Shown here one piece after another: positions 1 through 64,000 of a stretch of DNA of 64,000 bases. Source of the DNA: Comamonadaceae bacterium ALPHA2B (GTDB taxonomy: Bacteria; Pseudomonadota; Gammaproteobacteria; Burkholderiales; Burkholderiaceae_C); NCBI GenBank assembly GCA_005503065.1, contig SCOE01000001.1, forward strand, positions 186,001 to 250,000. The letters are read 5' to 3'. The position numbers were made by a program, and so were the translations under genes. The notes under the pieces are model-generated. The model made no database searches. It saw only the letters and a list, made by a program, of their open reading frames with translations, and had not been told where the DNA came from. Each line of letters starts with the position of its first letter. The first letter of the stretch is position 1.

Positions 1-219
1 GTCCTTCAGGCCCAGCACCGTGTCGAAATAGTGCGCGCCGATCTCCACCGACGACTCGCCCACCTTGTGCGCCGCGTGCGGCACCGGGTGCGCCCGGCGC
101 TCCAGCACCAGCACGTCGATGCCCTCGAAGCGCTGCTTGAGCTGCAGCGCGAGCGTGAGGCCCGCCAGCCCGCCGCCCATGATGATCACGTCGTGGTGGT
201 CGAGGGCGGCATCGGTCAT
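1..219 (-). CDS. FAD-dependent oxidoreductase, N-terminal part only (runs off the left edge)
   Basis: The visible 73 residues start at the ATG whose complement lies at 217-219. After about eight residues comes a beta strand followed by a glycine-rich dinucleotide loop (GGGLAGL), then a basic and acidic strand end ([10 protein letters not shown]), which is the Rossmann FAD-binding signature of the tryptophan-halogenase/geranylgeranyl-reductase-like flavoproteins. It starts 9 nt after the stop of the chain-length-factor gene, so it is cotranscribed with the two ketosynthase-like genes. Flavoproteins of this kind are found in aryl polyene clusters, which is the basis for the context assignment; the substrate cannot be read from this fragment. 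The C-terminal part and the stop lie outside the window. Confidence 0.75.
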
Positions 220-228
220 GGGCGAGTC

Positions 229-1035
229 CTAGGCGGGTCGGAGGGTCAGTTCGAGCGCGAGCTGCGGCGACAGCGGCATGCGCAGCGGCGGGCTGTCGGG
301 CCCCAGCGTGGCCAGGGCCTCGAAGAGCGGCAGCAGGTCGGAGATCGCGTTGGGCGGCAGCGCCTGCGCCGCGGCCGATTGCAGCGGAGCGCGGGCGGCG
401 GGGCCGTGCACCAGCGTCCAGTCGACGGCCGCCACCGTGCGCTCGGTGCGCTCCGGCGCGAGCACGAAGCCGCCGGCCAGCAGGCCTTCGCTCACGTGCA
501 CCTGCTTGAGCGGGCCTACCGCCTCGGCGTCGAAGCCCACCACCAGCAGCGGCTGCGCGTCGGCCGCGCACTGGGCAGCAGCCTCCAGCAGCGCGGCGGC
601 GAAGGTGTTGTCGAAGGCGCTGAGCGAGTTGCTGGCCTGCTGGCAGCCGGTGCCGATGGTCCAGTAGCCCACCGCGGCGTTGTGCACCGAGTTGTGGAAC
701 TTGATCGGCGACAACTGCGTGGGCGCCGTGGCCAGCGTGGCGCACATGTAGTCGTTGATGGCCAGGTCGCCATGCGCCGACGCGAAGACGCAGGGCAGGT
801 CGGCCGCCGCGCGGCCCGAGGCCGCAACGCTGGCGCCGGCCACTTCGAGCGCCAGCGCCACCGTGTCGGGCGCCCGCCGGCGTTCGGCCGGGGCCAGCAC
901 CTGCGGCGACGGGCGCTTGGCCGGCGGGTCGGCCGGCGCGCCTTCGCCGCGGAAGGCGGCGCGGGCGACGTCCCAGCCGGGCAGGGTGGGGGCCCAGAAC
1001 GCCAGCCCTTCGATATACAGCGTCGGCGCGCTCAT
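229..1035 (-). CDS. Beta-ketoacyl synthase-like chain-length factor
   Basis: A 268-residue protein resembling the N-terminal half of a thiolase-fold ketosynthase. It has the region around GYWTIGTGCQQASNSLSAF and a later VVGFDAEA strand, but lacks the full Cys-His-His set seen in the upstream ketosynthase. Proteins of this size and type (beta-ketoacyl synthase N-terminal-like domain) are encoded beside the ketosynthase in aryl polyene and related clusters and pair with it as a chain-length or accessory subunit. The ATG overlaps the stop of the ketosynthase gene by 4 nt (ATGA), indicating translational coupling. The exact role here is inferred from that pairing. Confidence 0.8.
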   Translation of the reverse strand: MSAPTLYIEGLAFWAPTLPGWDVARAAFRGEGAPADPPAKRPSPQVLAPAERRRAPDTVALALEVAGASVAASGRAAADLPCVFASAHGDLAINDYMCATLATAPTQLSPIKFHNSVHNAAVGYWTIGTGCQQASNSLSAFDNTFAAALLEAAAQCAADAQPLLVVGFDAEAVGPLKQVHVSEGLLAGGFVLAPERTERTVAAVDWTLVHGPAARAPLQSAAAQALPPNAISDLLPLFEALATLGPDSPPLRMPLSPQLALELTLRPA

Positions 1036-2234
1036 GCCGCCGCTCCCTTGCCGAAGATCAGCGCGCAGTTGTTGCCGCCGAATCCGAAGGAGTTCGACAG
1101 CGCATAGCGCACCTCGCCCTTGGCCGGCTTCAACCGGATCTGCGGCCCGCACACCGGGTCGGGCGTCACGCTGTTCACGGTGCCGGGCATCAGGCCCGTC
1201 TCCAGCGCCAGCAGGCTGATCACCGCCTCGACGATGCCGGCCGCGCCCAGCGTGTGGCCGGTGAAGCCCTTGGTCGAGCTGGCATGCGTGCGCGCCGGGA
1301 AGCGGCGCGCCACCAGCGCGGCCTCGACCTCGTCGTTCTTCGCGCTCGCCGTGCCGTGCATGTTGATGTAGTCGATCGCGTCGGGCGCGAGGCCCGCACG
1401 GGCGAGCGCATCGTTGAGCGCGCGCTCGGCGCCGGCGCCTTCGGGGTGCGGCGTCGACATGTGGTGCGCGTCGCTCGCCTCGCCGTAGCCCAGCAGTTCG
1501 AGGGGGCCCGTGCCACGTTCCAACAGCGCGAAGCCGGCGGCCTCGCCCAGCGAGATGCCGCCGCGTTCCACGTCGAAGGGCTGGCAGGGCTTGTTCGACA
1601 CCAGCTCCAGCGAGTTGAAGCCGAAAAGCACGCTGCCGCACAGCGTATCGACGCCGCCGACCACGGCCGCATCGATCAGGCCCAGGCGCATCAGCCGTTC
1701 GGCCGAGGCGAAGACCTTGGCGCTGGACGAGCAGGCCGTCGACAGCGTTTCGTTTGGGCCTTCCAGGCCCAGCGCCGCGGCCACGAACAGGCCCAGCGAG
1801 TGCGTGGTGTGCAGCTCGCTGTGGCGCATGCGTTCGGGAAAGCGCCCCTCGGCGTCCATCTGCGTGTAGGCCAGCTCGGTGTCGCCGATGCTGGAGGTGG
1901 AGGTGCCCACGATCACCGCCACGCGGTGCGCGCCGTAGCGTTCGCGCGCGGCGCGCGCCGCCTCGATGAAGCCGTCGGCGTTCAGCCCCTTCCAGGCCAG
2001 GCGGTTGTTGCGGCAGTCCCAGCTCGCAAGCTCGGGCGGCAGGGCCACCTCTTCCACGCCGTCGACGCGGCCGATGAAGGTGGCCAGGCGCTGCTCGGCC
2101 GGTTCGCCGAAATCGTTGGCCCGCAGGCCGCTCCTGGATTGTTCGAGCCCTTCGAGCAACGCGGCCTTGCCGGTGCCCAGGGCGGTGGTGGCCGTGAAGG
2201 CGCTGATCTTCAGGGGTGGGATTCGCTGGGGCAC
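1032..2234 (-). CDS. Beta-ketoacyl-ACP synthase (FabF-like), aryl-polyene type
   Basis: Condensing enzyme that would elongate acyl chains on an acyl carrier protein. With the GTG start at 2234 the protein is 400 residues, the normal FabF length, and begins just before the first conserved strand (LKISAFTATTALGTG). An in-frame ATG at 2333 would add 33 residues of unlikely, proline- and arginine-rich sequence. The catalytic set is intact: nucleophile Cys168 in TACSSS, His293 in NMHGTA, His327 in KGFTGH, and the C-terminal NSFGFGG loop. It forms an operon with the chain-length factor and flavoprotein downstream, which suggests the edge of an aryl polyene-like cluster extending to the left of the window. 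Confidence 0.88.
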   Translation of the reverse strand: MPQRIPPLKISAFTATTALGTGKAALLEGLEQSRSGLRANDFGEPAEQRLATFIGRVDGVEEVALPPELASWDCRNNRLAWKGLNADGFIEAARAARERYGAHRVAVIVGTSTSSIGDTELAYTQMDAEGRFPERMRHSELHTTHSLGLFVAAALGLEGPNETLSTACSSSAKVFASAERLMRLGLIDAAVVGGVDTLCGSVLFGFNSLELVSNKPCQPFDVERGGISLGEAAGFALLERGTGPLELLGYGEASDAHHMSTPHPEGAGAERALNDALARAGLAPDAIDYINMHGTASAKNDEVEAALVARRFPARTHASSTKGFTGHTLGAAGIVEAVISLLALETGLMPGTVNSVTPDPVCGPQIRLKPAKGEVRYALSNSFGFGGNNCALIFGKGAAA

Positions 2235-2334
2235 GGTCGGTGTGTCAGGAATGTGGCCGGGAGGGGGAGCGCCGAGCGTACCAGCCCGCCTGCCGCCGGC
2301 TGTCGGCGCACGGCGCAAACCACAGTGCGCCAAA

Positions 2335-2394
2335 CTGCTATCGAATTAATAGCTGTCTCCGCCCGTCTGGCGGGCGCTTCAGGCCTTTTTGGCT
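2335..2394 (+). repeat. Interspersed repeat family R, copy 1
   Basis: A copy of a 60-nt element that recurs at 9198, 27005 and, inverted, at 12814 and 45389. Shared pieces are a TTGCTAT-like start, an AT-rich AATTAATAGCTG segment, a hairpin of the type CGCCCG-loop-CGGGCG, and an end of AGGCCTTTTT. Here it lies between the ketosynthase start and the 3' end of the AmpG-like gene and overlaps the latter by 16 nt, so it supplies the last residues (AKKA) and stop codon of that protein. Confidence 0.8.
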
Positions 2395-3761
2395 CGAGAA
2401 GCCAGGGCCACCAGCACCAGCACCGGCACCCCCAGCAAGGCGGTGCTCACGAAGAACATCTGGTAACCAAAAGCATCGACGAACACGCCCGAATAGCCCG
2501 CGATGAACTTCGGCAGCAACAGCATCATCGAGCTGAACAGCGCGTACTGCGTGGCCGAGTAGCTCACGTTCGTCAGGCTCGACAGGTAGGCGATGAAGGC
2601 CGCCGACGCGATGCCGCCGGCCAGGTTGTCGGCCGACACCACCGCCACCAGCGCCGTCACGTCGTGCCCGCGGGTGGCCAGCCAGGCAAAGAGCAGGTTG
2701 CTCGCGGCGCTGAGCACCGCGCCCAGCATCAGCACCCGCATCACGCCCAGGCGCATCGACAGCACGCCGCCCACGAAGGCGCCCACCAGCGTCATCACCA
2801 CGCCGTAGATCTTGCTGACCGTGGCGACTTCGTCCTTGGTGAAGCCCATGTCCACGTAGAAGGGGTTGGCCATGATGCCCATCACCACGTCGCTGATGCG
2901 GTAGATGGCGATCAGCGCCAGGATCAGCGCCGCCTGCCAGCGGTAGCGGCGGATGAAGTCGGCAAAGGGCTCCACCAGCGCGCTGCGCAGCCAGTCGGCC
3001 GCGTTCTTCGCGGGCGGCAGCGCGCGCCGCGCCGGCTCGGGCGACAGCAGCACCGTCAGCACGCCCACCGCCATCGAGGCGGCCATCACCAGGTAGGCCG
3101 TGCGCCAGGCGCCGTTATGGTAGCCGGTGGCGGCGGCGCCGGCCGCCGAGGTCTCGGCCCAGGCCGCCACCCACAGCACGCCCGCGCCGGCCCAGATCAT
3201 CGCGAGACGGTAGCCCGTCTGGTAGGCCGCGGCCAGCGCCGCCTGCTTGCGCGATTCGGCCGACTCGATGCGAAAGGCGTCCAGCGCGATGTCCTGCGTG
3301 GCCGAGCCGAAGGCCACCAGCAGCGCGCACCACACCAGCGGCTCCAGCCCCGCGCGCGGGTCGTTCACCGCCATGCCCGCCAGCCCCGCGATCACCAGCC
3401 CCTGCGCGAACAGCAGCCAGCCGCGCCGGCGCCCCAGCAGCGTGGTGAGCGGCGGCAGCGGCAGCCGGTCGACCAGCGGCGCCCACACCCACTTGAAGCC
3501 GTAGGCCAGGCCCACCCAGCTCAGGTAGCCGATGGTGGCGCGGTCGATGCCCGCCTCGCGCAGCCGGAAGCTCAGCGTGCCCAGCACCAGCAGCAGCGGC
3601 AGCCCGGCCGCGAAACCCAGCGCGAACATGCGCAGCGTCGCGGGTTCGAGGTACACCTTCAGCGTTTCGTGCCAGGGGAGCCTGGCCGGCGCCTCGGCAG
3701 ATGCGGCCGGCTCGGCGCGTGAGGCCGCCGTGTCGGCGGCGCTGCGTGGGGGAACGGACAT
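2379..3761 (-). CDS. ampG: AmpG-like MFS permease
   Basis: A 460-residue protein with about 12 to 14 hydrophobic segments and the start of an AmpG-type MFS fold: ETLKVYLEP, then ALGFAAGLPLLLVLGTLSFRL, and the TQDIALDAFRIE motif near the cytoplasmic loop of the first half. AmpG proteins import anhydromuropeptides during cell-wall recycling, and the family also includes acetyl-CoA-transporter-like members. The start at 3761 (MSVPPRS) was chosen because the longer reading frame to 3950 would add a low-complexity tail through the intergenic palindrome. The C-terminus ends inside repeat copy R1, so its last four residues are repeat-derived. It is a single gene, divergent from the M48 peptidase. 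Confidence 0.85.
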   Translation of the reverse strand: MSVPPRSAADTAASRAEPAASAEAPARLPWHETLKVYLEPATLRMFALGFAAGLPLLLVLGTLSFRLREAGIDRATIGYLSWVGLAYGFKWVWAPLVDRLPLPPLTTLLGRRRGWLLFAQGLVIAGLAGMAVNDPRAGLEPLVWCALLVAFGSATQDIALDAFRIESAESRKQAALAAAYQTGYRLAMIWAGAGVLWVAAWAETSAAGAAATGYHNGAWRTAYLVMAASMAVGVLTVLLSPEPARRALPPAKNAADWLRSALVEPFADFIRRYRWQAALILALIAIYRISDVVMGIMANPFYVDMGFTKDEVATVSKIYGVVMTLVGAFVGGVLSMRLGVMRVLMLGAVLSAASNLLFAWLATRGHDVTALVAVVSADNLAGGIASAAFIAYLSSLTNVSYSATQYALFSSMMLLLPKFIAGYSGVFVDAFGYQMFFVSTALLGVPVLVLVALASRAKKA

Positions 3762-3819
3762 GGGCCGCCATTCTCCCCGAGCCGTGCGGCCTCGGGCCTG
3801 ACCGCCGCTCGGTATGCCT

Positions 3820-3840
3820 CCCTCTCCCCCCGGGAGAGGG
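3820..3840. repeat. GC-rich palindromic intergenic element
   Basis: A near-perfect palindrome CCCTCTCCC-CCCGGGAGAGGG, followed by GGCCGGGGCGGGGGC, between two divergent genes. Short elements of this kind recur in many GC-rich proteobacterial genomes. Its position upstream of both genes argues against a terminator; it could form a hairpin in the leader of either transcript. Confidence 0.55.
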
Positions 3841-3948
3841 CCGGGGCGGGGGCACTCAGCCTCTGCAGCAGCACCCGCCCGAAAAATGACCTTGGCCGTC
3901 CCCACCCATCGCTTGGGTTTTCCCCGCCGCACCTCTATCTTCCCGCCC

Positions 3949-4827
3949 ATGTGCCAACGCTGCGCCTCCGCCCTCGCCTCTCCGTCATCGCCATCGGCCG
4001 CCCGCGCTCATTGGCAGCCCCGCCGCGCCTTCCTGCTCGCGGCCGCGGCCACGGTGGCCGCCGGCCCCGCGCTGGCCCAGGTCGACGTCGGCAAGCCGTC
4101 GATGACCCGCACCCTCGTCCCCGCCGACGCATTGGAAAAAGCCGCCGTGCAGCAGTACGGCCAGCTGCTTCAACAGGCTCAGGCCAAGAAGGCGCTGGCG
4201 CCCGAGAGCAACGCGCAACTGCAGAAGCTGCGCGCCATCGCCAGGAAGCTGATCCCCTTCACCCCCAAGTGGAACGAGCGCGCCGCCGGATGGAAGTGGG
4301 AGGTCAACCTCATCGGCAGCCAGCAGGTCAATGCCTTCTGCATGCCCGGCGGCAAGATCGCCTTCTTCACCGGCATCCTCGACCAGCTGAAGCTCAGCGA
4401 CGACGAGATCGCCATGGTCATGGGCCATGAGATGGCGCATGCCCTGCGCGAGCACGCCCGCGAGCGCCTGGCCAAGACCACCGGCACCAGCGCCGCCCTG
4501 CGCCTGGGCGCGTCGGTGCTGGGCCTGGGCGACTGGGGCGACCTGGCCGCGCGCGGCGGCTCGCAGCTGCTCGCCCTCAAGTTCAGCCGCGACGACGAGA
4601 CCGAGGCCGACCTCGTCGGCCTGGAGCTGGCCGCCCGCGCCGGCTACGACCCCAAGGCCTCCGTCAGCCTGTGGAACAAGATGGCCCAGGTCGGCAACGG
4701 CAAGGGCACGCCCGGCGCACTGAGCTTTCTGTCGACCCACCCCACCGGCCCCGACCGCATCAAGCGGCTGGAAGCCAACGTGCCCAAGGTCGAGGGCCTG
4801 TACCGCGCCGCCACCGGCAAGGGCTGA
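3949..4827 (+). CDS. M48 family metallopeptidase, exported
   Basis: A 292-residue zinc peptidase. An N-terminal segment with arginines followed by AFLLAAAATVAAGPALA (about residues 27-43) is a signal peptide, probably cleaved after ALA, which places the enzyme in the periplasm. The zinc site HEMAH is at residues 160-164, with the third ligand Glu219 in DDETEADLVG. The C-terminal FLSTHPTGPDRIKRLE is the usual HP-x-x-x-x-R region of this family. The family includes Oma1/HtpX/BepA-like quality-control proteases; this one lacks TPR repeats. The start at 3949 gives the best signal peptide. Divergent from the AmpG-like gene. Confidence 0.88.
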   Translation: MCQRCASALASPSSPSAARAHWQPRRAFLLAAAATVAAGPALAQVDVGKPSMTRTLVPADALEKAAVQQYGQLLQQAQAKKALAPESNAQLQKLRAIARKLIPFTPKWNERAAGWKWEVNLIGSQQVNAFCMPGGKIAFFTGILDQLKLSDDEIAMVMGHEMAHALREHARERLAKTTGTSAALRLGASVLGLGDWGDLAARGGSQLLALKFSRDDETEADLVGLELAARAGYDPKASVSLWNKMAQVGNGKGTPGALSFLSTHPTGPDRIKRLEANVPKVEGLYRAATGKG

Positions 4828-4861
4828 GCAAGCGCCATCCGTTCGTGCCGAGTCCACCCCC

Positions 4862-4925
4862 ATCCGTTCACGCTGAGCTTGTCGAAGCGCAGCCCAAGGC
4901 TTCGACAAGCTCAGCCCGAACGGAT
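4862..4925. repeat. Interspersed inverted repeat family S, copy 1
   Basis: Two arms, ATCCGTTC and GCTGAGCTTGTCGAAGC, face their complements GCTTCGACAAGCTCAGC and GAACGGAT across a 10-nt loop. The same arms occur at 9313, 27110 and as a single arm at 60567. It lies downstream of the M48 gene and upstream of the TrhA-like gene, and its size and shape resemble REP elements. It could act as an RNA hairpin at the end of the peptidase transcript. Confidence 0.85.
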
Positions 4926-5047
4926 GGATTTGTGGACCGACGCCCGCCTGTCATCCCACACCGCTAGCATCGGCCATCCCGCCGCACCCACCCAGGCATG
5001 GCCCGCGTGTTGCTTGTAAAACGTGCACGCCCGCCCGTCTTCCCCTC

Positions 5048-5698
5048 ATGGCCGCCATCCTCATCCGCGAACAGACCCTCGGCGAAGAAATCGCCAACGC
5101 CATCAGCCACGGCCTGGGCTGCCTGCTGGCCATCGCGTCGCTGCCCATCCTCGTGCAGCACGCGGCGCAGCGCGGCGACCTGGCGCAGGTCGTCGCCGCC
5201 AGCGTCTTCGCCGGCACGGCCATCCTGCTGTACTTCGTCTCCACCCTGTATCACGCACTGCCGGCCGGCCGCGCCAAGGGCTGGTTCAACCGGCTCGACC
5301 ACGCGTCGATCTACCTCTTCATCGCCGGCAGCTACATGCCCTATGTGCTGGGCGTGCTCAAGGGCGCCTGGGGCTGGTCGCTGTTCGCGATCGTGTGGGC
5401 CGCCGCGGCCCTCGGCGTGGGCGCCAAGCTGCTCGACCGGCTGAAGCACCCGCTGTGGTCCACGGGCCTGTACGTGGCCATGGGCTGGGTCGCCGTCGTG
5501 GCCGCCGTGCCGCTCATCGAGCGCATGTCGGCCGCGGGGCTGTGGTGGCTGCTGGCGGGGGGCGTGTCGTACACGCTGGGGGCGGTGGTGTTTCTGCTCG
5601 ATTCACGGGTGCGGTATGCGCACTTCGTGTGGCACCTGTTCGTGCTGGGGGGCAGCACGTGCCACTTCTTTGCGGCGTTGTGGCATTCGGCGGCGTGA
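5048..5698 (+). CDS. trhA: TrhA/hemolysin III family membrane protein
   Basis: A 216-residue protein with seven hydrophobic segments and the family signatures: an N-terminal EEIANAISHGLG, then STLYHALP with its conserved His, RLDHASIYLFIAGSYMP, and a C-terminal FVWHLFVLGGSTCHFFA. The conserved Ser, Asp and three His residues match the metal-binding set of the PAQR/hemolysin III fold. Despite the historical name, members are involved in membrane energetics and lipid homeostasis rather than toxin activity. It stands alone and converges with the esterase gene. Confidence 0.9.
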   Translation: MAAILIREQTLGEEIANAISHGLGCLLAIASLPILVQHAAQRGDLAQVVAASVFAGTAILLYFVSTLYHALPAGRAKGWFNRLDHASIYLFIAGSYMPYVLGVLKGAWGWSLFAIVWAAAALGVGAKLLDRLKHPLWSTGLYVAMGWVAVVAAVPLIERMSAAGLWWLLAGGVSYTLGAVVFLLDSRVRYAHFVWHLFVLGGSTCHFFAALWHSAA

Positions 5699-5776
5699 AT
5701 GCCGACCGCGCCCTCGTCGCCCCACTTTCGACGCCGATGAAGCACGGCAGGCCAGGCCTGCGCATGGCAGCCGAGC

Positions 5777-6661
5777 CTATTTGAAGATCATCGCCATGGA
5801 GTCTTCGAAGGCAGGGAGGTCCGTCCCGACATGCGATGTGTCGTAGGTATTGAGCACCAGCGTGAACCCCGCATAGCGGCGCGCCTGCAGGTCTGCGTAG
5901 ACCTTGCCCACGGCGTCGTAGTTGCAAGCGGTCGTGCTGGAGCACCGCGCAAGGATGAGGGTGGCCGGGAGCACCCTGTCTTTCATGGTGTCATACATCT
6001 TCCCTGCCAGTTCGTCGGTGCCCGATTGCTGGAAGGAGCCTTCGAAAGACAGGAAGTGCGTGAAGGTGAGCGTGCCCGTTGCGCCTTCCATGAACAGCGC
6101 CTGGCCGGTCATGCTGCCGCCCAATGACAGCCCGGTGAGGATGCGCATGCTCGGGTCGGCGCGGTACTTCGACTCGACATAGGGAACCAGTTCGCCCGCC
6201 AGGAAGGCGTGGTAGGCCACATAGCCGGGAGCCGTGAAGTCGATCGCCCTGCGATCGGTTCGACCGATCCCCACCAGGATGGCCCGCACGCCTCTGCGCT
6301 CCAGGATCGCCTTGAGGTTCTGGAATCGACCCGCGGGCGGGTAGGTCGCATCGCCGTCCAGTGCATAGATCACAGGAAAGCGCTTGTCGCTGGTGTCGTA
6401 CGACGGAGGCAGGTAAATGCTCAGCTCGTACGTGACCCCCACATTCCTGGAGGCCACCGAGTCGGTCACCGTTCGGCTGGCGCCGGAGCTCGCTGGAGGC
6501 GTCGGCGGCGTCCCGGGAGCGGCGGGCACGACGGCCGCGATCAGTGGAGCCCCGCCGCCGCCATCACCCCCGCCGCCGCACGCGGCCACCAGAAGGCCAC
6601 CGAGCGCGGCAGCAGCAAGTCCGCGCCATGCACGGAAACACCCGGGTGCGGAGATCTGCAT
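5777..6661 (-). CDS. Lipoprotein alpha/beta hydrolase, esterase D-like
   Basis: A 294-residue protein of the putative esterase (EsterD/Fes-like, PF00756-type) group. The start at 6661 is favoured by an AAAGGA Shine-Dalgarno 7 nt upstream. A signal peptide ends in the lipobox LVAAC with Cys28, followed by a glycine-rich tether, so the protein is probably lipid-anchored. The catalytic Ser179 sits in GLSLGG, and a C-terminal TSHVG His and a preceding Asp complete a likely triad. ALDGDATYP near residue 100 is typical of this family. It is convergent with the upstream TrhA-like gene; substrate unknown. Confidence 0.82.
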   Translation of the reverse strand: MQISAPGCFRAWRGLAAAALGGLLVAACGGGGDGGGGAPLIAAVVPAAPGTPPTPPASSGASRTVTDSVASRNVGVTYELSIYLPPSYDTSDKRFPVIYALDGDATYPPAGRFQNLKAILERRGVRAILVGIGRTDRRAIDFTAPGYVAYHAFLAGELVPYVESKYRADPSMRILTGLSLGGSMTGQALFMEGATGTLTFTHFLSFEGSFQQSGTDELAGKMYDTMKDRVLPATLILARCSSTTACNYDAVGKVYADLQARRYAGFTLVLNTYDTSHVGTDLPAFEDSMAMIFK

Positions 6662-6754
6662 CCAACGTCCTTTCGCGGCCATCACACGGGGTGGCCGCGG
6701 GCGCATCGTGCATGGCGAGCGTTGCGAGTGTCAACGTCGGCAGGGTCGGACCAG

Positions 6755-7012
6755 ATGCGCAAGAACCTGCGCGTGGCGGGCAATGCGCTCAGCCGCTCGA
6801 TCAACGCCCAGGCCGAGCACTGGATGCGCGTCGGCATGCTGGCCGAGATGCACCCCGAGCTGGACCACCGCGAGATCGCCCGCATGCTGGTGCAGGCCGA
6901 ACTGGCCGGCGGGCTGGACCTGGCCGCCGCCGTCGCCCCACCGGCGACCACCGCCAGCAGCAGCGGCACCGGCAGCAAGACCCGCGGCGCCGCCACGGCC
7001 CGCAAGCATTGA
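6755..7012 (+). CDS. ParD-like antitoxin-family protein, N-terminus uncertain
   Basis: The 85 residues contain the core of the ParD-like family (LRVAGNALSRSINAQAEHWMRVGMLAE), a ribbon-helix-helix relative, followed by an alanine- and serine-rich tail. The usual N-terminal strand of the family is not visible in this frame. A plausible N-terminus (ATG at 6713, reading MASVASVNVGRVG) lies in the neighbouring frame just upstream, so either translation starts late at 6755 or a one-base shift has separated the two parts. It sits 23 nt upstream of map, a pairing I recall from other proteobacteria. No partner toxin is visible. Confidence 0.6.
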   Translation: MRKNLRVAGNALSRSINAQAEHWMRVGMLAEMHPELDHREIARMLVQAELAGGLDLAAAVAPPATTASSSGTGSKTRGAATARKH

Positions 7013-7035
7013 AAGCCGAAGGGCGCGCAGCCAGC

Positions 7036-7809
7036 ATGACGGCCACCCGCCACGGCGTCTCGATCAAGACGCCCGAAGAAATCGCCATGGCGCGCCGCGC
7101 CGGCCAGCTCGCCGCCGAGGTACTGGCCATGATCGAGCCGCACGTCGTGCCCGGCGTGAGCACCGACGCGCTGGACCGCATCTGCCACGACCACATCGTG
7201 AACGTGCAGCGCACCATCCCGGCCAACCTGCGGTACCAGGGCTACCCCAAGACCATCCTCACCTCGGTCAACCAGGTGGTGTGCCACGGCATCCCGTCGC
7301 CCGACAAGATTTTGAAGAAGGGCGACATCGTCAACATCGACGTCGCCGTCAATCACGACGGCTGGTTCGGCGACACCAGCCGCATGTACTACGTGGGCAC
7401 GCCCGGCGTGCTGGCCCGCCGGCTGGTCGAGACCACCCACGAAGCCATGATGGCCGGCATCGCCCAGGTACGCCCCGGCGCCACCCTGGGCGACGTCGGC
7501 CACGCCATCCAGTCGGTCGCGCAGCGCGAGCGCTTCAGCGTCGTGCGCGAGTTCTGCGGCCACGGCATCGGCCGCATCTACCACGACGAACCCAACGTGC
7601 TGCACTACGGCCGCCGCGGCGAAGGCCTCGTGCTCGAGCCCGGCATGGTCTTCACCATCGAGCCCATGCTCAACGCCGGCGCCCGCGACATCCGCCACCT
7701 GCCCGATGGCTGGACCGTCGTCACCAAGGACCGGTCGCTGTCGGCGCAGTGGGAGCACATGGTGGCGGTGACGGGGGAGGGGTGTGAGGTGTTGACGGAG
7801 CTGCTCTAA
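7036..7809 (+). CDS. map: Type I methionine aminopeptidase
   Basis: A 257-residue pita-bread metallopeptidase that removes initiator methionine. All the metal ligands are present: the two aspartates in NIDVAVNHDGWFGDTS, His in CGHGIGRIYHDEP, Glu in FTIEPML and Glu in SAQWEHMVAV. The Asp-to-Asp spacing and the substrate His in VVCHGIPS are those of the bacterial type I enzyme. It directly follows the ParD-like gene and is probably cotranscribed. Many genomes with this pairing carry a second, ribosomal-operon map; whether this is the sole copy cannot be seen. Confidence 0.92.
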   Translation: MTATRHGVSIKTPEEIAMARRAGQLAAEVLAMIEPHVVPGVSTDALDRICHDHIVNVQRTIPANLRYQGYPKTILTSVNQVVCHGIPSPDKILKKGDIVNIDVAVNHDGWFGDTSRMYYVGTPGVLARRLVETTHEAMMAGIAQVRPGATLGDVGHAIQSVAQRERFSVVREFCGHGIGRIYHDEPNVLHYGRRGEGLVLEPGMVFTIEPMLNAGARDIRHLPDGWTVVTKDRSLSAQWEHMVAVTGEGCEVLTELL

Positions 7810-7924
7810 CGTCGACTGCTACGGCTCGCATGGCAAGCCACTCCGGACGTCGAACCTCGTTGCAAAGCCGGGTCTGCTGGCTGCCGCTAGGCGACTCTCG
7901 CAGACGGTCGATTCAGCGTAGCGC

Positions 7925-9028
7925 CTACAGGTTCTTGATCACTTCGTCGGCTTGCGCGCTGACGTTAAGCGGGGCGCCGGAGGCTCCGGCTGTGGTTCGC
8001 TCATACGTCAGGCGAAGGCGGCCGGGAAAATGCTGCTCATACCACGCGCGTTTGGCCTCCCACCTTGCCAGGTAGTTTGGATCAGTAGTGCGACCAACGT
8101 GCTCCCAGTAAATTTCTTCGCCCTGCCAGATAAGCGTGAAATCTGGCAAATACATTGTCCCATCCGGCGCAAAGAGCGGCTTCTCGTAGAAGAAGGTGAT
8201 CGCTCGTTCGTGAAGCATATTCGCGATGATCACTTCGGACTTACTCCTCACCATGTCGCGTGAGAGTGCCTCGTGAATCTTGCCGGCCTCGTACCACCCC
8301 TCGAGCTTCAGCAGCTGCGGCGGCGCTACATGCCATCCCAGGAGGGATGAGTTGATGCGGCTCAGCCAGCACCGCTCTCGGCGCCGCATGTCGATGAGCG
8401 CCCCGGCATCGCGCTGAATCAGCAGGGTGCAGTGGCGCTTGCCTCGCGTCAGCGCGGTGTACAGGAGTTCCTGACTGAGAAGCTGCCGCTTCGAAGCCGG
8501 AATGACGACATAGATCCGATCGAACTCGCTTCCCTGAGCCTTGTGGACCGAGATTGCGTAGCCCAGCTCCAGGTTCTCTTCCACACGCTGGTCCGGGAGA
8601 TATCGGCCACGAGCGTCCTTGCCTAGTTCGGCGCCGTAGTTGATACGGATGTCACCCTTGCGCGAGAACTTGACGGCGAAGCGCTGCAGGCGGAAGTTCC
8701 ACCTCTTCCAGTCGGCCTTGTCATAGCCGTGCGGGCCGACGAAGCCCAGCTCGCCATTGAACACGTCGCACTGATCGACGCGCTGGGTTCGGAAGTCATA
8801 TCCGTAGATCGGATCCGACATGGTCCGGTTCCGGATCTGAATCACCTTGTCGAAGAGCGCGATGCCGTCCAGCGCGCCTTTGCGCTTGATCAGGTCGCCG
8901 CTCTTGTGCAACTGCACAGCAAGGTTCAGCGCCTCAATTCCGTAAAGCTCGCCGCGGTAGGGGCTCAGAACCTGCGCATACTCCGGGCGCCAGTCAAACG
9001 CCCTGTCCCACAGCGCAAAGAACGGCAC
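7925..9028 (-). pseudogene. C-terminal fragment of a RecD/UvrD-like helicase with PD-(D/E)XK-type nuclease domain
   Basis: The 367 residues are only the C-terminal part of what is normally a much larger protein. The start begins in the middle of a domain and has no N-terminal Walker A region. Visible are the DKVIQIRN...VFNGELGFV segment, helicase motif V-like HKAQGSE (162-168), motif VI-like LYTALTRGKRH (189-199) and a C-terminal nuclease-like module, SEVIIAN (264-270), PDFTL (295-299), YWEH (307-310). Base composition is clearly lower in GC than the flanks and codon use is mixed, which suggests transfer. Homologues of this architecture occur on mobile elements and in defence loci. It may still be translated from GTG at 9028, but without ATP-binding motifs it is probably dead. 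Confidence 0.8.
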
Positions 9029-9030
9029 TG

Positions 9031-9186
9031 TGCTCGGGTCACGCCGTCGACCTGCAACAGTGCAGCGGCGTGGGCACGGTCGGACGGCGCTGCGGCGCCG
9101 TGGGCGGAAACGGGCGCCGGAGCGGGCACGGCGCGCACCGGTGCTGGGCCGGGCGCGGCGCGGAGGGCGGTGGTGGCCGAAATCAT
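9031..9186 (-). pseudogene. Possible N-terminus of an ABC transporter ATPase, truncated
   Basis: The minus-strand ATG at 9186 opens a frame with a proline- and alanine-rich leader, then DRAHAAALLQVDGVTRA, which looks like the first strand of an ABC ATPase (consensus LLxVxGVTxxF). The frame then meets the helicase fragment and loses similarity. Position supports this reading: it lies downstream of two NitT/TauT-type binding proteins on the same strand, where a matching ATPase would be expected. The similarity is short, so this is an inference and not a firm call. Confidence 0.35.
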
Positions 9187-9197
9187 GTGAAAGCTCG

Positions 9198-9259
9198 TTT
9201 GCTATGAAAACAGTAGCTGCTTGCGCCCGTGGGACGGGCGTTGTAGGCCCTTTTTGCTT
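9198..9259 (+). repeat. Interspersed repeat family R, copy 2
   Basis: TTTGCTATGAAAACAGTAGC, a GCGCCCGT-GGG-ACGGGCG hairpin, then a TAGGCCCTTTTTGCTT end. Same orientation as copy 1, with which it shares the hairpin and T-rich end. It lies in the junction region downstream of the binding-protein operon, where its hairpin plus T-run on the plus strand would look like an intrinsic terminator. Confidence 0.85.
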
Positions 9260-9312
9260 AAACGTTTCGAGTTGGGCTCAGGGGCTTGAGCATTCTTCGT
9301 GCAAGTCACGAT

Positions 9313-9373
9313 CCGTTCGCGCTGAGCCAGTCGAAGCGCTGTGCCGGGGCTTCGACAGGCTCAGCCCGAACGG
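9313..9373. repeat. Interspersed inverted repeat family S, copy 2
   Basis: Arms CCGTTCGCGCTGAGCCAGTC and GGCTTCGACAGGCTCAGCCC plus CGAACGG form a long imperfect hairpin. Same family as 4862-4925. It lies just beyond the 3' end of the binding-protein gene that stops at 9427, where it could stabilise or terminate the transcript. Confidence 0.85.
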
Positions 9374-9426
9374 TTGTAGGGGGGAGCGAGCTGTTCGCAC
9401 TGGCCCTCGACTGCCGGGCCGTGCGC

Positions 9427-10440
9427 TCAACTGCCCGGCTGCGCATACGCCTCGGGGAAGAAGTAGTCCTTCCACGACGCGGCCTTGTTCTTGAGCACGC
9501 CCAGCTTGTGCAGCTCGTCGGCGTACACCTGCGTGCGGTGCGGCGAGACGGTGAAGTCGTTCTCCGGGTCTTCGACGATGCGGCGCATCAGCGCGGGGTC
9601 GAGCTTCGACTGCTGCACGCGGATGAAGATGTCGGCCGCCTTGGCCTTGTCGGCCTTCACGATCTGCGCGGCCTCGACCAGCGCGGCGTAGAAGGCGCGG
9701 TACACCTTGGGGTTCTCGTCGCGGTACTTCTGCGTGGTGTAGAGCACGTTGAAGGTCGCCGGCCCGCCCAGGATGTCGTAGCTGCTGATCACCTTGTGCA
9801 CCGCCGGGTTGCCTGCCAGCGCCTGGTAGTAGAAGGGCGCGCTCGAGAAATGCGTGTTGATCTCCGACCCGCCCTTGACGAGCGCGGCCGTTGCATCCGG
9901 GTGCGGCAGGCTGACCGAGATGTTGTCGAAGCGCTTGAAGTCGGCCGGCCCGTACAGCTTGGCCGTCTCGATCTGCAGGGTGCGCGACTGGAAGCCCACG
10001 CCCGCCGCGGGCACGGCGATGCGGTCCTTGTCGCTCAGGTCCTTCAGCGTCTTGACGTTGGGGTTGTTGGTGATGAGGTAGTTGGGCAGCGAGCCCAGCG
10101 CCGCCACCGCCTTCACGTTCTGCTTGCCCTGGGTGCGGTCCCACAGCGTGAGCATGGGCGGCACGCCGGCCGAGACGATGTCGAGCGAGCCGGCCAGCAG
10201 CGCCTCGTTCATGCCCGTCGCGCCGGAGATGGCCGACCACTCGACCTCCACCACCGGCAGGCCTTGCGCCTTGGCGTGCTTCTCGATCAGTTTCTGGTCG
10301 CGCACCACGTCCAGCAGCAAATAGCCGATGCCGAACTGCTGCGCGATGCGGATGCGCCCTTCGGCGTGCGCAGCCAGCGAGGCCGCGGCCAGGCCCAGGG
10401 CGGTGAGGACGGCCGCGGTGCGGCGGGTGAGGGGGGTCAT
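9427..10440 (-). CDS. ABC transporter substrate-binding protein, NitT/TauT (sulfonate/nitrate) type
   Basis: A 337-residue periplasmic binding protein. The signal peptide is TRRTAAVLTALGLAAASLAAHA (about 5-26). The mature part starts GRIRIAQQFGIGYLLLDVV, the first strand and loop of the NMT1/SsuA fold, and continues with MNEALLAGSLDIVSAGVPPML and KDRIAVPA. It is about half identical by eye to the next gene upstream (10612-11622), so the pair arose by duplication. No permease or intact ATPase is next to it; the nearest candidate is the truncated ATPase at 9031-9186. With the TauD-like gene upstream, an organosulfur ligand is likely. Confidence 0.87.
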   Translation of the reverse strand: MTPLTRRTAAVLTALGLAAASLAAHAEGRIRIAQQFGIGYLLLDVVRDQKLIEKHAKAQGLPVVEVEWSAISGATGMNEALLAGSLDIVSAGVPPMLTLWDRTQGKQNVKAVAALGSLPNYLITNNPNVKTLKDLSDKDRIAVPAAGVGFQSRTLQIETAKLYGPADFKRFDNISVSLPHPDATAALVKGGSEINTHFSSAPFYYQALAGNPAVHKVISSYDILGGPATFNVLYTTQKYRDENPKVYRAFYAALVEAAQIVKADKAKAADIFIRVQQSKLDPALMRRIVEDPENDFTVSPHRTQVYADELHKLGVLKNKAASWKDYFFPEAYAQPGS

Positions 10441-10481
10441 GTCGGTGAGGGTTGAAATGCAGAGAGAGAGAGAGAAATGCG

Positions 10482-10594
10482 GGCAGCCGAACTCATAGGG
10501 CGCGGAGGTTTCGCAGAGGGCGCAGAAGTTTTCTTTTTTGAATGTCTTCTCTGCACCCTTTGCGCGGCTTTTGCGACCTCTGCGTTCGGCTGTC
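10482..10594. repeat. Long palindromic repeat family U, copy 1
   Basis: A 110-nt element with ends GCAGCCGAACTCATAGGG and CCTCTGCGTTCGGCTGTCC, and inner GCGCAGAAGT facing CTTCTCTGCA. The related and more regular copy is at 11654-11763. It lies between the two paralogous binding-protein genes and is preceded by a short GA-dinucleotide run (10461-10475). It may be a non-autonomous element that was copied along with the gene duplication. Confidence 0.8.
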
Positions 10595-10611
10595 CGGCTT
10601 CCAGCGGCGTG

Positions 10612-11622
10612 TCAGTTCGCCCCCGCCCCCACCACGTCGTCGAAGAAGTACTCCTTCACCGACTTCGGCTCGTTCTTGATGGCGCCGACGCGGTGCATGA
10701 ACTGGCCCAGCACGAGCGTGTTCTGCGGCTCGGTCTTGAACTGCACTTCGGGGTTGTTGATGATCTTCAGCAGCAGCGCCTTGTCGGTCTTGGCGCCGCT
10801 CACCTTCAGGTAGATGTCGGCCGCCTGCTCGGGGTTCTTGCGGATGAACTGCGCGGCCTCGTCCAGCGCGGCGACGAAGGCCTTGTAGGTCTTCGGGTTC
10901 TCGGTGCGGAATTTCTCGGTCGCGTACAGGACGGTGGCCGACGAGGGGCCGCCCAGCACGTCGTACGAATTGAGCACGATGCGGGCATTCGGGTTGCCGG
11001 CCAGTTCCTGCTCCTGGAAGGGCGGGTTGCCGAAGTGGCCCGTGATCTCGGTGCCGCCCTTGATGATGGCGGCGGCCGCGTCGGGGTGCGGCACGGCGAC
11101 GCTGATCCTGTCGAGCTTCGCGAACTCCTTGTCGCCCCACAGCTTGGCCGACGCCAGCTGCAGCACGCGCGACTGCACCGACACGCCCACGGCGGGCAGC
11201 GCGATGCGGTCCTTCTCGGTGAAGTCGGCAATGGTCTTCACCGACGGGTTGTTGGTCACCAGGTAGTACGGGAAGTTGCCCAGCGACGCCACGCCCTTCA
11301 CGTTCTGCCGGCCCTTGGTGCGGTCCCACAGCGTGAAGAGCGGGCCGACGCCGGCACCCGCGATGTCGATGCTGCCCGACAGCAGCGCGTCGTTCACCGC
11401 CGAGCCGCCCGACAGCTGCAGGAACTCGACCTTGGCGTCGACGCCCGCGGCCTTGGCGTGCTTCTCGATCAGCTTCTGCTCCTGCGCCACGTTGAGCAGC
11501 AGGTAGACGATGCCGAACTGCTGCGCGATGCGGATCTGCCCTTCGGCATGGGCGGCGAGCGAGGCGGTGGCCAGGCCCAGGGCGGTGACGAGTGCGGCGG
11601 CGCGGCGGGTGATGGGTTTCAT
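10612..11622 (-). CDS. ABC transporter substrate-binding protein, paralogue of the preceding type
   Basis: A 336-residue binding protein with signal peptide TRRAAALVTALGLATASLAAHA and the same start of the mature fold (GQIRIAQQFGIVYLLLNVA). It closely parallels 9427-10440 along its whole length, including DALLSGSIDIAGAGVGPLF, the EKDRIALPAVG segment and a C-terminal SVKEYFFDD against SWKDYFFPE. Differences concentrate in the presumed ligand cleft (for example FGNPPFQEQELAGN against FSSAPFYYQALAGN), so the two may bind different ligands. It is flanked by the two U repeats and lies downstream of the TauD-like gene in the same orientation. Confidence 0.87.
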   Translation of the reverse strand: MKPITRRAAALVTALGLATASLAAHAEGQIRIAQQFGIVYLLLNVAQEQKLIEKHAKAAGVDAKVEFLQLSGGSAVNDALLSGSIDIAGAGVGPLFTLWDRTKGRQNVKGVASLGNFPYYLVTNNPSVKTIADFTEKDRIALPAVGVSVQSRVLQLASAKLWGDKEFAKLDRISVAVPHPDAAAAIIKGGTEITGHFGNPPFQEQELAGNPNARIVLNSYDVLGGPSSATVLYATEKFRTENPKTYKAFVAALDEAAQFIRKNPEQAADIYLKVSGAKTDKALLLKIINNPEVQFKTEPQNTLVLGQFMHRVGAIKNEPKSVKEYFFDDVVGAGAN

Positions 11623-11653
11623 TTCAGCGGTAGGTTGGGAGAGGAGACAAATC

Positions 11654-11763
11654 GGGCAGCCGAACGCAGAGGGCGCAGAGGTTTCGCAGAGGGCGCAGAA
11701 GTTTTTTTGGTTGTCTTCTCTGCGTCCTTTGCGTGTCTTTGCGGCCTCTGCGTTCGGCTGCCC
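11654..11763. repeat. Long palindromic repeat family U, copy 2
   Basis: The ends GGGCAGCCGAACGCAGAGG and CCTCTGCGTTCGGCTGCCC are a perfect 19-bp inverted repeat about 70 nt apart. The interior repeats GGGCGCAGAGG / GGGCGCAGAAG and TTCTCTGCGTCC, so the whole element can fold into one long hairpin. It is situated between the TauD-like gene and the second binding-protein gene, where a strong hairpin could attenuate expression of the downstream pair. Confidence 0.88.
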
Positions 11764-11772
11764 GTATCCGGA

Positions 11773-12675
11773 TCAATACGGCACGTCGCCTTCGATCGTG
11801 GTGCGATACAGCTTGCGGCGCAGGTGGTCCGGGGTGCCGGCGGCCAGGTGCTGCACGGAGCGGTTGTCCCAGAACACCATGTCGTTCGGCTGCCAGGGGT
11901 GGCGGTACTGCAGCTGCGGCTTCACGGCCAGGGCGAAGAGCTCGGCCAGCACGGCGGCGCTCTCGTCCTCGGGCAGGTCGACGATGCGGGTGGTGAAGTG
12001 CTCGCTGACGAACAGCGCCTTGCGGCCGGTCTCGGGGTGGGTGCGCACGATCGGGTGCACGACCGGCTTCACCTCGTCGAGCTGGGCCTGCGTGAGCTTC
12101 GGCCGCCAGGGGCTGCGCGCGCGCAGTTCCTCGTACTTGGCCAGGTAGCTGTGCTCGGCGCGCAGCGGGGCGATGGTCGTCTTCAGCGCCTCGGGCAGTG
12201 CGTCGTAGGCGGCGTGCTGATTGGCGAACAGCGTGTCGCCGCCCTCGGCGGGCAGCTCCTGCGCGTGCAGCAGCGAGCCGAGGCTGGGCTTGTCCTTGTA
12301 CGACAGGTCCGAATGCCAGAAGTGGCCGGCGTCGCCCAGGCCGATGGGCTCGCCGTTCTCCTTGATGTTCGAGACGACCAGCACCTCGGGATGGCCGGCG
12401 AGCTGGAATTTCTTCTGCACGTGGATCTGCAGCGGCCCGAAGCGGCGGCTGAACGCGACCTGCTGCGCGGGCGTGATGCGCTGGTCGCGGAACACGAGCA
12501 CATGGTGGTCCAGGTGCGCGCGATGGATGCGCGCGAAGTCCTCGTCGGCCAGCGGGCGGCTCAGGTCCAGGCCGATGACTTCGGCGCCGAAGGGCGCGTC
12601 GAGGGCGCGGATGACGAGGCCCGCATCGGGCGTGGCGGAATCTGGGCGGACGGGGGACGAGGCGAGGGCGGACAT
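11773..12675 (-). CDS. TauD/TfdA family alpha-ketoglutarate-dependent dioxygenase
   Basis: A 300-residue Fe(II) and 2-oxoglutarate enzyme of the taurine/2,4-D dioxygenase family. All ligands can be placed: His121 and Asp123 in FWHSDLSY, distal His276 in RSVQHLA, and Arg287/Arg291 for 2-oxoglutarate and substrate carboxylate or sulfonate, at the same spacing as in TauD. Such enzymes cleave C-S bonds by hydroxylating the carbon next to a sulfonate, or act on sulfate esters. It heads an operon with two sulfonate-type binding proteins downstream. Start chosen at 12675 (MSALASS), since upstream in-frame sequence runs into the promoter region containing the GAACG-N13-TTGC motif. Confidence 0.9.
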   Translation of the reverse strand: MSALASSPVRPDSATPDAGLVIRALDAPFGAEVIGLDLSRPLADEDFARIHRAHLDHHVLVFRDQRITPAQQVAFSRRFGPLQIHVQKKFQLAGHPEVLVVSNIKENGEPIGLGDAGHFWHSDLSYKDKPSLGSLLHAQELPAEGGDTLFANQHAAYDALPEALKTTIAPLRAEHSYLAKYEELRARSPWRPKLTQAQLDEVKPVVHPIVRTHPETGRKALFVSEHFTTRIVDLPEDESAAVLAELFALAVKPQLQYRHPWQPNDMVFWDNRSVQHLAAGTPDHLRRKLYRTTIEGDVPY

Positions 12676-12737
12676 GGTGCAGGCCGGCGGCGGACGCCGC
12701 ATGGGATGCCCGCACTCTAGGCAGCGCGCGCCGATGG

Positions 12738-12767
12738 GGGAACGAACGATTTCTCGGTTGCTAACAA
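12738..12767 (+). promoter_or_regulatory. Shared sulfur-promoter motif, copy A (GAACG-N13-TTGC)
   Basis: The 30-nt stretch beginning GGGAACGAACG and ending GGTTGCTAACAA lies 63 nt upstream of the TauD-like start. It matches copy B (13890-13919) at more than 20 of 30 positions and copy C (22418-22439) in the GAACG-N13-TTGC skeleton. Because all three stand before organosulfur genes or the CysB-like regulator gene, it is a candidate operator for that regulator. Confidence 0.6.
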
Positions 12768-12813
12768 CGGAAACATCTAAGTCGCCACGCGCGCGGGCGC
12801 GTGCTGCAGGTTC

Positions 12814-12874
12814 AAGCCAAAAGTGCCTGTGGCGCCCGTCCATCGGGCGCGAGATGCTATCGATTCAGGAGCAT
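12814..12874 (-). repeat. Interspersed repeat family R, copy 4 (inverted)
   Basis: In reverse complement it reads ATGCTCCTGAATCGATAGCA, then a GCGCCCGATGGACGGGCGCC hairpin and an AGGCACTTTTGGCTT end. It abuts the CysB-like gene so closely that the TGA stop of that gene is part of the repeat edge. It occupies the space between the regulator gene and the TauD promoter motif. Confidence 0.85.
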
Positions 12875-13812
12875 CAGGGCTCGGCCGCGACGTCGCCCTG
12901 CGCCAGCGCCTGCTCGATCACGTCCTGCGTCAGCGTCGGCGCGAAGGACTCGATGAAGGCGTAGACGTACTTGCGCAGGTAGCCGCCGCGCCGCACCGCC
13001 AGCTTGGTCTCGTTGATGCCGAAGAGGTGGCCGGCATCGATGGCGCGCAGGGCGGTGTCGCGCTCGGCCTCGTAGGCCACGCTGGCGACGATGCCCACGC
13101 CCATGCCGAGCTGCACGTAGGTCTTGATGACGTCGGCGTCCATCGCGGCCAGCGTGATGTTCGGCTCCACCCCGGCCGCGGCGAAGGCCGCGTCGATGCG
13201 CGTGCGGCCGGTGAAGCCGGCGTCGTAGGTGATGAGCGGGTGCGCGGCCAGCGCCTGCAGCGTGAGCGGCGCCTGCAGCAACGCATGGTCCGGCGGCACG
13301 ACCACCGCGTGCGTCCAGCGGTAGCAGGGCAGCGCCACGAGTTGCGGGATGTCGGCCAGCGCCTCGGTGGCGATGCCCACGTCGGCCTCGCCGTCGAGCA
13401 GCATCTGCGCGACCTGACGCGGCGAGCCCTGGTGCAGGTTCAGCTTGACCTGCGGGAAGCGTTCCCAGAACTCCTGCACCGCCACCGGCAGCGCATAGCG
13501 CGCCTGCGAGTGGGTGGCCGCGATCGACAGCACGCCGCTTTGTTGCGCGGCGAACTCCTCGCCGGCCAGCCGCAGGTTGCTGCTTTCCATGAGCACGCGC
13601 TCGATGATGGGCAGCACGTGGCCGCCCGGCTCGGTGAGGCCGGTGAGCCGCTTGCCGGCGCGCACGAAGAGCTCGATGCCCAGCTCCTGCTCGAGTTCGC
13701 GGATCTGGCGGCTCACGCCGGGCTGCGAGGTGTTCAGGGCCTGGGCGACGTCGGTGAGGTTGAAGTTGCAGCGCACGGCCTCGCGGACCGAGCGCAGCTG
13801 CTGGAAGTTCAT
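12874..13812 (-). CDS. LysR-family regulator, CysB/Cbl-like
   Basis: A 312-residue LTTR with the start typical of the CysB/Cbl/SsuR branch: MNFQQLRSVREAVRCNFNLT, followed by the winged helix-turn-helix (residues about 18-42, TDVAQALNTSQPGVSRQI). The effector domain contains THSQARYALP, GEADVGIATEA and the C-terminal RGGYLRKYVYAFIESFAP, which are characteristic of CysB-like proteins that sense O-acetylserine or sulfate-related signals. Start at 13812 was chosen over an ATG at 13923 because the extra 37 residues are arginine-rich non-conserved sequence spanning promoter motif B. Its location beside organosulfur genes suggests it controls them. Confidence 0.9.
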   Translation of the reverse strand: MNFQQLRSVREAVRCNFNLTDVAQALNTSQPGVSRQIRELEQELGIELFVRAGKRLTGLTEPGGHVLPIIERVLMESSNLRLAGEEFAAQQSGVLSIAATHSQARYALPVAVQEFWERFPQVKLNLHQGSPRQVAQMLLDGEADVGIATEALADIPQLVALPCYRWTHAVVVPPDHALLQAPLTLQALAAHPLITYDAGFTGRTRIDAAFAAAGVEPNITLAAMDADVIKTYVQLGMGVGIVASVAYEAERDTALRAIDAGHLFGINETKLAVRRGGYLRKYVYAFIESFAPTLTQDVIEQALAQGDVAAEP

Positions 13813-13889
13813 GGCGGCGGCAACGGAATCGACACGGCAGCGCGGGGCGCGGCTGCCGGGCCGCCATTGTGCGAAGCGGCGCCCTGCAC

Positions 13890-13919
13890 GGGAACGACCG
13901 TTTCGCTGGTTGCTCATGA
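13890..13919 (+). promoter_or_regulatory. Shared sulfur-promoter motif, copy B (GAACG-N13-TTGC)
   Basis: The stretch beginning GGGAACGACCG and ending GGTTGCTCATGA lies 78 nt upstream of the CysB-like start. Near-identity with copy A in both flanks and spacing suggests autoregulation by the same factor. Confidence 0.6.
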
Positions 13920-13938
13920 TCAAACTGTCTTTGGGCCT

Positions 13939-15132
13939 TCAGGGCGTGCGCGGGGGCAGGTCCTTGAGCCGCTCGTAGCCGCTCAGCTCCAGAAAGCCCC
14001 GCCCTTCGAGCGCGCCGGTGACCTTCACGGCGCCTTCCCAGTACACGTTGGCGCTGGTGATGCCGGCGTCGAACTCGGCGTTGGACACGAAGGGCTCCAC
14101 CTCCAGGGTGCCGGCCGGCACGTTCACGCGCCATGCCACCGGGTAGCGGATGCCGGTGGCCGGGCTGGTCCATTGCCGCACCGGCTGCAGCTGCACGCTC
14201 TCGCGGGGCAGCGGGGTGGAGCTGCCGTCGGCCAGCGTGTGCGTGCCGGCAGTCACCACCGGCCGGCCCGTGCGGTCGAACAGCTCGTAGATCATGAGGT
14301 CGGAGCCGTCCGAGAGGTGCAGCGCGAACCAGTTCCAGCCCAGCTCCAGCACGTCGAACTCGCCCCACTGGTGGTCGTACCAGACGGTGCCGCGCACCTG
14401 TGTGCTCTGCCCGCCGACCTCGACCATGCCGTTGGCCGGCAGCCGCGGGCGCGAGTAGTAGTAGCTGATGCCGCTGCTGCCGAAGTCCAGCAGCCCCGGC
14501 GTGGTCGAACCGTCCGCCCGGTGCGCCACCAGCGGCGGCGCGTCGGCGAGGTCGAGCGTGAAGGAGGCGCCGCCGTCCAGGCTGGCCTGCAGCGTGTGGC
14601 TGCCCGCCAGCCTGGCGAAGCGCCAGCTCCCTTGGCGGAAGTCGAAGCCGTCTCGCACCGGCGCGGTGGCGACGCCGGCGGTCCGGTATTGGCCGTCGTA
14701 GCGCTTGCCGGTGCGCAGGTCGGTCAGCGCCACGTGCATCACCGTGTGCCGCACCAGGCCGCTGGCGACGAAGACGGCCACGTGGAAGGCGTAGCGCGGC
14801 CCCTCGTCGGCATCGAGGATGCCGTTGTAGTACCACCACTCCATGGCCGAGCCGTGCGGCGCCTCGTCCGTCGGCAGGTTCAGCGGGGGCAGCGCGGCGG
14901 TGCGTTCGCTCGGCAGGCCCGCGGCCTTCGCCGCGTCGGCTGGCGCATCGGCCTGCGCGAGGCGCGGCGCGCTGTCGGGCGTCGACGCGGCGAAATACCA
15001 GGCGATCGCCCCGATTGCCAGCATCGCCACCGCGAAGGCCATGCTCCGCATCAGGGCCCGGCGGCGGCTGCGCCGGCTGCGGTGGCGCTGGAATCGGCTG
15101 TAGCCGTCGCGCTTTTTGCCGAAGTATTTCAA
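13939..15132 (-). CDS. AttH/CrtC-like lipocalin-family protein, membrane-anchored
   Basis: A 397-residue protein of the carotenoid 1,2-hydratase/AttH-like family. I chose TTG at 15132, which has an AAGGAG Shine-Dalgarno 5 nt upstream; the upstream TTG at 15147 lacks one. The N-terminus is strongly basic (FQRHRSRRSRRR), then one membrane helix (about 30-48). The family marks are HGSAMEWWYYNGIL, MHVALTDLRTGKRY, the WYDHQWGEF motif and WNWFALHLSDGSDLMIYELFD. AttH-like proteins are usually exported and sometimes coupled to ABC exporters; function here is unknown. It lies between the second SsuA and the CysB-like gene and is followed by motif B. Confidence 0.78.
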   Translation of the reverse strand: MKYFGKKRDGYSRFQRHRSRRSRRRALMRSMAFAVAMLAIGAIAWYFAASTPDSAPRLAQADAPADAAKAAGLPSERTAALPPLNLPTDEAPHGSAMEWWYYNGILDADEGPRYAFHVAVFVASGLVRHTVMHVALTDLRTGKRYDGQYRTAGVATAPVRDGFDFRQGSWRFARLAGSHTLQASLDGGASFTLDLADAPPLVAHRADGSTTPGLLDFGSSGISYYYSRPRLPANGMVEVGGQSTQVRGTVWYDHQWGEFDVLELGWNWFALHLSDGSDLMIYELFDRTGRPVVTAGTHTLADGSSTPLPRESVQLQPVRQWTSPATGIRYPVAWRVNVPAGTLEVEPFVSNAEFDAGITSANVYWEGAVKVTGALEGRGFLELSGYERLKDLPPRTP

Positions 15133-15171
15133 GACCGCTCCTTGCAACTAAAGTTTGCATGGAGCCTATCA

Positions 15172-15189
15172 CCGCTGGCGCGCCAGCGG
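15172..15189. terminator. 18-bp perfect palindrome after the SsuA-like gene
   Basis: CCGCTGGCG followed by CGCCAGCGG, 9 nt beyond the stop codon of the minus-strand SsuA-like gene and upstream of the AttH-like start. It can form a stable hairpin, but no T-run follows on the minus strand, so it may be a transcript 3' stabiliser or an operator instead of a true intrinsic terminator. Confidence 0.4.
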
Positions 15190-15197
15190 CGGACGGA

Positions 15198-16169
15198 TCA
15201 GCCCGCGGTCGTGAAGCCGGTGTCGAAGGTGGCGGCCACCTGCAGGGGCTGCCGGATCAGGCCCACCTCGCGGTAGAAGTCGGCCGTGCGCTGCTGGTCG
15301 GCGATCACGGTGGCGTCGATCGGCACCCACTTCTGCTGGCGCCGCTCGAACTGCAGCTTCGCCGCCTCGGGCGGGATGCCGATGATGCGCGCCAGCGTGG
15401 CCGAGAAGGCGTCCACGTTGCGGTACGACCAGGCCTGGGCGCGCACCACGCGCTGCAGGAAGTCCTGCAGCACCGGGCGCTTGGCCGCGATGGCGGCGTC
15501 GGTCGCCGCCAGGTAGCTCAGGCCGGGCAGCAGGCCGCGGCCGCTGGCCAGCACGCGCGCATGGCCGCTGGTCTCGGCCAGCGCGGTGTAGGGCTCCCAG
15601 GTCGCCCAGGCGTCGACCGAGCCCTGCGTGAGCGCCAGCTTCGCGTCGGCCGGCGCGAGGAAGCGCAGGTTCACGTCTTCGGGCTTCAGGCCGGCGGCGG
15701 TGATCGCCTTGAGCGTGACGAAGTGGCCGATCGAGCCGCGGTTGGTCGCCACGCTGCGGCCCTTGAGGTCGGCCGCGGTCTTGAGCGGCGAGTCCGGCCG
15801 CACCAGCACCGCCGTGCCGTAGGCGTCGCTGCGGTTGGCGCCGATGGCCTTGACCTTGGTGCCGGCGGCCAGCGCGAAGATCAGCGGCGCATCGCCGATG
15901 GGGCCGCTGTCCACCGCGTTGGCGTTCAGCGCCTCGGCCAGCGGTGCGGCGGCCGGGAATTCCGACCACTGGATGTCGTAGGCCAGGCCCTGCAGCGCAT
16001 CGGCGGCCTCGAGCAGCGCGCGCAGGCCGCCCTTCTGGTCGCCGGCCTTGAGCACGGGGCGGCCCTGCGCGTGCAGGCCGATGGCCGGCAGCGCCAGGCC
16101 GGCGGCTGCGAGTCCCGCGCCGGCGACGAGGCGGCGACGGCCGAGGGAGGAAGGTGGGCGAAAAGTCAT
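15198..16169 (-). CDS. Aliphatic sulfonate-type ABC substrate-binding protein (SsuA-like)
   Basis: A 323-residue protein with a twin-arginine-like signal (LGRRRLVAGAGLAAAGLALPAIGLHA). The mature chain begins VLKAGDQKGGLRALLEAADAL, the diagnostic SsuA pattern (xGDQKGGxxxLLEAA), with later NANAVDSGPIGDAPLIFALAAG and SVDAWATWEPY, where Trp and Glu line the sulfonate site. It is the last gene of the long minus-strand organosulfur operon, which already has another binding protein at 19240-20241, so this importer may be served by two receptors. A closely similar SsuA is in the divergent operon at 23722-24759. Confidence 0.9.
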   Translation of the reverse strand: MTFRPPSSLGRRRLVAGAGLAAAGLALPAIGLHAQGRPVLKAGDQKGGLRALLEAADALQGLAYDIQWSEFPAAAPLAEALNANAVDSGPIGDAPLIFALAAGTKVKAIGANRSDAYGTAVLVRPDSPLKTAADLKGRSVATNRGSIGHFVTLKAITAAGLKPEDVNLRFLAPADAKLALTQGSVDAWATWEPYTALAETSGHARVLASGRGLLPGLSYLAATDAAIAAKRPVLQDFLQRVVRAQAWSYRNVDAFSATLARIIGIPPEAAKLQFERRQQKWVPIDATVIADQQRTADFYREVGLIRQPLQVAATFDTGFTTAG

Positions 16170-16212
16170 GGAAGCTCCGGGTGTCGTGCGATGAAGAAGA
16201 AGAGGAAGGGGG

Positions 16213-17367
16213 TCAGTGGATGAAGCCGCCCTTGACGAAGCGCACCGGCTGCGCGTCCATGCGGGCGATCAGCGCGCCCAGGCCGTCGGCCGGTGCCGTC
16301 GTCGAGGCGGACCTCGGCGGCGCGTCGCTGCGGCACAGCAGGTCGTCGTCGGACCAGCCGGCGCGCGTGGGGCTGCTGCGCGCGCGCAGGTAGCCGTCGC
16401 GGTCGACGATGAACTGCAGGCCGGCCGGCGAATCGACGCCGGCCAACAGCGCCAATGCCTGCCAGGCCTCGGGCGTGCGGGCCACGCAGCCCTCGGCCAC
16501 CGGATCGTCGCCGGGGCGCACCTGCACCGTGACCAGGCGCGGGTCTTCGGGCGGCGGCGGCGTGCCTTGGCCCGCCACGACCAGCCGCAGCCGCTGGCCG
16601 CGCCAGCTCGACAGCGGCCGCGTGCGGCCGTCGGCGCATTGCACCGGCGCATCGGCCAGGCGCACCGGCCGGCCCCACTGTCCGGTCGCGCGCAGCATCT
16701 CGCCGGCGGCCTGGGCTTTCATGGCGTCGATCAGCGCCCAGGCATCGGCATCGCTCAGGCGGTCGCCGAAGGCGGGCATGGTGGGGCGGCCCTGCGTGTC
16801 GCGCAGGCCGTGCTGCAGGTGCCAGAGCAGGTCGCCGTCCGCGCGGCGCCACAGCAGCGGCCCCGCCAGGTTCGGCGGCCAGACGGCGAGCGACGCGGCC
16901 TGCGGCCCCTGCCCCCGCCCGTCCGTGCCGTGGCACTGCACGCAGTGCTGCGCATAGAGCGCCTGCCCGCGCACCACGCCGGCGGCGCTCGGCAATCCGG
17001 GCGGAACGTGGAAGCTCGCCGGCGTCGCGGGCACGCGCAGGGCCGACGCATCGGGCCAGGGCACGGTGATCGCCGCCAGCGGCAGCGTGGCCAGCAGGTA
17101 CCAGCGCCCGCGCCGCCACGCCCAGGCCACGGCCAGCGCCAGCAGCGCGAAGGCGACGAAGGCCAGCGCCGCGGCCAGCCGCCGCGCCTGCCCGAGTTCG
17201 ATCAGCAGGTTGTCGCCCGACAGCCGCCAGGCCCAGGGCCAGGCCGGTTGCCCGTGCACGTCGCCGACGATGCCCAGCGCGTGCAGCGCCCGCAGCAGGG
17301 CGAGCTGCGCCGACTGCAGGCCGTCGATCAGCGCCTGCAGCCATTGCGCCTCGATCGCGGCCTCCAC
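16213..17367 (-). CDS. Membrane-anchored c-type cytochrome
   Basis: A 384-residue protein starting at GTG 17367, three bases after the ATPase stop. Two membrane helices are visible (about 64-84 and 88-104). They precede a periplasmic cytochrome c domain with CVQCHG (heme Cys142, Cys145, His146) and probable axial Met197 in GRPTMPAFGD. The C-terminal third resembles a thioredoxin-like or electron-transfer accessory domain (RLRLVVAGQG, GLQFIVDRDGYLRARSSP) but has no CxxC. A cytochrome in an SsuABC-type operon is unusual; it may take electrons from oxidation of a sulfur product such as sulfite. That role is inference only. Confidence 0.8.
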   Translation of the reverse strand: MEAAIEAQWLQALIDGLQSAQLALLRALHALGIVGDVHGQPAWPWAWRLSGDNLLIELGQARRLAAALAFVAFALLALAVAWAWRRGRWYLLATLPLAAITVPWPDASALRVPATPASFHVPPGLPSAAGVVRGQALYAQHCVQCHGTDGRGQGPQAASLAVWPPNLAGPLLWRRADGDLLWHLQHGLRDTQGRPTMPAFGDRLSDADAWALIDAMKAQAAGEMLRATGQWGRPVRLADAPVQCADGRTRPLSSWRGQRLRLVVAGQGTPPPPEDPRLVTVQVRPGDDPVAEGCVARTPEAWQALALLAGVDSPAGLQFIVDRDGYLRARSSPTRAGWSDDDLLCRSDAPPRSASTTAPADGLGALIARMDAQPVRFVKGGFIH

Positions 17368-17370
17368 CGT

Positions 17371-18168
17371 TCACCAGCTCGCGTCCAGCCCGAGGTGGCG
17401 CAGCGCCTCGTGGCGCAGGTCGGCCAGGCGTGGGTGGCCGCGGTGGCGGGGGTAGGGCAGGTCGACCGTGAGTTCGGCCACCACGCGCGCCGGGCGGTCG
17501 CTGAGCACGATCACGCGGTTGGCGAGGAACAGCGCCTCTTCCACGTCGTGCGTGACCAGAAGGGCCGAGAAGCCGCTGCGCTGCCACAGGGCGACCAGCT
17601 CGCTCTGCATCGCGATGCGGGTGAGCGAGTCGAGCTTGCCCAGCGGCTCGTCGAGCACCAGCAGGCGCGGATCGTTGACCAGCGCACGGGCCAGCGCCAC
17701 GCGCTGTGCCATGCCGCCCGAGAGCTGGTGCGGGAAGGCCTTGGCGAAGTCGGCAAGGCCCACGCGCTGGAGCGCCTCGTCGACGCGGTGCCCTTGCGTC
17801 TTCAATACACCCCGCGCCTGAAGCCCGAGCGCCACGTTGTCGCGCACGCTGCGCCAGGGGTAGAGCGTCGGGTCCTGGAAGACGACGATGCGCGAGGGGT
17901 CGGGGTGCGTGATCGGCGCGCCGTCCTGGGTGAGGCGCCCGGCCGTCGCCGGCTCCAGCCCCGCGACCAGCCGCAGCAGCGTGGACTTGCCGCAGCCGCT
18001 GGGCCCGAGCAACGCGACGAACTCGCCCGGCGCCACCTCGAGGTCGATGTCGTCGAGCACCTGAAGCGGCGCGGCCGCGGTGCCGAACCAGTGGCTCACG
18101 CCCTGGATGCCGATGCGCGCGCCGCCGGCGGCGGTCGTCGGCGCGGGTGGCAGGGCCGCGTTCACCAT
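17371..18168 (-). CDS. ABC transporter ATP-binding protein, SsuB/TauB-like
   Basis: A 265-residue nucleotide-binding subunit with Walker A GPSGCGKST (55-63), Q-loop in VVFQDPTLYPW, signature LSGGMAQR (149-156), Walker B LLVLDEP (169-175) and H-loop in LLVTHDVEEA. The PW after the Q-loop and the DVEEALFLANRVIVLS tail are typical of NitT/TauT ATPases. Its ATG overlaps the permease stop by 7 nt (ATGGTGA), so the two are translationally coupled. Confidence 0.93.
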   Translation of the reverse strand: MVNAALPPAPTTAAGGARIGIQGVSHWFGTAAAPLQVLDDIDLEVAPGEFVALLGPSGCGKSTLLRLVAGLEPATAGRLTQDGAPITHPDPSRIVVFQDPTLYPWRSVRDNVALGLQARGVLKTQGHRVDEALQRVGLADFAKAFPHQLSGGMAQRVALARALVNDPRLLVLDEPLGKLDSLTRIAMQSELVALWQRSGFSALLVTHDVEEALFLANRVIVLSDRPARVVAELTVDLPYPRHRGHPRLADLRHEALRHLGLDASW

Positions 18169-19226
18169 TTCACGGTCCCCTTCTGCCACGACAGCACGCG
18201 GTCGCGCACCGTGAAGAGCAGCGTGATCAGGCCCGAGCACAGCACCGCCATCACCAGCAGCGCCGCGTACATGTTGGCGTAGGCGGCCCAGCCCTGGGCC
18301 CACTGGAGGTACCAGCCCAGGCCGGCCTTCACGCCCATCATCTCGGCCGTCACCAGCACCGAGAACGAGGCGCCCAGGCCCATGAAGAGGCCGACGAAGA
18401 CCTGCGGCAGCGCGGCCGGCACGGCCACGCGCCACACCAGGAACCATTCGCTCGCGCCCAGCGTGCGCGCCACGTCGTAGTAGCTCTTGTGCACCGAGGC
18501 CACGCCCGACCAGGCGAGCACGGCCACCGGGAAGAAGGTGGCCAGGCCGATCAGGAACACCGCCGCCGCGTAGCTCGACGGCGCGAAGAAGAAGGCCAGC
18601 GGCAGCAGCGCCGAGGCGGGTACCGGACCGAGGAAGCGCAGCACCGGATGCACCCAGTAGCCCGCGATGCGCGACCAGCCGATCCACACCCCGGTGGCAA
18701 AGCCCACCAGCGCGCCGAGCACGAAGCCATGGGCCAGCAGGCGCACCGAATGCGCGGTGGACAGGCCCAGCCGCGCCCAGTCCTCGTAGGCCACGTCGAT
18801 CAGGCTCTGGGGCGGCGCGAAGAAGGGCGGCGGCAGCGCGCCGAGCTTGGCCGTGAGCAGCTCCCACAGCGCCAGCAGCAGCGGCGCGGCGACCAGCCAC
18901 TGGCCTGCGCGGTGCAGCGCCTGCGCGATGCGCCCGCTGCGCGGGCCGGCCAGCGCCCAGGCGAGCACCGCCGCCGCGATGCCCAGCGCGAGCACGCCGA
19001 ATTCGTTGGTGAAGTTCCAGTCCGAGAAGCCCACCTCGCGGTTGGGCCAGGCGAGCGTGAGGGCGCCCAGGCCCACCCAGGCTGCTGCAGAGACGATGCC
19101 CGTGCGCCAGATGCGCCGTCGCCGGGACGCGGCCGTGGCCGCGACGGCCGGTGCGCGCTGGGCGCGGGGCGCCGCGGCGTTCGTGTCGTAGGCGCGTGCG
19201 AGCGTGCCGTCGATGGCTGCTGTCAT
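18162..19226 (-). CDS. ABC transporter permease, SsuC/TauC-like, with N-terminal extension
   Basis: A 354-residue permease, longer than the usual 260 residues because about 90 extra residues with two additional hydrophobic segments precede the standard six-helix BPD_transp_1 domain. The EAA-like loop reads VARTLGASEWFLVWRVAVPAALPQVF with the conserved G. AAGGAG lies 7 nt before the ATG. It forms a unit with the ATPase downstream and the binding protein upstream (13-nt gap). Confidence 0.9.
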   Translation of the reverse strand: MTAAIDGTLARAYDTNAAAPRAQRAPAVAATAASRRRRIWRTGIVSAAAWVGLGALTLAWPNREVGFSDWNFTNEFGVLALGIAAAVLAWALAGPRSGRIAQALHRAGQWLVAAPLLLALWELLTAKLGALPPPFFAPPQSLIDVAYEDWARLGLSTAHSVRLLAHGFVLGALVGFATGVWIGWSRIAGYWVHPVLRFLGPVPASALLPLAFFFAPSSYAAAVFLIGLATFFPVAVLAWSGVASVHKSYYDVARTLGASEWFLVWRVAVPAALPQVFVGLFMGLGASFSVLVTAEMMGVKAGLGWYLQWAQGWAAYANMYAALLVMAVLCSGLITLLFTVRDRVLSWQKGTVKW

Positions 19227-19239
19227 GCCTCGGGCTCCT

Positions 19240-20241
19240 TCAGGCCAGCACGTCCACCGACACGTGGTTCGCGAGGCGCGCCGGGTCTGTGGAGGACTTG
19301 AGCACGCCCACCGAGCGGAAGTCGCGCGCATAGAACTCGACCTCGTCGCGCAGGTTCCTGCCCACGGGGTGGTGCTGGTGCGTCAGCGTGCCCAGCAGCG
19401 CCTGCAGGTCCTCCACGGCCACCTTGGGCGAGTACTTGGCGAAGAGCTTGGCCGACTCGTTGGGGTTCTCGGCCACGTAGTCGGAGGCCTGCACGATCGA
19501 GCGCACCAGTGCGGCCACGGTGGGCTTGTCCTTGCGCACCAGCTCGCCGCGCGCGCCGACGATGCAGCAGACCTTGTCCTTGTATTCGCCCGAGAGATTG
19601 GTCGCCAGCTCGGTGAAGCGGCCCTTGTTGCGCTTCTCGATCAGGTAGAGCGTCGGGTCGCCGTCGGCAATCGCCTGGATCTCGCCCTTGTTCACGGCCA
19701 CGTCGAGCAGGTCGGCCGGGTACTGGCGCCACTGCACGTCCTTGTCGGCGTCGATGCCGTTCTTCTTGAGCAGGATCGAGAAGAAGTTCTTGCCGGGGCT
19801 CGCGATGTCCGACACGCCGATGGTCTTGCCCTTGAGCTGCTGCAGGCTCGTCACGCCCGCCTCGTTCACGCCCACCATCCGCACGCAGCCGCCGTGCGAG
19901 CTGCCGACGATCTTGACGTCGAAGCCCGACTCCAGCGGCTTGAGCCAGCGGTGGATCATGCCCACCGCCGCATCGGCCTTGGCGGTGGCCAGCGACTCGA
20001 GCAGCTGGTCGGTCGAGCCGGTGTAGTTGATGAGATCGACCTGCAGGCCGTTCTTCTCGAAGATGCCGCGCTCCTGCGCCACCACCACCGGCGACAGGCA
20101 GAAGGCGCTGGCGTTCCAGGCGAAGGTGAGCTTGCGCGGCTGCGACCAGGCGCGCGAAGCGAGCAGGCCGCTGGCGGCCACGGTGGCGGCGGCACCGGCA
20201 ATGCGCAGGGCGCCGCGGCGGTTGAGGGGCGGATGGGTCAT
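19240..20241 (-). CDS. ABC transporter substrate-binding protein, NitT/TauT family
   Basis: A 333-residue exported receptor (signal GALRIAGAAATVAASGLLASRAWS). The mature start, KLTFAWNASAFCLSPVVVAQERGIFEKNGLQVDLINYTG, is that of the SsuA/NMT1 group that binds sulfonates, nitrate or pyrimidine-like ligands. It contains two close Cys residues (DKVCCIVGARG) whose role is unknown. It lies directly upstream of the permease and is the likely cognate receptor of the operon. Confidence 0.9.
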   Translation of the reverse strand: MTHPPLNRRGALRIAGAAATVAASGLLASRAWSQPRKLTFAWNASAFCLSPVVVAQERGIFEKNGLQVDLINYTGSTDQLLESLATAKADAAVGMIHRWLKPLESGFDVKIVGSSHGGCVRMVGVNEAGVTSLQQLKGKTIGVSDIASPGKNFFSILLKKNGIDADKDVQWRQYPADLLDVAVNKGEIQAIADGDPTLYLIEKRNKGRFTELATNLSGEYKDKVCCIVGARGELVRKDKPTVAALVRSIVQASDYVAENPNESAKLFAKYSPKVAVEDLQALLGTLTHQHHPVGRNLRDEVEFYARDFRSVGVLKSSTDPARLANHVSVDVLA

Positions 20242-20266
20242 GGTGTTGGGGCGAGAGGGTGGTGGA

Positions 20267-21118
20267 TCAATCGAGCAGATCGGGCTCGCTCTGGACGAGG
20301 CCCTCGTACAGGCTCTCGAAGGCATGCAGCGCGCCCTCCGGGCCGCCGATCTGGCCGTGCGTGTGGCGGGCCGTGGCCTCGTCGATGGGCTGGGGCGTGC
20401 CGGCGGCCTGCGCCAGCAGCTGCGTGTGGCAGGCGTTGTCGAGCGCGATGTACCACCACGCCGCGGCTTCGACCGTCGGGCCCGCGGTGAGGATCCCGTG
20501 GTTCTTCAGGATCGCGCCCTTGGCCACGCCGCCGGCCTCCTTGGCCAGCGCCTGCGCGATGCGGTCGCCCTCGCTGGTGTCGACCACCATGCCGGTGAAG
20601 TCGTCGAACAGCGCCACGTCGCCATGGAACACGCAGCTGTCCTGCGTCAGCGTCGCCAGCGGCTGGCCCAGGGTGGAGAAGGCCTTGCCGAAGGTCGAAT
20701 GCGTGTGCGCGGCGGCGACGACGCCGGGGTGGCGCTCGTGGATGGCCGCGTGGATCGCGAAGGCGGCCTTGTTGAGCGGGCGCCGGCCGATCACCGTCTC
20801 GCCGCGCGCGTTGACCAGCAGCAGGTCCGACACCTTGATGCGCGAGAAGTGCACGCCCAGCGGGTTGACCCAGAAGTGGTCGGCGAGTTCGGGGTCGCGT
20901 GCCGTGATGTGGCCGGCCAGGCCCTGCGCGAAGCCGAAGCGCGCGAAGAGGCGGAAGGCGCCGGCCAGGCGCTCCTGGCGGTGGCGGCGCTCGGCCTCCA
21001 AGCTCGGGCGGGCCGGCGGCGCCTCGAACCAGAAGTGCTGGCGCGGCGTGGCGTTGAAGCGCTCGCGCAGGCCGCGCGGTGCCGTGGCCGGACGTTCGAT
21101 GGACAGGATGGCGCTCAT
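20267..21118 (-). CDS. Class II aldolase/adducin-family protein
   Basis: A 283-residue protein with the zinc-site pattern of fuculose-phosphate aldolase relatives: AHTHSTFGKAFSTLG supplies two His ligands and KNHGILTAG a third. An acidic residue at the usual catalytic position (DDFTGMVVDTSEGD) completes the resemblance. The N-terminal GLAGHITARDPE segment is the common entry of the family. In an organosulfur operon it could cleave or decarboxylate a C3 sulfonate or aldehyde product of the monooxygenase upstream. The reaction is not determined by the sequence. Confidence 0.82.
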   Translation of the reverse strand: MSAILSIERPATAPRGLRERFNATPRQHFWFEAPPARPSLEAERRHRQERLAGAFRLFARFGFAQGLAGHITARDPELADHFWVNPLGVHFSRIKVSDLLLVNARGETVIGRRPLNKAAFAIHAAIHERHPGVVAAAHTHSTFGKAFSTLGQPLATLTQDSCVFHGDVALFDDFTGMVVDTSEGDRIAQALAKEAGGVAKGAILKNHGILTAGPTVEAAAWWYIALDNACHTQLLAQAAGTPQPIDEATARHTHGQIGGPEGALHAFESLYEGLVQSEPDLLD

Positions 21119-21217
21119 TGGAAGACCTCCGTGCTTCGCACTGCGGTGCGAGCTTGCTTGGGGCGGCCCGGCGCGGCGCTCATGCGGTTCTTCCGAAGGG
21201 CTTGCGGGTGCATGGCC

Positions 21218-22327
21218 TCAGGCCGCGCGGCGCTGGCCCGCGATGCGTTGCGCGACCAGCTCGCGCGTGCGCGGGATCAGTGCACGGCCGTAGTCGGTGG
21301 CGTCCTCCAGCGGGTCGAAGCCGCGGATCAGGAAGGTGCTCACGCCCAGGTCCCAGTAGTCGAGCAGCGCGTCGGCCACCTGCTCGGGCGTGCCCACCAG
21401 CGCGGTGCTGTTGGAGCGGCCGCCCGTCTCCTGGGCGATGGCGGTCCACAGGCGCTTGTCCACGCGCGGGCCCTTGTCGGCCGCGGCCAGCAGGCGGCGT
21501 GCGCCCTCGCTCTGCTGCGGGCCGCCGCGTGCGTAGCCGGCCACCACGCGCAGGCGGCGCGTTTCTTCCAGGATGCGGTCGGCCCGCGCCCAGGCGGCGT
21601 CCTCGGTGTCGGCCAGGATGGGCCGGAACGAGACCGAGAAGCGCACGCTGCGGCCGTGCCGGGCCGCCTCGGCGCGCACGCGGGCCGTGAGCTCACGCGC
21701 CTGATCGAGCGATTCGCCCCACAGCGCGTACACGTCGGCATGCTTGCCGGCCACGGGGATGGCGGCCTCCGAGGCGCCGCCGAAATACACCGGCACGTGC
21801 GGCTTGCCGCCCTGCGTCTGCAGCGGCTTGATCTCGGAGAAGGCGCCTTGCGCGCGGTAGTGGGCGCCCTCGTGGTCGAAGGGCTTCTCGGCCGTCCAGA
21901 CCTTGCGCAGCACGTCCAGGTACTCGTCGGTGCGGGCGTAGCGCTGGTCGTGGTCCAGCCAGTCGCCGTCGCGTCGCTGTTCCTCGTCGGAGCCGCCCGA
22001 GATGTAGTGCACCGCCAAGCGCCCGCCGCTGAGCTGGTCGAGCGTGGCGAACTGCCGCGCCGCCAGCGTGGGCGCGACGAAGCCCGGCCGGTGCGCCAGC
22101 ATGAAATGGATGCGCTCGGTGACGGCCGCCGCATGCGCCACGGTGAGCGTGGCGTCAGGGCTGGTCGAGTGGTGCGGCACCAGGATGCGGTCGAAGCCCG
22201 CCGCCTCGTGGGCCTGCGCGAAGGCGCGGATGTACGCGGGGTCGAACACCGGGCCGCGCGGGGCATGGATCTCCGAGACCTTCTGGCCCTGGATCATGCC
22301 GATGAATTCGACGTCGTTCTGGCTCAT
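21218..22327 (-). CDS. LLM-class alkanesulfonate monooxygenase (SsuD-like)
   Basis: A 369-residue FMNH2-dependent monooxygenase. Family features are VEFIGMIQGQK at the N-terminus, DRILVPHHSTSPDATLTVAHAAAVTERIHFMLAHRPGF, ATLDQLSGGRLAVHYISGG, and HVPVYFGGASEAAIPVAGKHADVYALWGE. These match SsuD and its DMSO2/methanesulfonate relatives (SfnG, MsuD). It would release sulfite from an alkanesulfonate. AAGGA precedes the ATG. It is the first gene of the minus-strand operon and faces the acyl-CoA-dehydrogenase-like gene across a divergent promoter. A flavin reductase partner is not present in the window. Confidence 0.9.
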   Translation of the reverse strand: MSQNDVEFIGMIQGQKVSEIHAPRGPVFDPAYIRAFAQAHEAAGFDRILVPHHSTSPDATLTVAHAAAVTERIHFMLAHRPGFVAPTLAARQFATLDQLSGGRLAVHYISGGSDEEQRRDGDWLDHDQRYARTDEYLDVLRKVWTAEKPFDHEGAHYRAQGAFSEIKPLQTQGGKPHVPVYFGGASEAAIPVAGKHADVYALWGESLDQARELTARVRAEAARHGRSVRFSVSFRPILADTEDAAWARADRILEETRRLRVVAGYARGGPQQSEGARRLLAAADKGPRVDKRLWTAIAQETGGRSNSTALVGTPEQVADALLDYWDLGVSTFLIRGFDPLEDATDYGRALIPRTRELVAQRIAGQRRAA

Positions 22328-22417
22328 GTTGTGTTCCTTGTGAATGAGGGCCGGCGCGTGCGGTGCGCAGGCGGGAGAGAAGCGGAGCGTCACCGTATCG
22401 GCCGCGCGCGGCGTCGT

Positions 22418-22439
22418 GAACGTAGAAAAACGCGCTTGC
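22418..22439 (+). promoter_or_regulatory. Divergent promoter region with sulfur motif copy C (GAACG-N13-TTGC)
   Basis: The 165 nt between the two divergent starts (22327 and 22493) contain GAACG-TAGAAAAACGCGC-TTGC, the same two blocks at the same 13-nt spacing as copies A and B and in the same orientation relative to the minus-strand gene. It lies 91 nt upstream of the SsuD-like start. The central AGAAAAA is the most AT-rich part of the region. Confidence 0.55.
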
Positions 22440-22492
22440 ATATGCGCCTTCCGTCGTTTACCGCACGGCGCCGCGCGCCTAAGGTGCGCGGC

Positions 22493-23725
22493 ATGCGTGT
22501 GCTTGCCCATTCCGTTCCACCCCCCTTCACCCAGGCCCCGGCGTCCGGCAGCGCGCCGCCCGACCGCGCGCTGCTCGACCGGCTGACGCGCGAGTTCGCC
22601 GCCACGGCGGACGCGCTCGACGCGAGCGGTGCCTTTCCCCATGCCAACTTCCGCGCCCTGCAGGCCGCGGGTCTCGTGGCACTCGTGGCGCCAGCCGCCT
22701 GGGGCGGCGGCGGCGCCACGCTCGCCCAGGCGCGCGAGGTGATCACGGCCGTGGCGCGCGGCGAGCCGGCCACCGCGCTGATCCTGGTCATGACCTACCT
22801 GCAGCACCAGGGCCTGGGCCGTCCCGACGGCCGCTGGCCGCGGCACCTGGCCGAGCGGGTGGCGCGCGATGCGGTGGCGCACGGCGCGCTCATCAATTCG
22901 CTGCGCGTGGAGCCGGCGCTGGGATCGCCGGCGCGTGGCGGCCTGCCGGGCACGGTCGCGCGGCGCGAGGGCGAGGCGTGGGTGATCTCCGGCCACAAGC
23001 TCTACACCACCGGCATCGAAGGCCTGAGCTGGCTCGCCGTGTGGGGCCGGACCGACGAGCCCGCACCGCGCACCGGCGTTTTCCTGGTGCCGCGCGAGGC
23101 CGCCGGCCTGCGCGTGATCGAGAGCTGGGACCACCTGGGCCTGCGCGCCTCGGGCAGCCACGAGGTGGTGTTCGAGGACGTGCGCATCCCCCTCGACCAC
23201 GCCGTCGACCTGCGCGACCCCGCCGAGTGGGCGCCCGGAGCGGGCGGCCCGCCCGACATCGCCGGCCAGGCGAGCCAGCAGGCCTGGATGGTCGCGCTGC
23301 TGGGCAGCCTCTACGACGCCGTGGCGCAGGCGGCGCGCGACTGGCTGCTGGACTTCCTGCGCACGCGCGCGCCCGGCAGCCTCGGCGCGCCGCTGGCCGG
23401 CCTGCCGCGCGTGCAGGAGGCGGTGGGCGAGATCGAGGCGCTGCTGCGCAGCAACCGCGCGCAGCTCGACGCGCTCGCCGCCGACGTGGACGCCGGTCGC
23501 GCGCCGCCGCCGGCCGACAGCGGCCTGGTGAAGTACAGCGTCACGACCCAGGCCATCCGCGCCGTGGAGATCGCGCTGCAACTGAGCGGCAACCACGGCC
23601 TGTCGCGCCGCAACCCGCTGCAGCGGCACCACCGCGACGTGCTGTGCAGTCGCATCCACACGCCGCAGAACGACGCGGTGCTGGTGGCCGCCGGTCGTCG
23701 TGCGCTGGCGGAGGTGGTGTCGTGA
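22493..23725 (+). CDS. Acyl-CoA-dehydrogenase-like flavoprotein, SfnB/DszC-like
   Basis: A 410-residue protein with the acyl-CoA dehydrogenase fold: N-terminal helical part, then WVISGHKLYTTGIEGLSWLAVWGR (flavin-binding strand), SWDHLGLRASGSHEVVFEDV, and a C-terminal LSGNHGLSRRNPLQRHHRDVLCSRIHTPQND. The conserved base Glu of true dehydrogenases is not at its usual place. The GNHG...R..RD.. end is that of the SfnB/SfnC/DszC group, which hydroxylates or oxygenates sulfur compounds. It heads a plus-strand operon of organosulfur genes. Confidence 0.85.
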   Translation: MRVLAHSVPPPFTQAPASGSAPPDRALLDRLTREFAATADALDASGAFPHANFRALQAAGLVALVAPAAWGGGGATLAQAREVITAVARGEPATALILVMTYLQHQGLGRPDGRWPRHLAERVARDAVAHGALINSLRVEPALGSPARGGLPGTVARREGEAWVISGHKLYTTGIEGLSWLAVWGRTDEPAPRTGVFLVPREAAGLRVIESWDHLGLRASGSHEVVFEDVRIPLDHAVDLRDPAEWAPGAGGPPDIAGQASQQAWMVALLGSLYDAVAQAARDWLLDFLRTRAPGSLGAPLAGLPRVQEAVGEIEALLRSNRAQLDALAADVDAGRAPPPADSGLVKYSVTTQAIRAVEIALQLSGNHGLSRRNPLQRHHRDVLCSRIHTPQNDAVLVAAGRRALAEVVS

Positions 23726-24759
23726 GTCCCCGCCCGGCCGCTCCCAAGGGGGCTCGCACCGCAGGCGGAGCCGGAGGTGCTCGAAAGAATGGCGGGTCGT
23801 GGCGGCCGAGCCGCCGGCAATGGCTGCATGGCGGTGCGGCGCTCGCGACCGCCTGGCTGTGGCCGACCGTGCAGGCGCAGGCCCGCACCGCGCTCGTGCT
23901 GGGCGACCAGGCGCGCGGCCTGAGCGCGCTGTTCGAAGCGGCCGGCGCGCTGAAGGACGCGCCCTTCGATTTCCGCTGGGCCAACTTCCAGGGTGCGGCG
24001 CCGCTCTTCGAGGCGCAGCGCAGCGGCGCGGTGGACACGGCCATGGCCGGCGACCTGCCGGTGCTCGCGGCGGCCGTCGGGCGCACGCCGCTGAAGATCG
24101 TCGCCACCCGTGCCGGGCGGCCCCAATCGCTGGGCATCGTGGTGCAGCCCGACTCCGCGCTGCAGCGGGTGGCCGACCTGCGCGGCAAGACGGTGATCGT
24201 GTCGTCGGCGCGCGGCAGCATCTCGCAGTACCAGCTCTACGGTGCGCTGGAAGAGGCGGGCGTGCCGCTCGCCGAAGTCACGGTGCGCTTCGTGCTGCCG
24301 ACCGATGCGGCGACGGCCTTCGCCTCGCGCCAGATCGAGGCCTGGGCCACCTTCGACCCCTACTACACGGTCGCCCGCCAGCACGGCGGCCGCGTGCTGC
24401 GCGACGGCCGGGGCATCAACACGGCGCTGGGCTTCATCACGGCCAGCGAGCAGGCCCTGGCCGACCCGGCGCGGCGTGCCGCGATCGTGCAGTTCCTGGA
24501 CCGGCTGGCGCGCGCCGGCGAATGGGCGCAGGCGCATCCGGAGGACTACGCGCAGGTGTACGCCGGCCTGTCGCGCCTGCCGATCGAGTCGGCACGCGCG
24601 ATCACCGCGAACGCCGCCGTCGCCGCCCGGCCGGTGACCGAGGACGACGTCACGGCGCTGCAGCGCGTGGCCGACCGCGCCGCGCGCGACGGCATCCTGC
24701 CCCAGCGCGTGGACGTGCGCGCCATCACCGACGCCACGCTGTGGCGCAGGCCGGCATGA
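23722..24759 (+). CDS. Aliphatic sulfonate-type ABC substrate-binding protein (SsuA-like)
   Basis: A 345-residue binding protein that starts at GTG 23722 with a GTGA overlap to the preceding stop and a GGAGG Shine-Dalgarno 7 nt upstream. A basic leader is followed by SRRQWLHGGAALATAWLWPTVQAQA, a twin-arginine-like signal. Mature sequence begins VLGDQARGLSALFEAAGALKDAP and has DLRGKTVIVSSARGSISQYQLY and QIEAWATFDPYYTVARQ, matching 15198-16169. No permease or ATPase is encoded in this operon, so it probably uses the transporter of the divergent operon. Confidence 0.88.
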   Translation: MSPRPAAPKGARTAGGAGGARKNGGSWRPSRRQWLHGGAALATAWLWPTVQAQARTALVLGDQARGLSALFEAAGALKDAPFDFRWANFQGAAPLFEAQRSGAVDTAMAGDLPVLAAAVGRTPLKIVATRAGRPQSLGIVVQPDSALQRVADLRGKTVIVSSARGSISQYQLYGALEEAGVPLAEVTVRFVLPTDAATAFASRQIEAWATFDPYYTVARQHGGRVLRDGRGINTALGFITASEQALADPARRAAIVQFLDRLARAGEWAQAHPEDYAQVYAGLSRLPIESARAITANAAVAARPVTEDDVTALQRVADRAARDGILPQRVDVRAITDATLWRRPA

Positions 24760-25352
24760 CGCGGCCGCTGCGCGAGTTCGTCCATGCCTTCGGCCTGCTG
24801 CTGGACACCCGCCCCGACGAGCCGCACCTGCTCGCGCAGGGCGGTGCGCTGCTGCACACGCTGGTCGCGCGCGACGACTGGCTGCCCGAGGCCTTCGCCG
24901 AGCCGCACCCGGCGTACTACCGGCAGTACCTGCTGCATGCCGATTCGACCGAGCGCTTCTCGGTCGTGAGCTTCGTGTGGGGGCCGGGGCAGGCCACGCC
25001 GGTGCACGATCACACGGTGTGGGGACTGATCGGCATGCTGCGCGGCAGCGAGTACAGCCAGGGCTACGTGGAGCGCGAGGGCGCCTGGGTGCCCGGGGGC
25101 GAGCCGGTGCGGCTGCAGCCCGGCGATGTCGAGGCCGTGTCGCCGCGCGTCGGCGATGTGCACCGCGTGCGCAACGCCTTCGACGACCGCGTGTCGATCA
25201 GCATCCACGTCTATGGCGCCAACATCGGCGCCGTGCGGCGCCATACTTACCCGCCCGAGGGTGGGCGCCGTCCCTTCGTCTCGGGCTACTCCAACACCCT
25301 TCTGCCCAACCTCTGGGACCGCAGCGCCGAGCTGCGCTCCGCCACCGCATGA
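24756..25352 (+). CDS. Cysteine dioxygenase-family thiol dioxygenase
   Basis: A 198-residue cupin with the three-histidine iron site: His84 and His86 in TPVHDHTVWG and His136 in GDVHRVRN. Members oxidise a thiol (cysteine, 3-mercaptopropionate) to a sulfinate. The position of Cys93 in bacterial CDO is taken by a non-cysteine (GMLRGSEYSQ), typical of the 3-mercaptopropionate-type enzymes. The ATG overlaps the preceding stop by 4 nt. Followed by a rhodanese, the pair suggests handling of thiol and sulfane sulfur produced from organosulfur substrates. Confidence 0.87.
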   Translation: MTRPLREFVHAFGLLLDTRPDEPHLLAQGGALLHTLVARDDWLPEAFAEPHPAYYRQYLLHADSTERFSVVSFVWGPGQATPVHDHTVWGLIGMLRGSEYSQGYVEREGAWVPGGEPVRLQPGDVEAVSPRVGDVHRVRNAFDDRVSISIHVYGANIGAVRRHTYPPEGGRRPFVSGYSNTLLPNLWDRSAELRSATA

Positions 25353-26998
25353 CCGACACGCTGCTCGCCACGCGCCCTGCCCCGCAGGCCGCGCCCGACC
25401 TTCCCGCCCTGAGCGCCGCGCAGGTGCGTGCGCACCTGCTCGCGCGCGACACCGAGATCGCCCTGCTCGACGTGCGCGAGGAAGACCCCTACGCGCAGGC
25501 CCACCCGCTGTGGGCCGCCAACCTGCCGCTCTCGCGCATCGAGCTGGAGGCCTGGCGGCGCATCCCGCGCCGCGACACGCGCATCGTGCTCTTCGGCGCG
25601 CATGCGGGCGAAGACCTGGCGCCGCGCGCGGCCGCCGTGCTGCGGCGCCTGGGCTACACGCAGGTGCATGCGCTCCAGGATGGGCTCGACGGCTGGCAGG
25701 CTGCGGGCTTCGAACTGTTCCGCGACGTCAACGTGCCCAGCAAGGCCTTCGGCGAGCTGGTGGAGCACGAGCGGCACACGCCCTCGCTGCCGGCGCAGGA
25801 GGTGCAGGCCCTGATCGACGCGAAGGCCGACGTGGTGGTGCTCGACGCGCGCCGCTTCGACGAGTACCAGACCATGAGCATCCCCACGGCCACCAGCGTG
25901 CCCGGCGCCGAGCTGGTGTTGCGGGCGCGGGCGCTGGCACCCGATCCGCGCACGCGCATCGTCGTCAACTGCGCCGGCCGCACGCGCAGCATCATCGGCA
26001 CGCAGTCGCTGGTGAACGCCGGCCTGCCCAACCCCATCGCCGCGCTGCGCAACGGCACCATCGGCTGGACGCTCGCCGGCCAGGCGCTGGACCACGGCGC
26101 CGACCGCCGCGCGCCGGCGGACATCGACCCGGCCGTGCGCGCGCAGGCGCAGGCCGATGCACGCCGCGTGGCCGAGCGCGCCGGCGTGCGCTGGCTCGAT
26201 GCCGCTGCGCTGGCCGCCCTGCGCGAGCCCGGCCGCACCGTGTACCGATTCGACGTGCGCACGCCCGAGGAATACGCCGCCGGCCACCGGCCCGGCTTCG
26301 CCAGCGCGCCCGGCGGCCAGCTGGTGCAGGAGACCGACCACCACGTGCCGGTGCGCGGCGCGCGCATCGTGCTGTCCGACGAGGGCGACGGGGTGCGAGC
26401 ACCCATGACCGCCTCGTGGCTGGCGCAGATGGGCTGGGAGGTGCACGTGCTGCAAGGCCCGGCCGAGCTCGGCGAGACCGGCGTGCCCGCCGCCGAACTG
26501 CCGGCCCATCGGCACGACGTGGACGGCATCGCCCCGGCCGCGCTCGCCGCGCTGCTGAAGGCGGGCGACGCGGTCCTCATCGACGTCGGTGCCAGCGCGA
26601 ACTACGTCAGGCGGCACATCCCCGGCGCGTGGTTCGCGGTGCGTGCCCAACTGCCGCAGGCGCTGGCGCGGCTGCCGCGCGCCGGCACGCTGGTGCTCAC
26701 CTGCGGCAGCAGCCTGCTGGCGCGCTACGCAGCCGACGACGTGCGCGAATGGCTCGATGCGCAGGGTGATGCCCGCGAAGTGCGGGTGCTCGACGGCGGC
26801 AACGCCGCCTGGTTCGCCGCCGGCCTGCCCGAGGAGGCCGGCGAGGCGCACCTGGCCACCCCACGCACCGACCGCTACCGCCGCCCCTACGAGGGCACGG
26901 ATGCGCCGCGCGAGGCCATGCAGGCGTACCTGGACTGGGAGTTCGGCCTGGTCGCCCAGTTGGAGCGCGACGGGACGCACCACTTCCGTGTGATCTGA
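25349..26998 (+). CDS. Four-domain rhodanese-family protein
   Basis: A 549-residue protein made of four rhodanese folds at about 20-125, 145-250, 275-380 and 395-500. Active-site loops: domain 1 has FGAHAGED with no Cys, domain 2 has Cys208 in NCAGRTRS, domain 3 has SDEGDGVRA with no Cys, and domain 4 has Cys452 in TCGSSLLAR. So two domains keep the persulfide-forming Cys and two look structural. ATGA overlap couples it to the cysteine dioxygenase gene. It likely transfers sulfane sulfur from products of the upstream enzymes. Confidence 0.9.
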   Translation: MTDTLLATRPAPQAAPDLPALSAAQVRAHLLARDTEIALLDVREEDPYAQAHPLWAANLPLSRIELEAWRRIPRRDTRIVLFGAHAGEDLAPRAAAVLRRLGYTQVHALQDGLDGWQAAGFELFRDVNVPSKAFGELVEHERHTPSLPAQEVQALIDAKADVVVLDARRFDEYQTMSIPTATSVPGAELVLRARALAPDPRTRIVVNCAGRTRSIIGTQSLVNAGLPNPIAALRNGTIGWTLAGQALDHGADRRAPADIDPAVRAQAQADARRVAERAGVRWLDAAALAALREPGRTVYRFDVRTPEEYAAGHRPGFASAPGGQLVQETDHHVPVRGARIVLSDEGDGVRAPMTASWLAQMGWEVHVLQGPAELGETGVPAAELPAHRHDVDGIAPAALAALLKAGDAVLIDVGASANYVRRHIPGAWFAVRAQLPQALARLPRAGTLVLTCGSSLLARYAADDVREWLDAQGDAREVRVLDGGNAAWFAAGLPEEAGEAHLATPRTDRYRRPYEGTDAPREAMQAYLDWEFGLVAQLERDGTHHFRVI

Positions 26999-27004
26999 GT
27001 CGAA

Positions 27005-27063
27005 TGCTGCGAAATCTATAGCTGGTCGCGCAGGACTGGCGGGCGCTGTCGGCCTGTTTTCTT
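27005..27063 (+). repeat. Interspersed repeat family R, copy 3 (degenerate)
   Basis: TGCTGCGAAATCTATAGCTG, then GGACTGGCGGGCGCTG and CGGCCTGTTTTCTT. Similar to copies 1 and 2 but with a broken hairpin. It begins 7 nt after the rhodanese stop, between convergent genes. Confidence 0.7.
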
Positions 27064-27109
27064 CAAGAACTGGCAGACCGCCTCGTAGCGGGTGGCGAGC
27101 AAACAGAGG

Positions 27110-27193
27110 CCGTTCGGGCTGAGCCTGTCGAAGCTCTGCGCGGCGCTTCGACCCTTCGTCGAGCTCAGGACAGGCCAAGCTCAGCGTGAACGG
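27110..27193. repeat. Interspersed inverted repeat family S, copy 3
   Basis: Left arm CCGTTCGGGCTGAGCCTGTC and right arm AAGCTCAGCGTGAACGG, with an internal extra segment (CTTCGTCGAGCTCAGGACAGG) that suggests a nested or doubled arm. With R3 it fills the 220 nt between the convergent rhodanese and metallo-beta-lactamase genes and may serve as a bidirectional terminator. Confidence 0.82.
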
Positions 27194-27220
27194 CTCCAGG
27201 ACTTTGAACGCAATCCGGCA

Positions 27221-27859
27221 TCAGGTCCCGGCCACGTAGGGATTGCTGCGCCGCTCGCGTCCGAAGCTGCTCTCCGGCCCGTGGCCGGGGATGAACACGG
27301 TCGCGTCGCCCATCGGCCACAGCCGCTCGGTGATGCTGGCGATCAGCTGGTCGTGGTTGCCGCCGGGGAAGTCGGTGCGCCCGATGCTGCCGGCGAAGAG
27401 CACGTCGCCGACGAAGGCGCGCTCGGCCGTGGCCGAGTGGAAGACCACGTGGCCCGGCGTGTGCCCCGGGCAGTGGCGCACCGTCAGCGTCTCCGCGCCC
27501 AGCGTGACGGTGTCGCCGTCGTGCAGCCAGCGGGTGGGGGCGAAGGGCTCGGCCGGCGGGAAGCCGAACATCGCGCTCTGCTGCACCAGGCCGTCGATCC
27601 AGAACTGGTCGCCCGGATGCGGCCCGACGATCGGCAGCCCCAGGCGCCGCGCCAACTCACCGGTGCCTCCGGCGTGGTCGATGTGAGCATGCGTGAGCCA
27701 GATCTGTTCGAGCGACACGCCCAGTGCCTGCGCCGCGGCGATCAGCCGGTCCAGCTCGCCGCCTGGGTCGACGACGGCGGCCTTCATCGTCGCGTCGCAC
27801 CAGAGGATGGAGCAGTTCTGCTGGAACGGGGTGACGGGGACGGTCTGGTACTTCAGCAT
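27221..27859 (-). CDS. Metallo-beta-lactamase fold hydrolase, glyoxalase II/YcbL type
   Basis: A 212-residue MBL-fold protein. The metal motif THAHIDH is at residues 56-62, followed by HCPGHTPGHVVF and FAGSIGRTDFPGGNHDQL (metal-bridging Asp) and a final FIPGHGPESSFGRE. This is the compact YcbL/GloB2 layout lacking the C-terminal helical domain of classical glyoxalase II. It would hydrolyse a glutathione thioester such as S-lactoylglutathione. Downstream of the FAH-type gene by 62 nt in the same orientation, perhaps independently transcribed. Confidence 0.9.
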   Translation of the reverse strand: MLKYQTVPVTPFQQNCSILWCDATMKAAVVDPGGELDRLIAAAQALGVSLEQIWLTHAHIDHAGGTGELARRLGLPIVGPHPGDQFWIDGLVQQSAMFGFPPAEPFAPTRWLHDGDTVTLGAETLTVRHCPGHTPGHVVFHSATAERAFVGDVLFAGSIGRTDFPGGNHDQLIASITERLWPMGDATVFIPGHGPESSFGRERRSNPYVAGT

Positions 27860-27921
27860 GGCAAGGGCTTGCGGGAATCGAAGCCGGCCATTGTCGCGAC
27901 CGGCGCGGCCGCGCGCTGCCC

Positions 27922-28770
27922 TCACTCGTCGCGGATGCCGTTGCGCAGCACGCCGATGGCATCGACCTCGATCTCGCACACGTCGCCCGGCTTCATGAAC
28001 ACGGGTGGGGTGCGCTTGTTGCCCACGCCGCCGGGCGTGCCGGTGACGATCACGTCGCCGGGTTCCAGCGGGATGAATGCCGAGATGTAGGCGATCTGGC
28101 GCGGGATGCTGTGCACCATCATGTCGGTGGTGGCGCGTTGCATTTCCTGGCCATTGAGGCGGGTGACCAGCGTCATCTTCTGGTCGGGCGCGATCTCGTC
28201 GGCCGTGACCATCCAGGGGCCGAAGGCGCCGGTCTTCCAGAAGTTCTTGCCCGGTGCCCACTGCGAGGTGTGCACCTGCCAGTCGCGCACGCTGCCGTCG
28301 TTGTAGCAGCTGTAGCCGGCGATGTGCGACCACGCATCGGCCTCGCCGATGTGGCGGCCGCCTTTGCCGATGACGATGGCGATCTCGCCTTCGTAGTCCA
28401 GGCGCTCGGAGGCCCTGGGGCGCACGATGTCCTCGCCATGGGCCAGCTGCGAGTCGGCCACGCGCAGGAAGATCACCGGCTTTTCGGTCTCGGTCTTGCC
28501 GGTCTCGCGGATGTGCTCGCCGTAGTTCAGGCCGATGCAGAAGATCTTGCCCGGGTTGGGGATGACCGGCAGCAGCTTCACCTCGGACAGCGGCAGCGTG
28601 GCGCGTGCGGCCTCGACATGGGCAGCGGCCTGCGATGCCAGGCCTGCAGCGATGAAGGCCTTGAGGTCCGGCGCCTGCGCGCCGAACACCGCGCGCAGGT
28701 CGACCACGCGGTCGCCGACGACGGCGCCATAGCCGTCCTGGCCGTTGTACTGGTAGCTGATGAGTCTCAT
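27922..28770 (-). CDS. Fumarylacetoacetate hydrolase-family protein
   Basis: A 282-residue FAH-fold enzyme. Metal-binding acidic residues lie in ERLDYEGEIAIVIGKGGR, with the family elements FCIGLNYGEHI, IAGYSCYNDGSVRDWQ, APGKNFWKTGAFGPW and PGDVIVTGTPGGVG. Family members hydrolyse or decarboxylate the C-C bond of ring-cleavage products (acylpyruvates, ureidoglycolate-like substrates). In this operon it lies after a flavin hydroxylase, VOC protein and IclR, which suggests the last step of an aromatic degradation route. Confidence 0.9.
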   Translation of the reverse strand: MRLISYQYNGQDGYGAVVGDRVVDLRAVFGAQAPDLKAFIAAGLASQAAAHVEAARATLPLSEVKLLPVIPNPGKIFCIGLNYGEHIRETGKTETEKPVIFLRVADSQLAHGEDIVRPRASERLDYEGEIAIVIGKGGRHIGEADAWSHIAGYSCYNDGSVRDWQVHTSQWAPGKNFWKTGAFGPWMVTADEIAPDQKMTLVTRLNGQEMQRATTDMMVHSIPRQIAYISAFIPLEPGDVIVTGTPGGVGNKRTPPVFMKPGDVCEIEVDAIGVLRNGIRDE

Positions 28771-28804
28771 GGTGATTCCTTGGGAAGGGGAGAGGAGGGT
28801 GGAG

Positions 28805-29560
28805 CTAGGCCAGCCGACCTCCGATCCGCGTCGCGGCCTCGGTGATCAGACGGACCATCTTTTCAAGGTCGACGATCGCCAGGCGCGAGGTATCGAACAC
28901 GAGGGAGATGGCGGCCCAGGCGCCGCCATCCGACTTGAGAACGGGCGCGGCCACGGCCGCCAGCTGGGGTTCCAGCTCGCCCTTGGAGACATAGTGGCCG
29001 GCCTTGCGGATGGCCGCGAAGTAGCGCCGGAACTCGGCCCAGTCGCCGGGCAGGCCGCAGCGAATGGCCTCGTCGCGGCGCGCGTCGAACAGCTTCTTCA
29101 GCGGCGCCGTGCCCAGCGTAGCGAGCAGCACCTTGGGTGCGGCGCCCTGGAACAGCGGCCGCGGGCGGCCGCGCGTGTAGGCCAGCGTGGCGGGCGTGTC
29201 GCCCATCTCGCGGTGCGTGTCCAGCACCTGCTGGCCGAAGGCCTCGGTCACCACGCAGTCGAAGCCGGTGGCATCGACCAGCTCGCGCAGCACGGGCAGG
29301 CCCACTTTGAGCACCGGGTCGGCGCGGCGGATGTAGTGGTCCAGCAGGATGATGCGCGGACCCAGCGCGTAGTGCGAATCCTCCACGCGCTGCAGCAGGC
29401 CCACCTGCAGCAGCTGGCGTACGTAGCGGTAGCTGGTGGGCAGCGAGACGTCCAGCGCCTTGGCGATGTCCTCCGCGGTGCGGGTGATGTGGTGGTCGTC
29501 GAAGAGGTCGAGCACGCCCAGCATGCGTTCCAGGCTGGACGAGGACGAAGGTTCGGACAA
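28805..29560 (-). CDS. IclR-family transcriptional regulator
   Basis: A 251-residue regulator with an N-terminal winged HTH (SLERMLGVLDLFDDHHITRTAEDIAKALDVSLPTSYRYVRQL, residues about 10-52) and a C-terminal GAF-like effector domain (DCVVTEAFG, GAAPKVLLATLG, AISLVFDTSRL). It lies between the hydroxylase and the FAH gene, on the same strand, and is the likely controller of this set and of the divergent Bug gene through the AT-rich inverted repeat at 31689-31717. Confidence 0.9.
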   Translation of the reverse strand: MSEPSSSSSLERMLGVLDLFDDHHITRTAEDIAKALDVSLPTSYRYVRQLLQVGLLQRVEDSHYALGPRIILLDHYIRRADPVLKVGLPVLRELVDATGFDCVVTEAFGQQVLDTHREMGDTPATLAYTRGRPRPLFQGAAPKVLLATLGTAPLKKLFDARRDEAIRCGLPGDWAEFRRYFAAIRKAGHYVSKGELEPQLAAVAAPVLKSDGGAWAAISLVFDTSRLAIVDLEKMVRLITEAATRIGGRLA

Positions 29561-29584
29561 GATGGGGCCCCGGGGTGTGGGTCG

Positions 29585-31084
29585 TCATGGCGCCACCGGG
29601 AGGTACTGGGAGATATGGTCCAGCTCGGAGCCCGTGCGCGCCACGCCGACGATGTAGCGGTCGGGCCGTAGTATCACGGCGCCCGCTTCGTGGCTGCGCA
29701 GCCAGTCCGCCAGCGGCGGATCGGGCTCGTCGATGACCAGGGCCTGGCTGCGAGCCCAGCGCTCGGCGGTGCCGGGCGCCGCGGCGTCCAGCAGTTGGCG
29801 CTGGCCGATCACGGCGCTGCGGCGGCCCAGCAGCTCGTCCAGCAGCCGGCCGTCGGCCAGCCGCGGCTGGGGGAAGGGCCGGCCCGCCAGGTCCTGCTGC
29901 AGGGCATCGAAGGCGCCTGCGCCCAGCAGTTGCGGCGGCAGCTCGAAGACCTCGGGCTTGCCGCTGGCGAAGCGGGCGTCGCGCTCGGCCGCGGCGGCCG
30001 GGTCGGTGGTCTGGATGATGCCGCCCAGGCGCACGGCCAGCTCGATCAGGGTGCGCACGTGGGGCTTGCGCTCGGACTCGTAGGTGTCCAGCAACGCCTC
30101 CGGCGCGCGGCCGGCGAGCACCGCGTCCAGCTTCCAGGCCAAGTTGGACGCATCGCGGATGCCCGCACACATGCCCTGGCCCAGGAAGGGCGGCGTCTGG
30201 TGGCAGGCATCGCCCGCCAGCAGCAGCCGGCCCTGGCGCCAGCCCTCGGCGATCACCGAATGGAAGGTGTAGATGGCGGCCCGCTCCAGCCGGGCCTGAT
30301 CGGGCCGTACCCACCGCGAGACCAGCTTCCACAGGTTTTCGGGCTGCACCAGCGCCTCGCGGTCGTCGTCCGGCAGCACCATGATCTCCCAGCGGCGACG
30401 GTTGCCGACCACGTTGCAGTAGGTCATGGGCCGGCGCGGGTCGCAGTGCTGCACGGTGTGCGGCGGCAGGTCCACCGGTTCGGTCAGCACCACGTCGAAC
30501 ACCAGCCACGGCTGGCGCAGGCCCAGGTCCACCATCGGGCTGCCCATGTGCTGGCGCACCGGCGAGCGGGCGCCGTCGCAGCCCACCACCCAGCGGGCGC
30601 GGGCCTCGAAACGCGCGCCGTCCCCGGTGCGCTCGCAATGAAGCGTGGCGCCCGCGCCGTCCACGTCGAGGGCAGCGAGGGCGGTGCCCAGCCGCACGTC
30701 CACCTGCGGGAAGCGCGCCAGGCCTTCGCGCAGCACGGCCTCCAGCTCGGGCTGGTGGAAGTAGTAGTTGTTGGCGCAGCCATGCGGCCCCAGCGCGGCG
30801 GTGCCACCGCGGATCAGCAGGGTCTGGCCCGCGCCGTTGACGAAATGCATGCCCTGCGTGCCGGGCCGAGAGATGGCCAGCACCTCTTCGCGCAGGCCCG
30901 CGGCCTGGAAGATGCGCAGCACCTCGCCGTCGTAGTGGATGGCCCGCGGCAGGGGAAAGAGACCGGCTTCCTTCTCGAGCACCAGCACCGAGTGCCCGGC
31001 GGCGCCCAGCAGGTTGGCCAGCGTGGCGCCGGTGGGCCCCAGGCCGACGATGGCGACGTCGTAGACGGGCGGCTGCTCAGACAC
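29585..31084 (-). CDS. FAD-dependent aromatic hydroxylase, MhpA-like
   Basis: A 499-residue class A flavin monooxygenase. Dinucleotide motif VGLGPTGATLANLLGAAGHS is at the N-terminus, the DG motif in VVGCDGARSPVR, and the GD motif in LLLAGDACHQTPPFLGQGM. The last 110 residues form the thioredoxin-like tail of the MhpA/PobA-related phenol hydroxylase group. MhpA hydroxylates 3-(3-hydroxyphenyl)propionate; the local absence of an extradiol MhpB leaves the true substrate open, though the neighbouring VOC protein may be a ring-cleavage enzyme. It overlaps the VOC gene by 8 nt. Confidence 0.86.
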   Translation of the reverse strand: MSEQPPVYDVAIVGLGPTGATLANLLGAAGHSVLVLEKEAGLFPLPRAIHYDGEVLRIFQAAGLREEVLAISRPGTQGMHFVNGAGQTLLIRGGTAALGPHGCANNYYFHQPELEAVLREGLARFPQVDVRLGTALAALDVDGAGATLHCERTGDGARFEARARWVVGCDGARSPVRQHMGSPMVDLGLRQPWLVFDVVLTEPVDLPPHTVQHCDPRRPMTYCNVVGNRRRWEIMVLPDDDREALVQPENLWKLVSRWVRPDQARLERAAIYTFHSVIAEGWRQGRLLLAGDACHQTPPFLGQGMCAGIRDASNLAWKLDAVLAGRAPEALLDTYESERKPHVRTLIELAVRLGGIIQTTDPAAAAERDARFASGKPEVFELPPQLLGAGAFDALQQDLAGRPFPQPRLADGRLLDELLGRRSAVIGQRQLLDAAAPGTAERWARSQALVIDEPDPPLADWLRSHEAGAVILRPDRYIVGVARTGSELDHISQYLPVAP

Positions 31085-31616
31085 GCTGGTCTTCCTGCAT
31101 GCGGCGAGCGACCTCGGCCTGCCATTGGGCGCGGCTCATGAACTTGGGAAAGCGCTTCGCAATGGCCTCGGCCTGCGCCAGGATGGCCTCGTCGGACTGG
31201 GCCAGGTCGATGGGCTCGCGCAGCGGCTGTTCGCAGTACCAGGGCGTGTCCATGAACAGCTCCAGCCGGTTGCCTTCGGGATCGCGGCAGTAGACCGAGA
31301 TGGCGTTGCCGTGCGTCACCGGGAGCATCTCGCTCGCGCCTTCGGCCAGCAGCCGGCCATGGAAGGCGCGCAGCGTGGCCAGGTCGGGCACGCGGAAGGA
31401 CAGCTGGTTGACCACGTTGAAAGCCATGTCCGCCGGGCGCCCGGTCGCCAGCACCAGTTGGTGGTGCTCGCCGGGATCGCGGCTCAGGAAGACCAGTTGC
31501 ACCGGGCCCAGGTCGCCCGCGTCGGTCTGGGTGAAGCGCAGCGCCTGCTTGTAGAAGCGGGCCATTCGCGCGAGATCGGTGACGTACAGGCCGATGTGGC
31601 TGAAATGAAGTTGCAT
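31077..31616 (-). CDS. VOC-family protein (glyoxalase/extradiol-dioxygenase-like)
   Basis: A 179-residue protein with a single VOC beta-alpha-beta-beta-beta pair: HFSHIGLYVTDLARMARFYKQAL with the first metal His, HHQLVLATG, and GNAISVYCRDPEGNRLELFMDTPWY with the Glu ligand. Extra C-terminal helices (about 130-179) contain IDLAQSDEAILAQAEAI. Start MQLHFSH at 31616 places the first strand at the N-terminus; an ATG at 31664 would add 16 residues. Ligands His, His and Glu are compatible with a metal-dependent ring-cleavage or isomerase role. It is first in the minus-strand operon. Confidence 0.82.
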   Translation of the reverse strand: MQLHFSHIGLYVTDLARMARFYKQALRFTQTDAGDLGPVQLVFLSRDPGEHHQLVLATGRPADMAFNVVNQLSFRVPDLATLRAFHGRLLAEGASEMLPVTHGNAISVYCRDPEGNRLELFMDTPWYCEQPLREPIDLAQSDEAILAQAEAIAKRFPKFMSRAQWQAEVARRMQEDQRV

Positions 31617-31688
31617 GGGGTGCTGAGGGGTCAACTTTGTCTCCGCAAGAGAACGGACCAGCATTTGGATCGTTCTGTTGTGGGAATA

Positions 31689-31717
31689 TTATTGTTATTA
31701 TCGTATTTTGACAATAA
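31689..31717. promoter_or_regulatory. AT-rich divergent promoter with 7-bp inverted repeat
   Basis: TTATTGT at 31689-31695 and ACAATAA at 31711-31717 are exact inverted copies separated by 15 nt, inside the most AT-rich stretch of the window (about 31675-31740). The region separates the VOC operon (start 31616) from the Bug gene (start 31779). It is a likely operator and dual promoter; the neighbouring IclR protein is the natural candidate. Confidence 0.55.
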
Positions 31718-31778
31718 AAAATGTATTTGTATGATTTGACTCCGTGCAATCGGCACGCGTTCGCAAACGGAGACATTC

Positions 31779-32768
31779 ATGACCTACATCAAGAGGCTTG
31801 CTGCTGCGGCAACCGCCTTGCCGCTGGCAGTGGCCCTCGCCCTGGCACCCAGTGGCGCGGGCGCCCAGGCCGACTACCCCACCAAGCCCGTGCGCATCAT
31901 TGCCCCCTTCCCGGCGGGCAGCGGCCCCGACGCCAACGCCCGTGAACTGGCGGCGGAGCTCACGAAGATCCTGGGCCAGTCCTTCTATGTGGAGAACCGC
32001 CCGGGCGCCTCCAACATCATCGGCACCGAGGTGGCGGCCAAGGCGCCCAACGATGGCTACTCGCTCTACATCGGCACCACCAGCTCGCTGTCGGTCGTGC
32101 CGCACCTGTACGGCAAGCTGCCCTTCAATGCCGAGCGCGACTTCGCGCCCATCAGCCTGCTCGGCGTGCTCAACACGGGGTTGATCGCTACGCCCTCGGT
32201 GGCGGCCAAGGACGCGCGCGAACTGGTCGCCCAGCTCAAGGCCAAGCCCGACTCGGTGACCGTCGCCACGGCGGGCATCGGCAGTTACTCGCATCTGTCG
32301 GCCGTGTGGTTCAACAGCGTGGCGGGCGTGAAGTCGAACCTGGTGCCCTACAACAGCAACAGTCCTTACGCGGACCTCCTGGCCGGCCAGATCCAGCTCA
32401 TGTTCGACGGCCTGCCCGCGGCGGCCAGCAACGTGCAGGCCGGCAAGCTCAAGCTGCTGGGCATCACCGGCCGCGAACGGCACCCGAGCTTTCCGAACGT
32501 GCCCACCTTCGCCGAGCAGGGCCTGCCCGACTACACGCCCATCGCCTGGCAGGGCCTGCTGGCGCCAGCCGGCACGGCGCCGGCCATCCTGGAGAAGCTC
32601 AGCGCCGCCATGGCCAAGGTCTGCCAGTCGCCCGAGTTGGCCAAGAAGTGGCGCGACTACGGCGGCGAGCTGCGCTGCAACACGCCGGCCGAATTCACGG
32701 CTTTCATCCAGGCCGACCGCGCCATGTGGGGCAAGGTGGTTCGCGCCGCCGGCGTGAAGCTGGACTGA
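31779..32768 (+). CDS. Bug-family (tripartite tricarboxylate-type) substrate-binding protein
   Basis: A 329-residue exported receptor: signal RLAAAATALPLAVALALAPSGAGAQA, then DYPTKPVRIIAPFPAGSGPDANARELA, the diagnostic start of Bug proteins, and ENRPGASNIIGTEVAAKAPNDGYSLYIG. The family binds carboxylates and aromatic acids without net charge contacts and is greatly expanded in Burkholderiales. No TctA/TctB membrane partner is next to it. It is divergent from the aromatic operon, so it may sense or import the substrate. Confidence 0.92.
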   Translation: MTYIKRLAAAATALPLAVALALAPSGAGAQADYPTKPVRIIAPFPAGSGPDANARELAAELTKILGQSFYVENRPGASNIIGTEVAAKAPNDGYSLYIGTTSSLSVVPHLYGKLPFNAERDFAPISLLGVLNTGLIATPSVAAKDARELVAQLKAKPDSVTVATAGIGSYSHLSAVWFNSVAGVKSNLVPYNSNSPYADLLAGQIQLMFDGLPAAASNVQAGKLKLLGITGRERHPSFPNVPTFAEQGLPDYTPIAWQGLLAPAGTAPAILEKLSAAMAKVCQSPELAKKWRDYGGELRCNTPAEFTAFIQADRAMWGKVVRAAGVKLD

Positions 32769-32780
32769 ACCCCGGCGCCG

Positions 32781-32806
32781 CGCCCGGCGGTCACGACAGC
32801 CGGGCG
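32781..32806. terminator. GC-rich hairpin after the Bug gene
   Basis: CGCCCGGC (32781-32788) and GCCGGGCG (32799-32806) form a perfect 8-bp stem with a 10-nt loop, beginning 13 nt after the Bug stop codon. There is no T-run, so it is at most a Rho-assisted or weak terminator. Confidence 0.4.
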
Positions 32807-32916
32807 TTGGCGCCACCACGGCGCCGCTGCGCCTGCGGGCGCGCAGCGGATCGGCCAGGACACGCTGCAACCCGAGGCGCACAGCGGCCGCGCATGGCAC
32901 GCTGCTTGCATCACAT

Positions 32917-32928
32917 CTTGTATCCAAG
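32917..32928. promoter_or_regulatory. Candidate GntR operator CTTGTATCCAAG, copy 1
   Basis: The 12-mer CTTG-TATC-CAAG lies 15 nt before the AtzF start. The identical sequence stands before the BMP operon at 39492. FCD-type GntR regulators often recognise palindromes of the CTTGTATACAAG type, and a GntR gene of that class closes the downstream operon at 46888-47613. Confidence 0.65.
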
Positions 32929-32943
32929 TCTGGATGCCTTGAT

Positions 32944-34686
32944 ATGGTGCACGAAGTTCCTCCCCTCGACGCGAAGCCGACGCCTGCCTCGGTCCCTCCC
33001 CCTGACGTCGCGCCCGACGGCCGCCCCGAGGCGGCGTGGATCAGCCGACCGGTCGCGCCCGTCGCCGGCGCGGCCTCGGGCCCGCTCGCCGGGCTGCGCT
33101 TCGGCGTCAAGGACAACATCGACGTCGCCGGCCTGCCCACCACGGCGGCATGCCCGGCCTTCGCCTACCTTCCATCGGCCCACGCCACGGTGGTGCAGCG
33201 CCTGCTGGCAGCCGGTGCATCGGTGTCCGGCAAGACCAACCTCGACCAGTTCGCCTGCGGCCTGAACGGCACGCGCTCGCCCTACGGTGCGGTGCCCAAC
33301 AGCTTCGATGCGCGCTACGTCTCGGGCGGCTCCAGCTCCGGCTCGGCCTACGTGGTCGCGACCGGCGAGGTCGACTTCGCGCTCGGCACCGACACGGCCG
33401 GCTCGGGCCGCGTGCCGGCGGGCCTGAACAACATCGTCGGCATCAAGCCCACGCGGGGCCTCCTGAGTGCCCGGGGTGTGGTGCCGGCGGCGCAGAGCGT
33501 GGACTGCGTCTCCATCTTCGCGCGCACGGTCGAGCTGGCCGCGCAGGTGCTGGCTGCGGCCCTGGGGCCCGATGCCGGCGATCCCTATTCGCGCACGCTG
33601 GCCCTGGCGCCCGCCCACTGGCCGGCGCGCTTCCGCTTCGGCGTGCCCTCCTTGCGTGCCTTCTTCGGCGACACGCAGGCCGAGGAGGCCTGGGATGCGG
33701 CGATCGAGCAGTTGCAGGTGCTGGGCGGCACCCCGGTCGAGATCGACTATGCACCGCTGGCCGAGGCCGCCGCGCTGCTCTACGACAGCGCCCTGGTGGC
33801 CGAGCGCTACGCCGCCGTGCGTCCCTTCTTCGATGCACACCCCGACGCGGTGATGGAGCCGGTGCGCGGCATCCTCGCGCAGGGCACCGGCTACGGCGCC
33901 GCCGATCATGTCGACGCGCTGACCCGCCTGCGGGCGCTGGGCCAGCGTGCCGCCGCCATGTGGGCCGGCATCGACGTCCTCATGGTGCCCACCGTCCCTA
34001 CGCACTGCACCATCGCCGACATGCAGGCCGACCCGGTGGCGCGCAACAGCCGCATGGGCGCGTACACCAACTTCGTCAACCTGCTGGACTACGCCGCGAT
34101 CTCGGTGCCCTCCAGCCTGCGACCCGACGGCCTGCCCTTCGGCGTGACCTTCATCGGCCCGGCCGGCAGCGACTTCGCGCTCGCGGCGCTGGGCCAGCGC
34201 TACCACCAGGCCACCGGGCTGCCATCGGGCGCCACCGGCCAGCCGTTGCCCCCCGCAGCGGCACTGCCCCAGCCGCCCATCGCCGGGCCGACGGTGCGCG
34301 TGGCCGTGGTCGGCGCGCACCTGTCGGGCATGCCGCTGAACGTGCAGCTGCAGGAGCGCGGCGGCCGCCTGCTGCAGGCCACGCACACCGCGCCGGACTA
34401 CCGCCTCTTCGCGCTGCCCGGCACCGTGCCGCCCAAGCCCGGCCTGGTCCGCGCCGCGGCGGGCGAGGGCGCCGCCATCGCGCTGGAGGTCTGGGAGCTG
34501 CCCGCCGCGCACTACGGCAGCTTCGTCGCGCTCATCCCGGCGCCGCTGGGCATCGGCACGCTGACGCTGGCCGACGGCTCGGCCGTGCAGGGCTTTCTCT
34601 GCGAGGCGCAGGCGCTGGCCGGCGCGCAGGACATCACCCACCACGGCGGCTGGCGCGCCTACATGGGCAGCCGCCCGGCCGCCTGA
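32944..34686 (+). CDS. atzF: Allophanate hydrolase (AtzF family)
   Basis: A 580-residue amidase-signature enzyme that splits allophanate (or 1,3-dicarboxyurea) to ammonia and CO2. The Ser-cisSer-Lys triad is present: Lys56 in GVKDNID, Ser130 in SGGSSSGS and Ser154 in DTAGSGRVPA, with the same 74- and 24-residue spacing as in Pseudomonas ADP AtzF. The C-terminal 130 residues form the extra domain found in allophanate hydrolases (VRVAVVGAHLSGMPLNVQL...). It heads the first nitrogen operon with the candidate GntR operator just upstream. Confidence 0.93.
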   Translation: MVHEVPPLDAKPTPASVPPPDVAPDGRPEAAWISRPVAPVAGAASGPLAGLRFGVKDNIDVAGLPTTAACPAFAYLPSAHATVVQRLLAAGASVSGKTNLDQFACGLNGTRSPYGAVPNSFDARYVSGGSSSGSAYVVATGEVDFALGTDTAGSGRVPAGLNNIVGIKPTRGLLSARGVVPAAQSVDCVSIFARTVELAAQVLAAALGPDAGDPYSRTLALAPAHWPARFRFGVPSLRAFFGDTQAEEAWDAAIEQLQVLGGTPVEIDYAPLAEAAALLYDSALVAERYAAVRPFFDAHPDAVMEPVRGILAQGTGYGAADHVDALTRLRALGQRAAAMWAGIDVLMVPTVPTHCTIADMQADPVARNSRMGAYTNFVNLLDYAAISVPSSLRPDGLPFGVTFIGPAGSDFALAALGQRYHQATGLPSGATGQPLPPAAALPQPPIAGPTVRVAVVGAHLSGMPLNVQLQERGGRLLQATHTAPDYRLFALPGTVPPKPGLVRAAAGEGAAIALEVWELPAAHYGSFVALIPAPLGIGTLTLADGSAVQGFLCEAQALAGAQDITHHGGWRAYMGSRPAA

Positions 34687-34738
34687 GGCGCCGCCGCCTT
34701 CCTCCTTTCACACACACAACCGCACAGGAGTCCTTGCC

Positions 34739-35725
34739 ATGTCCCTTTCCCGTCCCTCGCGCCGGCAGCTGCTGCAGACCGGCAGCGCCGCACTGGCCGT
34801 GCTGGCCGCGCCCGCCATCGTGCGCGCGCAGACGCCGAAGATCCGCATCGGCTACTGGCCGGTGGCCGCCGGCCTGCCCTTCTTCGCCGCGGTGGAGAAG
34901 GGCTTCTTCAAGGAGGCGGGGCTGGACGTCGAGCCACTGAAGTTCGCGGGTGCGCAGCAGGTCATGGAGGCCATGCTCTCCGGCCGCGGCGACGGCAGCG
35001 CCAACGGCACCGGCTCGGCCAACCTCGCCATCGGCGAGATCGCGCAGCCGGGCCTGTTCAAGATCTTCTGCACCAACCCGAGCAATGCCAAGTTCGTGCT
35101 GGAGGAGTTCCTCGTGCCCAAGGACAGCCCGATCAAGAGCGTGGCCGAGCTCAAGGGCAAGAAGGTCGCCTCGGGCCCCGGCATCCAGAACGTCACGCTG
35201 GCCAAGACCATGCTGGAGCGCGCCGGTGCAGGCGCCATCAACGTGACCGAGCTGCCCATCGGCCAGCACGTGGCGGCGCTGGCGGCCGGCCAGGTCGACG
35301 CCGTTTACACGCTCGAGCCGACCGGCACCGTGGGGCGCCTGAACGGCACCACCCGCGTGCTGGAGGCCGGCGTGGTGGCGCACTACATCCTCGGCGACCC
35401 GATGGCGCCCTGGCACGGCGGAGCGGCCAGCCTCACGACCGAGTTCATCAAGAAGAACCCCGAGCTGGCCAAGAAGTACATCGCCGCCTATGCGAAGGGC
35501 GTGGAGTTCGTGCGCACCCAGCCGGCCGAGGCGCGGCAGTACATGAAGGGCTACACCGCCATCGAAGGCGCGCTCACCAACGAGGTGCCGCTGGCCTCGT
35601 ACATGCTCTTCAACGAGTTCAAGACCAGCGACGCGGCCTACTTCCAGAAGTTCTACGACCTGTTCACCGAGAAGGGCATCTTCGAGAAGAAGGTGACGGT
35701 GGACGGTCTCCTCTACAAGGGCTGA
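34739..35725 (+). CDS. ABC transporter substrate-binding protein, NitT/TauT family
   Basis: A 328-residue exported receptor with a twin-arginine-like signal (SRRQLLQTGSAALAVLAAPAIVRA). Mature start KIRIGYWPVAAGLPFFAAVEKGFFKEAGLDV is the NMT1 entry, and VASGPGIQNVTLAKTML with QHVAALAAGQVDAVYTLEP follows. Encoded between AtzF and its permease and ATPase, with 3-nt spacing to the permease, so the ligand is likely a ureide or N-heterocycle metabolised by AtzF and AtzEG. Confidence 0.9.
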   Translation: MSLSRPSRRQLLQTGSAALAVLAAPAIVRAQTPKIRIGYWPVAAGLPFFAAVEKGFFKEAGLDVEPLKFAGAQQVMEAMLSGRGDGSANGTGSANLAIGEIAQPGLFKIFCTNPSNAKFVLEEFLVPKDSPIKSVAELKGKKVASGPGIQNVTLAKTMLERAGAGAINVTELPIGQHVAALAAGQVDAVYTLEPTGTVGRLNGTTRVLEAGVVAHYILGDPMAPWHGGAASLTTEFIKKNPELAKKYIAAYAKGVEFVRTQPAEARQYMKGYTAIEGALTNEVPLASYMLFNEFKTSDAAYFQKFYDLFTEKGIFEKKVTVDGLLYKG

Positions 35726-35728
35726 GCC

Positions 35729-36556
35729 ATGGCCGACGCGAGCACCACCACCGCCACGCCCTGGACGCCGCCGGCCGCCACGGCGAGCGCCGCACCGAAG
35801 ACACCGCTCCTGCAGCGCCTGCTGCCGGCCATCGGGCCGGTGGCCCTCTTCATCGTCTGGGACCTCGTCGTGCGGCTGGGCTTCATCAAGCCCATCCTGC
35901 TGCCGGCACCGGCCGACACGGTGGGCACGCTGCTCACCGGGCTGGCCGGCGGGCCGCTGCTGTCGGACTTCCTGGTGACGGTGTGGCGCACGCTGCAGGC
36001 CTTCCTGATCGCCGCCGTCGTCGGCGTGCCGCTGGGCGTGCTGCTGGGCAGCAACGAGAAGGCGTACCGCAGCGTGGAGTTCCTGATCGACTTCTTCCGC
36101 TCCACGCCCAGCTCGGCGCTGATCCCGCTGTTCCTCATGATCTTCGGCACCTCCGACGTGAACAAGGTCGCCATCGCGGCCTTCGGTGCGCTGCTGATCG
36201 TGGTGTTCAACAGCGCCTACGGCGTCATCAACGCACGCAAGCAGCGCGTGATGGCGGCCAAGGTGATGGGCGCCACCCGCTGGCAGACCTTTCGCGACGT
36301 GCTGGTGTGGGAAAGCCTGCAGCCCAGCTTCGTCGGCCTGCGTTCGGCGGTGTCGATGGCCCTGGTGATCGTGATCGTGGCGGAGATGTTCATCGGCGCG
36401 GATTCGGGCCTGGGCAACCGCATCATCAACTCGCAGCAGGTGCTCAACGTCAAGAGCATGTACGCCTCGATCCTCGCGGCCGGGGCGCTGGGCTACGCGC
36501 TGAACATCCTGTTCCTCGTCGCGGAACGCAAGATCGTCCACTGGAGCGGAAGATGA
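35729..36556 (+). CDS. ABC transporter permease, NitT/TauT family
   Basis: A 275-residue six-helix permease preceded by a proline/alanine-rich 25-residue tail. The EAA loop reads AAKVMGATRWQTFRDVLVWESLQPSFVGLRSAVSMALVIVIVAEMF, typical of the SsuC/TauC group. Its last 4 nt overlap the ATPase start (ATGA). Part of the AtzF-associated importer. Confidence 0.93.
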   Translation: MADASTTTATPWTPPAATASAAPKTPLLQRLLPAIGPVALFIVWDLVVRLGFIKPILLPAPADTVGTLLTGLAGGPLLSDFLVTVWRTLQAFLIAAVVGVPLGVLLGSNEKAYRSVEFLIDFFRSTPSSALIPLFLMIFGTSDVNKVAIAAFGALLIVVFNSAYGVINARKQRVMAAKVMGATRWQTFRDVLVWESLQPSFVGLRSAVSMALVIVIVAEMFIGADSGLGNRIINSQQVLNVKSMYASILAAGALGYALNILFLVAERKIVHWSGR

Positions 36557-37386
36557 AAATGGCTGCAGACATCGTGTTGAACGGTCCGGTCTACGCGGAC
36601 GTCCCCAAGCCGAAGTTCGCGCCCGGCCCCGCCGGCACGCACATCACCATCCGCGGCCTGACCAAGTACTTCGCGGGCTGGCCGTTGTACGAGAACTTCG
36701 ACCTCGACATCCCCAAGCACGCGATCGTCTCGGTCTTCGGACCCAACGGCTGCGGCAAGTCGACGCTGATCAACATGATCGCGGGGCTGATCCCCATCGA
36801 CCGCGGCGAGATCCTGTTCGACGGCAAGAGCCTGAAGGACACCAAGATCGGCTACGTGTTCCAGAACTATCGCGAGGCGATGTTCCCGTGGATGCGCACC
36901 ATCGACAACATCGCCTACCCGCTCAAGCTCGAAGGCCGCAGCAAGGCCGAGGTCGACCGCCGCATGGCCGAGCTGGTGGCGAGCTTCGACGTCAAGTTCG
37001 ACCTCAACCGCTACCCCTACGAGCTCTCGGGCGGGCAGCAGCAGACGGCCTCGATCATGCGGGCCCTGGCGCCCAACCCCGAGGTGCTGTTCCTCGACGA
37101 GCCCTTCTCGGCGCTCGACTTCGAGATGACGCTCTTCATCCGCGAGAAGCTGCAGGAGGTGTTCATGCAGACCGGCACCACCATGCTGCTGGTCTCGCAC
37201 GACCTGGAGGAGGCGGTGTACCTGGCCGACCAGGTGCTGCTGCTGACCAAGCGGCCGACCAAGGTGGCCGAGATCCTCAGTTATACCGATGCGCGCCCGC
37301 GCACCCTCGAGACGCTCAGCTCGCCCAGCTTCGTCGCGATGAAGAAGCTGAGCCTGGAGATCTTCCAGCGCGAGGTGCGGCGATGA
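36553..37386 (+). CDS. ABC transporter ATP-binding protein, NitT/TauT family
   Basis: A 277-residue ATPase with Walker A GPNGCGKST, Q-loop in YVFQNYREAMFPW, signature LSGGQQQTAS, Walker B EVLFLDEP and H-loop LVSHDLEEAVYLA. A 33-residue N-terminal extension with PKPKFAPGP precedes the first strand. It completes the transporter encoded with AtzF. Confidence 0.93.
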   Translation: MKMAADIVLNGPVYADVPKPKFAPGPAGTHITIRGLTKYFAGWPLYENFDLDIPKHAIVSVFGPNGCGKSTLINMIAGLIPIDRGEILFDGKSLKDTKIGYVFQNYREAMFPWMRTIDNIAYPLKLEGRSKAEVDRRMAELVASFDVKFDLNRYPYELSGGQQQTASIMRALAPNPEVLFLDEPFSALDFEMTLFIREKLQEVFMQTGTTMLLVSHDLEEAVYLADQVLLLTKRPTKVAEILSYTDARPRTLETLSSPSFVAMKKLSLEIFQREVRR

Positions 37387-37417
37387 ACGCCTTGGTACCA
37401 GCGCGCGGAGACCGGCC

Positions 37418-37621
37418 ATGACACCCCAGGAAGCCGAGAAGTACGTCGACGCGACGGCCGCGGCGCTGGGCCTGCCGCTGCGCAGCGACCACCGCCCGGG
37501 CGTGCTGCGCTACTTCGGACTGGCGGCCGGCTTCGCCGCCCTGGTCGAGGCGGTGCCGCTCGAGCCGCACCATGAGAGCGCGGTGAGCTTCGTGCCCGTG
37601 CCGCCGGAGCCTGCCGAATGA
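37418..37621 (+). CDS. atzG: AtzG-like small subunit (HpxX-like)
   Basis: A 67-residue acidic protein of the DUF4089 type: EAEKYVDATAAALGLPLRSDHRPGV with the PE/RPGV helix turn. AtzG forms a complex with AtzE that is needed for 1-carboxybiuret hydrolysis; in hpx clusters the same family is called HpxX. Its stop overlaps the amidase start by 4 nt (ATGA), a strong sign that the two form a complex. Confidence 0.88.
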   Translation: MTPQEAEKYVDATAAALGLPLRSDHRPGVLRYFGLAAGFAALVEAVPLEPHHESAVSFVPVPPEPAE

Positions 37622-39051
37622 CGCCCGCGGAGTGGCTGCGCCAGGATGCGGCCGCCATGGCCGAGGCGGTGCGCAGCGGCGCGCTCAGCGCCGTGGCGCT
37701 GGCCGAGGCCGCGCTCTCGCGCATCGACGCGACCGATGCGCGCGTGAACGCCTTCACCGACGTCGTCGCGCCACGTGCGCTGCGCCGCGCCGCGCAGGTC
37801 GATGCCGCGCTGGCCGGTCCCACCGCCGAGCGGGCGCGCGCGCTGCCGCTGCTGGGCGTGCCCTTCGCGGTGAAGAACCTCTTCGACGTGGCGGGCCTGC
37901 CCACGCTGGCCGGTTCGAAGATCGAGCGCACCGCGCCGCCCGCGCGAGCCGACGGCCTGCTGGTGCGGCGGCTGGAGCAGGCCGGTGCCGTGCTGGTGGG
38001 CGCGCTCAACATGGACGAGTACGCCTACGGCTTCACCACCGAGAACAGCCACGCCGGCACCTGCCGCAATCCGCACGACCTGACGCGCATCGCGGGCGGC
38101 TCCTCGGGTGGATCGGGCGCCGCGGTGGCGGCGGGGCAGGTGCCGCTGGCGCTGGGCTCCGACACCAACGGCTCGATCCGCGTGCCGGCCTCGCTCAACG
38201 GCGTGTACGGCCTCAAGCCCACCTTCGGCCGGCTGCCGCGCACCGGCAGCTATCCCTTCGTGGCCAGCCTCGATCACCTGGGGCCCTTCGCCCGTTCCGT
38301 GCGCGACCTGGCCCTGTGCTACGACGCCCTGCAGGGCCCGGAGATGCGCGCACCGCGCGATCCCGGCTGCGCACAGCGGCCGGTCGAGGCCGTCGCGCCG
38401 CTGCTCGAGCGCGGCGCGGAGGGCCTGCGCATCGGCGTGCTCGGCGGGTGGTTTCGCCAGTGGGCGCAGCCCGAGGCCATCGCAGCCGTCGACATCGTGG
38501 CGCAGGCGCTGGGCGCACGGCAGATGGTCGAACTGCCGCTGGTGGAGGCCGGCCGCGCGGCGGCCTTCCTCATCACCAATGCCGAGGGCGCCGCGCTGCA
38601 CCTGCCGGACCTGCGCCGCCGGCCGCAGGATTTCGAGCCGCTGTCGCGTGACCGCTTCCTGGCCGGCGCCCTGTTGCCCGCGGCCTGGGTGGCGCGCGCG
38701 CAGCGCGTGCGCCAGCGCTATGCCGAGGAGGCGGCGCGCGTCTTCGGCCGCTTCGACATCCTGCTGGCGCCGGCCACGCCCTGCGCCGCCACGCCCATCG
38801 GCACCGAGTTCTTCGAGCTCGACGGCCAGCGCCTGCCGCTGCGCCCCAACGTGGGCGTGCTGACGCAGCCCATCTCGTGTATCGGCCTGCCGGTGGCCGC
38901 GGTGCCGGTGTGGGGCGCCCATGCCGCGCTGCCCATCGGCGTGCAGGTGATCGCCGCGCCTTGGCGCGAAGACCTCGCGCTGCGCGTCGCTGCCGCGCTG
39001 GAGCGTGCCGGCGTCACCCAGGCGCCGGTGGCGGACCTGGAAGGAAGCTGA
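37618..39051 (+). CDS. atzE: AtzE-family amidohydrolase (1-carboxybiuret hydrolase / HpxY-like)
   Basis: A 477-residue amidase-signature enzyme with triad Lys86 (AVKNLFD), Ser162 (AGGSSGGSG) and Ser186 (TNGSIRVPA). Among amidases its N-terminal region and the [23 protein letters not shown] segment are those of AtzE/HpxY. AtzE with AtzG deaminates 1-carboxybiuret to 1,3-dicarboxyurea, the substrate of AtzF, which is encoded in the same operon. HpxXY is the alternative reading (oxalurate use) because HpxZ follows; the sequence alone does not decide. Confidence 0.88.
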
Positions 39052-39053
39052 CC

Positions 39054-39440
39054 ATGATCGACGTTGCCGACATCAACCTGCCCGACGTGGTGGCCGAGGT
39101 GCGCGCCGCCTTCTCGCTGTACGAGGACGCGCTGGTGCACAACAAGGTCGAGATGCTCGACGCCCTGTTCTGGAACAGCCCGCACACCCTGCGCTACGGC
39201 GCCACCGAGAACCTCTACGGCTACGAGGCCATCGCCGCCTTCCGCGCCTCGCGGCCTTCGCAGGGCCTGATGCGCGACCTGCTGCGCGTGGAGATCACCA
39301 CCTACGGCCGCGACTGCGCGACCGCCAACTGCGAGTTCCGCCGCGAAGGCAGCACCCGAACGGGGCGCCAGAGCCAGACCTGGATGCGCACCGCACAAGG
39401 CTGGCGCGTGGTGTCGGCGCATGTGAGCCTGCTGGAGTGA
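39054..39440 (+). CDS. hpxZ: HpxZ-family protein (oxalurate catabolism, SnoaL-like)
   Basis: A 128-residue NTF2-like small protein, [42 protein letters not shown], which is the signature of the HpxZ/DUF3225 group. It follows atzE by 2 nt with an AAGGAA Shine-Dalgarno inside the preceding gene. In Klebsiella the family belongs to the hpxWXYZ oxalurate genes. Its molecular function is not known; it may be a chaperone or accessory subunit to the AtzEG-type amidase. Confidence 0.88.
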
Positions 39441-39491
39441 AACAGTCCCTCCTGCGAGCCGCCCAAAGCTGGCATGCGTTATGCGTACTGA

Positions 39492-39503
39492 CTTGTATCC
39501 AAG
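39492..39503. promoter_or_regulatory. Candidate GntR operator CTTGTATCCAAG, copy 2
   Basis: Exact repeat of the 12-mer at 32917-32928, 48 nt before the BMP-type receptor start, in the only sizeable intergenic gap of the island. It separates the region into two promoters under what is probably one regulator. Confidence 0.65.
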
Positions 39504-39551
39504 ATTGAACCGTTCCGCGCCACCGGCGCATCTTTCTTCCGGAGCCACTCC

Positions 39552-40664
39552 ATGAGCCAGTTCAACCGTCGCGATTCCCTCAAGTCCCTGGCCGCCCTCG
39601 GCGCCGCCTGCAGCCTCGGGCTGCTCAGCCCGCTCGCGCGGGCGCAGAAGCCGCTCACCGTGGGCGTGATCTACGTCGGCCCGCGCGACGACTACGGCTA
39701 CAACCAGGCGCACGCCCAGGCGGCGGCCGAGGTCAAGAAGATGCCCGGCGTGAAGGTGGTCGAGGAAGAGAACGTGCCCGAGACCGCGGCCGTGCAGAAG
39801 ACCATGACCGGCATGATCCAGCAGGACGGCGCGTCGCTGCTGTTCCCCACCTCCTTCGGCTACTTCGACCCGCACATCCTGGCGGTGGCGCCCAAGTACC
39901 CCGACGTTCGCTTCTCGCACTGCGGCGGGCTGTGGACCGAGAAGAACCCCAAGAACGTCGGCAGCTTCTTCGGCTACATCGACGAGTGCCAGTTCCTCAA
40001 CGGCGTGGTCGCGGCGCACATGACGAAGAGCAACAAGATCGCCTTCGTGGCCGCCAAGCCGATCCCGCAGGTGCTGCGCAACATCAACGCCTTCACCCTG
40101 GGGGCGCGATCGGTCAAGCCCGGCATCACCTGCAGCGTGATCTTCACGGGCGACTGGTCCATGGCCGTGAAGGAGGCCGAGGCCACCAACAGCCTGGCCG
40201 ACCAGGGCTGCGACGTGTTCACGATGCACGTGGACGGCCCCAAGGTGGTGGTCGAGACGGCGGCCAAGCGCGGCAAGATGGTGTGCGGCTACCACGCCAG
40301 CCAGGCCAAGCTGGCGCCCAACGCCTACCTCACCGGGGCCGAGTGGAACTGGCTCACCGCCTACAAGACGATCATCGACGCGGCGCGTTCCGGCAAGCCG
40401 CACCCGAACTTCCTGCGCGGCGGCCTGAAGGAAGGCTACGTGAAGACCTCCGCCTACGGCCCCATGGTCACCGACGCCGCCAAGAAGCAGGCCGACGACA
40501 TCAAGGCCAAGATGATCGCGGGCACCTTCGACATCTTCAAGGGACCGCTCAAGGACAACAAGGGCAAGGAAGTCATCGCCGCCGGCCAGGTGCAGAAGCA
40601 GACCGACCTGGAGCTCGAAAAGATGAACTACCTGGTCGAAGGCGTGATGGGCTCGATTGGTTGA
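39552..40664 (+). CDS. BMP (PnrA-like) family substrate-binding protein
   Basis: A 370-residue exported receptor (twin-arginine-like signal FNRRDSLKSLAALGAACSLGLLSPLARA). The mature part KPLTVGVIYVGPRDDYGYNQAHAQA is the basic membrane protein/PnrA fold that binds nucleosides and related heterocycles. It is the first gene of an operon with two paired permeases and a double ATPase, the standard layout for BMP-type nucleoside importers. Linked to formamidase, BiuH and a second cysteine hydrolase, a ureide or ring-nitrogen ligand is likely. Confidence 0.92.
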   Translation: MSQFNRRDSLKSLAALGAACSLGLLSPLARAQKPLTVGVIYVGPRDDYGYNQAHAQAAAEVKKMPGVKVVEEENVPETAAVQKTMTGMIQQDGASLLFPTSFGYFDPHILAVAPKYPDVRFSHCGGLWTEKNPKNVGSFFGYIDECQFLNGVVAAHMTKSNKIAFVAAKPIPQVLRNINAFTLGARSVKPGITCSVIFTGDWSMAVKEAEATNSLADQGCDVFTMHVDGPKVVVETAAKRGKMVCGYHASQAKLAPNAYLTGAEWNWLTAYKTIIDAARSGKPHPNFLRGGLKEGYVKTSAYGPMVTDAAKKQADDIKAKMIAGTFDIFKGPLKDNKGKEVIAAGQVQKQTDLELEKMNYLVEGVMGSIG

Positions 40665-40678
40665 TCAACCCAGGTGGA

Positions 40679-41839
40679 ATGACCGGGATGCGCGCCGCCC
40701 TGCGTGAAGCCCTGCTGCCCGTGCTGGCCATCGCGGCCGCACTGCTGGTGTTCGGCCTGTTCGTGGCCATCGCCGCGGGCGCCGATCCGGTGGAAGCCTG
40801 GTCGGTGCTGTTCCAGGGCGCCTTCGGCAGCTGGTTCTCGTGGCAGAACACGCTGCAACGCGCGGCGCCGCTGATGCTCACGGCGCTGTGCGTCGCCATT
40901 CCGGCGCGCGCCGGGCTCGTCATCATCGGCGGCGAAGGCGCGCTGGTGCTGGGCGGGCTGGCCTGCGCGGCCATGGCCTACCTGGTGCCCGTGCCTGCGA
41001 ACATCGTCGGTACCGCGCTGGTGTGCCTCGCCGGCGCTGTGGCGGGCGCGCTGTGGATCATGCTGGCGGGCTGGCTGCGGCAGTACCGCGGCATCAACGA
41101 GACGATCAGCAGCCTGCTGCTGGCCTACATCGCCATCGGCATCTTCAAGCACCTCGTCGAGGGCGTGCTGCGCGATCCGGCCAGCCTCAACAAGCCGTCG
41201 ACCTATGCGCTGGCCGAGGGCCTGCGCATCGGCGGCATCGGTGGTTCGGACGTGCACTGGGGCCTGGTGCTGGGCGTCGTGGCCTGCATCGGCCTGGGGC
41301 TGTGGCTGCGGGTCACGGCCTCGGGCTTCTCGATCCGCGTGGTGGGCGGCAACCCGCGCACCGCCCAGCTGGTGGGCCTGCCGGCCAACCGCCTGATCCT
41401 GCTGGCCTGCGCGCTGGGCGGGGCTTGCGCGGGCCTCGCGGGTGCGGTCGAGGTGGCGGCGGTGCACACCAACGCGAATGCCTCGCTGATCGCGGGTTAC
41501 GGCTACGCGGGCATCCTGGTCGCGTTCATCGCCCGGCAGAACCCGCTGGCTGTCATCCCGGTGGCCATCCTCTTCGGCGGCTTCGGCGCCGCGGGCAGCC
41601 TGCTGCAGCGCCGGCTGGGCCTGCCCGACGCGTCGGTGCAGGTGCTGCAGGGGATCGCCTTCGTGCTGATCCTGGCCAGCGAGGCCCTGCGCGGCACCAC
41701 GGGCAAGGCGGTGGCCGCCAAGCTCTTCGCGCGGCCCTTCGAGGAACTGGAGCAGTTGCCGGTGCGTGCGGCCGAGCCCGATGCCGGCACGCCGCAGCGG
41801 CGCGAGGCGCCCGCGTCACGCAAGGAGGTGTTCGCATGA
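40679..41839 (+). CDS. ABC transporter permease (BPD_transp_2, nucleoside/ureide type), subunit 1
   Basis: A 386-residue permease with about nine helices and the NETISSLLLAYIAIGIFKHLVEG and ANASLIAGYGYAGILVAFIARQNPL segments of nucleoside-type permeases. The ATG at 40679 follows AGGTGG closely; an alternative ATG at 40688 has better spacing. A cytoplasmic C-terminal tail of about 45 residues is proline- and glutamate-rich. The stop overlaps the next start by 4 nt. Confidence 0.9.
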   Translation: MTGMRAALREALLPVLAIAAALLVFGLFVAIAAGADPVEAWSVLFQGAFGSWFSWQNTLQRAAPLMLTALCVAIPARAGLVIIGGEGALVLGGLACAAMAYLVPVPANIVGTALVCLAGAVAGALWIMLAGWLRQYRGINETISSLLLAYIAIGIFKHLVEGVLRDPASLNKPSTYALAEGLRIGGIGGSDVHWGLVLGVVACIGLGLWLRVTASGFSIRVVGGNPRTAQLVGLPANRLILLACALGGACAGLAGAVEVAAVHTNANASLIAGYGYAGILVAFIARQNPLAVIPVAILFGGFGAAGSLLQRRLGLPDASVQVLQGIAFVLILASEALRGTTGKAVAAKLFARPFEELEQLPVRAAEPDAGTPQRREAPASRKEVFA

Positions 41840-42756
41840 CCGCGGACCAATGGGTGGCGCTGGTCGCCGCGATCGTCGGCGGCGCGCTGCGCGTGGGCGC
41901 CCCGTTCCTCTTCGTCAGCCTGGGCGAGTGCCTGACCGAGAAATCGGGCCGCATCAACCTCGGCCTCGAAGGCGTGCTGGTGCTCTCGGCCATGGCGGCC
42001 TTCGGCGGTGCGTACTGGAGCGGCTCGCCCTGGATCGGCGTGCTGGTGGGCGCCTTCGCTGGCGCGATGCTGGCGCTGCTGCACGGCCTGCTGTGCTCGC
42101 TCGACGGCGTCAACGACGTGGCCACCGGCATCGCCCTGATGCTGCTGGGCACCGGGCTGGCCTTCTACCTGGGCAAGCCGCTGATCCAGCCGCAGGCGCC
42201 GCAGCTGCCGGCCATCGCCCTGGGCAACTGGAGCGACAACAGCGCGGTGCGCGCGGCGTTGCAGGTGAACGCGCTGGTGCCCATCGGCCTGCTGCTGGCG
42301 CTGGGCCTGTGGTGGGGCTTCGCCCGCACGCGCGCCGGCCTGCTGGTGCGCATGGCGGGCGACTCGGCCAACGCCACGCGGGCGCTGGGCTACTCGGTGT
42401 CGGGCCTGCGCATCGCAGCCACCACCGCCGGCGGTGCCATCGCCGGGCTGGGCGGTGCGTCGCTCACGCTCTTCTACCCCGGCAGCTGGAACGAGGGCAT
42501 CTCCAGCGGCCAGGGCCTGATCGCGGTGGCGCTGGTGATCTTCGCGCGCTGGAGCCCGCTGCGCTGCGTCTACGCGGCGCTGCTCTTCGGCGGTGCCGGG
42601 GCCATCGGGCCGGCCCTTCAGTCCATCGGCGTGGGCTGGGGCTACCACCTCTTCAACACCGTGCCGTACGTGCTCACGCTGGTCATCCTCGTGGCCACCT
42701 GCAGGCCGGGCAAAGTCGCGGCCGGCAGCCCGGGCGAGCTGTCGTCGACGCGATGA
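41836..42756 (+). CDS. ABC transporter permease (BPD_transp_2, nucleoside/ureide type), subunit 2
   Basis: A 306-residue permease with LGECLTEKSGRINLGLEGVLVLSAMAAFGG, the classical entry of the YufQ/NupQ-like second subunit. The start has a perfect AAGGAGG Shine-Dalgarno. It completes the membrane part of the BMP-type importer. Confidence 0.93.
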   Translation: MTADQWVALVAAIVGGALRVGAPFLFVSLGECLTEKSGRINLGLEGVLVLSAMAAFGGAYWSGSPWIGVLVGAFAGAMLALLHGLLCSLDGVNDVATGIALMLLGTGLAFYLGKPLIQPQAPQLPAIALGNWSDNSAVRAALQVNALVPIGLLLALGLWWGFARTRAGLLVRMAGDSANATRALGYSVSGLRIAATTAGGAIAGLGGASLTLFYPGSWNEGISSGQGLIAVALVIFARWSPLRCVYAALLFGGAGAIGPALQSIGVGWGYHLFNTVPYVLTLVILVATCRPGKVAAGSPGELSSTR

Positions 42757-42779
42757 ACACAACACACAGGAATGCATCC

Positions 42780-43844
42780 ATGAGCGGACTGGGCGGTCTC
42801 AACAAATCGGCGAACGGCGTGGTGGTGGGACTGGTGCAGCTGCAGTTGCCGGTCGTTGCCACGCGCGAGCAGCTGGCGGCACAGACGCAGCGCATCTGCG
42901 AGCTGGTGGGCAAGGCCCGCCGTAACCAGCAGACGATGGACCTGGTGGTCTTTCCGGAGTATTCGCTGCACGGACTCTCGATGGACACCAACCCCGAGAT
43001 CATGTGCAGCCTCGACGGCCCGGAGGTGGCGGCCTTCCGCGCGGCCTGCAGGGAGCACCGCATCTGGGGCTGCTTCTCCATCATGGAAGCCAACGAGGGC
43101 GGCAACCCCTACAACAGCGGCCTGGTCATCGACGACCAGGGCGCGATCCGCCTGTACTACCGCAAGCTGCACCCCTGGGTGCCGGTGGAGCCCTGGGAGC
43201 CCGGCAACCTGGGCGTGCCGGTGTGCGACGGACCCAACGGCAGCAAGCTGGCGCTCATCATCTGCCACGACGGCATGTTCCCGGAAATGGCGCGCGAGGC
43301 GGCGTACAAGGGCGCGGACATCATCCTGCGTACCGCCGGCTACACGGCGCCGATCCGCCACGCCTGGAAGATCACCAACCAGGCCAACGCCTTCTGCAAC
43401 CTGGCCTACACCGCCAGCGTGTGCATGTGCGGCAGCGACGGCACCTTCGACTCGATGGGCGAGGGCATGTTCTGCAGCTTCGACGGCACCGTGATGGTGG
43501 AGGGCGGCGGCCGGCCCGACGAGATCATCACCGCCGAGCTGCGGCCCGACCTGGTGCGCGAGGCGCGCACCGGCTGGGGCGTGGAGAACAACATCTACCA
43601 GCTCTATCACCGCGGCTACGTGGCGGTGAAGGGCGGCGCCCAGGACTGCCCCTACACCTACATGCACGACATGGCGGCCGGCCGCTACCGGCTGCCGTGG
43701 AGCGACAAGGTGCAGGTGACCGACGGCACCTCCTGCGGCTTCCCGTCACCGGTGCGGCTGTACGGCGGCGCCGGCTCGCATCCGCTGGTGCCGCCGCCCG
43801 CACCCGACGTGCCCGAGAAGGAACGCCTCAAGACACTGGATTGA
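42780..43844 (+). CDS. amiF: Formamidase (AmiF-like nitrilase-family amidase)
   Basis: A 354-residue nitrilase-superfamily enzyme that hydrolyses formamide to formate and ammonia. The triad is Glu60 (VVFPEYS), Lys129 (YYRKLHPW) and Cys162 (ICHDGMFPE), with the further MNGLGGL-like N-terminus of AmiF. Start at 42780 has an AGGAA Shine-Dalgarno; an upstream ATG at 42753 overlaps the permease and would add 9 residues. Located between the importer permeases and BiuH, it fits a general amide and ureide nitrogen operon. Confidence 0.9.
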   Translation: MSGLGGLNKSANGVVVGLVQLQLPVVATREQLAAQTQRICELVGKARRNQQTMDLVVFPEYSLHGLSMDTNPEIMCSLDGPEVAAFRAACREHRIWGCFSIMEANEGGNPYNSGLVIDDQGAIRLYYRKLHPWVPVEPWEPGNLGVPVCDGPNGSKLALIICHDGMFPEMAREAAYKGADIILRTAGYTAPIRHAWKITNQANAFCNLAYTASVCMCGSDGTFDSMGEGMFCSFDGTVMVEGGGRPDEIITAELRPDLVREARTGWGVENNIYQLYHRGYVAVKGGAQDCPYTYMHDMAAGRYRLPWSDKVQVTDGTSCGFPSPVRLYGGAGSHPLVPPPAPDVPEKERLKTLD

Positions 43845-43850
43845 CCCAAG

Positions 43851-44573
43851 ATGGACGCCACGACGACACCGACCACCGACGCGCCGCGCTTCGCCGCCGC
43901 CGAGCCCTACCGCTGGCCCTACGACGGCGACCTGCGTCCCGACAACACGGCGCTCGTCGTCATCGACATGCAGACCGACTTCTGCGGCAAGGGCGGGTAC
44001 GTCGACGTGATGGGCTACGACATCTCGCTCACGCAGGCGCCGATCGAGCCGATCCGCCGCCTGCTGGCCGTGATGCGGCCGCTGGGCTACACCATCATCC
44101 ACACCCGCGAGGGCCACCGGCCCGACCTGTCGGACCTGCCGGCCAACAAGCGCTGGCGCTCGCGCCAGATCGGGCAGGACGGCGTGGGCATCGGCGACGA
44201 CGGCCCGTGCGGGCGCATCCTCATCCGCGGCGAACCGGGCTGGGAGATCATCCCCGAGCTGGCACCCATCGACGGCGAGGTGGTGATCGACAAGCCGGGC
44301 AAGGGCTCCTTCTACGCCACCGACCTGGAGATGATCCTGCGCACCCGCGGCATCCGCAACATCGTGCTCACGGGCATCACCACCGACGTGTGCGTGCACA
44401 CGACGATGCGCGACGCCAACGACCGCGGCTTCGAGTGCCTGCTGCTGTCGGACTGCACGGCCGCCACCGACCCGGGCAACCATGCGGCGGCGCTGAAGAT
44501 GATCACGATGCAGGGTGGCGTGTTCGGAGCGCATGCCACGTCCACCGCGCTGATCGCGGCCTTGCAGCCATGA
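43851..44573 (+). CDS. biuH: Biuret amidohydrolase (BiuH), cysteine-hydrolase family
   Basis: A 240-residue isochorismatase-fold enzyme that splits biuret to allophanate and ammonia. It has the catalytic set Asp39 (VVIDMQTDF), Lys148 ([10 protein letters not shown]) and Cys181 ([10 protein letters not shown]). By memory the N-terminal part ([48 protein letters not shown]) is nearly identical to the characterised Rhizobium BiuH. Its product feeds AtzF. It follows formamidase and overlaps the ABC ATPase start by 4 nt. Confidence 0.93.
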
Positions 44574-46204
44574 TCGCCCCCGTCGCCGCCCCCGCACGCG
44601 CCGCCGGCGCGCTCGCGCTCGACACCTACGAGCTGACCAAGCGCTTCGGCAGCTTCACTGCGATGGACCGCGTGACGATGCACGTGGAACCGGGGACCGT
44701 GCACGCGCTGCTCGGCGAGAACGGCGCGGGCAAGAGCACGCTGGTGAAGTGCGTGGCCGGCTTCCAGCGCGCGGAGGAGGGCAGCATCCTCATCGACGGG
44801 CGCGAGCAGGACATCGCCAACCCGATCGTCGCGCGGCAGCTGGGCATCGGCATGGTCTACCAGCACTTCACGCTGGCACCGGGCATGACGGTGGCCGAGA
44901 ACCTGCTGCTGGCCGGCGGCAAGACGCCGGCGCTGATCGACTGGAAGGCGCAGCGCGCCGGGCTGAAGGAGTTCCTGGCGACCACGCCCTTCACGCTCGA
45001 CCTCGATGCCCGTCCGGCCGAGCTGGCGGCGGGCGAGAAGCAGAAGCTCGAGCTGCTCAAGCAGCTCTACCTCAAGCCGCGCCTCCTGATCCTGGACGAG
45101 CCGACCTCGGTGCTGACGCCGCAGGAGGCCGACGAGGTGCTGGGCCATGTGCGCGAGTTCGCCCGCAGCGGGCTGTGCACCGTGCTCATCATCACGCACA
45201 AGTTCCGAGAGGTGATGGGGTACGCCGACGCCGTGACCGTGCTGCGCCGGGGCAAGGCGGTGCACCACGCGCGCGTCGCCGACACCGACCCGCGCCGCCT
45301 GGCGCAAGCCATGATGGGCGCGGGCCAGGAGGCGGTCCAGCCGCCGCCCGAGGGTGAGACGGCCGCTGAGCACCATGCGGCGATTGCAGAAGAAAAAGAG
45401 GCTGCAGCGCCCGTCCAATCTGCCTCATTTGCTATTAAATCAGGAGCAAACGCCGCGTCGCCCGCGCTTGACGTGCAGGGCCTGAAAGCCGAAGGCGACC
45501 GCGGCACCCTGGCCGTCGACGGCCTCAGCCTCGCGGTGCGGCCGGGCGAGATCCTCGGCGTGGCGGGCGTGTCGGGCAACGGCCAGCGCGAGCTGGTGGA
45601 GGCCCTGGTCGGGCAGCGCCCGCGCGCCGGCGGCACCGTGCGCGTCATGGGCCAGCCCTACGCCGCGAAGCGGGCCGAGAACCGCGCGCTCAAGGTGCGC
45701 AGCCTGCCCGAGGAGCCGCTGCGCAACGCCTGCGTGGGCGAACTGAGCGTGGCCGAGAACATGGCGCTGCGCGACTTCGACCAGCCGCCGCTGGCCTCGG
45801 GCGGGCTGCTGCGCTTCGGCCAGTGGAAGCGCCGCGCGCGCGAGTGGATCGCCGAATACGGCGTGAAGACGCAGGGCGAGGGCGCGCCGATCAAGAGCCT
45901 GTCGGGCGGCAACGTCCAGCGCGCCGTGCTGGCGCGCGAGCTGGCCGGCGAGATCAACGTGCTGATCGCCGCCAACCCGGTGTTCGGCCTGGACTTCGCG
46001 GCCGTGGCCGAGATCCACGGGCGCATCGTGCAGGTGCGCAACCAGGGCGGCGCGGTGCTGCTGGTGAGCGAGGACCTGGACGAGCTGCTGGAGCTGTCGG
46101 ACCGTATCGTGGTGATGAGCGAGGGCAAGATCGTCCATGAGACGACAGCGGCGAACGCCGACCGTCATGAACTCGGCGCCTTCATGGGCGGAGGAGCGCA
46201 CTGA
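44570..46204 (+). CDS. ABC transporter ATP-binding protein with two ATPase domains (nucleoside/ureide importer)
   Basis: A 544-residue double ATPase for the BMP-type importer. Domain 1 has Walker [10 protein letters not shown] (49-57), signature-like [10 protein letters not shown], and Walker [10 protein letters not shown]. Domain 2 has a degenerate Walker A ([10 protein letters not shown]), signature LSGGNVQRA and [11 protein letters not shown] in place of a classical Walker B, which is normal for this family. Odd feature: the linker between domains (residues about 274-294, [19 protein letters not shown]) is encoded by an inverted copy of the interspersed R repeat (45389-45450) that keeps the frame open. 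Confidence 0.92.
45389..45450 (-). repeat. Interspersed repeat family R, copy 5, inside a coding gene
   Basis: In reverse complement: TTTGCTCCTGATTTAATAGC, AAATGAGGCAGATTGGACGGGCGCTGCAG and a C-rich to T-rich end CCTCTTTTTCTTC. It matches copy 4 closely at the first 20 nt and carries the GGACGGGCGCTGCAG core. Unlike the other copies it sits in an open reading frame, in the linker of the double ATPase, and codes for about 21 residues without a stop. Confidence 0.8.
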
Positions 46205-46870
46205 ATGAAGATCGACGCCCAACCCTTCGCCTACGCGTTCGAGCTGCCGCACACGGCGCTGGTGCTCATCGACATGCAGCGCGACTTCATCGAGCCCGGC
46301 GGCTTCGGCGAGACGCTGGGCAACGACGTGTCGCTGCTCGAGGCCATCGTGCCGGCCACGAAGGCGGTGCTGGCGGCGTGGCGCGCCGCCGGCGGCCTCG
46401 TCGTGCATACCCGCGAGGCGCACCGGCCCGACCTGTCGGACTGCCCGCCGGCCAAGCGCGACCGCGGCAACCCCCGCCTGCGCATCGGCGACCTCGGCCC
46501 CATGGGCCGCATCCTCGTGGCCGGCGAACCGGGAAACCAGATCATCGACGCCCTGGCGCCGGCTCCCGGCGAGCTCGTCATCGACAAGCCGGGCAAGGGC
46601 ATGTTCTACGCCACCGGCCTGCACGAGACGCTGCGCTCGCGCGGCATCACGCACCTGCTGTTCGGCGGCGTGACGACCGAGGTCTGCGTGCAGACCTCCA
46701 TGCGCGAGGCCAACGACCGCGGGTACGAGGGCCTGCTGCTGGAGGACTGCACCGAGAGCTACTTCCCGCAGTTCAAGGCGGCCGCCATCGAGATGATCCG
46801 TGCGCAGGGCGCGATCGTCGGCTGGACGGCCCCCAGCACCGCGCTGCACGCGGCGTTGGCCGCGGGCTGA
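46205..46870 (+). CDS. Cysteine hydrolase of the isochorismatase/BiuH superfamily
   Basis: A 221-residue enzyme with Asp23 (VLIDMQRDF), Lys128 ([10 protein letters not shown]) and Cys161 ([11 protein letters not shown]). It is a shorter relative of BiuH, sharing [13 protein letters not shown]-like and [20 protein letters not shown] segments, but lacking the N-terminal 20 residues. It starts right after the ATPase stop, so it is cotranscribed. It probably acts on a substrate related to biuret (for example a ureide or N-carbamoyl amide). Confidence 0.88.
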
Positions 46871-46887
46871 GCGCGTACCATCCCGTG

Positions 46888-47613
46888 GTGTCCACCGTCC
46901 TGCGCCCTCCCCGCCGATCGAACCCCGACGACAGCGGCGCCTTTCGCTCCCGCGCCGACGAGGTCCATGCCCAGCTCAAGCGCGACATCGCCGAGTTCAC
47001 GCTCGTGCCCGGCGACCGCTTCACCGAGAACGAGATCAGCGAACGCCTGGGCGTCTCGCGCACGCCCGTGCGCCAGGCGCTCTTCCGGCTGCAGCAGGAG
47101 GGCTTCGTCGAGGTGCTGTTCCGCAGCGGCTGGCGCGTGCTGCCCTTCGACTTCGACCAGTTCGAGCAGCTCTACGACCTGCGCATGGTGCTGGAGACCA
47201 CCGCCGTGCACCGCCTGTGCGAAAGCGACCGCCGCATCGACCGTGCGCTGCTCGATTCGCTGATGAGCATCTGGCTGGTGCCCGCGGCCGATCGCAGCGC
47301 CGACGGCGTGCAGGTGGCGCAGTGGGACGAGGCCTTCCATTGCGCGCTGGTCGAGGCCGCCGGCAATGCCGAGATGGCCCGCGTGCACCGCGACGTGACC
47401 GAGCGCATCCGCATCATCCGCCGGCTCGACTTCACGCAGCAGCCGCGCATCGACGCGACCTACGACGAGCACGCCAAGATCCTCAAGGCCATCCGTGCCA
47501 ACCGCGGCGACCAGGCCGCGATGCTGCTGCGTGCGCACATCGAGACCAGCCAGTCCGAGGTGCGCAAGATCACGCTGCACCAGGTCCACCTCGCGCGGCA
47601 CGCAGGACGCTGA
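46888..47613 (+). CDS. GntR-family regulator with FCD-type effector domain
   Basis: A 241-residue regulator from the GTG at 46888. The winged HTH is about residues 25-90 (HAQLKRDIAEFTLVPGDRFTENEISERLGVSRTPVRQALFRLQQEGFVEV) and the all-helical FCD effector domain follows (YDLRMVLETTAVHRLCE, DEAFHCALVEAAGN, YDEHAKILKAIRANRG). It closes the BMP operon and likely controls both operon heads through CTTGTATCCAAG. Its 3' end borders the truncated NTF2-like gene. Confidence 0.9.
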   Translation: MSTVLRPPRRSNPDDSGAFRSRADEVHAQLKRDIAEFTLVPGDRFTENEISERLGVSRTPVRQALFRLQQEGFVEVLFRSGWRVLPFDFDQFEQLYDLRMVLETTAVHRLCESDRRIDRALLDSLMSIWLVPAADRSADGVQVAQWDEAFHCALVEAAGNAEMARVHRDVTERIRIIRRLDFTQQPRIDATYDEHAKILKAIRANRGDQAAMLLRAHIETSQSEVRKITLHQVHLARHAGR

Positions 47614-47619
47614 GCGCTC

Positions 47620-47748
47620 GGCCCATTGGCCGTTCGTGCACCGGCGGAAGGCGGGGTCGACGTGCCGGTCCATGGCTTCGTCGACCGTCCACTCGCCGTC
47701 GTCGAGCAGGTCGACGATGGCCCCCTCGATCACGGCCGTCGCCGTCAA
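47620..47748 (-). pseudogene. 5' fragment of an NTF2/SnoaL-like gene, truncated by recombination
   Basis: On the minus strand, a TTG at 47748 overlaps the oxidoreductase stop (TTGA) and opens MTATAVIEGAIVDLLDDG...EAMDRHVDPAFRRCTNGQW, which reads like the first 43 residues of a nuclear-transport-factor-2 fold protein. Similarity ends near 47620, exactly where the GntR gene of the opposite strand finishes, and the rest of the gene is absent. This marks a recombination joint between the nitrogen island and the oxidoreductase locus. Confidence 0.6.
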
Positions 47749-48764
47749 CGCACCGTGAGCACGATCTTGCCCTGGAGGCTGCCTTGTGCGGCACGCTCGT
47801 GCGCGCGCCGCGCGTCGGCCAACGCAAAGGTGCTGTCGATGGCCACGCGCACCGTGCCCGCGTCGAGCAGTTCGGCGAGCCGTGCGAGCTGTGCGCCGCT
47901 CGAACGCACCTGGGTCGTCGACACCGTGACACCGCGTGCCGTGGCCTCCTCGGCGCCGTCGAAGCCCAGCGGAAAGATGGGGAACAGCGAGCCGCCGGTC
48001 CGCAGGGTGCGCAGGAAGCGGCCGCTGGTGGGGCCGCCCACGGCATCGACGACCAGATCGACGTCGCGCACGAGGTCCTCGGGCCGCGTCCGCGTGTAGT
48101 CGATGAACTGCTCTGCGCCGAGCGCGCGCACAAAGGCTTCGTGCCGCCCGGAGGCCACCGCGATCACGCGTGCACCCCGCCACCGTGCGAGCTGCACCGC
48201 GAACTGGCCCACACCGCCCGCGGCGCCGTTCACCAGCACGGTCCGGCCCTCGAGCGGCACCGGCACATGCTGCTTCGGCTGCAGCGGGTTCGGCTGGTCG
48301 TGGCCGAGTTCGATCAGGAACTGCCAAGCGGTGAGCAGCGACATGGGCGCGCCCGCGGCGTGCACATGGTCGAGGGTGCGCGGCTTGAGGGCGAGTTGGG
48401 CGACCGGCACGCTCACCCACTCTGCATAGGCGCGGCTTCCCCCTGCGAGGCCTTCGGGAAAGCGGACCATCGCGTAGACCTCGTCCCCGACGGCGAAGGC
48501 GTCGACGTCGTCTGCCACCGCGTCGACCACGCCCGAGACGTCGGTCCCGAGGATGAGCGGGAAAGACAGGGGCGGCTGCCACTCGGGCGGCAGCATGCGG
48601 TAGCCCTCGCGCAAGTACCAGTCGGGCGGGTTGATGCCCACGGCGTGCACGCGCACGCGCGCCTCGCCGGGCGCCAGGCCGGGCATCGGCGCGCCTTCGT
48701 AGCGCAGCACGTCGGGGCCGCCGACGGTGTGCTGAAGGATCGCTTTCATGGTGGGGGTGGTCAT
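47745..48764 (-). CDS. Zinc-less MDR/quinone-oxidoreductase-like NADP-dependent dehydrogenase
   Basis: A 339-residue medium-chain dehydrogenase/reductase. The N-terminal GroES-like part contains VHAVGINPPDWYLREGY and FPLILGTDVSGVVDAV; the Rossmann part carries VNGAAGGVGQFAVQLA (AAGGVG coenzyme motif). Zinc ligands of alcohol dehydrogenases are absent, as in quinone reductases. Start at 48764 is supported by AAAGGA 6 nt upstream. It is divergent from a LysR gene across an intergenic region with an inverted repeat, the usual layout of a LysR-controlled target. The 3' end runs into the truncated NTF2 gene. Confidence 0.88.
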   Translation of the reverse strand: MTTPTMKAILQHTVGGPDVLRYEGAPMPGLAPGEARVRVHAVGINPPDWYLREGYRMLPPEWQPPLSFPLILGTDVSGVVDAVADDVDAFAVGDEVYAMVRFPEGLAGGSRAYAEWVSVPVAQLALKPRTLDHVHAAGAPMSLLTAWQFLIELGHDQPNPLQPKQHVPVPLEGRTVLVNGAAGGVGQFAVQLARWRGARVIAVASGRHEAFVRALGAEQFIDYTRTRPEDLVRDVDLVVDAVGGPTSGRFLRTLRTGGSLFPIFPLGFDGAEEATARGVTVSTTQVRSSGAQLARLAELLDAGTVRVAIDSTFALADARRAHERAAQGSLQGKIVLTVR

Positions 48765-48874
48765 CGTGTTCCTTTCAGATTCCATGGCCTCGGGCATGCC
48801 GAACGCCGGCGCCTCGGGGCGCGCAGCGGCCCGGAGGCGCGGCGCGGACCCCAAGTGTTCGTCATTGCGATGAA

Positions 48875-48899
48875 ATTGATAATCGGGACGAAGATCAAT
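48875..48899. promoter_or_regulatory. Inverted repeat ATTGAT-N13-ATCAAT between MDR and LysR genes
   Basis: Exact 6-bp arms separated by 13 nt, in the AT-rich part of the 146-nt divergent promoter, 12 nt from the LysR start. LysR proteins often bind such elements to control themselves and the divergent gene. Confidence 0.5.
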
Positions 48900-48910
48900 T
48901 GTTTTGTGCC

Positions 48911-49939
48911 ATGAAAGAACGAATGACCCTGGAGCGCCTGACCGGCATCGTGGCGTTCGCGCGTGCCGCGTCGTCCGGCAGCTTCACCGCGGCGGCGAGG
49001 TCGCTGTCGGTGTCGCCCTCAGCGGTCAGCCGGACGATCGGGCGCCTGGAGCGGCAACTGGGCGTGCGGCTCTTCAGCCGGACCACGCGCTCGCTCACGC
49101 TCACGGCCGAAGGGCAGGCGCTGCACGACCGCGCGCTGCAGCTGCTGCAGGCGGCCGAGGAGGTGGTTCAGTCGGCCGCCGCCGCGCGCTTGGAACCCGC
49201 CGGGGTGCTGAAGGTGGCAGCGTCGATGCCCATCGGCGTGCGGCTTCTGGCGCCGGCGCTGCCCGAGTTCCACCGGCGCCATCCGAAAGTGCGCGTCGAC
49301 CTGCGCCTGGGCGACCGCTTCGTCAATCTGGTCGAGGAAGGGATCGACGTGGCGGTCCGCATCGGCCACCTGGCCGATTCGGGCCTGGTGTCGCGCGGCC
49401 TGGCGCGTACGCGGATCGGCGCCTTCGCCTCGCCCGCCTACCTGGCCAGGCGGGGCGTTCCGGCCCACCCCGAGGACCTGAGAGATCACGACTGCGTGAG
49501 CTTCCGCTACCAGGCGTCGGGGCAGGTGATGGCGTGGTCGTTTCGGGTGGGCCGTCGCATCGTGGAGTTCAGGCCCGACGCATCCATGGTGGTGGATGCC
49601 AGCGACGCCATCGCCGAAGTGCTCGCCGCCGGGGGGGGCATCGGCTTGCTGGGGTCCTTCATCGCCGAGCCCTACGTCGAGCGGGGCCTGCTGCGGCCGG
49701 TGTTGGGACGATTCGCGATCGATGGCGCACCGATCACCGCGGTGTGGCCCGAGAGCCGGCGGGCGAGCCCGAATGCAAGGGCCTTCATCGCCTACCTGAG
49801 CGAGGTCTTCGCGCCGCTCGCCTCGGATGGCGTCGGGGAGCCGGCAGGTGCGGCACCGGCCGGCATGAGCGCAGGGGCTCAGCCTGCCCCTGCACCGAGC
49901 GCCGCCAGCCGTTCCCGCAGGAATTCGGCGAAGGCGTAG
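48911..49939 (+). CDS. LysR-family transcriptional regulator
   Basis: A 342-residue LTTR with HTH in residues about 10-60 (LTGIVAFARAASSGSFTAAARSLSVSPSAVSRTIGRLERQLG) and an effector domain of the AaeR/DmlR-like type (KVAASMPIGVRLLAPALPEFHRRHPKVRVDLRLGD). The C-terminal 38 residues are proline- and alanine-rich and extend into the antisense 3' end of the next LysR gene. ATG 48911 or 48923 are equally possible starts. It is divergent from the MDR gene and probably controls it. Confidence 0.85.
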   Translation: MKERMTLERLTGIVAFARAASSGSFTAAARSLSVSPSAVSRTIGRLERQLGVRLFSRTTRSLTLTAEGQALHDRALQLLQAAEEVVQSAAAARLEPAGVLKVAASMPIGVRLLAPALPEFHRRHPKVRVDLRLGDRFVNLVEEGIDVAVRIGHLADSGLVSRGLARTRIGAFASPAYLARRGVPAHPEDLRDHDCVSFRYQASGQVMAWSFRVGRRIVEFRPDASMVVDASDAIAEVLAAGGGIGLLGSFIAEPYVERGLLRPVLGRFAIDGAPITAVWPESRRASPNARAFIAYLSEVFAPLASDGVGEPAGAAPAGMSAGAQPAPAPSAASRSRRNSAKA

Positions 49940-50784
49940 GCGATCACCGGCAACTGACGTCCGCGCAGGCAGCCCAGCACCAGCTCGCCCTGCGGAAAGG
50001 CCCGGTCCTCGATGGCGCGGGCCACCAGCTCGGGGTCGCCCAGCTCGGTGCCTACTGCCATCTGGAAGGTGATGGACCGGCGGTCGGCCAGGCAGCCGCG
50101 CAGGAACTCGAAGCTGTTGCTCTCCACCATGGGCTGGAAGCGGGTGGAGCTGCGCGCCAGGAAGCGCTCCAGCAGCTGGCGCCCGCCGATGTCGCGGTTG
50201 GGCAGCACCACCGGATAGTCGGCGCAGTCGCGCAGCCGCAGGGCGCTGCGGCCGGCCAGCGGATGCTCGGCATGCATCATGGCCATCAGCCGCTGGCCGG
50301 CCACGTCCAGCCGCTGGATGTCGGACTCGGCGGGCAGGTTGAAGACCAGGGCCAGGTCGGTGTCCAGACTGCGCAGGGCCTCGGCGGCGTGCACGTGGTC
50401 GCCGATGCGCGCGTCGAAGGCCACCAGCGGATGCGACTCGCGGAAGGCTGCGATGGCCGCCGGCAGGAAGCGCGGCGCCAGGGCCTGGCTGGCCACCAGC
50501 CGCACCCGGCCGCGGCGCAGGCCCTGCAGCTCCTCGATCTCGGAGCGCACCCGCTCCAACTCGGCGCCGCGGTCGCGCACGTAGCGCACGAACAGCTCGC
50601 CCGCGGCCGTGAGCCGCATGCCGCGCGGCAGGCGCTCGAAGAGGGGCGTGCCCAGCTCCTCCTCGATGTCCTGGATGCGGCGGTTGACGGCCGAGGGCGC
50701 CACGTGCAGCCGTTCGGCCGCCTGGCGGATCGACCCCACGCGGGCCACTTCGTCGACGTAGCGCAGCAGGCGCAGGTGGTTCAT
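49879..50784 (-). CDS. LysR-family transcriptional regulator
   Basis: A 301-residue LTTR with HTH LRYVDEVARVGSIRQAAERLHVAPSAVNRRIQDIEEELG (about 6-45), then effector segments RRGRVRLVASQALAPRFLPAAIAAFRESHPLVAF and MHAEHPLAGRSALRLRDCADYPVVLPNRDIG. It converges with the LysR at 48911-49939, the coding regions overlapping by 61 nt. The ATG overlaps the stop of the XRE gene by 4 nt, so both regulators are made from one transcript. Confidence 0.9.
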   Translation of the reverse strand: MNHLRLLRYVDEVARVGSIRQAAERLHVAPSAVNRRIQDIEEELGTPLFERLPRGMRLTAAGELFVRYVRDRGAELERVRSEIEELQGLRRGRVRLVASQALAPRFLPAAIAAFRESHPLVAFDARIGDHVHAAEALRSLDTDLALVFNLPAESDIQRLDVAGQRLMAMMHAEHPLAGRSALRLRDCADYPVVLPNRDIGGRQLLERFLARSSTRFQPMVESNSFEFLRGCLADRRSITFQMAVGTELGDPELVARAIEDRAFPQGELVLGCLRGRQLPVIAYAFAEFLRERLAALGAGAG

Positions 50785-51680
50785 GCGCCCATTGTGGTGT
50801 CTGCGTGCTCGCGCAGCAGGCGCGCCAGTTCGGCGCTGGCGGCGGTGCCCTTCAGGGCCGATTCCCACAGCCGCGCAGCCAGCGTTTCGTGCAGGCGCAG
50901 GGCTTCCTCGTCCTCGCTGATCATCGCCACGCCGTAGTGCAGGTTGGTCGGCTCCACGATGCGGAAGGGGCTCGTCACCAGCACGCGGCGCCCCGGCGGC
51001 AACTGGATCAGCTGGAAGCCGCTGGTCGGCAGCGGCTGGGTGGTCAGCACGATCTGCACGCCCATCGGCGGCGAGGCGATGAGGCCGGCCAGGCGTTCCA
51101 TCTCGCGCCGCGCCGCGAGCCGCCGGGCGGCGCGTTCGGCCGCCGGCAGCAGGGGGTGGCCGCCGAGGCCGTGGGTCAGGTAGCGCTCGATGTCGCTCAC
51201 CGGCACGATGTTGACGAGCGCTGGCCTGTTGCGCGCAAAGGCGGCCTTGCGCTTGGCCAGGAGGTGCATCAGGCGTTCGGCCTCGGCCGCGCTCAGGGGG
51301 GTCTGGTCGGCGCGCCGGTCGACCAGGCGCTCGGCCAGCGCGGTGTCGTAGGCGTCGGAGCTCAGCATGTAGGCCTGCGGCCCGAACACCACGGTCATCT
51401 GCGTGGCCTCTGCTTCCAGCCGCTGCTGGCGGTCGAAGAACAGCATGCCGTGGGTGATGTACTCGTTGCCCAGGCCGAGCAGGGCGCCGGTCGAGGTCTC
51501 GTACAGCCGGGCCAGCTTTTCCAGCACCTCGAGCTTGACCACTTCGCCCGACTCGTAGCGATAGAGAAGCGCGCGCGAGATGCCAGCCGCGCGCGCCACC
51601 TGCTCGGTGCTCAGGCGCGCGTTCTGGCGCCGGCTGCGCAGGCGCTCCCCGATGTGGGCGTAGAGGCGGGCGGTGGTCAT
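50781..51680 (-). CDS. XRE-type helix-turn-helix protein with C-terminal sensor-like domain
   Basis: A 299-residue protein. The N-terminal 60 residues are a Cro/C1-type HTH (LRSRRQNARLSTEQVARAAGISRALLYRYESGEVVKLEVLEKLA). The remaining 230 residues have no domain I recognise but contain MLFFDRQQRLEAEATQMTVVFGPQ and a strand-rich GVQIVLTTQPLPTSGFQLIQLPPGRRVLV. In regulators of this build the C-terminus senses a ligand. Translationally coupled to the LysR downstream and divergent from the alpha/beta hydrolase operon, across a promoter containing the 8-bp palindrome TTCGCGAA (51709-51716). Confidence 0.8.
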   Translation of the reverse strand: MTTARLYAHIGERLRSRRQNARLSTEQVARAAGISRALLYRYESGEVVKLEVLEKLARLYETSTGALLGLGNEYITHGMLFFDRQQRLEAEATQMTVVFGPQAYMLSSDAYDTALAERLVDRRADQTPLSAAEAERLMHLLAKRKAAFARNRPALVNIVPVSDIERYLTHGLGGHPLLPAAERAARRLAARREMERLAGLIASPPMGVQIVLTTQPLPTSGFQLIQLPPGRRVLVTSPFRIVEPTNLHYGVAMISEDEEALRLHETLAARLWESALKGTAASAELARLLREHADTTMGA

Positions 51681-51786
51681 GGCTGCTGCCGTCTCGTTAA
51701 TGAGTCAGTTCGCGAAATTGCACGTTGTGACGCCGGTCCGGCCGGCCTACGCTGGCCTGGCCATCCCGCCATCTCACGCAACGAAC

Positions 51787-52554
51787 ATGCCCACCATCTC
51801 CGTCGACGGGGTGCCCGTCCACTACACCGAGTCCGGCAGCGGCCCGCGCGCCATCGTCTTCCTGCACGGGGGTTTCGGCAGCTCCTCCGAACTCTGGGAA
51901 GGTACGCTGCAGGCGCTGCCGCCCGGCTGGCGCGGCTACGCCATCGACAACTTCCTGCGCTCGGCCGCGCCGCCCGACGGCTACAGCGTGCAGTCGCTGG
52001 CACGGCGAGTGCGCGGCTTCGTCGACGCGCTCGGCCTGGACGCGCCGGTGATCGGCGGCCATTCGATGGGCGGCGTGGTGAGCCAGATCGCTGCGTCGAA
52101 CGATCCCGAGCGCTATGGCGGCGTGGTGCTGGTGTGCACCGGCGCGGTGATGACCAACCACACGCTGGGCCGCGTGCTGCTGCAGGACCTGCGCGACAAC
52201 GGGCATGCCAACCTGCGCGAGATCAGCGCGCACTGGTTCCGCGAGCTGCCCGAGGGCTTCTTCGAGGGCTACGTGGCCCGAGCCGAAACGGCGCCGCTGG
52301 ACGCCATGATCGACGTCCAGCAAAGCCTGCTCGATACCGACTGCCGGCCGCTGCTGCCGAAGATCACCGCACCCACGCTCGTCGTGTTCGGCGCGTACGA
52401 CACCGGCCGCACCATCGACCACGCGAACACGCTGCTGGCCGGCATCCCCTACAGCCGCCTCGCGCACATGCCCGACAGCGGGCACACGCCGATGGTCGAG
52501 ACGCCCGCGGCGTTCGATGCCGCGCTGCACGCTTTCCTGCTCGAAACCCACTGA
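51787..52554 (+). CDS. Alpha/beta hydrolase fold enzyme
   Basis: A 255-residue hydrolase. Oxyanion-hole HGG in VFLHGGFGSSSELW, nucleophile Ser in GGHSMGGVVSQ (about residue 96), Asp in VFGAYDTGRTID and His in PDSGHTPMVE. The family hydrolyses esters, amides or C-C bonds; ureidomalonate-type and carboxymuconate-type hydrolases belong to the same superfamily. It heads a plus-strand unit with the amino-acid-type receptor 12 nt downstream, divergent from the XRE-LysR pair. Confidence 0.85.
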   Translation: MPTISVDGVPVHYTESGSGPRAIVFLHGGFGSSSELWEGTLQALPPGWRGYAIDNFLRSAAPPDGYSVQSLARRVRGFVDALGLDAPVIGGHSMGGVVSQIAASNDPERYGGVVLVCTGAVMTNHTLGRVLLQDLRDNGHANLREISAHWFRELPEGFFEGYVARAETAPLDAMIDVQQSLLDTDCRPLLPKITAPTLVVFGAYDTGRTIDHANTLLAGIPYSRLAHMPDSGHTPMVETPAAFDAALHAFLLETH

Positions 52555-52565
52555 GGACTTCCACC

Positions 52566-53348
52566 ATGATCCGACGCTCCATCCTCGCCCTGTCCATGAC
52601 GGCCTGCGGGGCCTTCCTCGCGATGCCGGCTGCCCTGGCCGACACGCTCGACGACGTGCAAAAGGCCGGGGTACTGCGCGTCGCCATCACGCTCGACTAC
52701 CCGCCCTTCGGCTCGGTCGACGCCAGCATGAGCCCGCAAGGCTACGACGTGGAGTTCGCCAACCTGATGGCGGCCGCGCTGGGCGTCAAGGCAGAGCTGG
52801 TGCGGGTGACGGCGCAGTCGAAGATCCCGACCATGGCCACGCGCAAGGCCGACCTGCTGCTCAACATCGGCCGCAACGAGGAGCGCGCCAAGGTGGTGGA
52901 CTTCACCCAGCCCTACGCACCGTACTACATCGGCGTGTTCGGCCCGGTCGACCAGACCGCCACCGGCGTGGCCGATCTGGCGGGCAAGAAGATCGCCGTG
53001 ACGCGCGGCACGCTCGAAGACCAGCTGCTCACGAAGATGGCACCGCCCGAGGCCGCGATCCAGCGTTACGAGGACCACAGCAACACGATCAGTTCCTTCC
53101 TGAGCGGGCAGAGCGACCTCATGTCGGTCGGAAACATCGTGGCTGCGGCCATCATGGAGAAGAACCCGCCGCGCAAGCCGGAGCAGAAGTTCCTGCTGAT
53201 GAACTCGCCCGTGTGCGCGGCCGTCACCAAGGGCGAGCAGCGGCTGCTCGACCGGATCAACGCCGCCATCACCGAGATCAAGGGCAACGGCCGGCTCGCC
53301 GGCATGGCCACCCGCTGGCTCAAGCAGCCGCTGCCGGCCAATCTCTGA
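52566..53348 (+). CDS. Family 3 (polar amino acid type) substrate-binding protein
   Basis: A 260-residue receptor: signal MIRRSILALSMTACGAFLAMPAALA, then DTLDDVQKAGVLRVAITLDYPPFGSVD, the family 3 entry that binds amino-acid-like ligands, and IPTMATRKADLLLNIGRNEERAKVVDFTQPYAPY. No matching permease or ATPase is adjacent. It lies directly before the ring-opening operon and could supply one of its ligands or be an independent gene. Confidence 0.9.
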   Translation: MIRRSILALSMTACGAFLAMPAALADTLDDVQKAGVLRVAITLDYPPFGSVDASMSPQGYDVEFANLMAAALGVKAELVRVTAQSKIPTMATRKADLLLNIGRNEERAKVVDFTQPYAPYYIGVFGPVDQTATGVADLAGKKIAVTRGTLEDQLLTKMAPPEAAIQRYEDHSNTISSFLSGQSDLMSVGNIVAAAIMEKNPPRKPEQKFLLMNSPVCAAVTKGEQRLLDRINAAITEIKGNGRLAGMATRWLKQPLPANL

Positions 53349-53361
53349 CGGGCAGGTAGAG

Positions 53362-53380
53362 CGTTGCCGTTATGGCAACG
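53362..53380. promoter_or_regulatory. Inverted repeat CGTTGCC-GTTAT-GGCAACG upstream of the ring-opening operon
   Basis: Perfect 7-bp arms with a 5-nt centre, in the 97 nt between the family 3 receptor stop and the first operon gene at 53446. It may be a regulator site (the centre T-rich spacing fits an LTTR or XRE dimer) or a hairpin after the receptor gene; no T-run follows. Confidence 0.5.
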
Positions 53381-53445
53381 CCGCTGCCGCGATAAAGCGG
53401 CGGAAAGTGAGCGCTCGTGGCACGCGCGATGCGTGCATCCGGCGC

Positions 53446-54288
53446 ATGCACAGCGATGAACGCACTCCCGGCACCAAGTTGGGCGCAGGCCCGGGCAGCC
53501 CCGCCGGCTTCGGCCCTGCGGCCGCCAACCGCTGGCAAATGCAGGACGGCACCCTGAACCTGGTCCGCACGCCGCCGGCGCCGCGGCCCCTTGCCCTGCC
53601 GGCACAGCCCGAAGCGCTCGTGATCGACCTTGCCCGCACCGCGCTGGTGGTGGTCGACATGCAGAACGACTTCTGCCACCCCGAGGGCTGGTTCGGCCAG
53701 AAGGGCCTGGACGTGCAGGCCGCGCGCCGGCCCATCCCGGTGCTGCAGGCGCTGCTGCCGGCCTGGCGCCGCGCGGGCAGCCCGCTCATCTGGCTGAACT
53801 GGGGCATCCGCGCGGACCTGCGCAACCTGGGCCCCACGGTGCAGTTCAAGGGCAAGCGCACGGCCGAGGGCGTGGGCTATGGCGAGCGCTCGCCCATCGA
53901 CCATGGCCCGTCACTGGTGCAGGGCAGCTGGGGTGCGGCACTGGTCGACGAGCTTGCGGCCGAACCGGGCGACCTCCTGGTGCACAAGCACCGGCTCTCG
54001 GGCTTCTGGGACAGCGAACTCGACAGCATCCTGCGCAACGCCGGCATCACCACCCTGCTGTTCGCCGGCATCAACACCGACCGCTGCGTGTTCTCCACGC
54101 TGCAGGACGCGGCCTTCCTGGGCTACGACTGCGTGCTGCTGGAGGACGCGTGCAGTACCTCGTCGCCCGACTACGTGACCGGAGGCGTGCTCTACCTCGT
54201 GCGCCTGCTGCACGGCTTCACCGCGACTGCGGCCGACCTGGGTGCGGCCCTGGCCGACCTTCCCGACCTTCCTTCCAACCCTGCCTGA
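53446..54288 (+). CDS. Isochorismatase-type cysteine hydrolase (ureidoacrylate/amide hydrolase-like)
   Basis: A 280-residue enzyme with Asp71 (VVVDMQNDF), Lys181 (LVHKHRLSGFW) and Cys214 (NTDRCVFSTLQ), the catalytic triad of amide-hydrolysing members such as RutB and BiuH. The extra N-terminal 60 residues contain a conserved-looking ANRWQMQDGTLNLVR segment. The ATG at 53446 is one of two starts; GTG 53407 would add 13 residues. First gene of the ring-opening operon, 12 nt before an ABC receptor gene. It probably hydrolyses an N-carbamoyl or amide intermediate released by the cyclic amidohydrolases. Confidence 0.87.
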   Translation: MHSDERTPGTKLGAGPGSPAGFGPAAANRWQMQDGTLNLVRTPPAPRPLALPAQPEALVIDLARTALVVVDMQNDFCHPEGWFGQKGLDVQAARRPIPVLQALLPAWRRAGSPLIWLNWGIRADLRNLGPTVQFKGKRTAEGVGYGERSPIDHGPSLVQGSWGAALVDELAAEPGDLLVHKHRLSGFWDSELDSILRNAGITTLLFAGINTDRCVFSTLQDAAFLGYDCVLLEDACSTSSPDYVTGGVLYLVRLLHGFTATAADLGAALADLPDLPSNPA

Positions 54289-54300
54289 GGAACCTTCGCC

Positions 54301-55350
54301 ATGACCTCGACCCTCTCCCTTCTCGCGCGCTGGACGCGCCCGCTCATCGGCGCCGCCGCCCTGGCCCTGGCGGCCCTGCCCACCGCCGCGCAGACGCCCG
54401 TCAAGCTGGTGCTCAACTGGAAGTACGAAGGCCCGCAGGCCTGGTTCTTCCTGGCGCAGGACCGCGGCTATTTCAAGCAGGAAGGCCTGGACGTCAGCAT
54501 CGACCAGGGCGAGGGCTCGGCCGCGTCCATCCCGAAGGTCGCCGCCGGCACCTACCAGGCCGGCTTCGGCGACATGAATGCGCTGATCGACCTGGCCTCC
54601 AAGCGGCCGGCCGATGCGCCGGTGGGCGTGTACATGCTCTACAACACGCCGCCCTTCGCGGTGGTGGTACGCAGCGACAGCCCGATCAAAAGCCCCAAGG
54701 ACCTCGAGGGCAAGACCATCGGCGGCCCGGCCAACGACGGCGCGCTCAAGCTCTTCCCGGCCTTCGCCAAGCTGGCCAAGGTCGATGCCGCCAAGGTCAC
54801 CATCTCCAACATGGCGCCCAACCTGCGCGAGCAGATGCTGGTGCGCGGCCAGATCGACGCGGCCTTCGGCTACGTGACCACCGTGAGCTTCAGCGCCCGC
54901 GGCATGGGCCTGGACCCGGCCAGGGACCTGCGCTTCATCCGCTACGGCGACCACGGCATGGACCTCTATGCCAACACCGTGTTCTTCTCGCGCAGCTTCG
55001 TGCAGGACAAGCCACAGGCCGTGGCCGGCTTCGTCAAGGCGCTCAACCGCGCCATCAAGGAGGTGCTCGCCAATCCCGAGGCCGGCATCGACGCAGTGAT
55101 GAAGCGCGAGCCGCTGCTCAAGCGCGAGGTCGAGAAGGACAAGCTGCTGGCCACGCTGAAGAACGACATGAGCCACCCCGAGATCGCCCGCATCGGCCTG
55201 GGCGACGTGGACGACGAGCGCCTGAAGAAGGCCATCGGCATCGTGGCCGAGGCCAACCAGCTGCCGCGCCAGCCCGAGGTGGGCGAGGTTTTCGACCGCC
55301 GCTTCCTGCCGGCGCGCGCCGAACGCCCGTCCAGCACCGTCGCGCCCTGA
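54301..55350 (+). CDS. ABC substrate-binding protein, ThiY/NMT1 type
   Basis: A 349-residue exported receptor (signal about 11-30, WTRPLIGAAALALAALPTAAQ). The mature start [62 protein letters not shown] matches the THI5/ThiY branch that binds the pyrimidine N-formyl-aminopyrimidine rather than the SsuA branch. It shares this layout with the second receptor of the operon (60644-61705). Ligand probably an aminopyrimidine- or triazine-like ring. Confidence 0.9.
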   Translation: MTSTLSLLARWTRPLIGAAALALAALPTAAQTPVKLVLNWKYEGPQAWFFLAQDRGYFKQEGLDVSIDQGEGSAASIPKVAAGTYQAGFGDMNALIDLASKRPADAPVGVYMLYNTPPFAVVVRSDSPIKSPKDLEGKTIGGPANDGALKLFPAFAKLAKVDAAKVTISNMAPNLREQMLVRGQIDAAFGYVTTVSFSARGMGLDPARDLRFIRYGDHGMDLYANTVFFSRSFVQDKPQAVAGFVKALNRAIKEVLANPEAGIDAVMKREPLLKREVEKDKLLATLKNDMSHPEIARIGLGDVDDERLKKAIGIVAEANQLPRQPEVGEVFDRRFLPARAERPSSTVAP

Positions 55351-55390
55351 ACACCACCGACAAGACCCCCTGAAGAAAGAAGAGACCGCC

Positions 55391-56182
55391 ATGGATCTGC
55401 AACTGCGCGACAAGGTCGCCATCATCACCGGCCCGGCCAAGGGCATGGGCGCCGCCATCACCCTGGCCTTCGCCCGAGAAGGCGCCAGGCTGGTGCTGGC
55501 CGGCCGCGACACCGCCGCCATCGAACCCGTGGCCGCCGAGGCCCGCGCGCTGGGCGTGCCGGCGCAGGTGGTGGCCTGCGACCTCATCGTCTCCAGTCAG
55601 ACCGAGGCCCTGGCCACGGCCGCGCTGGCGGCCTTCGGCCGCATCGACATCCTGGTCAACGTGGCCGGCGGCTCCGGCCCCATCGGCAAGACCGGCTGGG
55701 AGACCACCACCGAGGAATTCGACGAGATCGTGCGGCTGAACATGACCGGCTGCTTCAACACCATCCGCGCCGTCATGCCCGCGATGGTCGAGCAGCGCAG
55801 CGGCAAGATCGTCAACGTGGGCGGCACCTTCGGCCTGCGCGGGCGCGCCGGGCGCATGGCCTATTCGGCCTCCAAGTGGGGCCTGCGCGGCATCACCAAG
55901 AGCTTTGCGCTGGAGGCCGGGCCGCACAACATCAACGTCAACAACGTCGCGCCAGGCATGGTGGACGGCCCGCGCTTCCGCGAGAAGGTGTGCGCCAACA
56001 TGGCCCAGCGCCTGGGCATCACGCTGGAGGAGGCCATGCAGCGCCACGCCGCCGACTATGCGCTGCGCCGCGTCTCCACCGACACCGACATCGCCAACGC
56101 CTGCCTGTTCATGGCCAGCGAGGTCTCGCGGCAGATCACCGGCGCCGACCTGCCGGTGGACGGCGGCTGGGCCGCTCTCTGA
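55391..56182 (+). CDS. SDR-family oxidoreductase lacking the usual catalytic serine
   Basis: A 263-residue short-chain dehydrogenase. The coenzyme motif is TGPAKGMG (14-21), with NAG-like VNVAGG (about 90-95), Tyr158 and Lys162 in MAYSASKWG, and the final GADLPVDGGWAAL. The position of the catalytic Ser (13 residues before the Tyr) is Gly145 in VNVGGTFG, with Thr146 next to it, so activity may be altered or Thr may substitute. It lies between a receptor and a dihydroorotase-like gene, where it could reduce or oxidise a ring substrate such as a dihydropyrimidine. Confidence 0.85.
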   Translation: MDLQLRDKVAIITGPAKGMGAAITLAFAREGARLVLAGRDTAAIEPVAAEARALGVPAQVVACDLIVSSQTEALATAALAAFGRIDILVNVAGGSGPIGKTGWETTTEEFDEIVRLNMTGCFNTIRAVMPAMVEQRSGKIVNVGGTFGLRGRAGRMAYSASKWGLRGITKSFALEAGPHNINVNNVAPGMVDGPRFREKVCANMAQRLGITLEEAMQRHAADYALRRVSTDTDIANACLFMASEVSRQITGADLPVDGGWAAL

Positions 56183-56199
56183 GAACGGGAGCGAACACC

Positions 56200-57672
56200 A
56201 TGCGACCCGAAGTCGACCTCGTCATCCGCGGCGCGAGCGTGGTCTCGTCCGACGCCATCGTGCCCGCCAGCGTGGCCATCGCCGGCGAGCAGATCGTGGC
56301 CGTGGGCCACGACGACACCATGCCGCCGGCGCGCGAAGAACTGCGGGCCGACGGCCTGTTCCTGCTGCCCGGCGCCATCGACAGCCATGTGCACTTCCGC
56401 GACCCGGGCTATCCGCACAAGGAGACCTGGCGCACCGGCTCGGCCGCCGCCGCGCTGGGCGGCGTGACCACCGTCTTCGACATGCCCAACACCTCGCCGG
56501 CCACGGGCACGGTGGAGGCGCTGCGCCTCAAGCAGAAGGCGGCCGAGGCGTCCTACTGCGACTTCGGCATCCACGGCCTGCTGGGCGACGACACCATCGA
56601 GCGGCTGGAGGAGCTGCTGGAGGCCGGCGTCACCAGCTTCAAGGCCTTCGTCGGCAACACCTTCGGCAACCTGCCCGCGCCCACCGACGGTGCGTTGCTG
56701 GAGGGCTTCGAGACGCTGGCGCCGCTGGGCGTGCGCACGGTGGTGCATGCGGAGAACTCGTCGATCCTGTTCCGCCGCCAGAAGAAGATGCAGGAGGCCG
56801 GCCGCATCGACGCGATGGCCCATCTGGCGGCCCGTCCGGCCGTGGCCGAGATCGAGGCCATCGGCCGCGTGCTGACGCTGGCCGAATGGACCGGCGCGCG
56901 GGTGCACATCGCCCACCACAGCGCGGCCGATTCGCTCTTCCTGCTGCGCGAGGCCAAGCGCCGCGGCGTGGACGTGACGGCCGAGACCTGCCCGCAGTAC
57001 CTGCTGCTCAACACCGAGCACATGCGCAAGCTGGGCGGCGTGATGCGGCTGAACCCGCCCATCCGCGAGCCGCGTCACAACCAGCCCCTGTGGGACGCGC
57101 TGATGGACGGCACGCTGGACATGATCGCCACCGACCATGCGCCGCATGCGCCCGAGGAGAAGACGCGCGAGAGCATCTGGGACTGCGACTGTGGCTTCCC
57201 GGGGGTGGAGACGCAGATGCCGCTGATGCTCACCGAGGTCAACCGCGGCCGCGCCACGCTCATGGACTACGTGCGCTGGAGCGCCGTGGCGCCCGCCAAG
57301 GCCTGGGGCCTGTACGGCACCAAGGGCGTGATCGCGCCCGGCGCCCATGCCGACATCGCCATCGTCGACATGGCGCGCCGGGGCCTGCTGTCGCAGAACC
57401 GGCTGCAGAGCATCAGCCGCATCTCGCCGTGGAACGGCCGCCCGGTGCAGGGCTATCCGCTGCACACGCTGCTGCGCGGGCGCTTCGTCATGCGCGACGG
57501 CCGTCTGGTGGAGGACGCCGTGGGCTGGGGCCGCTCGGTCAAGGCCGTGCAGAAGATGCCCACGCCGCGGCCGCGCAACACCGAGCACTACAGCCGCGCC
57601 ATCCTGGAGACGCCGCCCGGCGTGCCGCCGACGGCGGTGCCGGTGGGCGAGGTGGACTGGAGCGCGACGTGA
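56200..57672 (+). CDS. Dihydroorotase/allantoinase/dihydropyrimidinase-family hydrolase
   Basis: A 490-residue amidohydrolase with a binuclear metal site: His63 and His65 (DSHVHFRDPG), carboxylated Lys148 (TSFKAFVG), His183 (VVHAENSS), His239 (HIAHHSAAD) and Asp312 (IATDHAPH). The family opens cyclic amides (dihydroorotate, allantoin, hydantoin, dihydropyrimidines). Sequence features are nearest the allantoinase/dihydroorotase group. The GTGA overlap with the downstream ring-opening gene indicates tight coupling. It may act on the same ring or on a product of it. Confidence 0.88.
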   Translation: MRPEVDLVIRGASVVSSDAIVPASVAIAGEQIVAVGHDDTMPPAREELRADGLFLLPGAIDSHVHFRDPGYPHKETWRTGSAAAALGGVTTVFDMPNTSPATGTVEALRLKQKAAEASYCDFGIHGLLGDDTIERLEELLEAGVTSFKAFVGNTFGNLPAPTDGALLEGFETLAPLGVRTVVHAENSSILFRRQKKMQEAGRIDAMAHLAARPAVAEIEAIGRVLTLAEWTGARVHIAHHSAADSLFLLREAKRRGVDVTAETCPQYLLLNTEHMRKLGGVMRLNPPIREPRHNQPLWDALMDGTLDMIATDHAPHAPEEKTRESIWDCDCGFPGVETQMPLMLTEVNRGRATLMDYVRWSAVAPAKAWGLYGTKGVIAPGAHADIAIVDMARRGLLSQNRLQSISRISPWNGRPVQGYPLHTLLRGRFVMRDGRLVEDAVGWGRSVKAVQKMPTPRPRNTEHYSRAILETPPGVPPTAVPVGEVDWSAT

Positions 57673-58796
57673 GCGGCATCGTCCCCCAGCATGTGGACGC
57701 GCACGTGGTGCCCTGCCGCGGCCCCGGCGACCTGAGCGGCGTGCAGGCCCTGGTCGAGGCCGGTGCGCTCGATCCGCGCCACATCGTGGCTGTGATGGGC
57801 AAGACCGAGGGCAATGGCTGCGTCAACGACCACACCCGCGACTTCGCCGCCATGGCCTGGTGCCACTACCTCGCGCCGCACCGCGGCTGCACGCCGCAGG
57901 CGGTGCATGCGCAGGTGGCGCTGGTGATGTCCGGCGGCACCGAGGGCGTGCTGTCGCCGCACTTCACCGTGTTCACCCGCCGTCCCGCACTGCCGCACGA
58001 GGTGGTGGAGGGCGATAAGCGTCTGGTGGTCGGCATCGCCCACACGCGCGACTTCGCGCCGGAGGAGATGGGCCGCCAGGCGCAGATCGCGGCCACGGCC
58101 GAGGCGGTGCAGGCCGCCATGCGCGATGCCGGCATCGGCGATGTGGCCGACGTGCACTTCGTGCAGGTCAAGTGCCCGCTGCTGACCGCCGCCAAGGTGG
58201 ACGACGCGCTCGGCCGCGGCCAAGACACCGTGACGCGCGACACCTACGAATCGATGGGCTACTCGCGCGCCGCCTCGGCGCTGGGCGTGGGCGTGGCGCT
58301 GGGCGAGGTCGATGCGGCGCGCGCCACCGATGCGGCCGTGCTGCACGACACCACGCTGCACTCGGCCCGCGCCTCCGTGTCGGCCGGCATCGAGCTGGAG
58401 GGAAACGTGGTCATCGTGCTGGGCGAGGCCGCGGGCAGCGCATCGCCGCTGCGCATCGGCCATGCGCTGATGCGCGACGCGGTGGACACGGCGGGCCTGC
58501 GCGCGCTGCTGCGCGAGCACTTCGGGCTGGACCCGGAGGTCGACGCGGCCCTCATCGCGCAGCGGCTGGTCAACCTGCTGGCCAAGGCCGAGGCCAGTCC
58601 CGATGGCCGGGTGCGCGAGGCGCGCCACACCATGCTGAACGACTCGGACATCCATTCCACCCGCCATGCGCGGGCCGCCGTCGGGGCCGTGCTGGCTTCG
58701 GTGGTCGGGCGCACGGCGCTGTACGTCTCGGGCGGTGCCGAGCATCAGGGCCCGCCCGGCGGCGGCCCGGTGGCTGCGCTGGTGCGCGTGGCCTGA
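57669..58796 (+). CDS. Ring-opening amidohydrolase of the cyanuric acid hydrolase/barbiturase family
   Basis: A 375-residue protein of the AtzD/TrzD/barbiturase family, a fold with three repeats each giving a Ser-Lys pair. Visible pairs are Lys45 (MGKTEGNG) with Ser88 (VMSGGTEG), Lys168 (VQVKCPLL) with the Ser236/238 area (SARASVSAG), and Lys306 (LLAKAEAS) with Ser354 (YVSGGAEHQGPPGGG). The family opens cyanuric acid to 1-carboxybiuret or barbiturate to ureidomalonate. The C-terminal SGGAEHQGPPGGG holds the metal site. The GTG start overlaps the preceding stop. Which of the two activities it has cannot be read with certainty here; the BiuH/AtzEG/AtzF set in the same window favours cyanuric acid. 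Confidence 0.92.
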   Translation: MSGIVPQHVDAHVVPCRGPGDLSGVQALVEAGALDPRHIVAVMGKTEGNGCVNDHTRDFAAMAWCHYLAPHRGCTPQAVHAQVALVMSGGTEGVLSPHFTVFTRRPALPHEVVEGDKRLVVGIAHTRDFAPEEMGRQAQIAATAEAVQAAMRDAGIGDVADVHFVQVKCPLLTAAKVDDALGRGQDTVTRDTYESMGYSRAASALGVGVALGEVDAARATDAAVLHDTTLHSARASVSAGIELEGNVVIVLGEAAGSASPLRIGHALMRDAVDTAGLRALLREHFGLDPEVDAALIAQRLVNLLAKAEASPDGRVREARHTMLNDSDIHSTRHARAAVGAVLASVVGRTALYVSGGAEHQGPPGGGPVAALVRVA

Positions 58797-58822
58797 GCTT
58801 CCATTCCTTGCTGGAACATCCC

Positions 58823-59695
58823 ATGAGCCAGAGCTTCATCCAACTCTCCAACGTGATGCTGCGCTACGGCGGCGGCACCATCGCCCTGGACCACACCACG
58901 CTGGGCATCGACCGGGGCGACTTCGTGGCCCTGGTCGGCCCCAGCGGCTGCGGCAAGTCGACCATCCTCAAGCTGCTGGCCGGACTGCTGCGGCCCACCT
59001 CGGGTGCGGTGATCGCCGGCGGCCGCGAGGTCGGGCCGGCGGGTGCACGCCCCATTGCGGCCGGCCGGCCGGCGCTGCGCATCGGCCTGGCCTTCCAGAA
59101 CCCGACCATGCTGCCGTGGCTCACGATCCGCGAAAACGTGATGATCCCGCTGAAGATCGTCGAGCCCTTCCGGCAGGACTACGCGCGCAAGAAGCGCGGC
59201 GAATACGCCGAGCGCGCCGACGCGCTGCTGGCCCAGGTGGGCCTGCGCGGCTTCGGCGACAAGCGGCCCTGGCAGCTGTCGGGCGGCATGCTGCAGCGCG
59301 CCTCGCTGTGCCGCGCGCTGGTGCACGAGCCCGAGCTGCTGCTGCTGGACGAGCCCTTCGGCGCCCTCGACCAGTTCACCCGCGAGGAGCTGTGGGACAT
59401 CATGCAGACGCTGTGGATGACCCAGCGGCCCACCGTGCTGCTGGTGACGCACGACCTGCGCGAGTCGGCCTACCTGGCCAACCGCATCTGCGTGATGAGT
59501 GCGCGGCCCGGCCGCATCCTGGAAACGCGCGACGTGGACTTCGCCCGGCCGCGCACGCTGCAGTCCAGCTACGACCCGGCCTTCGGCGCGCTGGTGCAGC
59601 AGCTGCGCATGCGCATCGCCGAGGCGCGCTGCGAGAGCGACACGGCCGCTGCCGCAGCTGCCATGCCCACTGCGCTGCAGGGGGTGGCGGCATGA
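58823..59695 (+). CDS. ABC transporter ATP-binding protein, NitT/TauT family
   Basis: A 290-residue ATPase with Walker A GPSGCGKST (39-47), Q-loop LAFQNPTMLPW, signature LSGGMLQR, Walker B LLLLDEPFG and H-loop LLVTHDLRESAYLA. A C-terminal extension is alanine-rich. Start ATG 58823 lies 26 nt after the ring-opening gene. Serves the importer with the permease that overlaps it by 4 nt. Confidence 0.93.
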   Translation: MSQSFIQLSNVMLRYGGGTIALDHTTLGIDRGDFVALVGPSGCGKSTILKLLAGLLRPTSGAVIAGGREVGPAGARPIAAGRPALRIGLAFQNPTMLPWLTIRENVMIPLKIVEPFRQDYARKKRGEYAERADALLAQVGLRGFGDKRPWQLSGGMLQRASLCRALVHEPELLLLDEPFGALDQFTREELWDIMQTLWMTQRPTVLLVTHDLRESAYLANRICVMSARPGRILETRDVDFARPRTLQSSYDPAFGALVQQLRMRIAEARCESDTAAAAAAMPTALQGVAA

Positions 59696-60543
59696 ACGCG
59701 CGCGTGGACACCGCGGACGCGGTCGAACCCGCAGCCGAAGCCGCCAGCCCCGCCGTGCCGCGCCTGTCCCCGCTGGCGCGCCAGCGTCTGCTGTCCGGCC
59801 TGGCGCTGGTCGGCTTCTTCCTGGCCTGGGAGCTGGTCTGCCTGGCCAGCGGCATCTCGGACCTGGTGCTGCCCCGGCCCAGCCAGATCGCCCGCGTGCT
59901 CATCGAGCGCATGCCGCTCCTGTGGCCGCACACGGTGCAGACGCTCTACACCACGCTGCTCGGCTTCGCGCTGGGCGTGGCCGCGGGCATCGTCATCGGC
60001 GTGGGCATCGGCTCTTCGCGGCTGGCCTATGACGTCACCTATCCGCTGCTGGTGGGCTTCTCCAGCATTCCGAAGGTGGCGGTGGTGCCGCTGTTCGTCG
60101 TGTGGTTCGGCGCCGGTACCGTGCCGGCGGTGCTCACCTCGATGGTCATCAGCATCTTCCCGGTGGTGGTCAACGTGGCCACCGGGCTGGCCAGCACCGA
60201 GCCCGAACTGGAGGATGTGCTGCGCGTGCTGGGCGCGCGCAAGCGCGACATCCTCTGGAACGTGGGCCTGCCGCGTGCCATGCCCTACCTGTTCGCGTCG
60301 CTCAAGATCGCCATCACGCTGTCCTTCGTGGGCACCGTGCTGTCCGAGACCGTGGCCTCCAACCGCGGCATCGGCACCGTGATGATGATCGCCAGCGGCA
60401 ACTTCGACGTGCCGATGGTGTTCGCCGGGCTCTTCCTGCTGGCGGCCATGGGTGTGCTGCTCTATGCGCTGTCGGCGCTGGTGGAGCGCCGCGTGACCGG
60501 CTGGTCGCAGCGCAAGACCGACCTGGCGGCGACGGGGGCCTGA
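59692..60543 (+). CDS. ABC transporter permease, NitT/TauT family
   Basis: A 283-residue permease with a 30-residue polar N-terminus and six helices. The EAA loop reads [39 protein letters not shown]. It is the only permease of the operon, so the two ThiY-like receptors share it. Cotranscribed with the ATPase (ATGA overlap). Confidence 0.93.
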
Positions 60544-60566
60544 GATGCGGGTCAGTGAACCCAGGA

Positions 60567-60591
60567 CCGTTCGGGCTGAGCCTGTCGAAGC
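60567..60591 (+). repeat. Interspersed repeat family S, single arm
   Basis: CCGTTCGGGCTGAGCCTGTC followed by GAAGC lies in the gap before the second receptor. The complementary arm is absent, so this is a half element. It lies within the operon and does not appear to disrupt the Shine-Dalgarno AAGGAG at 60633-60638. Confidence 0.75.
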
Positions 60592-60643
60592 CGGGGCGCC
60601 CACTCGCCAAAGCCCTTCTTCTTTTGCCTTCCAAGGAGCTTCC

Positions 60644-61705
60644 ATGTCCCGCCCCTTCTCCCGCCGCAGCGCCGGCCTGGCGCTGTCGGCGCTGTCGCTG
60701 CTGGTGGCTCTCGGCGCTGCCCTGGCGCCGGCACCGGCCGCCGCCCAGGCCGACACCCCGATCAAGTTCGTGCTCGACTGGAAGCTGCAGGGCGTGCATG
60801 CCTGGTACTACCTCGCGCAGGACCGCGGCTACTTCGCCCGCGAGAAGCTGGCCGTGACCATCGACCAGGGCGACGGCTCGGCCGCCACCGTCACGAAGAT
60901 CATGGCCGGTGCCTACCAGGCCGGCTTCGGCGACGTGAACGCCATCGTGCAGAACGCCACCGCCAAGCCCGGCCAGGCGCCGGTGATGGTCTACATGCTC
61001 TACAACCGCGCGCCCTTCGCGCTGATCGCCAAGGCCGACGGGCCGATCCGCACGCCGCAGGACCTGCAGGGCCGCACCGTCGGCACGCCGGCCGGGGGCG
61101 CGGCGGCCCGCATGTTCCCCGTCATCGCGGCGCGCACCGGCATCGATGCCGCCAAGGTCGCCTGGACCAATGTGGCGCCCAACCTGCAGGAGCAGCTGCT
61201 GCTCAAGGGCCATGTGGATGCCGCGGCCGTGTTCTCGGTCACCAGCTACATGAATCTCGTGGCGCAGGGCGTCGACCCCGACAAGGACATCCGCTGGTTC
61301 CATTACGGCGACTACGGCGTCGAGCTCTACGGCAACGGCGTGATGGTGTCGCAGCAGCTGCTGCGCGAGCGGCCCGAGGCCGTGGCCGGCCTGGTGCGCG
61401 CGATCAACCATGCGGTGCGCGACACCATCGCCGACCCCGAAGCGGCCATCGCGGCTCTGTACAAGCGCGAGCCGCTGCTCAACAAGGAGCTGGAGAAACG
61501 CCGGCTGCTCTACACCCTCAAGACCGTCATGCTCACGCCCGAGGTGGCCACGCAGGGCCTGGGCGATGTGAGCGATGCCCGTTTTGCCCGCGCCTTCCTG
61601 CAGCTCAAGGAGGCCTTCGACCTGCCGCGCGTGCCCACGGCGTCCGAGGTGTTCGAGCGCCGCTTCCTGCCGCCGCTGGCCGAGCGCACGGTCGCCAAGC
61701 GATGA
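60644..61705 (+). CDS. ABC substrate-binding protein, ThiY/NMT1 type (second receptor of the operon)
   Basis: A 353-residue exported receptor (signal [29 protein letters not shown]). Mature start [63 protein letters not shown] parallels the first receptor (54301-55350) almost step by step, indicating a duplication with divergence. AAGGAG lies 5 nt before the ATG. The 4-nt overlap with the next gene ties it to the amidohydrolase. Confidence 0.9.
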
Positions 61706-63165
61706 GCGACACGGCCGCGCCCGCCGCCATCGACTGCGCCTGGCTGCTGGCCGAGCCCGGGGCTGCGCCCGCACAGCGCGACCGGCGCATCCATATCGAA
61801 GGCGGCCATGTGGCCGCCATCGAGGCGCTACCCGCCCCGGTGCCCGGCCGCCGGCGGCTGGCGCTGCCGGCGCTTGCCAACGCGCACGACCATGCGCGCA
61901 CCGTGCGCAGCGCCACGCTGGGTGCCTTCGGGCAGCCGCTCGAAAGCTGGCTGCCCTTCCTGGGCGTGGTGCCGGGCATGGACCCGTACCTGTGCGCCGC
62001 GACCTCCTTCGCCCGCTCGCTGCGCAATGGTGTGGTGGACCTCATGGTGCACTACACCCGCGTGCAGGGCGGCCTGCCCTATGTCGACGAAGCAGCCGCC
62101 GTGGGCCGTGCCGCGCGCGACGTGGGCGTGCGCATCGGCTTCGCGGTGGCCCTGCGCGACCGCCACGGCCTGGGCTATGCCGACGACGCGACGGTGTTGG
62201 CGGCGCTGCGCCCCGCGATCCGCGACGACATCGCCAGGCGGCTGGCGGCACCCTCGGTGGCGCCAGCGCTGCAGCTCGCGCTGGTCGAGGAAGTTGCCCA
62301 GCGGATCGCTGCCGACGGCCTGGGTGCCCACGTGGACGTGCAATACGGCCCAACCGGCGTGCAGTGGTGCAGCACGCCGCTGCTCGAAGCCATCGCCCAG
62401 GCCTCGGCAGAGACCGGCCGGCGCGTGCACATGCACCTGCTGGAGACGCAGTACCAGCGCGCCTGGGCCGATGCCGCGCACCCGGGCGGCATCGTGCGCT
62501 TCCTGGACGACATCGGCCTGCTCGGCCCGCGGCTCACCCTGGCGCATTGCACCTGGGCGCGGCCGGAGGAGCTGGCCCTGATCGCCGAGCGCGGCGCGAC
62601 CATCGCGGTCAACACCAGCTCCAACCTGGGCCTGAAATCGGGCATTGCCCCGCTCGCGCAGATGCTGGCCCAGCGCTGCCGGGTGGCCATGGGGCTGGAC
62701 GGCATGGCCTTCGACGAGGACGACGACGCCCTGCGCGAGGCCCGCCTGGCCTATGCGCTGCACCGCGGCTGGGGGTACGACACCACCATGACGCCGGCGC
62801 AGCTCTGGCGCTTCGCGTCGCGCGGGCGGATCGCATCGGGCGAGCCGGCGGACCTCCTGCTGCTCGACTGGGATGCGCTGGACGACGACGCCCTGTTCTA
62901 CGATATCAATCCGCTGGACCTGCTGCTCGCCCGCGGCAGCGGCCGGCACGTGCACACCGTCATCGCTCGCGGCCGCACGGTGGTCGACGCCGGCCGCGTC
63001 CTGGGCGTGGACGAGGTGGCCCTGCAGGTCGAACTGCGGGAGCGCATGCGGTCGGCGCTGGCAGCGGATGGCCCCCATGCCGGCTGGCGCCGCAGCGTGC
63101 AGGCCCTGGCCGAGGACGTGGCGCCTTTCTACCGGAGCGGCCGCTTCCTGGGAGGCTGCTGCTGA
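61702..63165 (+). CDS. Amidohydrolase of the TRZ/ATZ/cytosine deaminase type
   Basis: A 487-residue subtype III amidohydrolase with metal site His62/His64 (NAHDHARTV), His245 and Glu248 (HMHLLETQ), His282 ([10 protein letters not shown]) and Asp333 ([10 protein letters not shown]). This group contains the triazine hydrolases AtzA, AtzB, TrzN, guanine and cytosine deaminases, and SsnA. It would remove an amino or other substituent from a nitrogen ring, producing a ring substrate for the AtzD-like enzyme. Last gene of the operon (overlap with the receptor). The C-terminal ring-binding region differs from known AtzB, so the substrate is open. Confidence 0.87.
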
Positions 63166-63186
63166 ATCTTCCGCTTCGCGGGCGCC

Positions 63187-64000
63187 TCAGCCCCGACGCG
63201 TCAGCGCCTGCTGCACTGCGCGCACTTCGTCGTAGGCCTGGCGCACCACCTGGGCCGCCTCGCCGCGTTCGAGCACCTCGTCCAGGTCGATGCCGCACTG
63301 CGCCGGCTCGCGCGAGAACTCCTCGAAGGGCGACTGGGTCTGGGCCATCAGGTTGGCCAGCTGCAGCACGTCGCCCAGCGTCTCGGGCGGCGCGATGACG
63401 TAGCCGCGCCAGAGCGTTTCCATCGCCTCGGACAACTCGTCGGGCACGTTCAGGGCCGACAGCAGGCGCCGGGTGCCGACCGCCAGCACGGACTGGCTGC
63501 GCTCGGGCGGCTCGGGATCGCCGACCTGGGTGCGGCCGGCCAGATCGATGCTCAGCGCCGGCACCTGCTCCTGGGCCTTGGCCAGCACGTAGAAGCCGGC
63601 GATGTCGTGCAGCATGCCCGCGAACAGCGCGGTTTCGGGGGCGACCTGGGTGAAGCGCCGTGCCAGCACGGCGGCCAGTGCCGCCACCTCGGTGCTGTGG
63701 GCCCACAGGCGTCCGACGGCCGGCTGGTTGACCTGCGCGGCGCGGTCGGCGAGCTGGGCGGTAACGAGGGCGGCGGCCACGGCGCGCAGCATCTTCAGGC
63801 CGAGGATGCTGAGCGCCTCGCGCGCATTGGTGACGGTGCGGCCCGGGCGGCCATAGGCGGCGCTGTTGGCCATGGCGACCATCTTGGCCGAGACCAGGGG
63901 CTCGCTGTGCACCAGCCGCGCCACGTCGTCGATGGTGCAGCTGTCGCTGCTCGCACGGTCGATCAGCTGGATCAGTCCCGTGGACGAGGTGAGAAAGGTC
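63187..64000 (-). CDS. HDOD-domain protein, N-terminus beyond the right edge
   Basis: The visible 271 residues belong to an HDOD domain, a non-catalytic relative of HD phosphohydrolases: LVSAKMVAMANSAAYGRPGRTVTNAREALSILGLKMLRAVAAALV, then AVGRLWAHSTEVAALAAVLARRF and ALFAGMLHDIAGFYVLAK, ending in EEFSREPAQCGIDLDEVLER. The frame is open to 64000 through TFLTSSTGLIQLIDRASSDS, so the gene starts outside. HDOD proteins take part in signalling and motility control. It is convergent with the ring-opening operon (21-nt gap). Confidence 0.88.
   Translation of the reverse strand, partial: TFLTSSTGLIQLIDRASSDSCTIDDVARLVHSEPLVSAKMVAMANSAAYGRPGRTVTNAREALSILGLKMLRAVAAALVTAQLADRAAQVNQPAVGRLWAHSTEVAALAAVLARRFTQVAPETALFAGMLHDIAGFYVLAKAQEQVPALSIDLAGRTQVGDPEPPERSQSVLAVGTRRLLSALNVPDELSEAMETLWRGYVIAPPETLGDVLQLANLMAQTQSPFEEFSREPAQCGIDLDEVLERGEAAQVVRQAYDEVRAVQQALTRRG

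Follow-up and report, generated by a model that had tools for sequence, protein, structure and literature searches.

Operon organization and proposed function

Which nitrogen heterocycles are handled by the operon at 53446-63165 of the window (the whole stretch of DNA that was analysed, 64,000 nucleotides from Comamonadaceae bacterium ALPHA2B), and can a single route account for its three ring-cleaving hydrolase families? The operon comprises nine tightly spaced plus-strand genes (third-codon G+C of 0.90-0.96), the families of which were checked using Pfam and NCBIfam models. In order, these encode an isochorismatase-type cysteine hydrolase, a putative amide/ureido hydrolase with an uncertain start (iso, 53446-54288); an NMT1/THI5-like periplasmic receptor (sbp1, 54301-55350); a short-chain dehydrogenase (sdr, 55391-56182); a dihydroorotase-like cyclic amidohydrolase (dho, 56200-57672); a cyanuric acid hydrolase of the AtzD/barbiturase family with a GTG start (atzD, 57669-58796); a NitT/TauT-like ABC ATPase (58823-59695) and an ABC permease (59692-60543); a second, NMT1/ThiY-like receptor (sbp2, 60644-61705); and a TRZ/ATZ-type metal-dependent aminohydrolase (trz, 61702-63165). 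This content agreed with the original prediction of a nine-gene plus-strand operon of these families with an ABC importer, except that the genes it described as fused are separate ORFs with successive gaps of 12, 40, 17, -4, 26, -4, 100 and -4 nt (i.e. three pairs overlap by 4 nt, and the 100-nt gap precedes sbp2). The two receptors, predicted to be ThiY-like and to belong to the pyrimidine-binding branch, both matched the formylaminopyrimidine-binding chain 3ix1 and THI5/THI13 chains in the PDB; these ranked first for sbp2 and second, after 4nmy, for sbp1. The window also encodes a LysR-type regulator (49879-50790, minus strand, start uncertain), the gene for which, in most relatives, lies next to iso and is transcribed away from it. 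A description of this operon was not found in the open-licence literature, nor was a match that would make it a known cyanuric acid or Rut layout, as had been anticipated.

We propose, with confidence slightly above even, that this is a LysR-controlled operon that scavenges heterocycle nitrogen through two arms sharing one ABC importer. In arm A, an ammelide-type s-triazine bearing an amino substituent would be imported via sbp2, its exocyclic group would be hydrolysed off by trz to give cyanuric acid, and AtzD would open the latter to 1-carboxybiuret, from which AtzE/AtzH/AtzF or BiuH/AtzF, whose genes lie upstream in the window, would yield ammonia and CO2. In arm B, a second ring would enter via sbp1, a C=N or C=C bond of that ring would be reduced by the SDR, the resulting carboxylate-bearing dihydro ring would be hydrolysed by dho, and the open-chain amide would be hydrolysed by iso (M20 or FmdA in relatives). 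The protein families, the AtzD specificity residues, the conserved gene order, the upstream cyanurate/biuret genes and the invariant residues are read directly from the sequences; we infer LysR control, which way the SDR reaction runs, the existence of two separate arms and all substrates except cyanuric acid, itself the predicted substrate of AtzD. Uptake, hydrolytic loss of a ring substituent through the last gene product and opening of the ring by AtzD were thereby kept from the original prediction, whereas its one linear route through three hydrolases was not supported because dho and the SDR also occur without an adjacent atzD and their residues suggest a carboxylated ring.

Predicted substrate specificity of AtzD

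The operon AtzD passed the NCBIfam equivalog model for cyanuric acid amidohydrolase (NF052395; 521.2 bits vs a cut-off of 360) and was 58% identical to AtzD of pADP-1 across 94% of its length. The determinants given for AtzD in the accessible part of PMC3758960 are R195, T321, R325, G345 and G346 along with three Ser/Lys pairs. Both the R-T-R-G-G cyanurate signature and the three pairs are present in the operon protein, where a single numbering offset accounts for 8 of 12 positions and the other four were placed by alignment motif. The signature was found in 52/53 rows of dho-linked AtzD and in 8/8 rows linked to AtzE/F/H. Barbiturase identity was rejected: the AtzD/barbiturase fold family is shared with the oxidative pyrimidine pathway, but the barbiturase residues N195, H321, K325 and V345 are replaced here by R, T, R and G. 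The data support a preference for an s-triazine over a pyrimidine at this step, with cyanuric acid as the predicted substrate; the pyrimidine half of the substrate range first suggested is the less favoured there. A linear amino-pyrimidine pathway, in which deamination would precede AtzD acting as a barbiturase and the opened chain would be the substrate of dho and iso, appears very unlikely. It would draw on the resemblance of both receptors to a pyrimidine-binding protein and of iso to RutB, but AtzD carries the signature for cyanurate, and the context in the window is one of biuret and allophanate.

Cyanurate and biuret genes in the window

Roughly 6-20 kb before the operon, on its upstream side, lies a cyanurate/biuret cluster (32.9-47.6 kb of the window). 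All on the plus strand, it includes genes for allophanate hydrolase (AtzF, 32944-34686; 765.9 bits vs a cut-off of 511.05), an AtzE-family amidohydrolase (37618-39051; 669.2 bits vs 425.75), an AtzH/HpxZ-like protein (39072-39434; 74% identical to a protein of locus L071 that passes those models), formamidase (42780-43844; 572.6 bits vs 406), the biuret amidohydrolase BiuH (43851-44573; 421.4 bits vs 370) and a second BiuH-like isochorismatase (46205-46870; 254 bits, below the cut-off, and about 52% identical to the window BiuH), which we label putatively TrtA-like on the basis of its position. Among 26 chosen genomes, allophanate hydrolase was over the cut-off in 26 and BiuH in 22, which was counted in favour of the two-arm proposal; the lack of a BiuH score over the cut-off in the other 4 of 26 was counted against it.

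Homologues of AtzD, AtzE, AtzH and AtzF from the atzDGEHF operon of Pseudomonas sp. ADP are thus all found in the window, but atzD belongs here to another operon with the SDR, dho, iso, trz and the ABC importer, 18-25 kb from the atzF, atzE and atzH homologues rather than contiguous with them. In Rhizobium leguminosarum 3841, as described in the accessible portions of PMC5806882 and PMC7948467, there is a biuret route via AtzD-BiuH and a triuret route via TrtA-BiuH-AtzF. Similarly, the window encodes AtzF and two BiuH-like proteins, one of which (BiuH) is over its cut-off; however, atzD is not next to biuH and the dho/SDR module is additional.

By the NCBI cut-offs, iso is neither BiuH nor RutB: it scored 120.5 bits with the biuret hydrolase model NF050097 (cut-off 370) and 147.6 bits with the RutB model TIGR03614 (cut-off 377.95), although it resembles RutB (132.8 bits to PDB chain 8bkd). 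It was rejected as the biuret hydrolase, with BiuH over the cut-off located elsewhere in the window, and the failed RutB cut-off led to rejection of a Rut-type uracil route; other Rut models did not appear among the matches listed for the nine operon proteins. The motifs of iso containing the Asp, Lys and Cys of the family, which we take to be the catalytic triad, were located.

Recurrence of the operon in other genomes

The suggested search for the same gene order elsewhere was productive. Among the best 80 of 120 atzD-related loci, a sample with many close relatives, dho was present in 50 and directly preceded atzD in 45 of these. A LysR gene was found in all 36 dho loci of 20 kb or more, and conserved copies of the importer operon occur across many Burkholderiales as well as on a Skermanella plasmid. 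The gene order goes beyond chance. LOG (genes in 13 of the 36 long dho loci) and DUF3830 (32 of 36) were rejected as components of the system, since neither was found in the window.

In a quick tree, the dho-linked and AtzE/F/H-linked AtzD sets intermixed, with 12 label changes between gene contexts. Such shifts would fit an ordinary cyanurate operon accompanied by unrelated passenger genes, to which we assign little probability: the SDR and dho, mostly with ABC genes, stay together in Beta-, Gamma- and Alphaproteobacteria both with and without an adjacent atzD (the latter in L120, L147-L149, L154, L155 and L158). The SDR-dho pair also occurs in two genomes without any AtzD match (G637 and G542), so that arm B would not be tied to cyanurate; these genomes were also counted as observations against the two-arm view. 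A role for M20 proteins as plain replacements of AtzD was rejected, since an M20 gene fills the atzD slot in L120 but adjoins atzD in L121. A partial M20 match at the start of the contig precedes atzD in L083.

The dho and SDR module

The metal-site residues of dho (H63, H65, K148, H183, H239 and D312) were kept in 62/62 rows, apart from H65 (61/62), and the dihydroorotase-type carboxylate-binding residues R67, N97 and H316 were kept in 62/62 (near-copies included). In dihydroorotases, these Arg, Asn and His residues bind the substrate. The protein exceeded the cut-off for pyrC_multi (318.8 vs 279.05 bits), yet by overall sequence and fold it was nearest to allantoinases and hydantoinases, a point counted against the two-arm view. 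Its N-terminal fragment gave no separation (35-58 bits for bacterial dihydroorotases vs 56 for allantoinase 3hm7). A housekeeping dihydroorotase role is unlikely, as the genome has another match over the pyrC_multi cut-off.

Were dho an allantoinase, the module would represent a second allantoin/hydantoin route, a reading we find highly doubtful. Relatives are labelled allB in plasmid annotation, the nearest folds are allantoinases, and neighbouring M20 and malate synthase genes would suit such a route; but the score with the AllB model TIGR03178 (352.6 bits) was narrowly under the cut-off of 357.85, dho differs from 3hm7 at the R67, N97 and H316 positions, and the M20 proteins of relatives are DapE/ArgE-like. 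Furthermore, TIGR03212, the model for the PuuE-type allantoinase, gave matches over its cut-off in 14 of the 15 genomes that were tested, this one included, making dho unlikely as the main allantoinase.

Classical SDRs of the alcohol type have an N-S-Y-K tetrad, and SDR-type reductases of C=N or C=C bonds are often without the catalytic Ser. The operon SDR departs from the tetrad, with Gly145 at the Ser position and Tyr158 and Lys162 kept (60/60 rows for each, near-copies included). The conserved residues suggest that dho may act on a different ring than AtzD, one that is carboxylated.

The trz aminohydrolase and its replacement

Assignment of trz to the TRZ/ATZ aminohydrolases was supported by its Amidohydro_1 domain and by metal residues H62, H64, H243, E248, H282 and D333 in 42/42 rows. 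It was below every NCBIfam cut-off among the matches listed, and its nearest folds (MTA/adenosine deaminases, AtzA, isocytosine deaminase and TrzN, at ~20% identity) form a general aminohydrolase set. The 36 dho loci of 20 kb or more included 24 with trz, 7 with an AtzC-like aminohydrolase (identity based on one of the seven proteins tested against the PDB), none with both and 5 with neither, an exclusion with a Fisher p of about 9e-5 when relatedness is ignored. At two separate points of the AtzD tree, the gene that adjoins the second receptor is AtzC-like rather than trz, and this replacement was counted in favour of arm A. Where no atzD adjoins, trz remains with dho (L120, L147, L148, L154 and L158), so trz may feed dho rather than AtzD; this was counted against the two-arm proposal.

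Further observations were counted in the same direction. Two loci scored as lacking trz, L066 and L069, carry a TRZ-type match of only 29-30%, and for a CodA/AtzC-like protein next to atzD in one Bacillota locus, cytosine deaminase was favoured (219 vs 170 bits).

A reductive uric acid cluster, SsnA-HyuA-YgeY, is described in the accessible part of PMC12507026. The same superfamily trio of TRZ-type amidohydrolase, dihydropyrimidinase-like enzyme and M20 hydrolase occurs in L120 and L148; however, trz reached only 67-71 bits with SsnA models, and an SDR takes the place of YgfK as the reductase.

A possible natural substrate

The odd half of the operon consists of the SDR, dho and the swappable amidase, and oxonate (5-azaorotate) is our boldest guess for its substrate. 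Oxonate or its amino form would arise as a product of urate/guanine oxidation. One pathway for either compound from this source is unlikely, though less so than the alternatives above. Here, trz would deaminate the amino form, the SDR would reduce the ring C=N bond and dho would open dihydrooxonate in the way that dihydroorotase opens dihydroorotate; loss of CO2 would give ureidoglycine, then glyoxylate, urea and ammonia. Oxidative decarboxylation of the same compound would supply cyanuric acid to AtzD. With similarly low confidence, SDR-dho-trz could form a so far undescribed route for a carboxylated s-triazine (oxonate or an amino derivative from urate/guanine oxidation), to which cyanuric acid hydrolases would have been recruited several times because a branch of it yields cyanuric acid.

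Most of what is known about cyanuric acid hydrolases comes from the breakdown of man-made triazines. A conserved second ring-opening module beside AtzD may hint at a natural role of such enzymes, and the fact that AtzD travels with it makes the natural-substrate question testable; if the oxonate reading were true, the family would have a natural role predating synthetic triazines. Routes for creatinine, thiamin-pyrimidine, pterin and 5-azacytosine were weighed by chemistry only and set aside.

The invariant carboxylate-binding set of dho and the SDR without Ser are consistent with oxonate, as is one Novosphingobium plasmid on which SDR-dho lies beside GlcG-like and malate synthase G genes, pointing to glyoxylate. 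However, this malate synthase context was seen in one case only, the natural supply of oxonate is presumed, and no tie of oxonate to these genes was found in the open-licence literature. The accessible portions of published reports describe cyanuric acid (with triuret) from urate oxidation (PMC7948467), cyanuric acid from oxidative DNA damage (PMC3758960), and a Polaromonas plasmid with cyanurate hydrolase, a COG0044 amidohydrolase and ureidoglycolate lyase, the adjacency of which is not given there (PMC6015842); this plasmid was not among the matches listed here (40 of 132; 60 of 968 records). Lastly, a flavin monooxygenase gene adjoins atzD in L131 and L132, which would also fit oxonate; the L132 protein matched HpxO (60.6 bits) and salicylate hydroxylase (49.5 bits), both weakly and below the cut-off.

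Operon organization and novelty

The region 53446-63165 carries nine plus-strand ORFs, with intergenic gaps of 12, 40, 17, -4, 26, -4, 100 and -4 nt, which matched, in gene order, the Pfam families Isochorismatase, NMT1, adh_short, Amidohydro_1, Amido_AtzD_TrzD, ABC_tran, BPD_transp_1, NMT1 and Amidohydro_1. The original prediction of a nine-gene plus-strand operon therefore held with respect to genes and strand, but not in describing them as fused, as the ORFs are separate (spacing of -4 to 100 nt). Its further statement that this is not a known cyanuric acid or Rut pathway layout was borne out within the open-licence literature searched, where no description of the nine-gene operon was found.

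The host genome comprises 6.0 Mb in 91 contigs (window, G000:C11:186001-250000) and contained one AtzD family match, compared with 0/14 control genomes. The closest named relatives were Pseudacidovorax (AtzD identity of 92–97%, six loci) and Xenophilus aerolatus (92%).

The predicted cyanuric acid route

With 521.2 bits, AtzD exceeded the cut-off (360) of the cyanuric acid amidohydrolase equivalog, and it shared 58% identity with the atzD product of pADP-1. Positions 195, 321, 325, 345 and 346 are named as specificity positions of AtzD in PMC3758960, and in our alignment the window protein has the AtzD residues at all five. Among 104 AtzD-related rows grouped by neighbor genes, the R-T-R-G-G signature was found in 52/53 rows linked to the dihydroorotase-like gene (dho), 8/8 linked to AtzE/F/H, 4/5 partial rows and 22/38 others. 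The signature RQRGG occurred in four rows, which we infer to be the set of L131, L132, L150 and L151, and KDRAN, which differs from both the AtzD and barbiturase signatures, in seven rows that appear to be the AtzD-like/TRZ-type pairs of genus g20.

On a quick AtzD tree (105 rows, no bootstrap), dho-linked and AtzE/F/H-linked rows were interspersed, with 12 changes of the dho-linked label, of which starred branches force 6 or more, against a shuffled mean of 35.1. Skermanella, Halopseudomonas and genome G097 branched outside the main Burkholderiales block, several as long branches whose placing is unsure.

A FAD-binding monooxygenase adjoins the AtzD-family gene (∼43–46% identity) at L131:8304-9557 and L132:9957-11180, that of L132 showing distant likeness to HpxO and salicylate hydroxylase; L150 and L151 have ORFs of similar size upstream of atzD. 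Six loci of g20 (L017, L018, L020-L022 and L028) carry recurrent pairs of distant AtzD-like (∼34–36%) and TRZ-type (31–32%) genes.

Judged by sequence, the remaining cyanurate-route genes are present in the same window as atzD: predicted allophanate hydrolase (32944-34686), AtzE (37618-39051), an AtzH-like protein (39072-39434; 74% identity to an L071 protein), formamidase (42780-43844), BiuH (43851-44573) and a second BiuH-like protein (46205-46870), along with two transporter gene sets and a GntR-type gene. Rhodoferax and Xylophilus relatives carry an AtzD (69–76% identity) within that cluster or at its end. Allophanate hydrolase and BiuH exceeded the cut-off in 26/26 and 22/26 hand-chosen genomes, not all of which carry the dho operon, and in 1/14 and 0/14 control genomes. 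The cluster fits the arrangement reported for Rhodoferax and Variovorax in PMC6219798, where atzG-atzE-atzH clusters are preceded by allophanate hydrolase genes, as well as the TrtA-BiuH-AtzF operons described in PMC7948467. Given these matches, the cyanurate arm combines known chemistry with a new gene arrangement.

The final gene, trz, encodes a metal-dependent aminohydrolase (HxH, H, E, H and D kept in 42/42 rows) whose nearest folds, at ∼20% identity, were MTA/adenosine deaminases, AtzA, isocytosine deaminase and TrzN. Across 36 dho loci of at least 20 kb, some possibly cut by contig ends, 24 had trz, seven an AtzC-like enzyme adjoining the second receptor, none both and five neither (Fisher p 9e-5 for exclusion, relatedness ignored). 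L066 and L069 had TRZ-type matches of 29–30% only, under the set threshold. The AtzC-like replacements occupy two places on the AtzD tree, and the one representative examined best matched AtzC in the PDB (172.8 bits; cytosine deaminase, 124.7). This exchange supports the proposed s-triazine route through trz and cyanuric acid. A gene ∼30–31% identical to the AtzC-like enzyme lies near atzD in L102, L103, L106 and L111, three of these loci being from Bacillota and one from a Pelolinea MAG; the L106 protein, the only one tested, was nearer cytosine deaminase than AtzC.

The SDR-dho module

A search of other genomes for the gene order, proposed with the original prediction, recovered the standard order plus variants. 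Query protein P0005 matched 23/300 genomes of the order sample (E up to 0.001) and dho 7/300 (E up to 1e-100), while dho matched 4/398 of the phylum sample (E up to 1e-130), the window's own genome included in each. An M20 hydrolase occupies the atzD slot in L120; other orders were SDR-dho-atzD-M20 (L121), Amidohydro_2-dho-M20 (L122), sbp2-trz-sbp1-SDR-dho-ATPase-permease with neither atzD nor iso adjacent (L147), LysR-SDR-dho-trz-M20 (L148) and dho-DUF3830-SDR-SDR (L149, a 6.2-kb contig). Skermanella combines the module with atzD and acetamidase/formamidase, and of five Azospirillum plasmids with a match two encode formamidase but lack a plasmid-borne atzD. AtzD had no match in genomes G637 and G542, and matched elsewhere in the genome in G588 and G002. 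From these orders, with and without atzD, SDR and dho form the cross-class core, which trz and the importer with its two receptors usually accompany; AtzD and the amidase (iso, M20 or FmdA) are variable. On a Novosphingobium plasmid (L155:11162-16046), genes for an HbpS/GlcG-like protein and malate synthase G come after SDR-dho, which hints at glyoxylate as the product.

The Arg of HVHFR, Asn of MPNT and His of DHAPH were kept in 62/62 dho rows, where allantoinase 3hm7 aligned HVHFN, MPLNSNP and DHSPS; we take these residues to be the substrate-carboxylate binders of dihydroorotase. The SDR has Gly at the FabG-type catalytic Ser position in 60/60 rows, and 6jh7 also departs there in the alignment. 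The catalytic Ser is often missing from enzymes that reduce C=N and C=C bonds. Together, these residues suggest that the SDR may reduce a ring and dho then hydrolyze the carboxylated dihydro product. Against a dihydroorotase-type reading, whole dho and its predicted structure (mean pLDDT 76, with several weakly modeled loops) were nearest allantoinase and hydantoinase. The N-terminal fragment scored highest against human CAD dihydroorotase (65 bits), although its scores are not decisive, since allantoinase 3hm7 (56) falls within the range of bacterial dihydroorotases (35–58).

Flanking genes

In 6/6 Pseudacidovorax loci (L032-L037) a DUF3830 gene follows trz; DUF3830 had no match in the window, where past the end of trz (63165-63187) comes a minus-strand gene, HDOD-like by eye. 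Between the LysR gene and iso, a putative XRE-type regulator, alpha/beta hydrolase and amino-acid-type receptor (50781-53348) intervene, as in L032, L034, L036, L038 and L039; no such block was detected in L033, L035 and L037, whose LysR and iso genes are immediate divergent neighbors. An ARAGORN tRNA-Gly(ccc) call spanning the LysR/XRE junction (50751-50850) is probably spurious.
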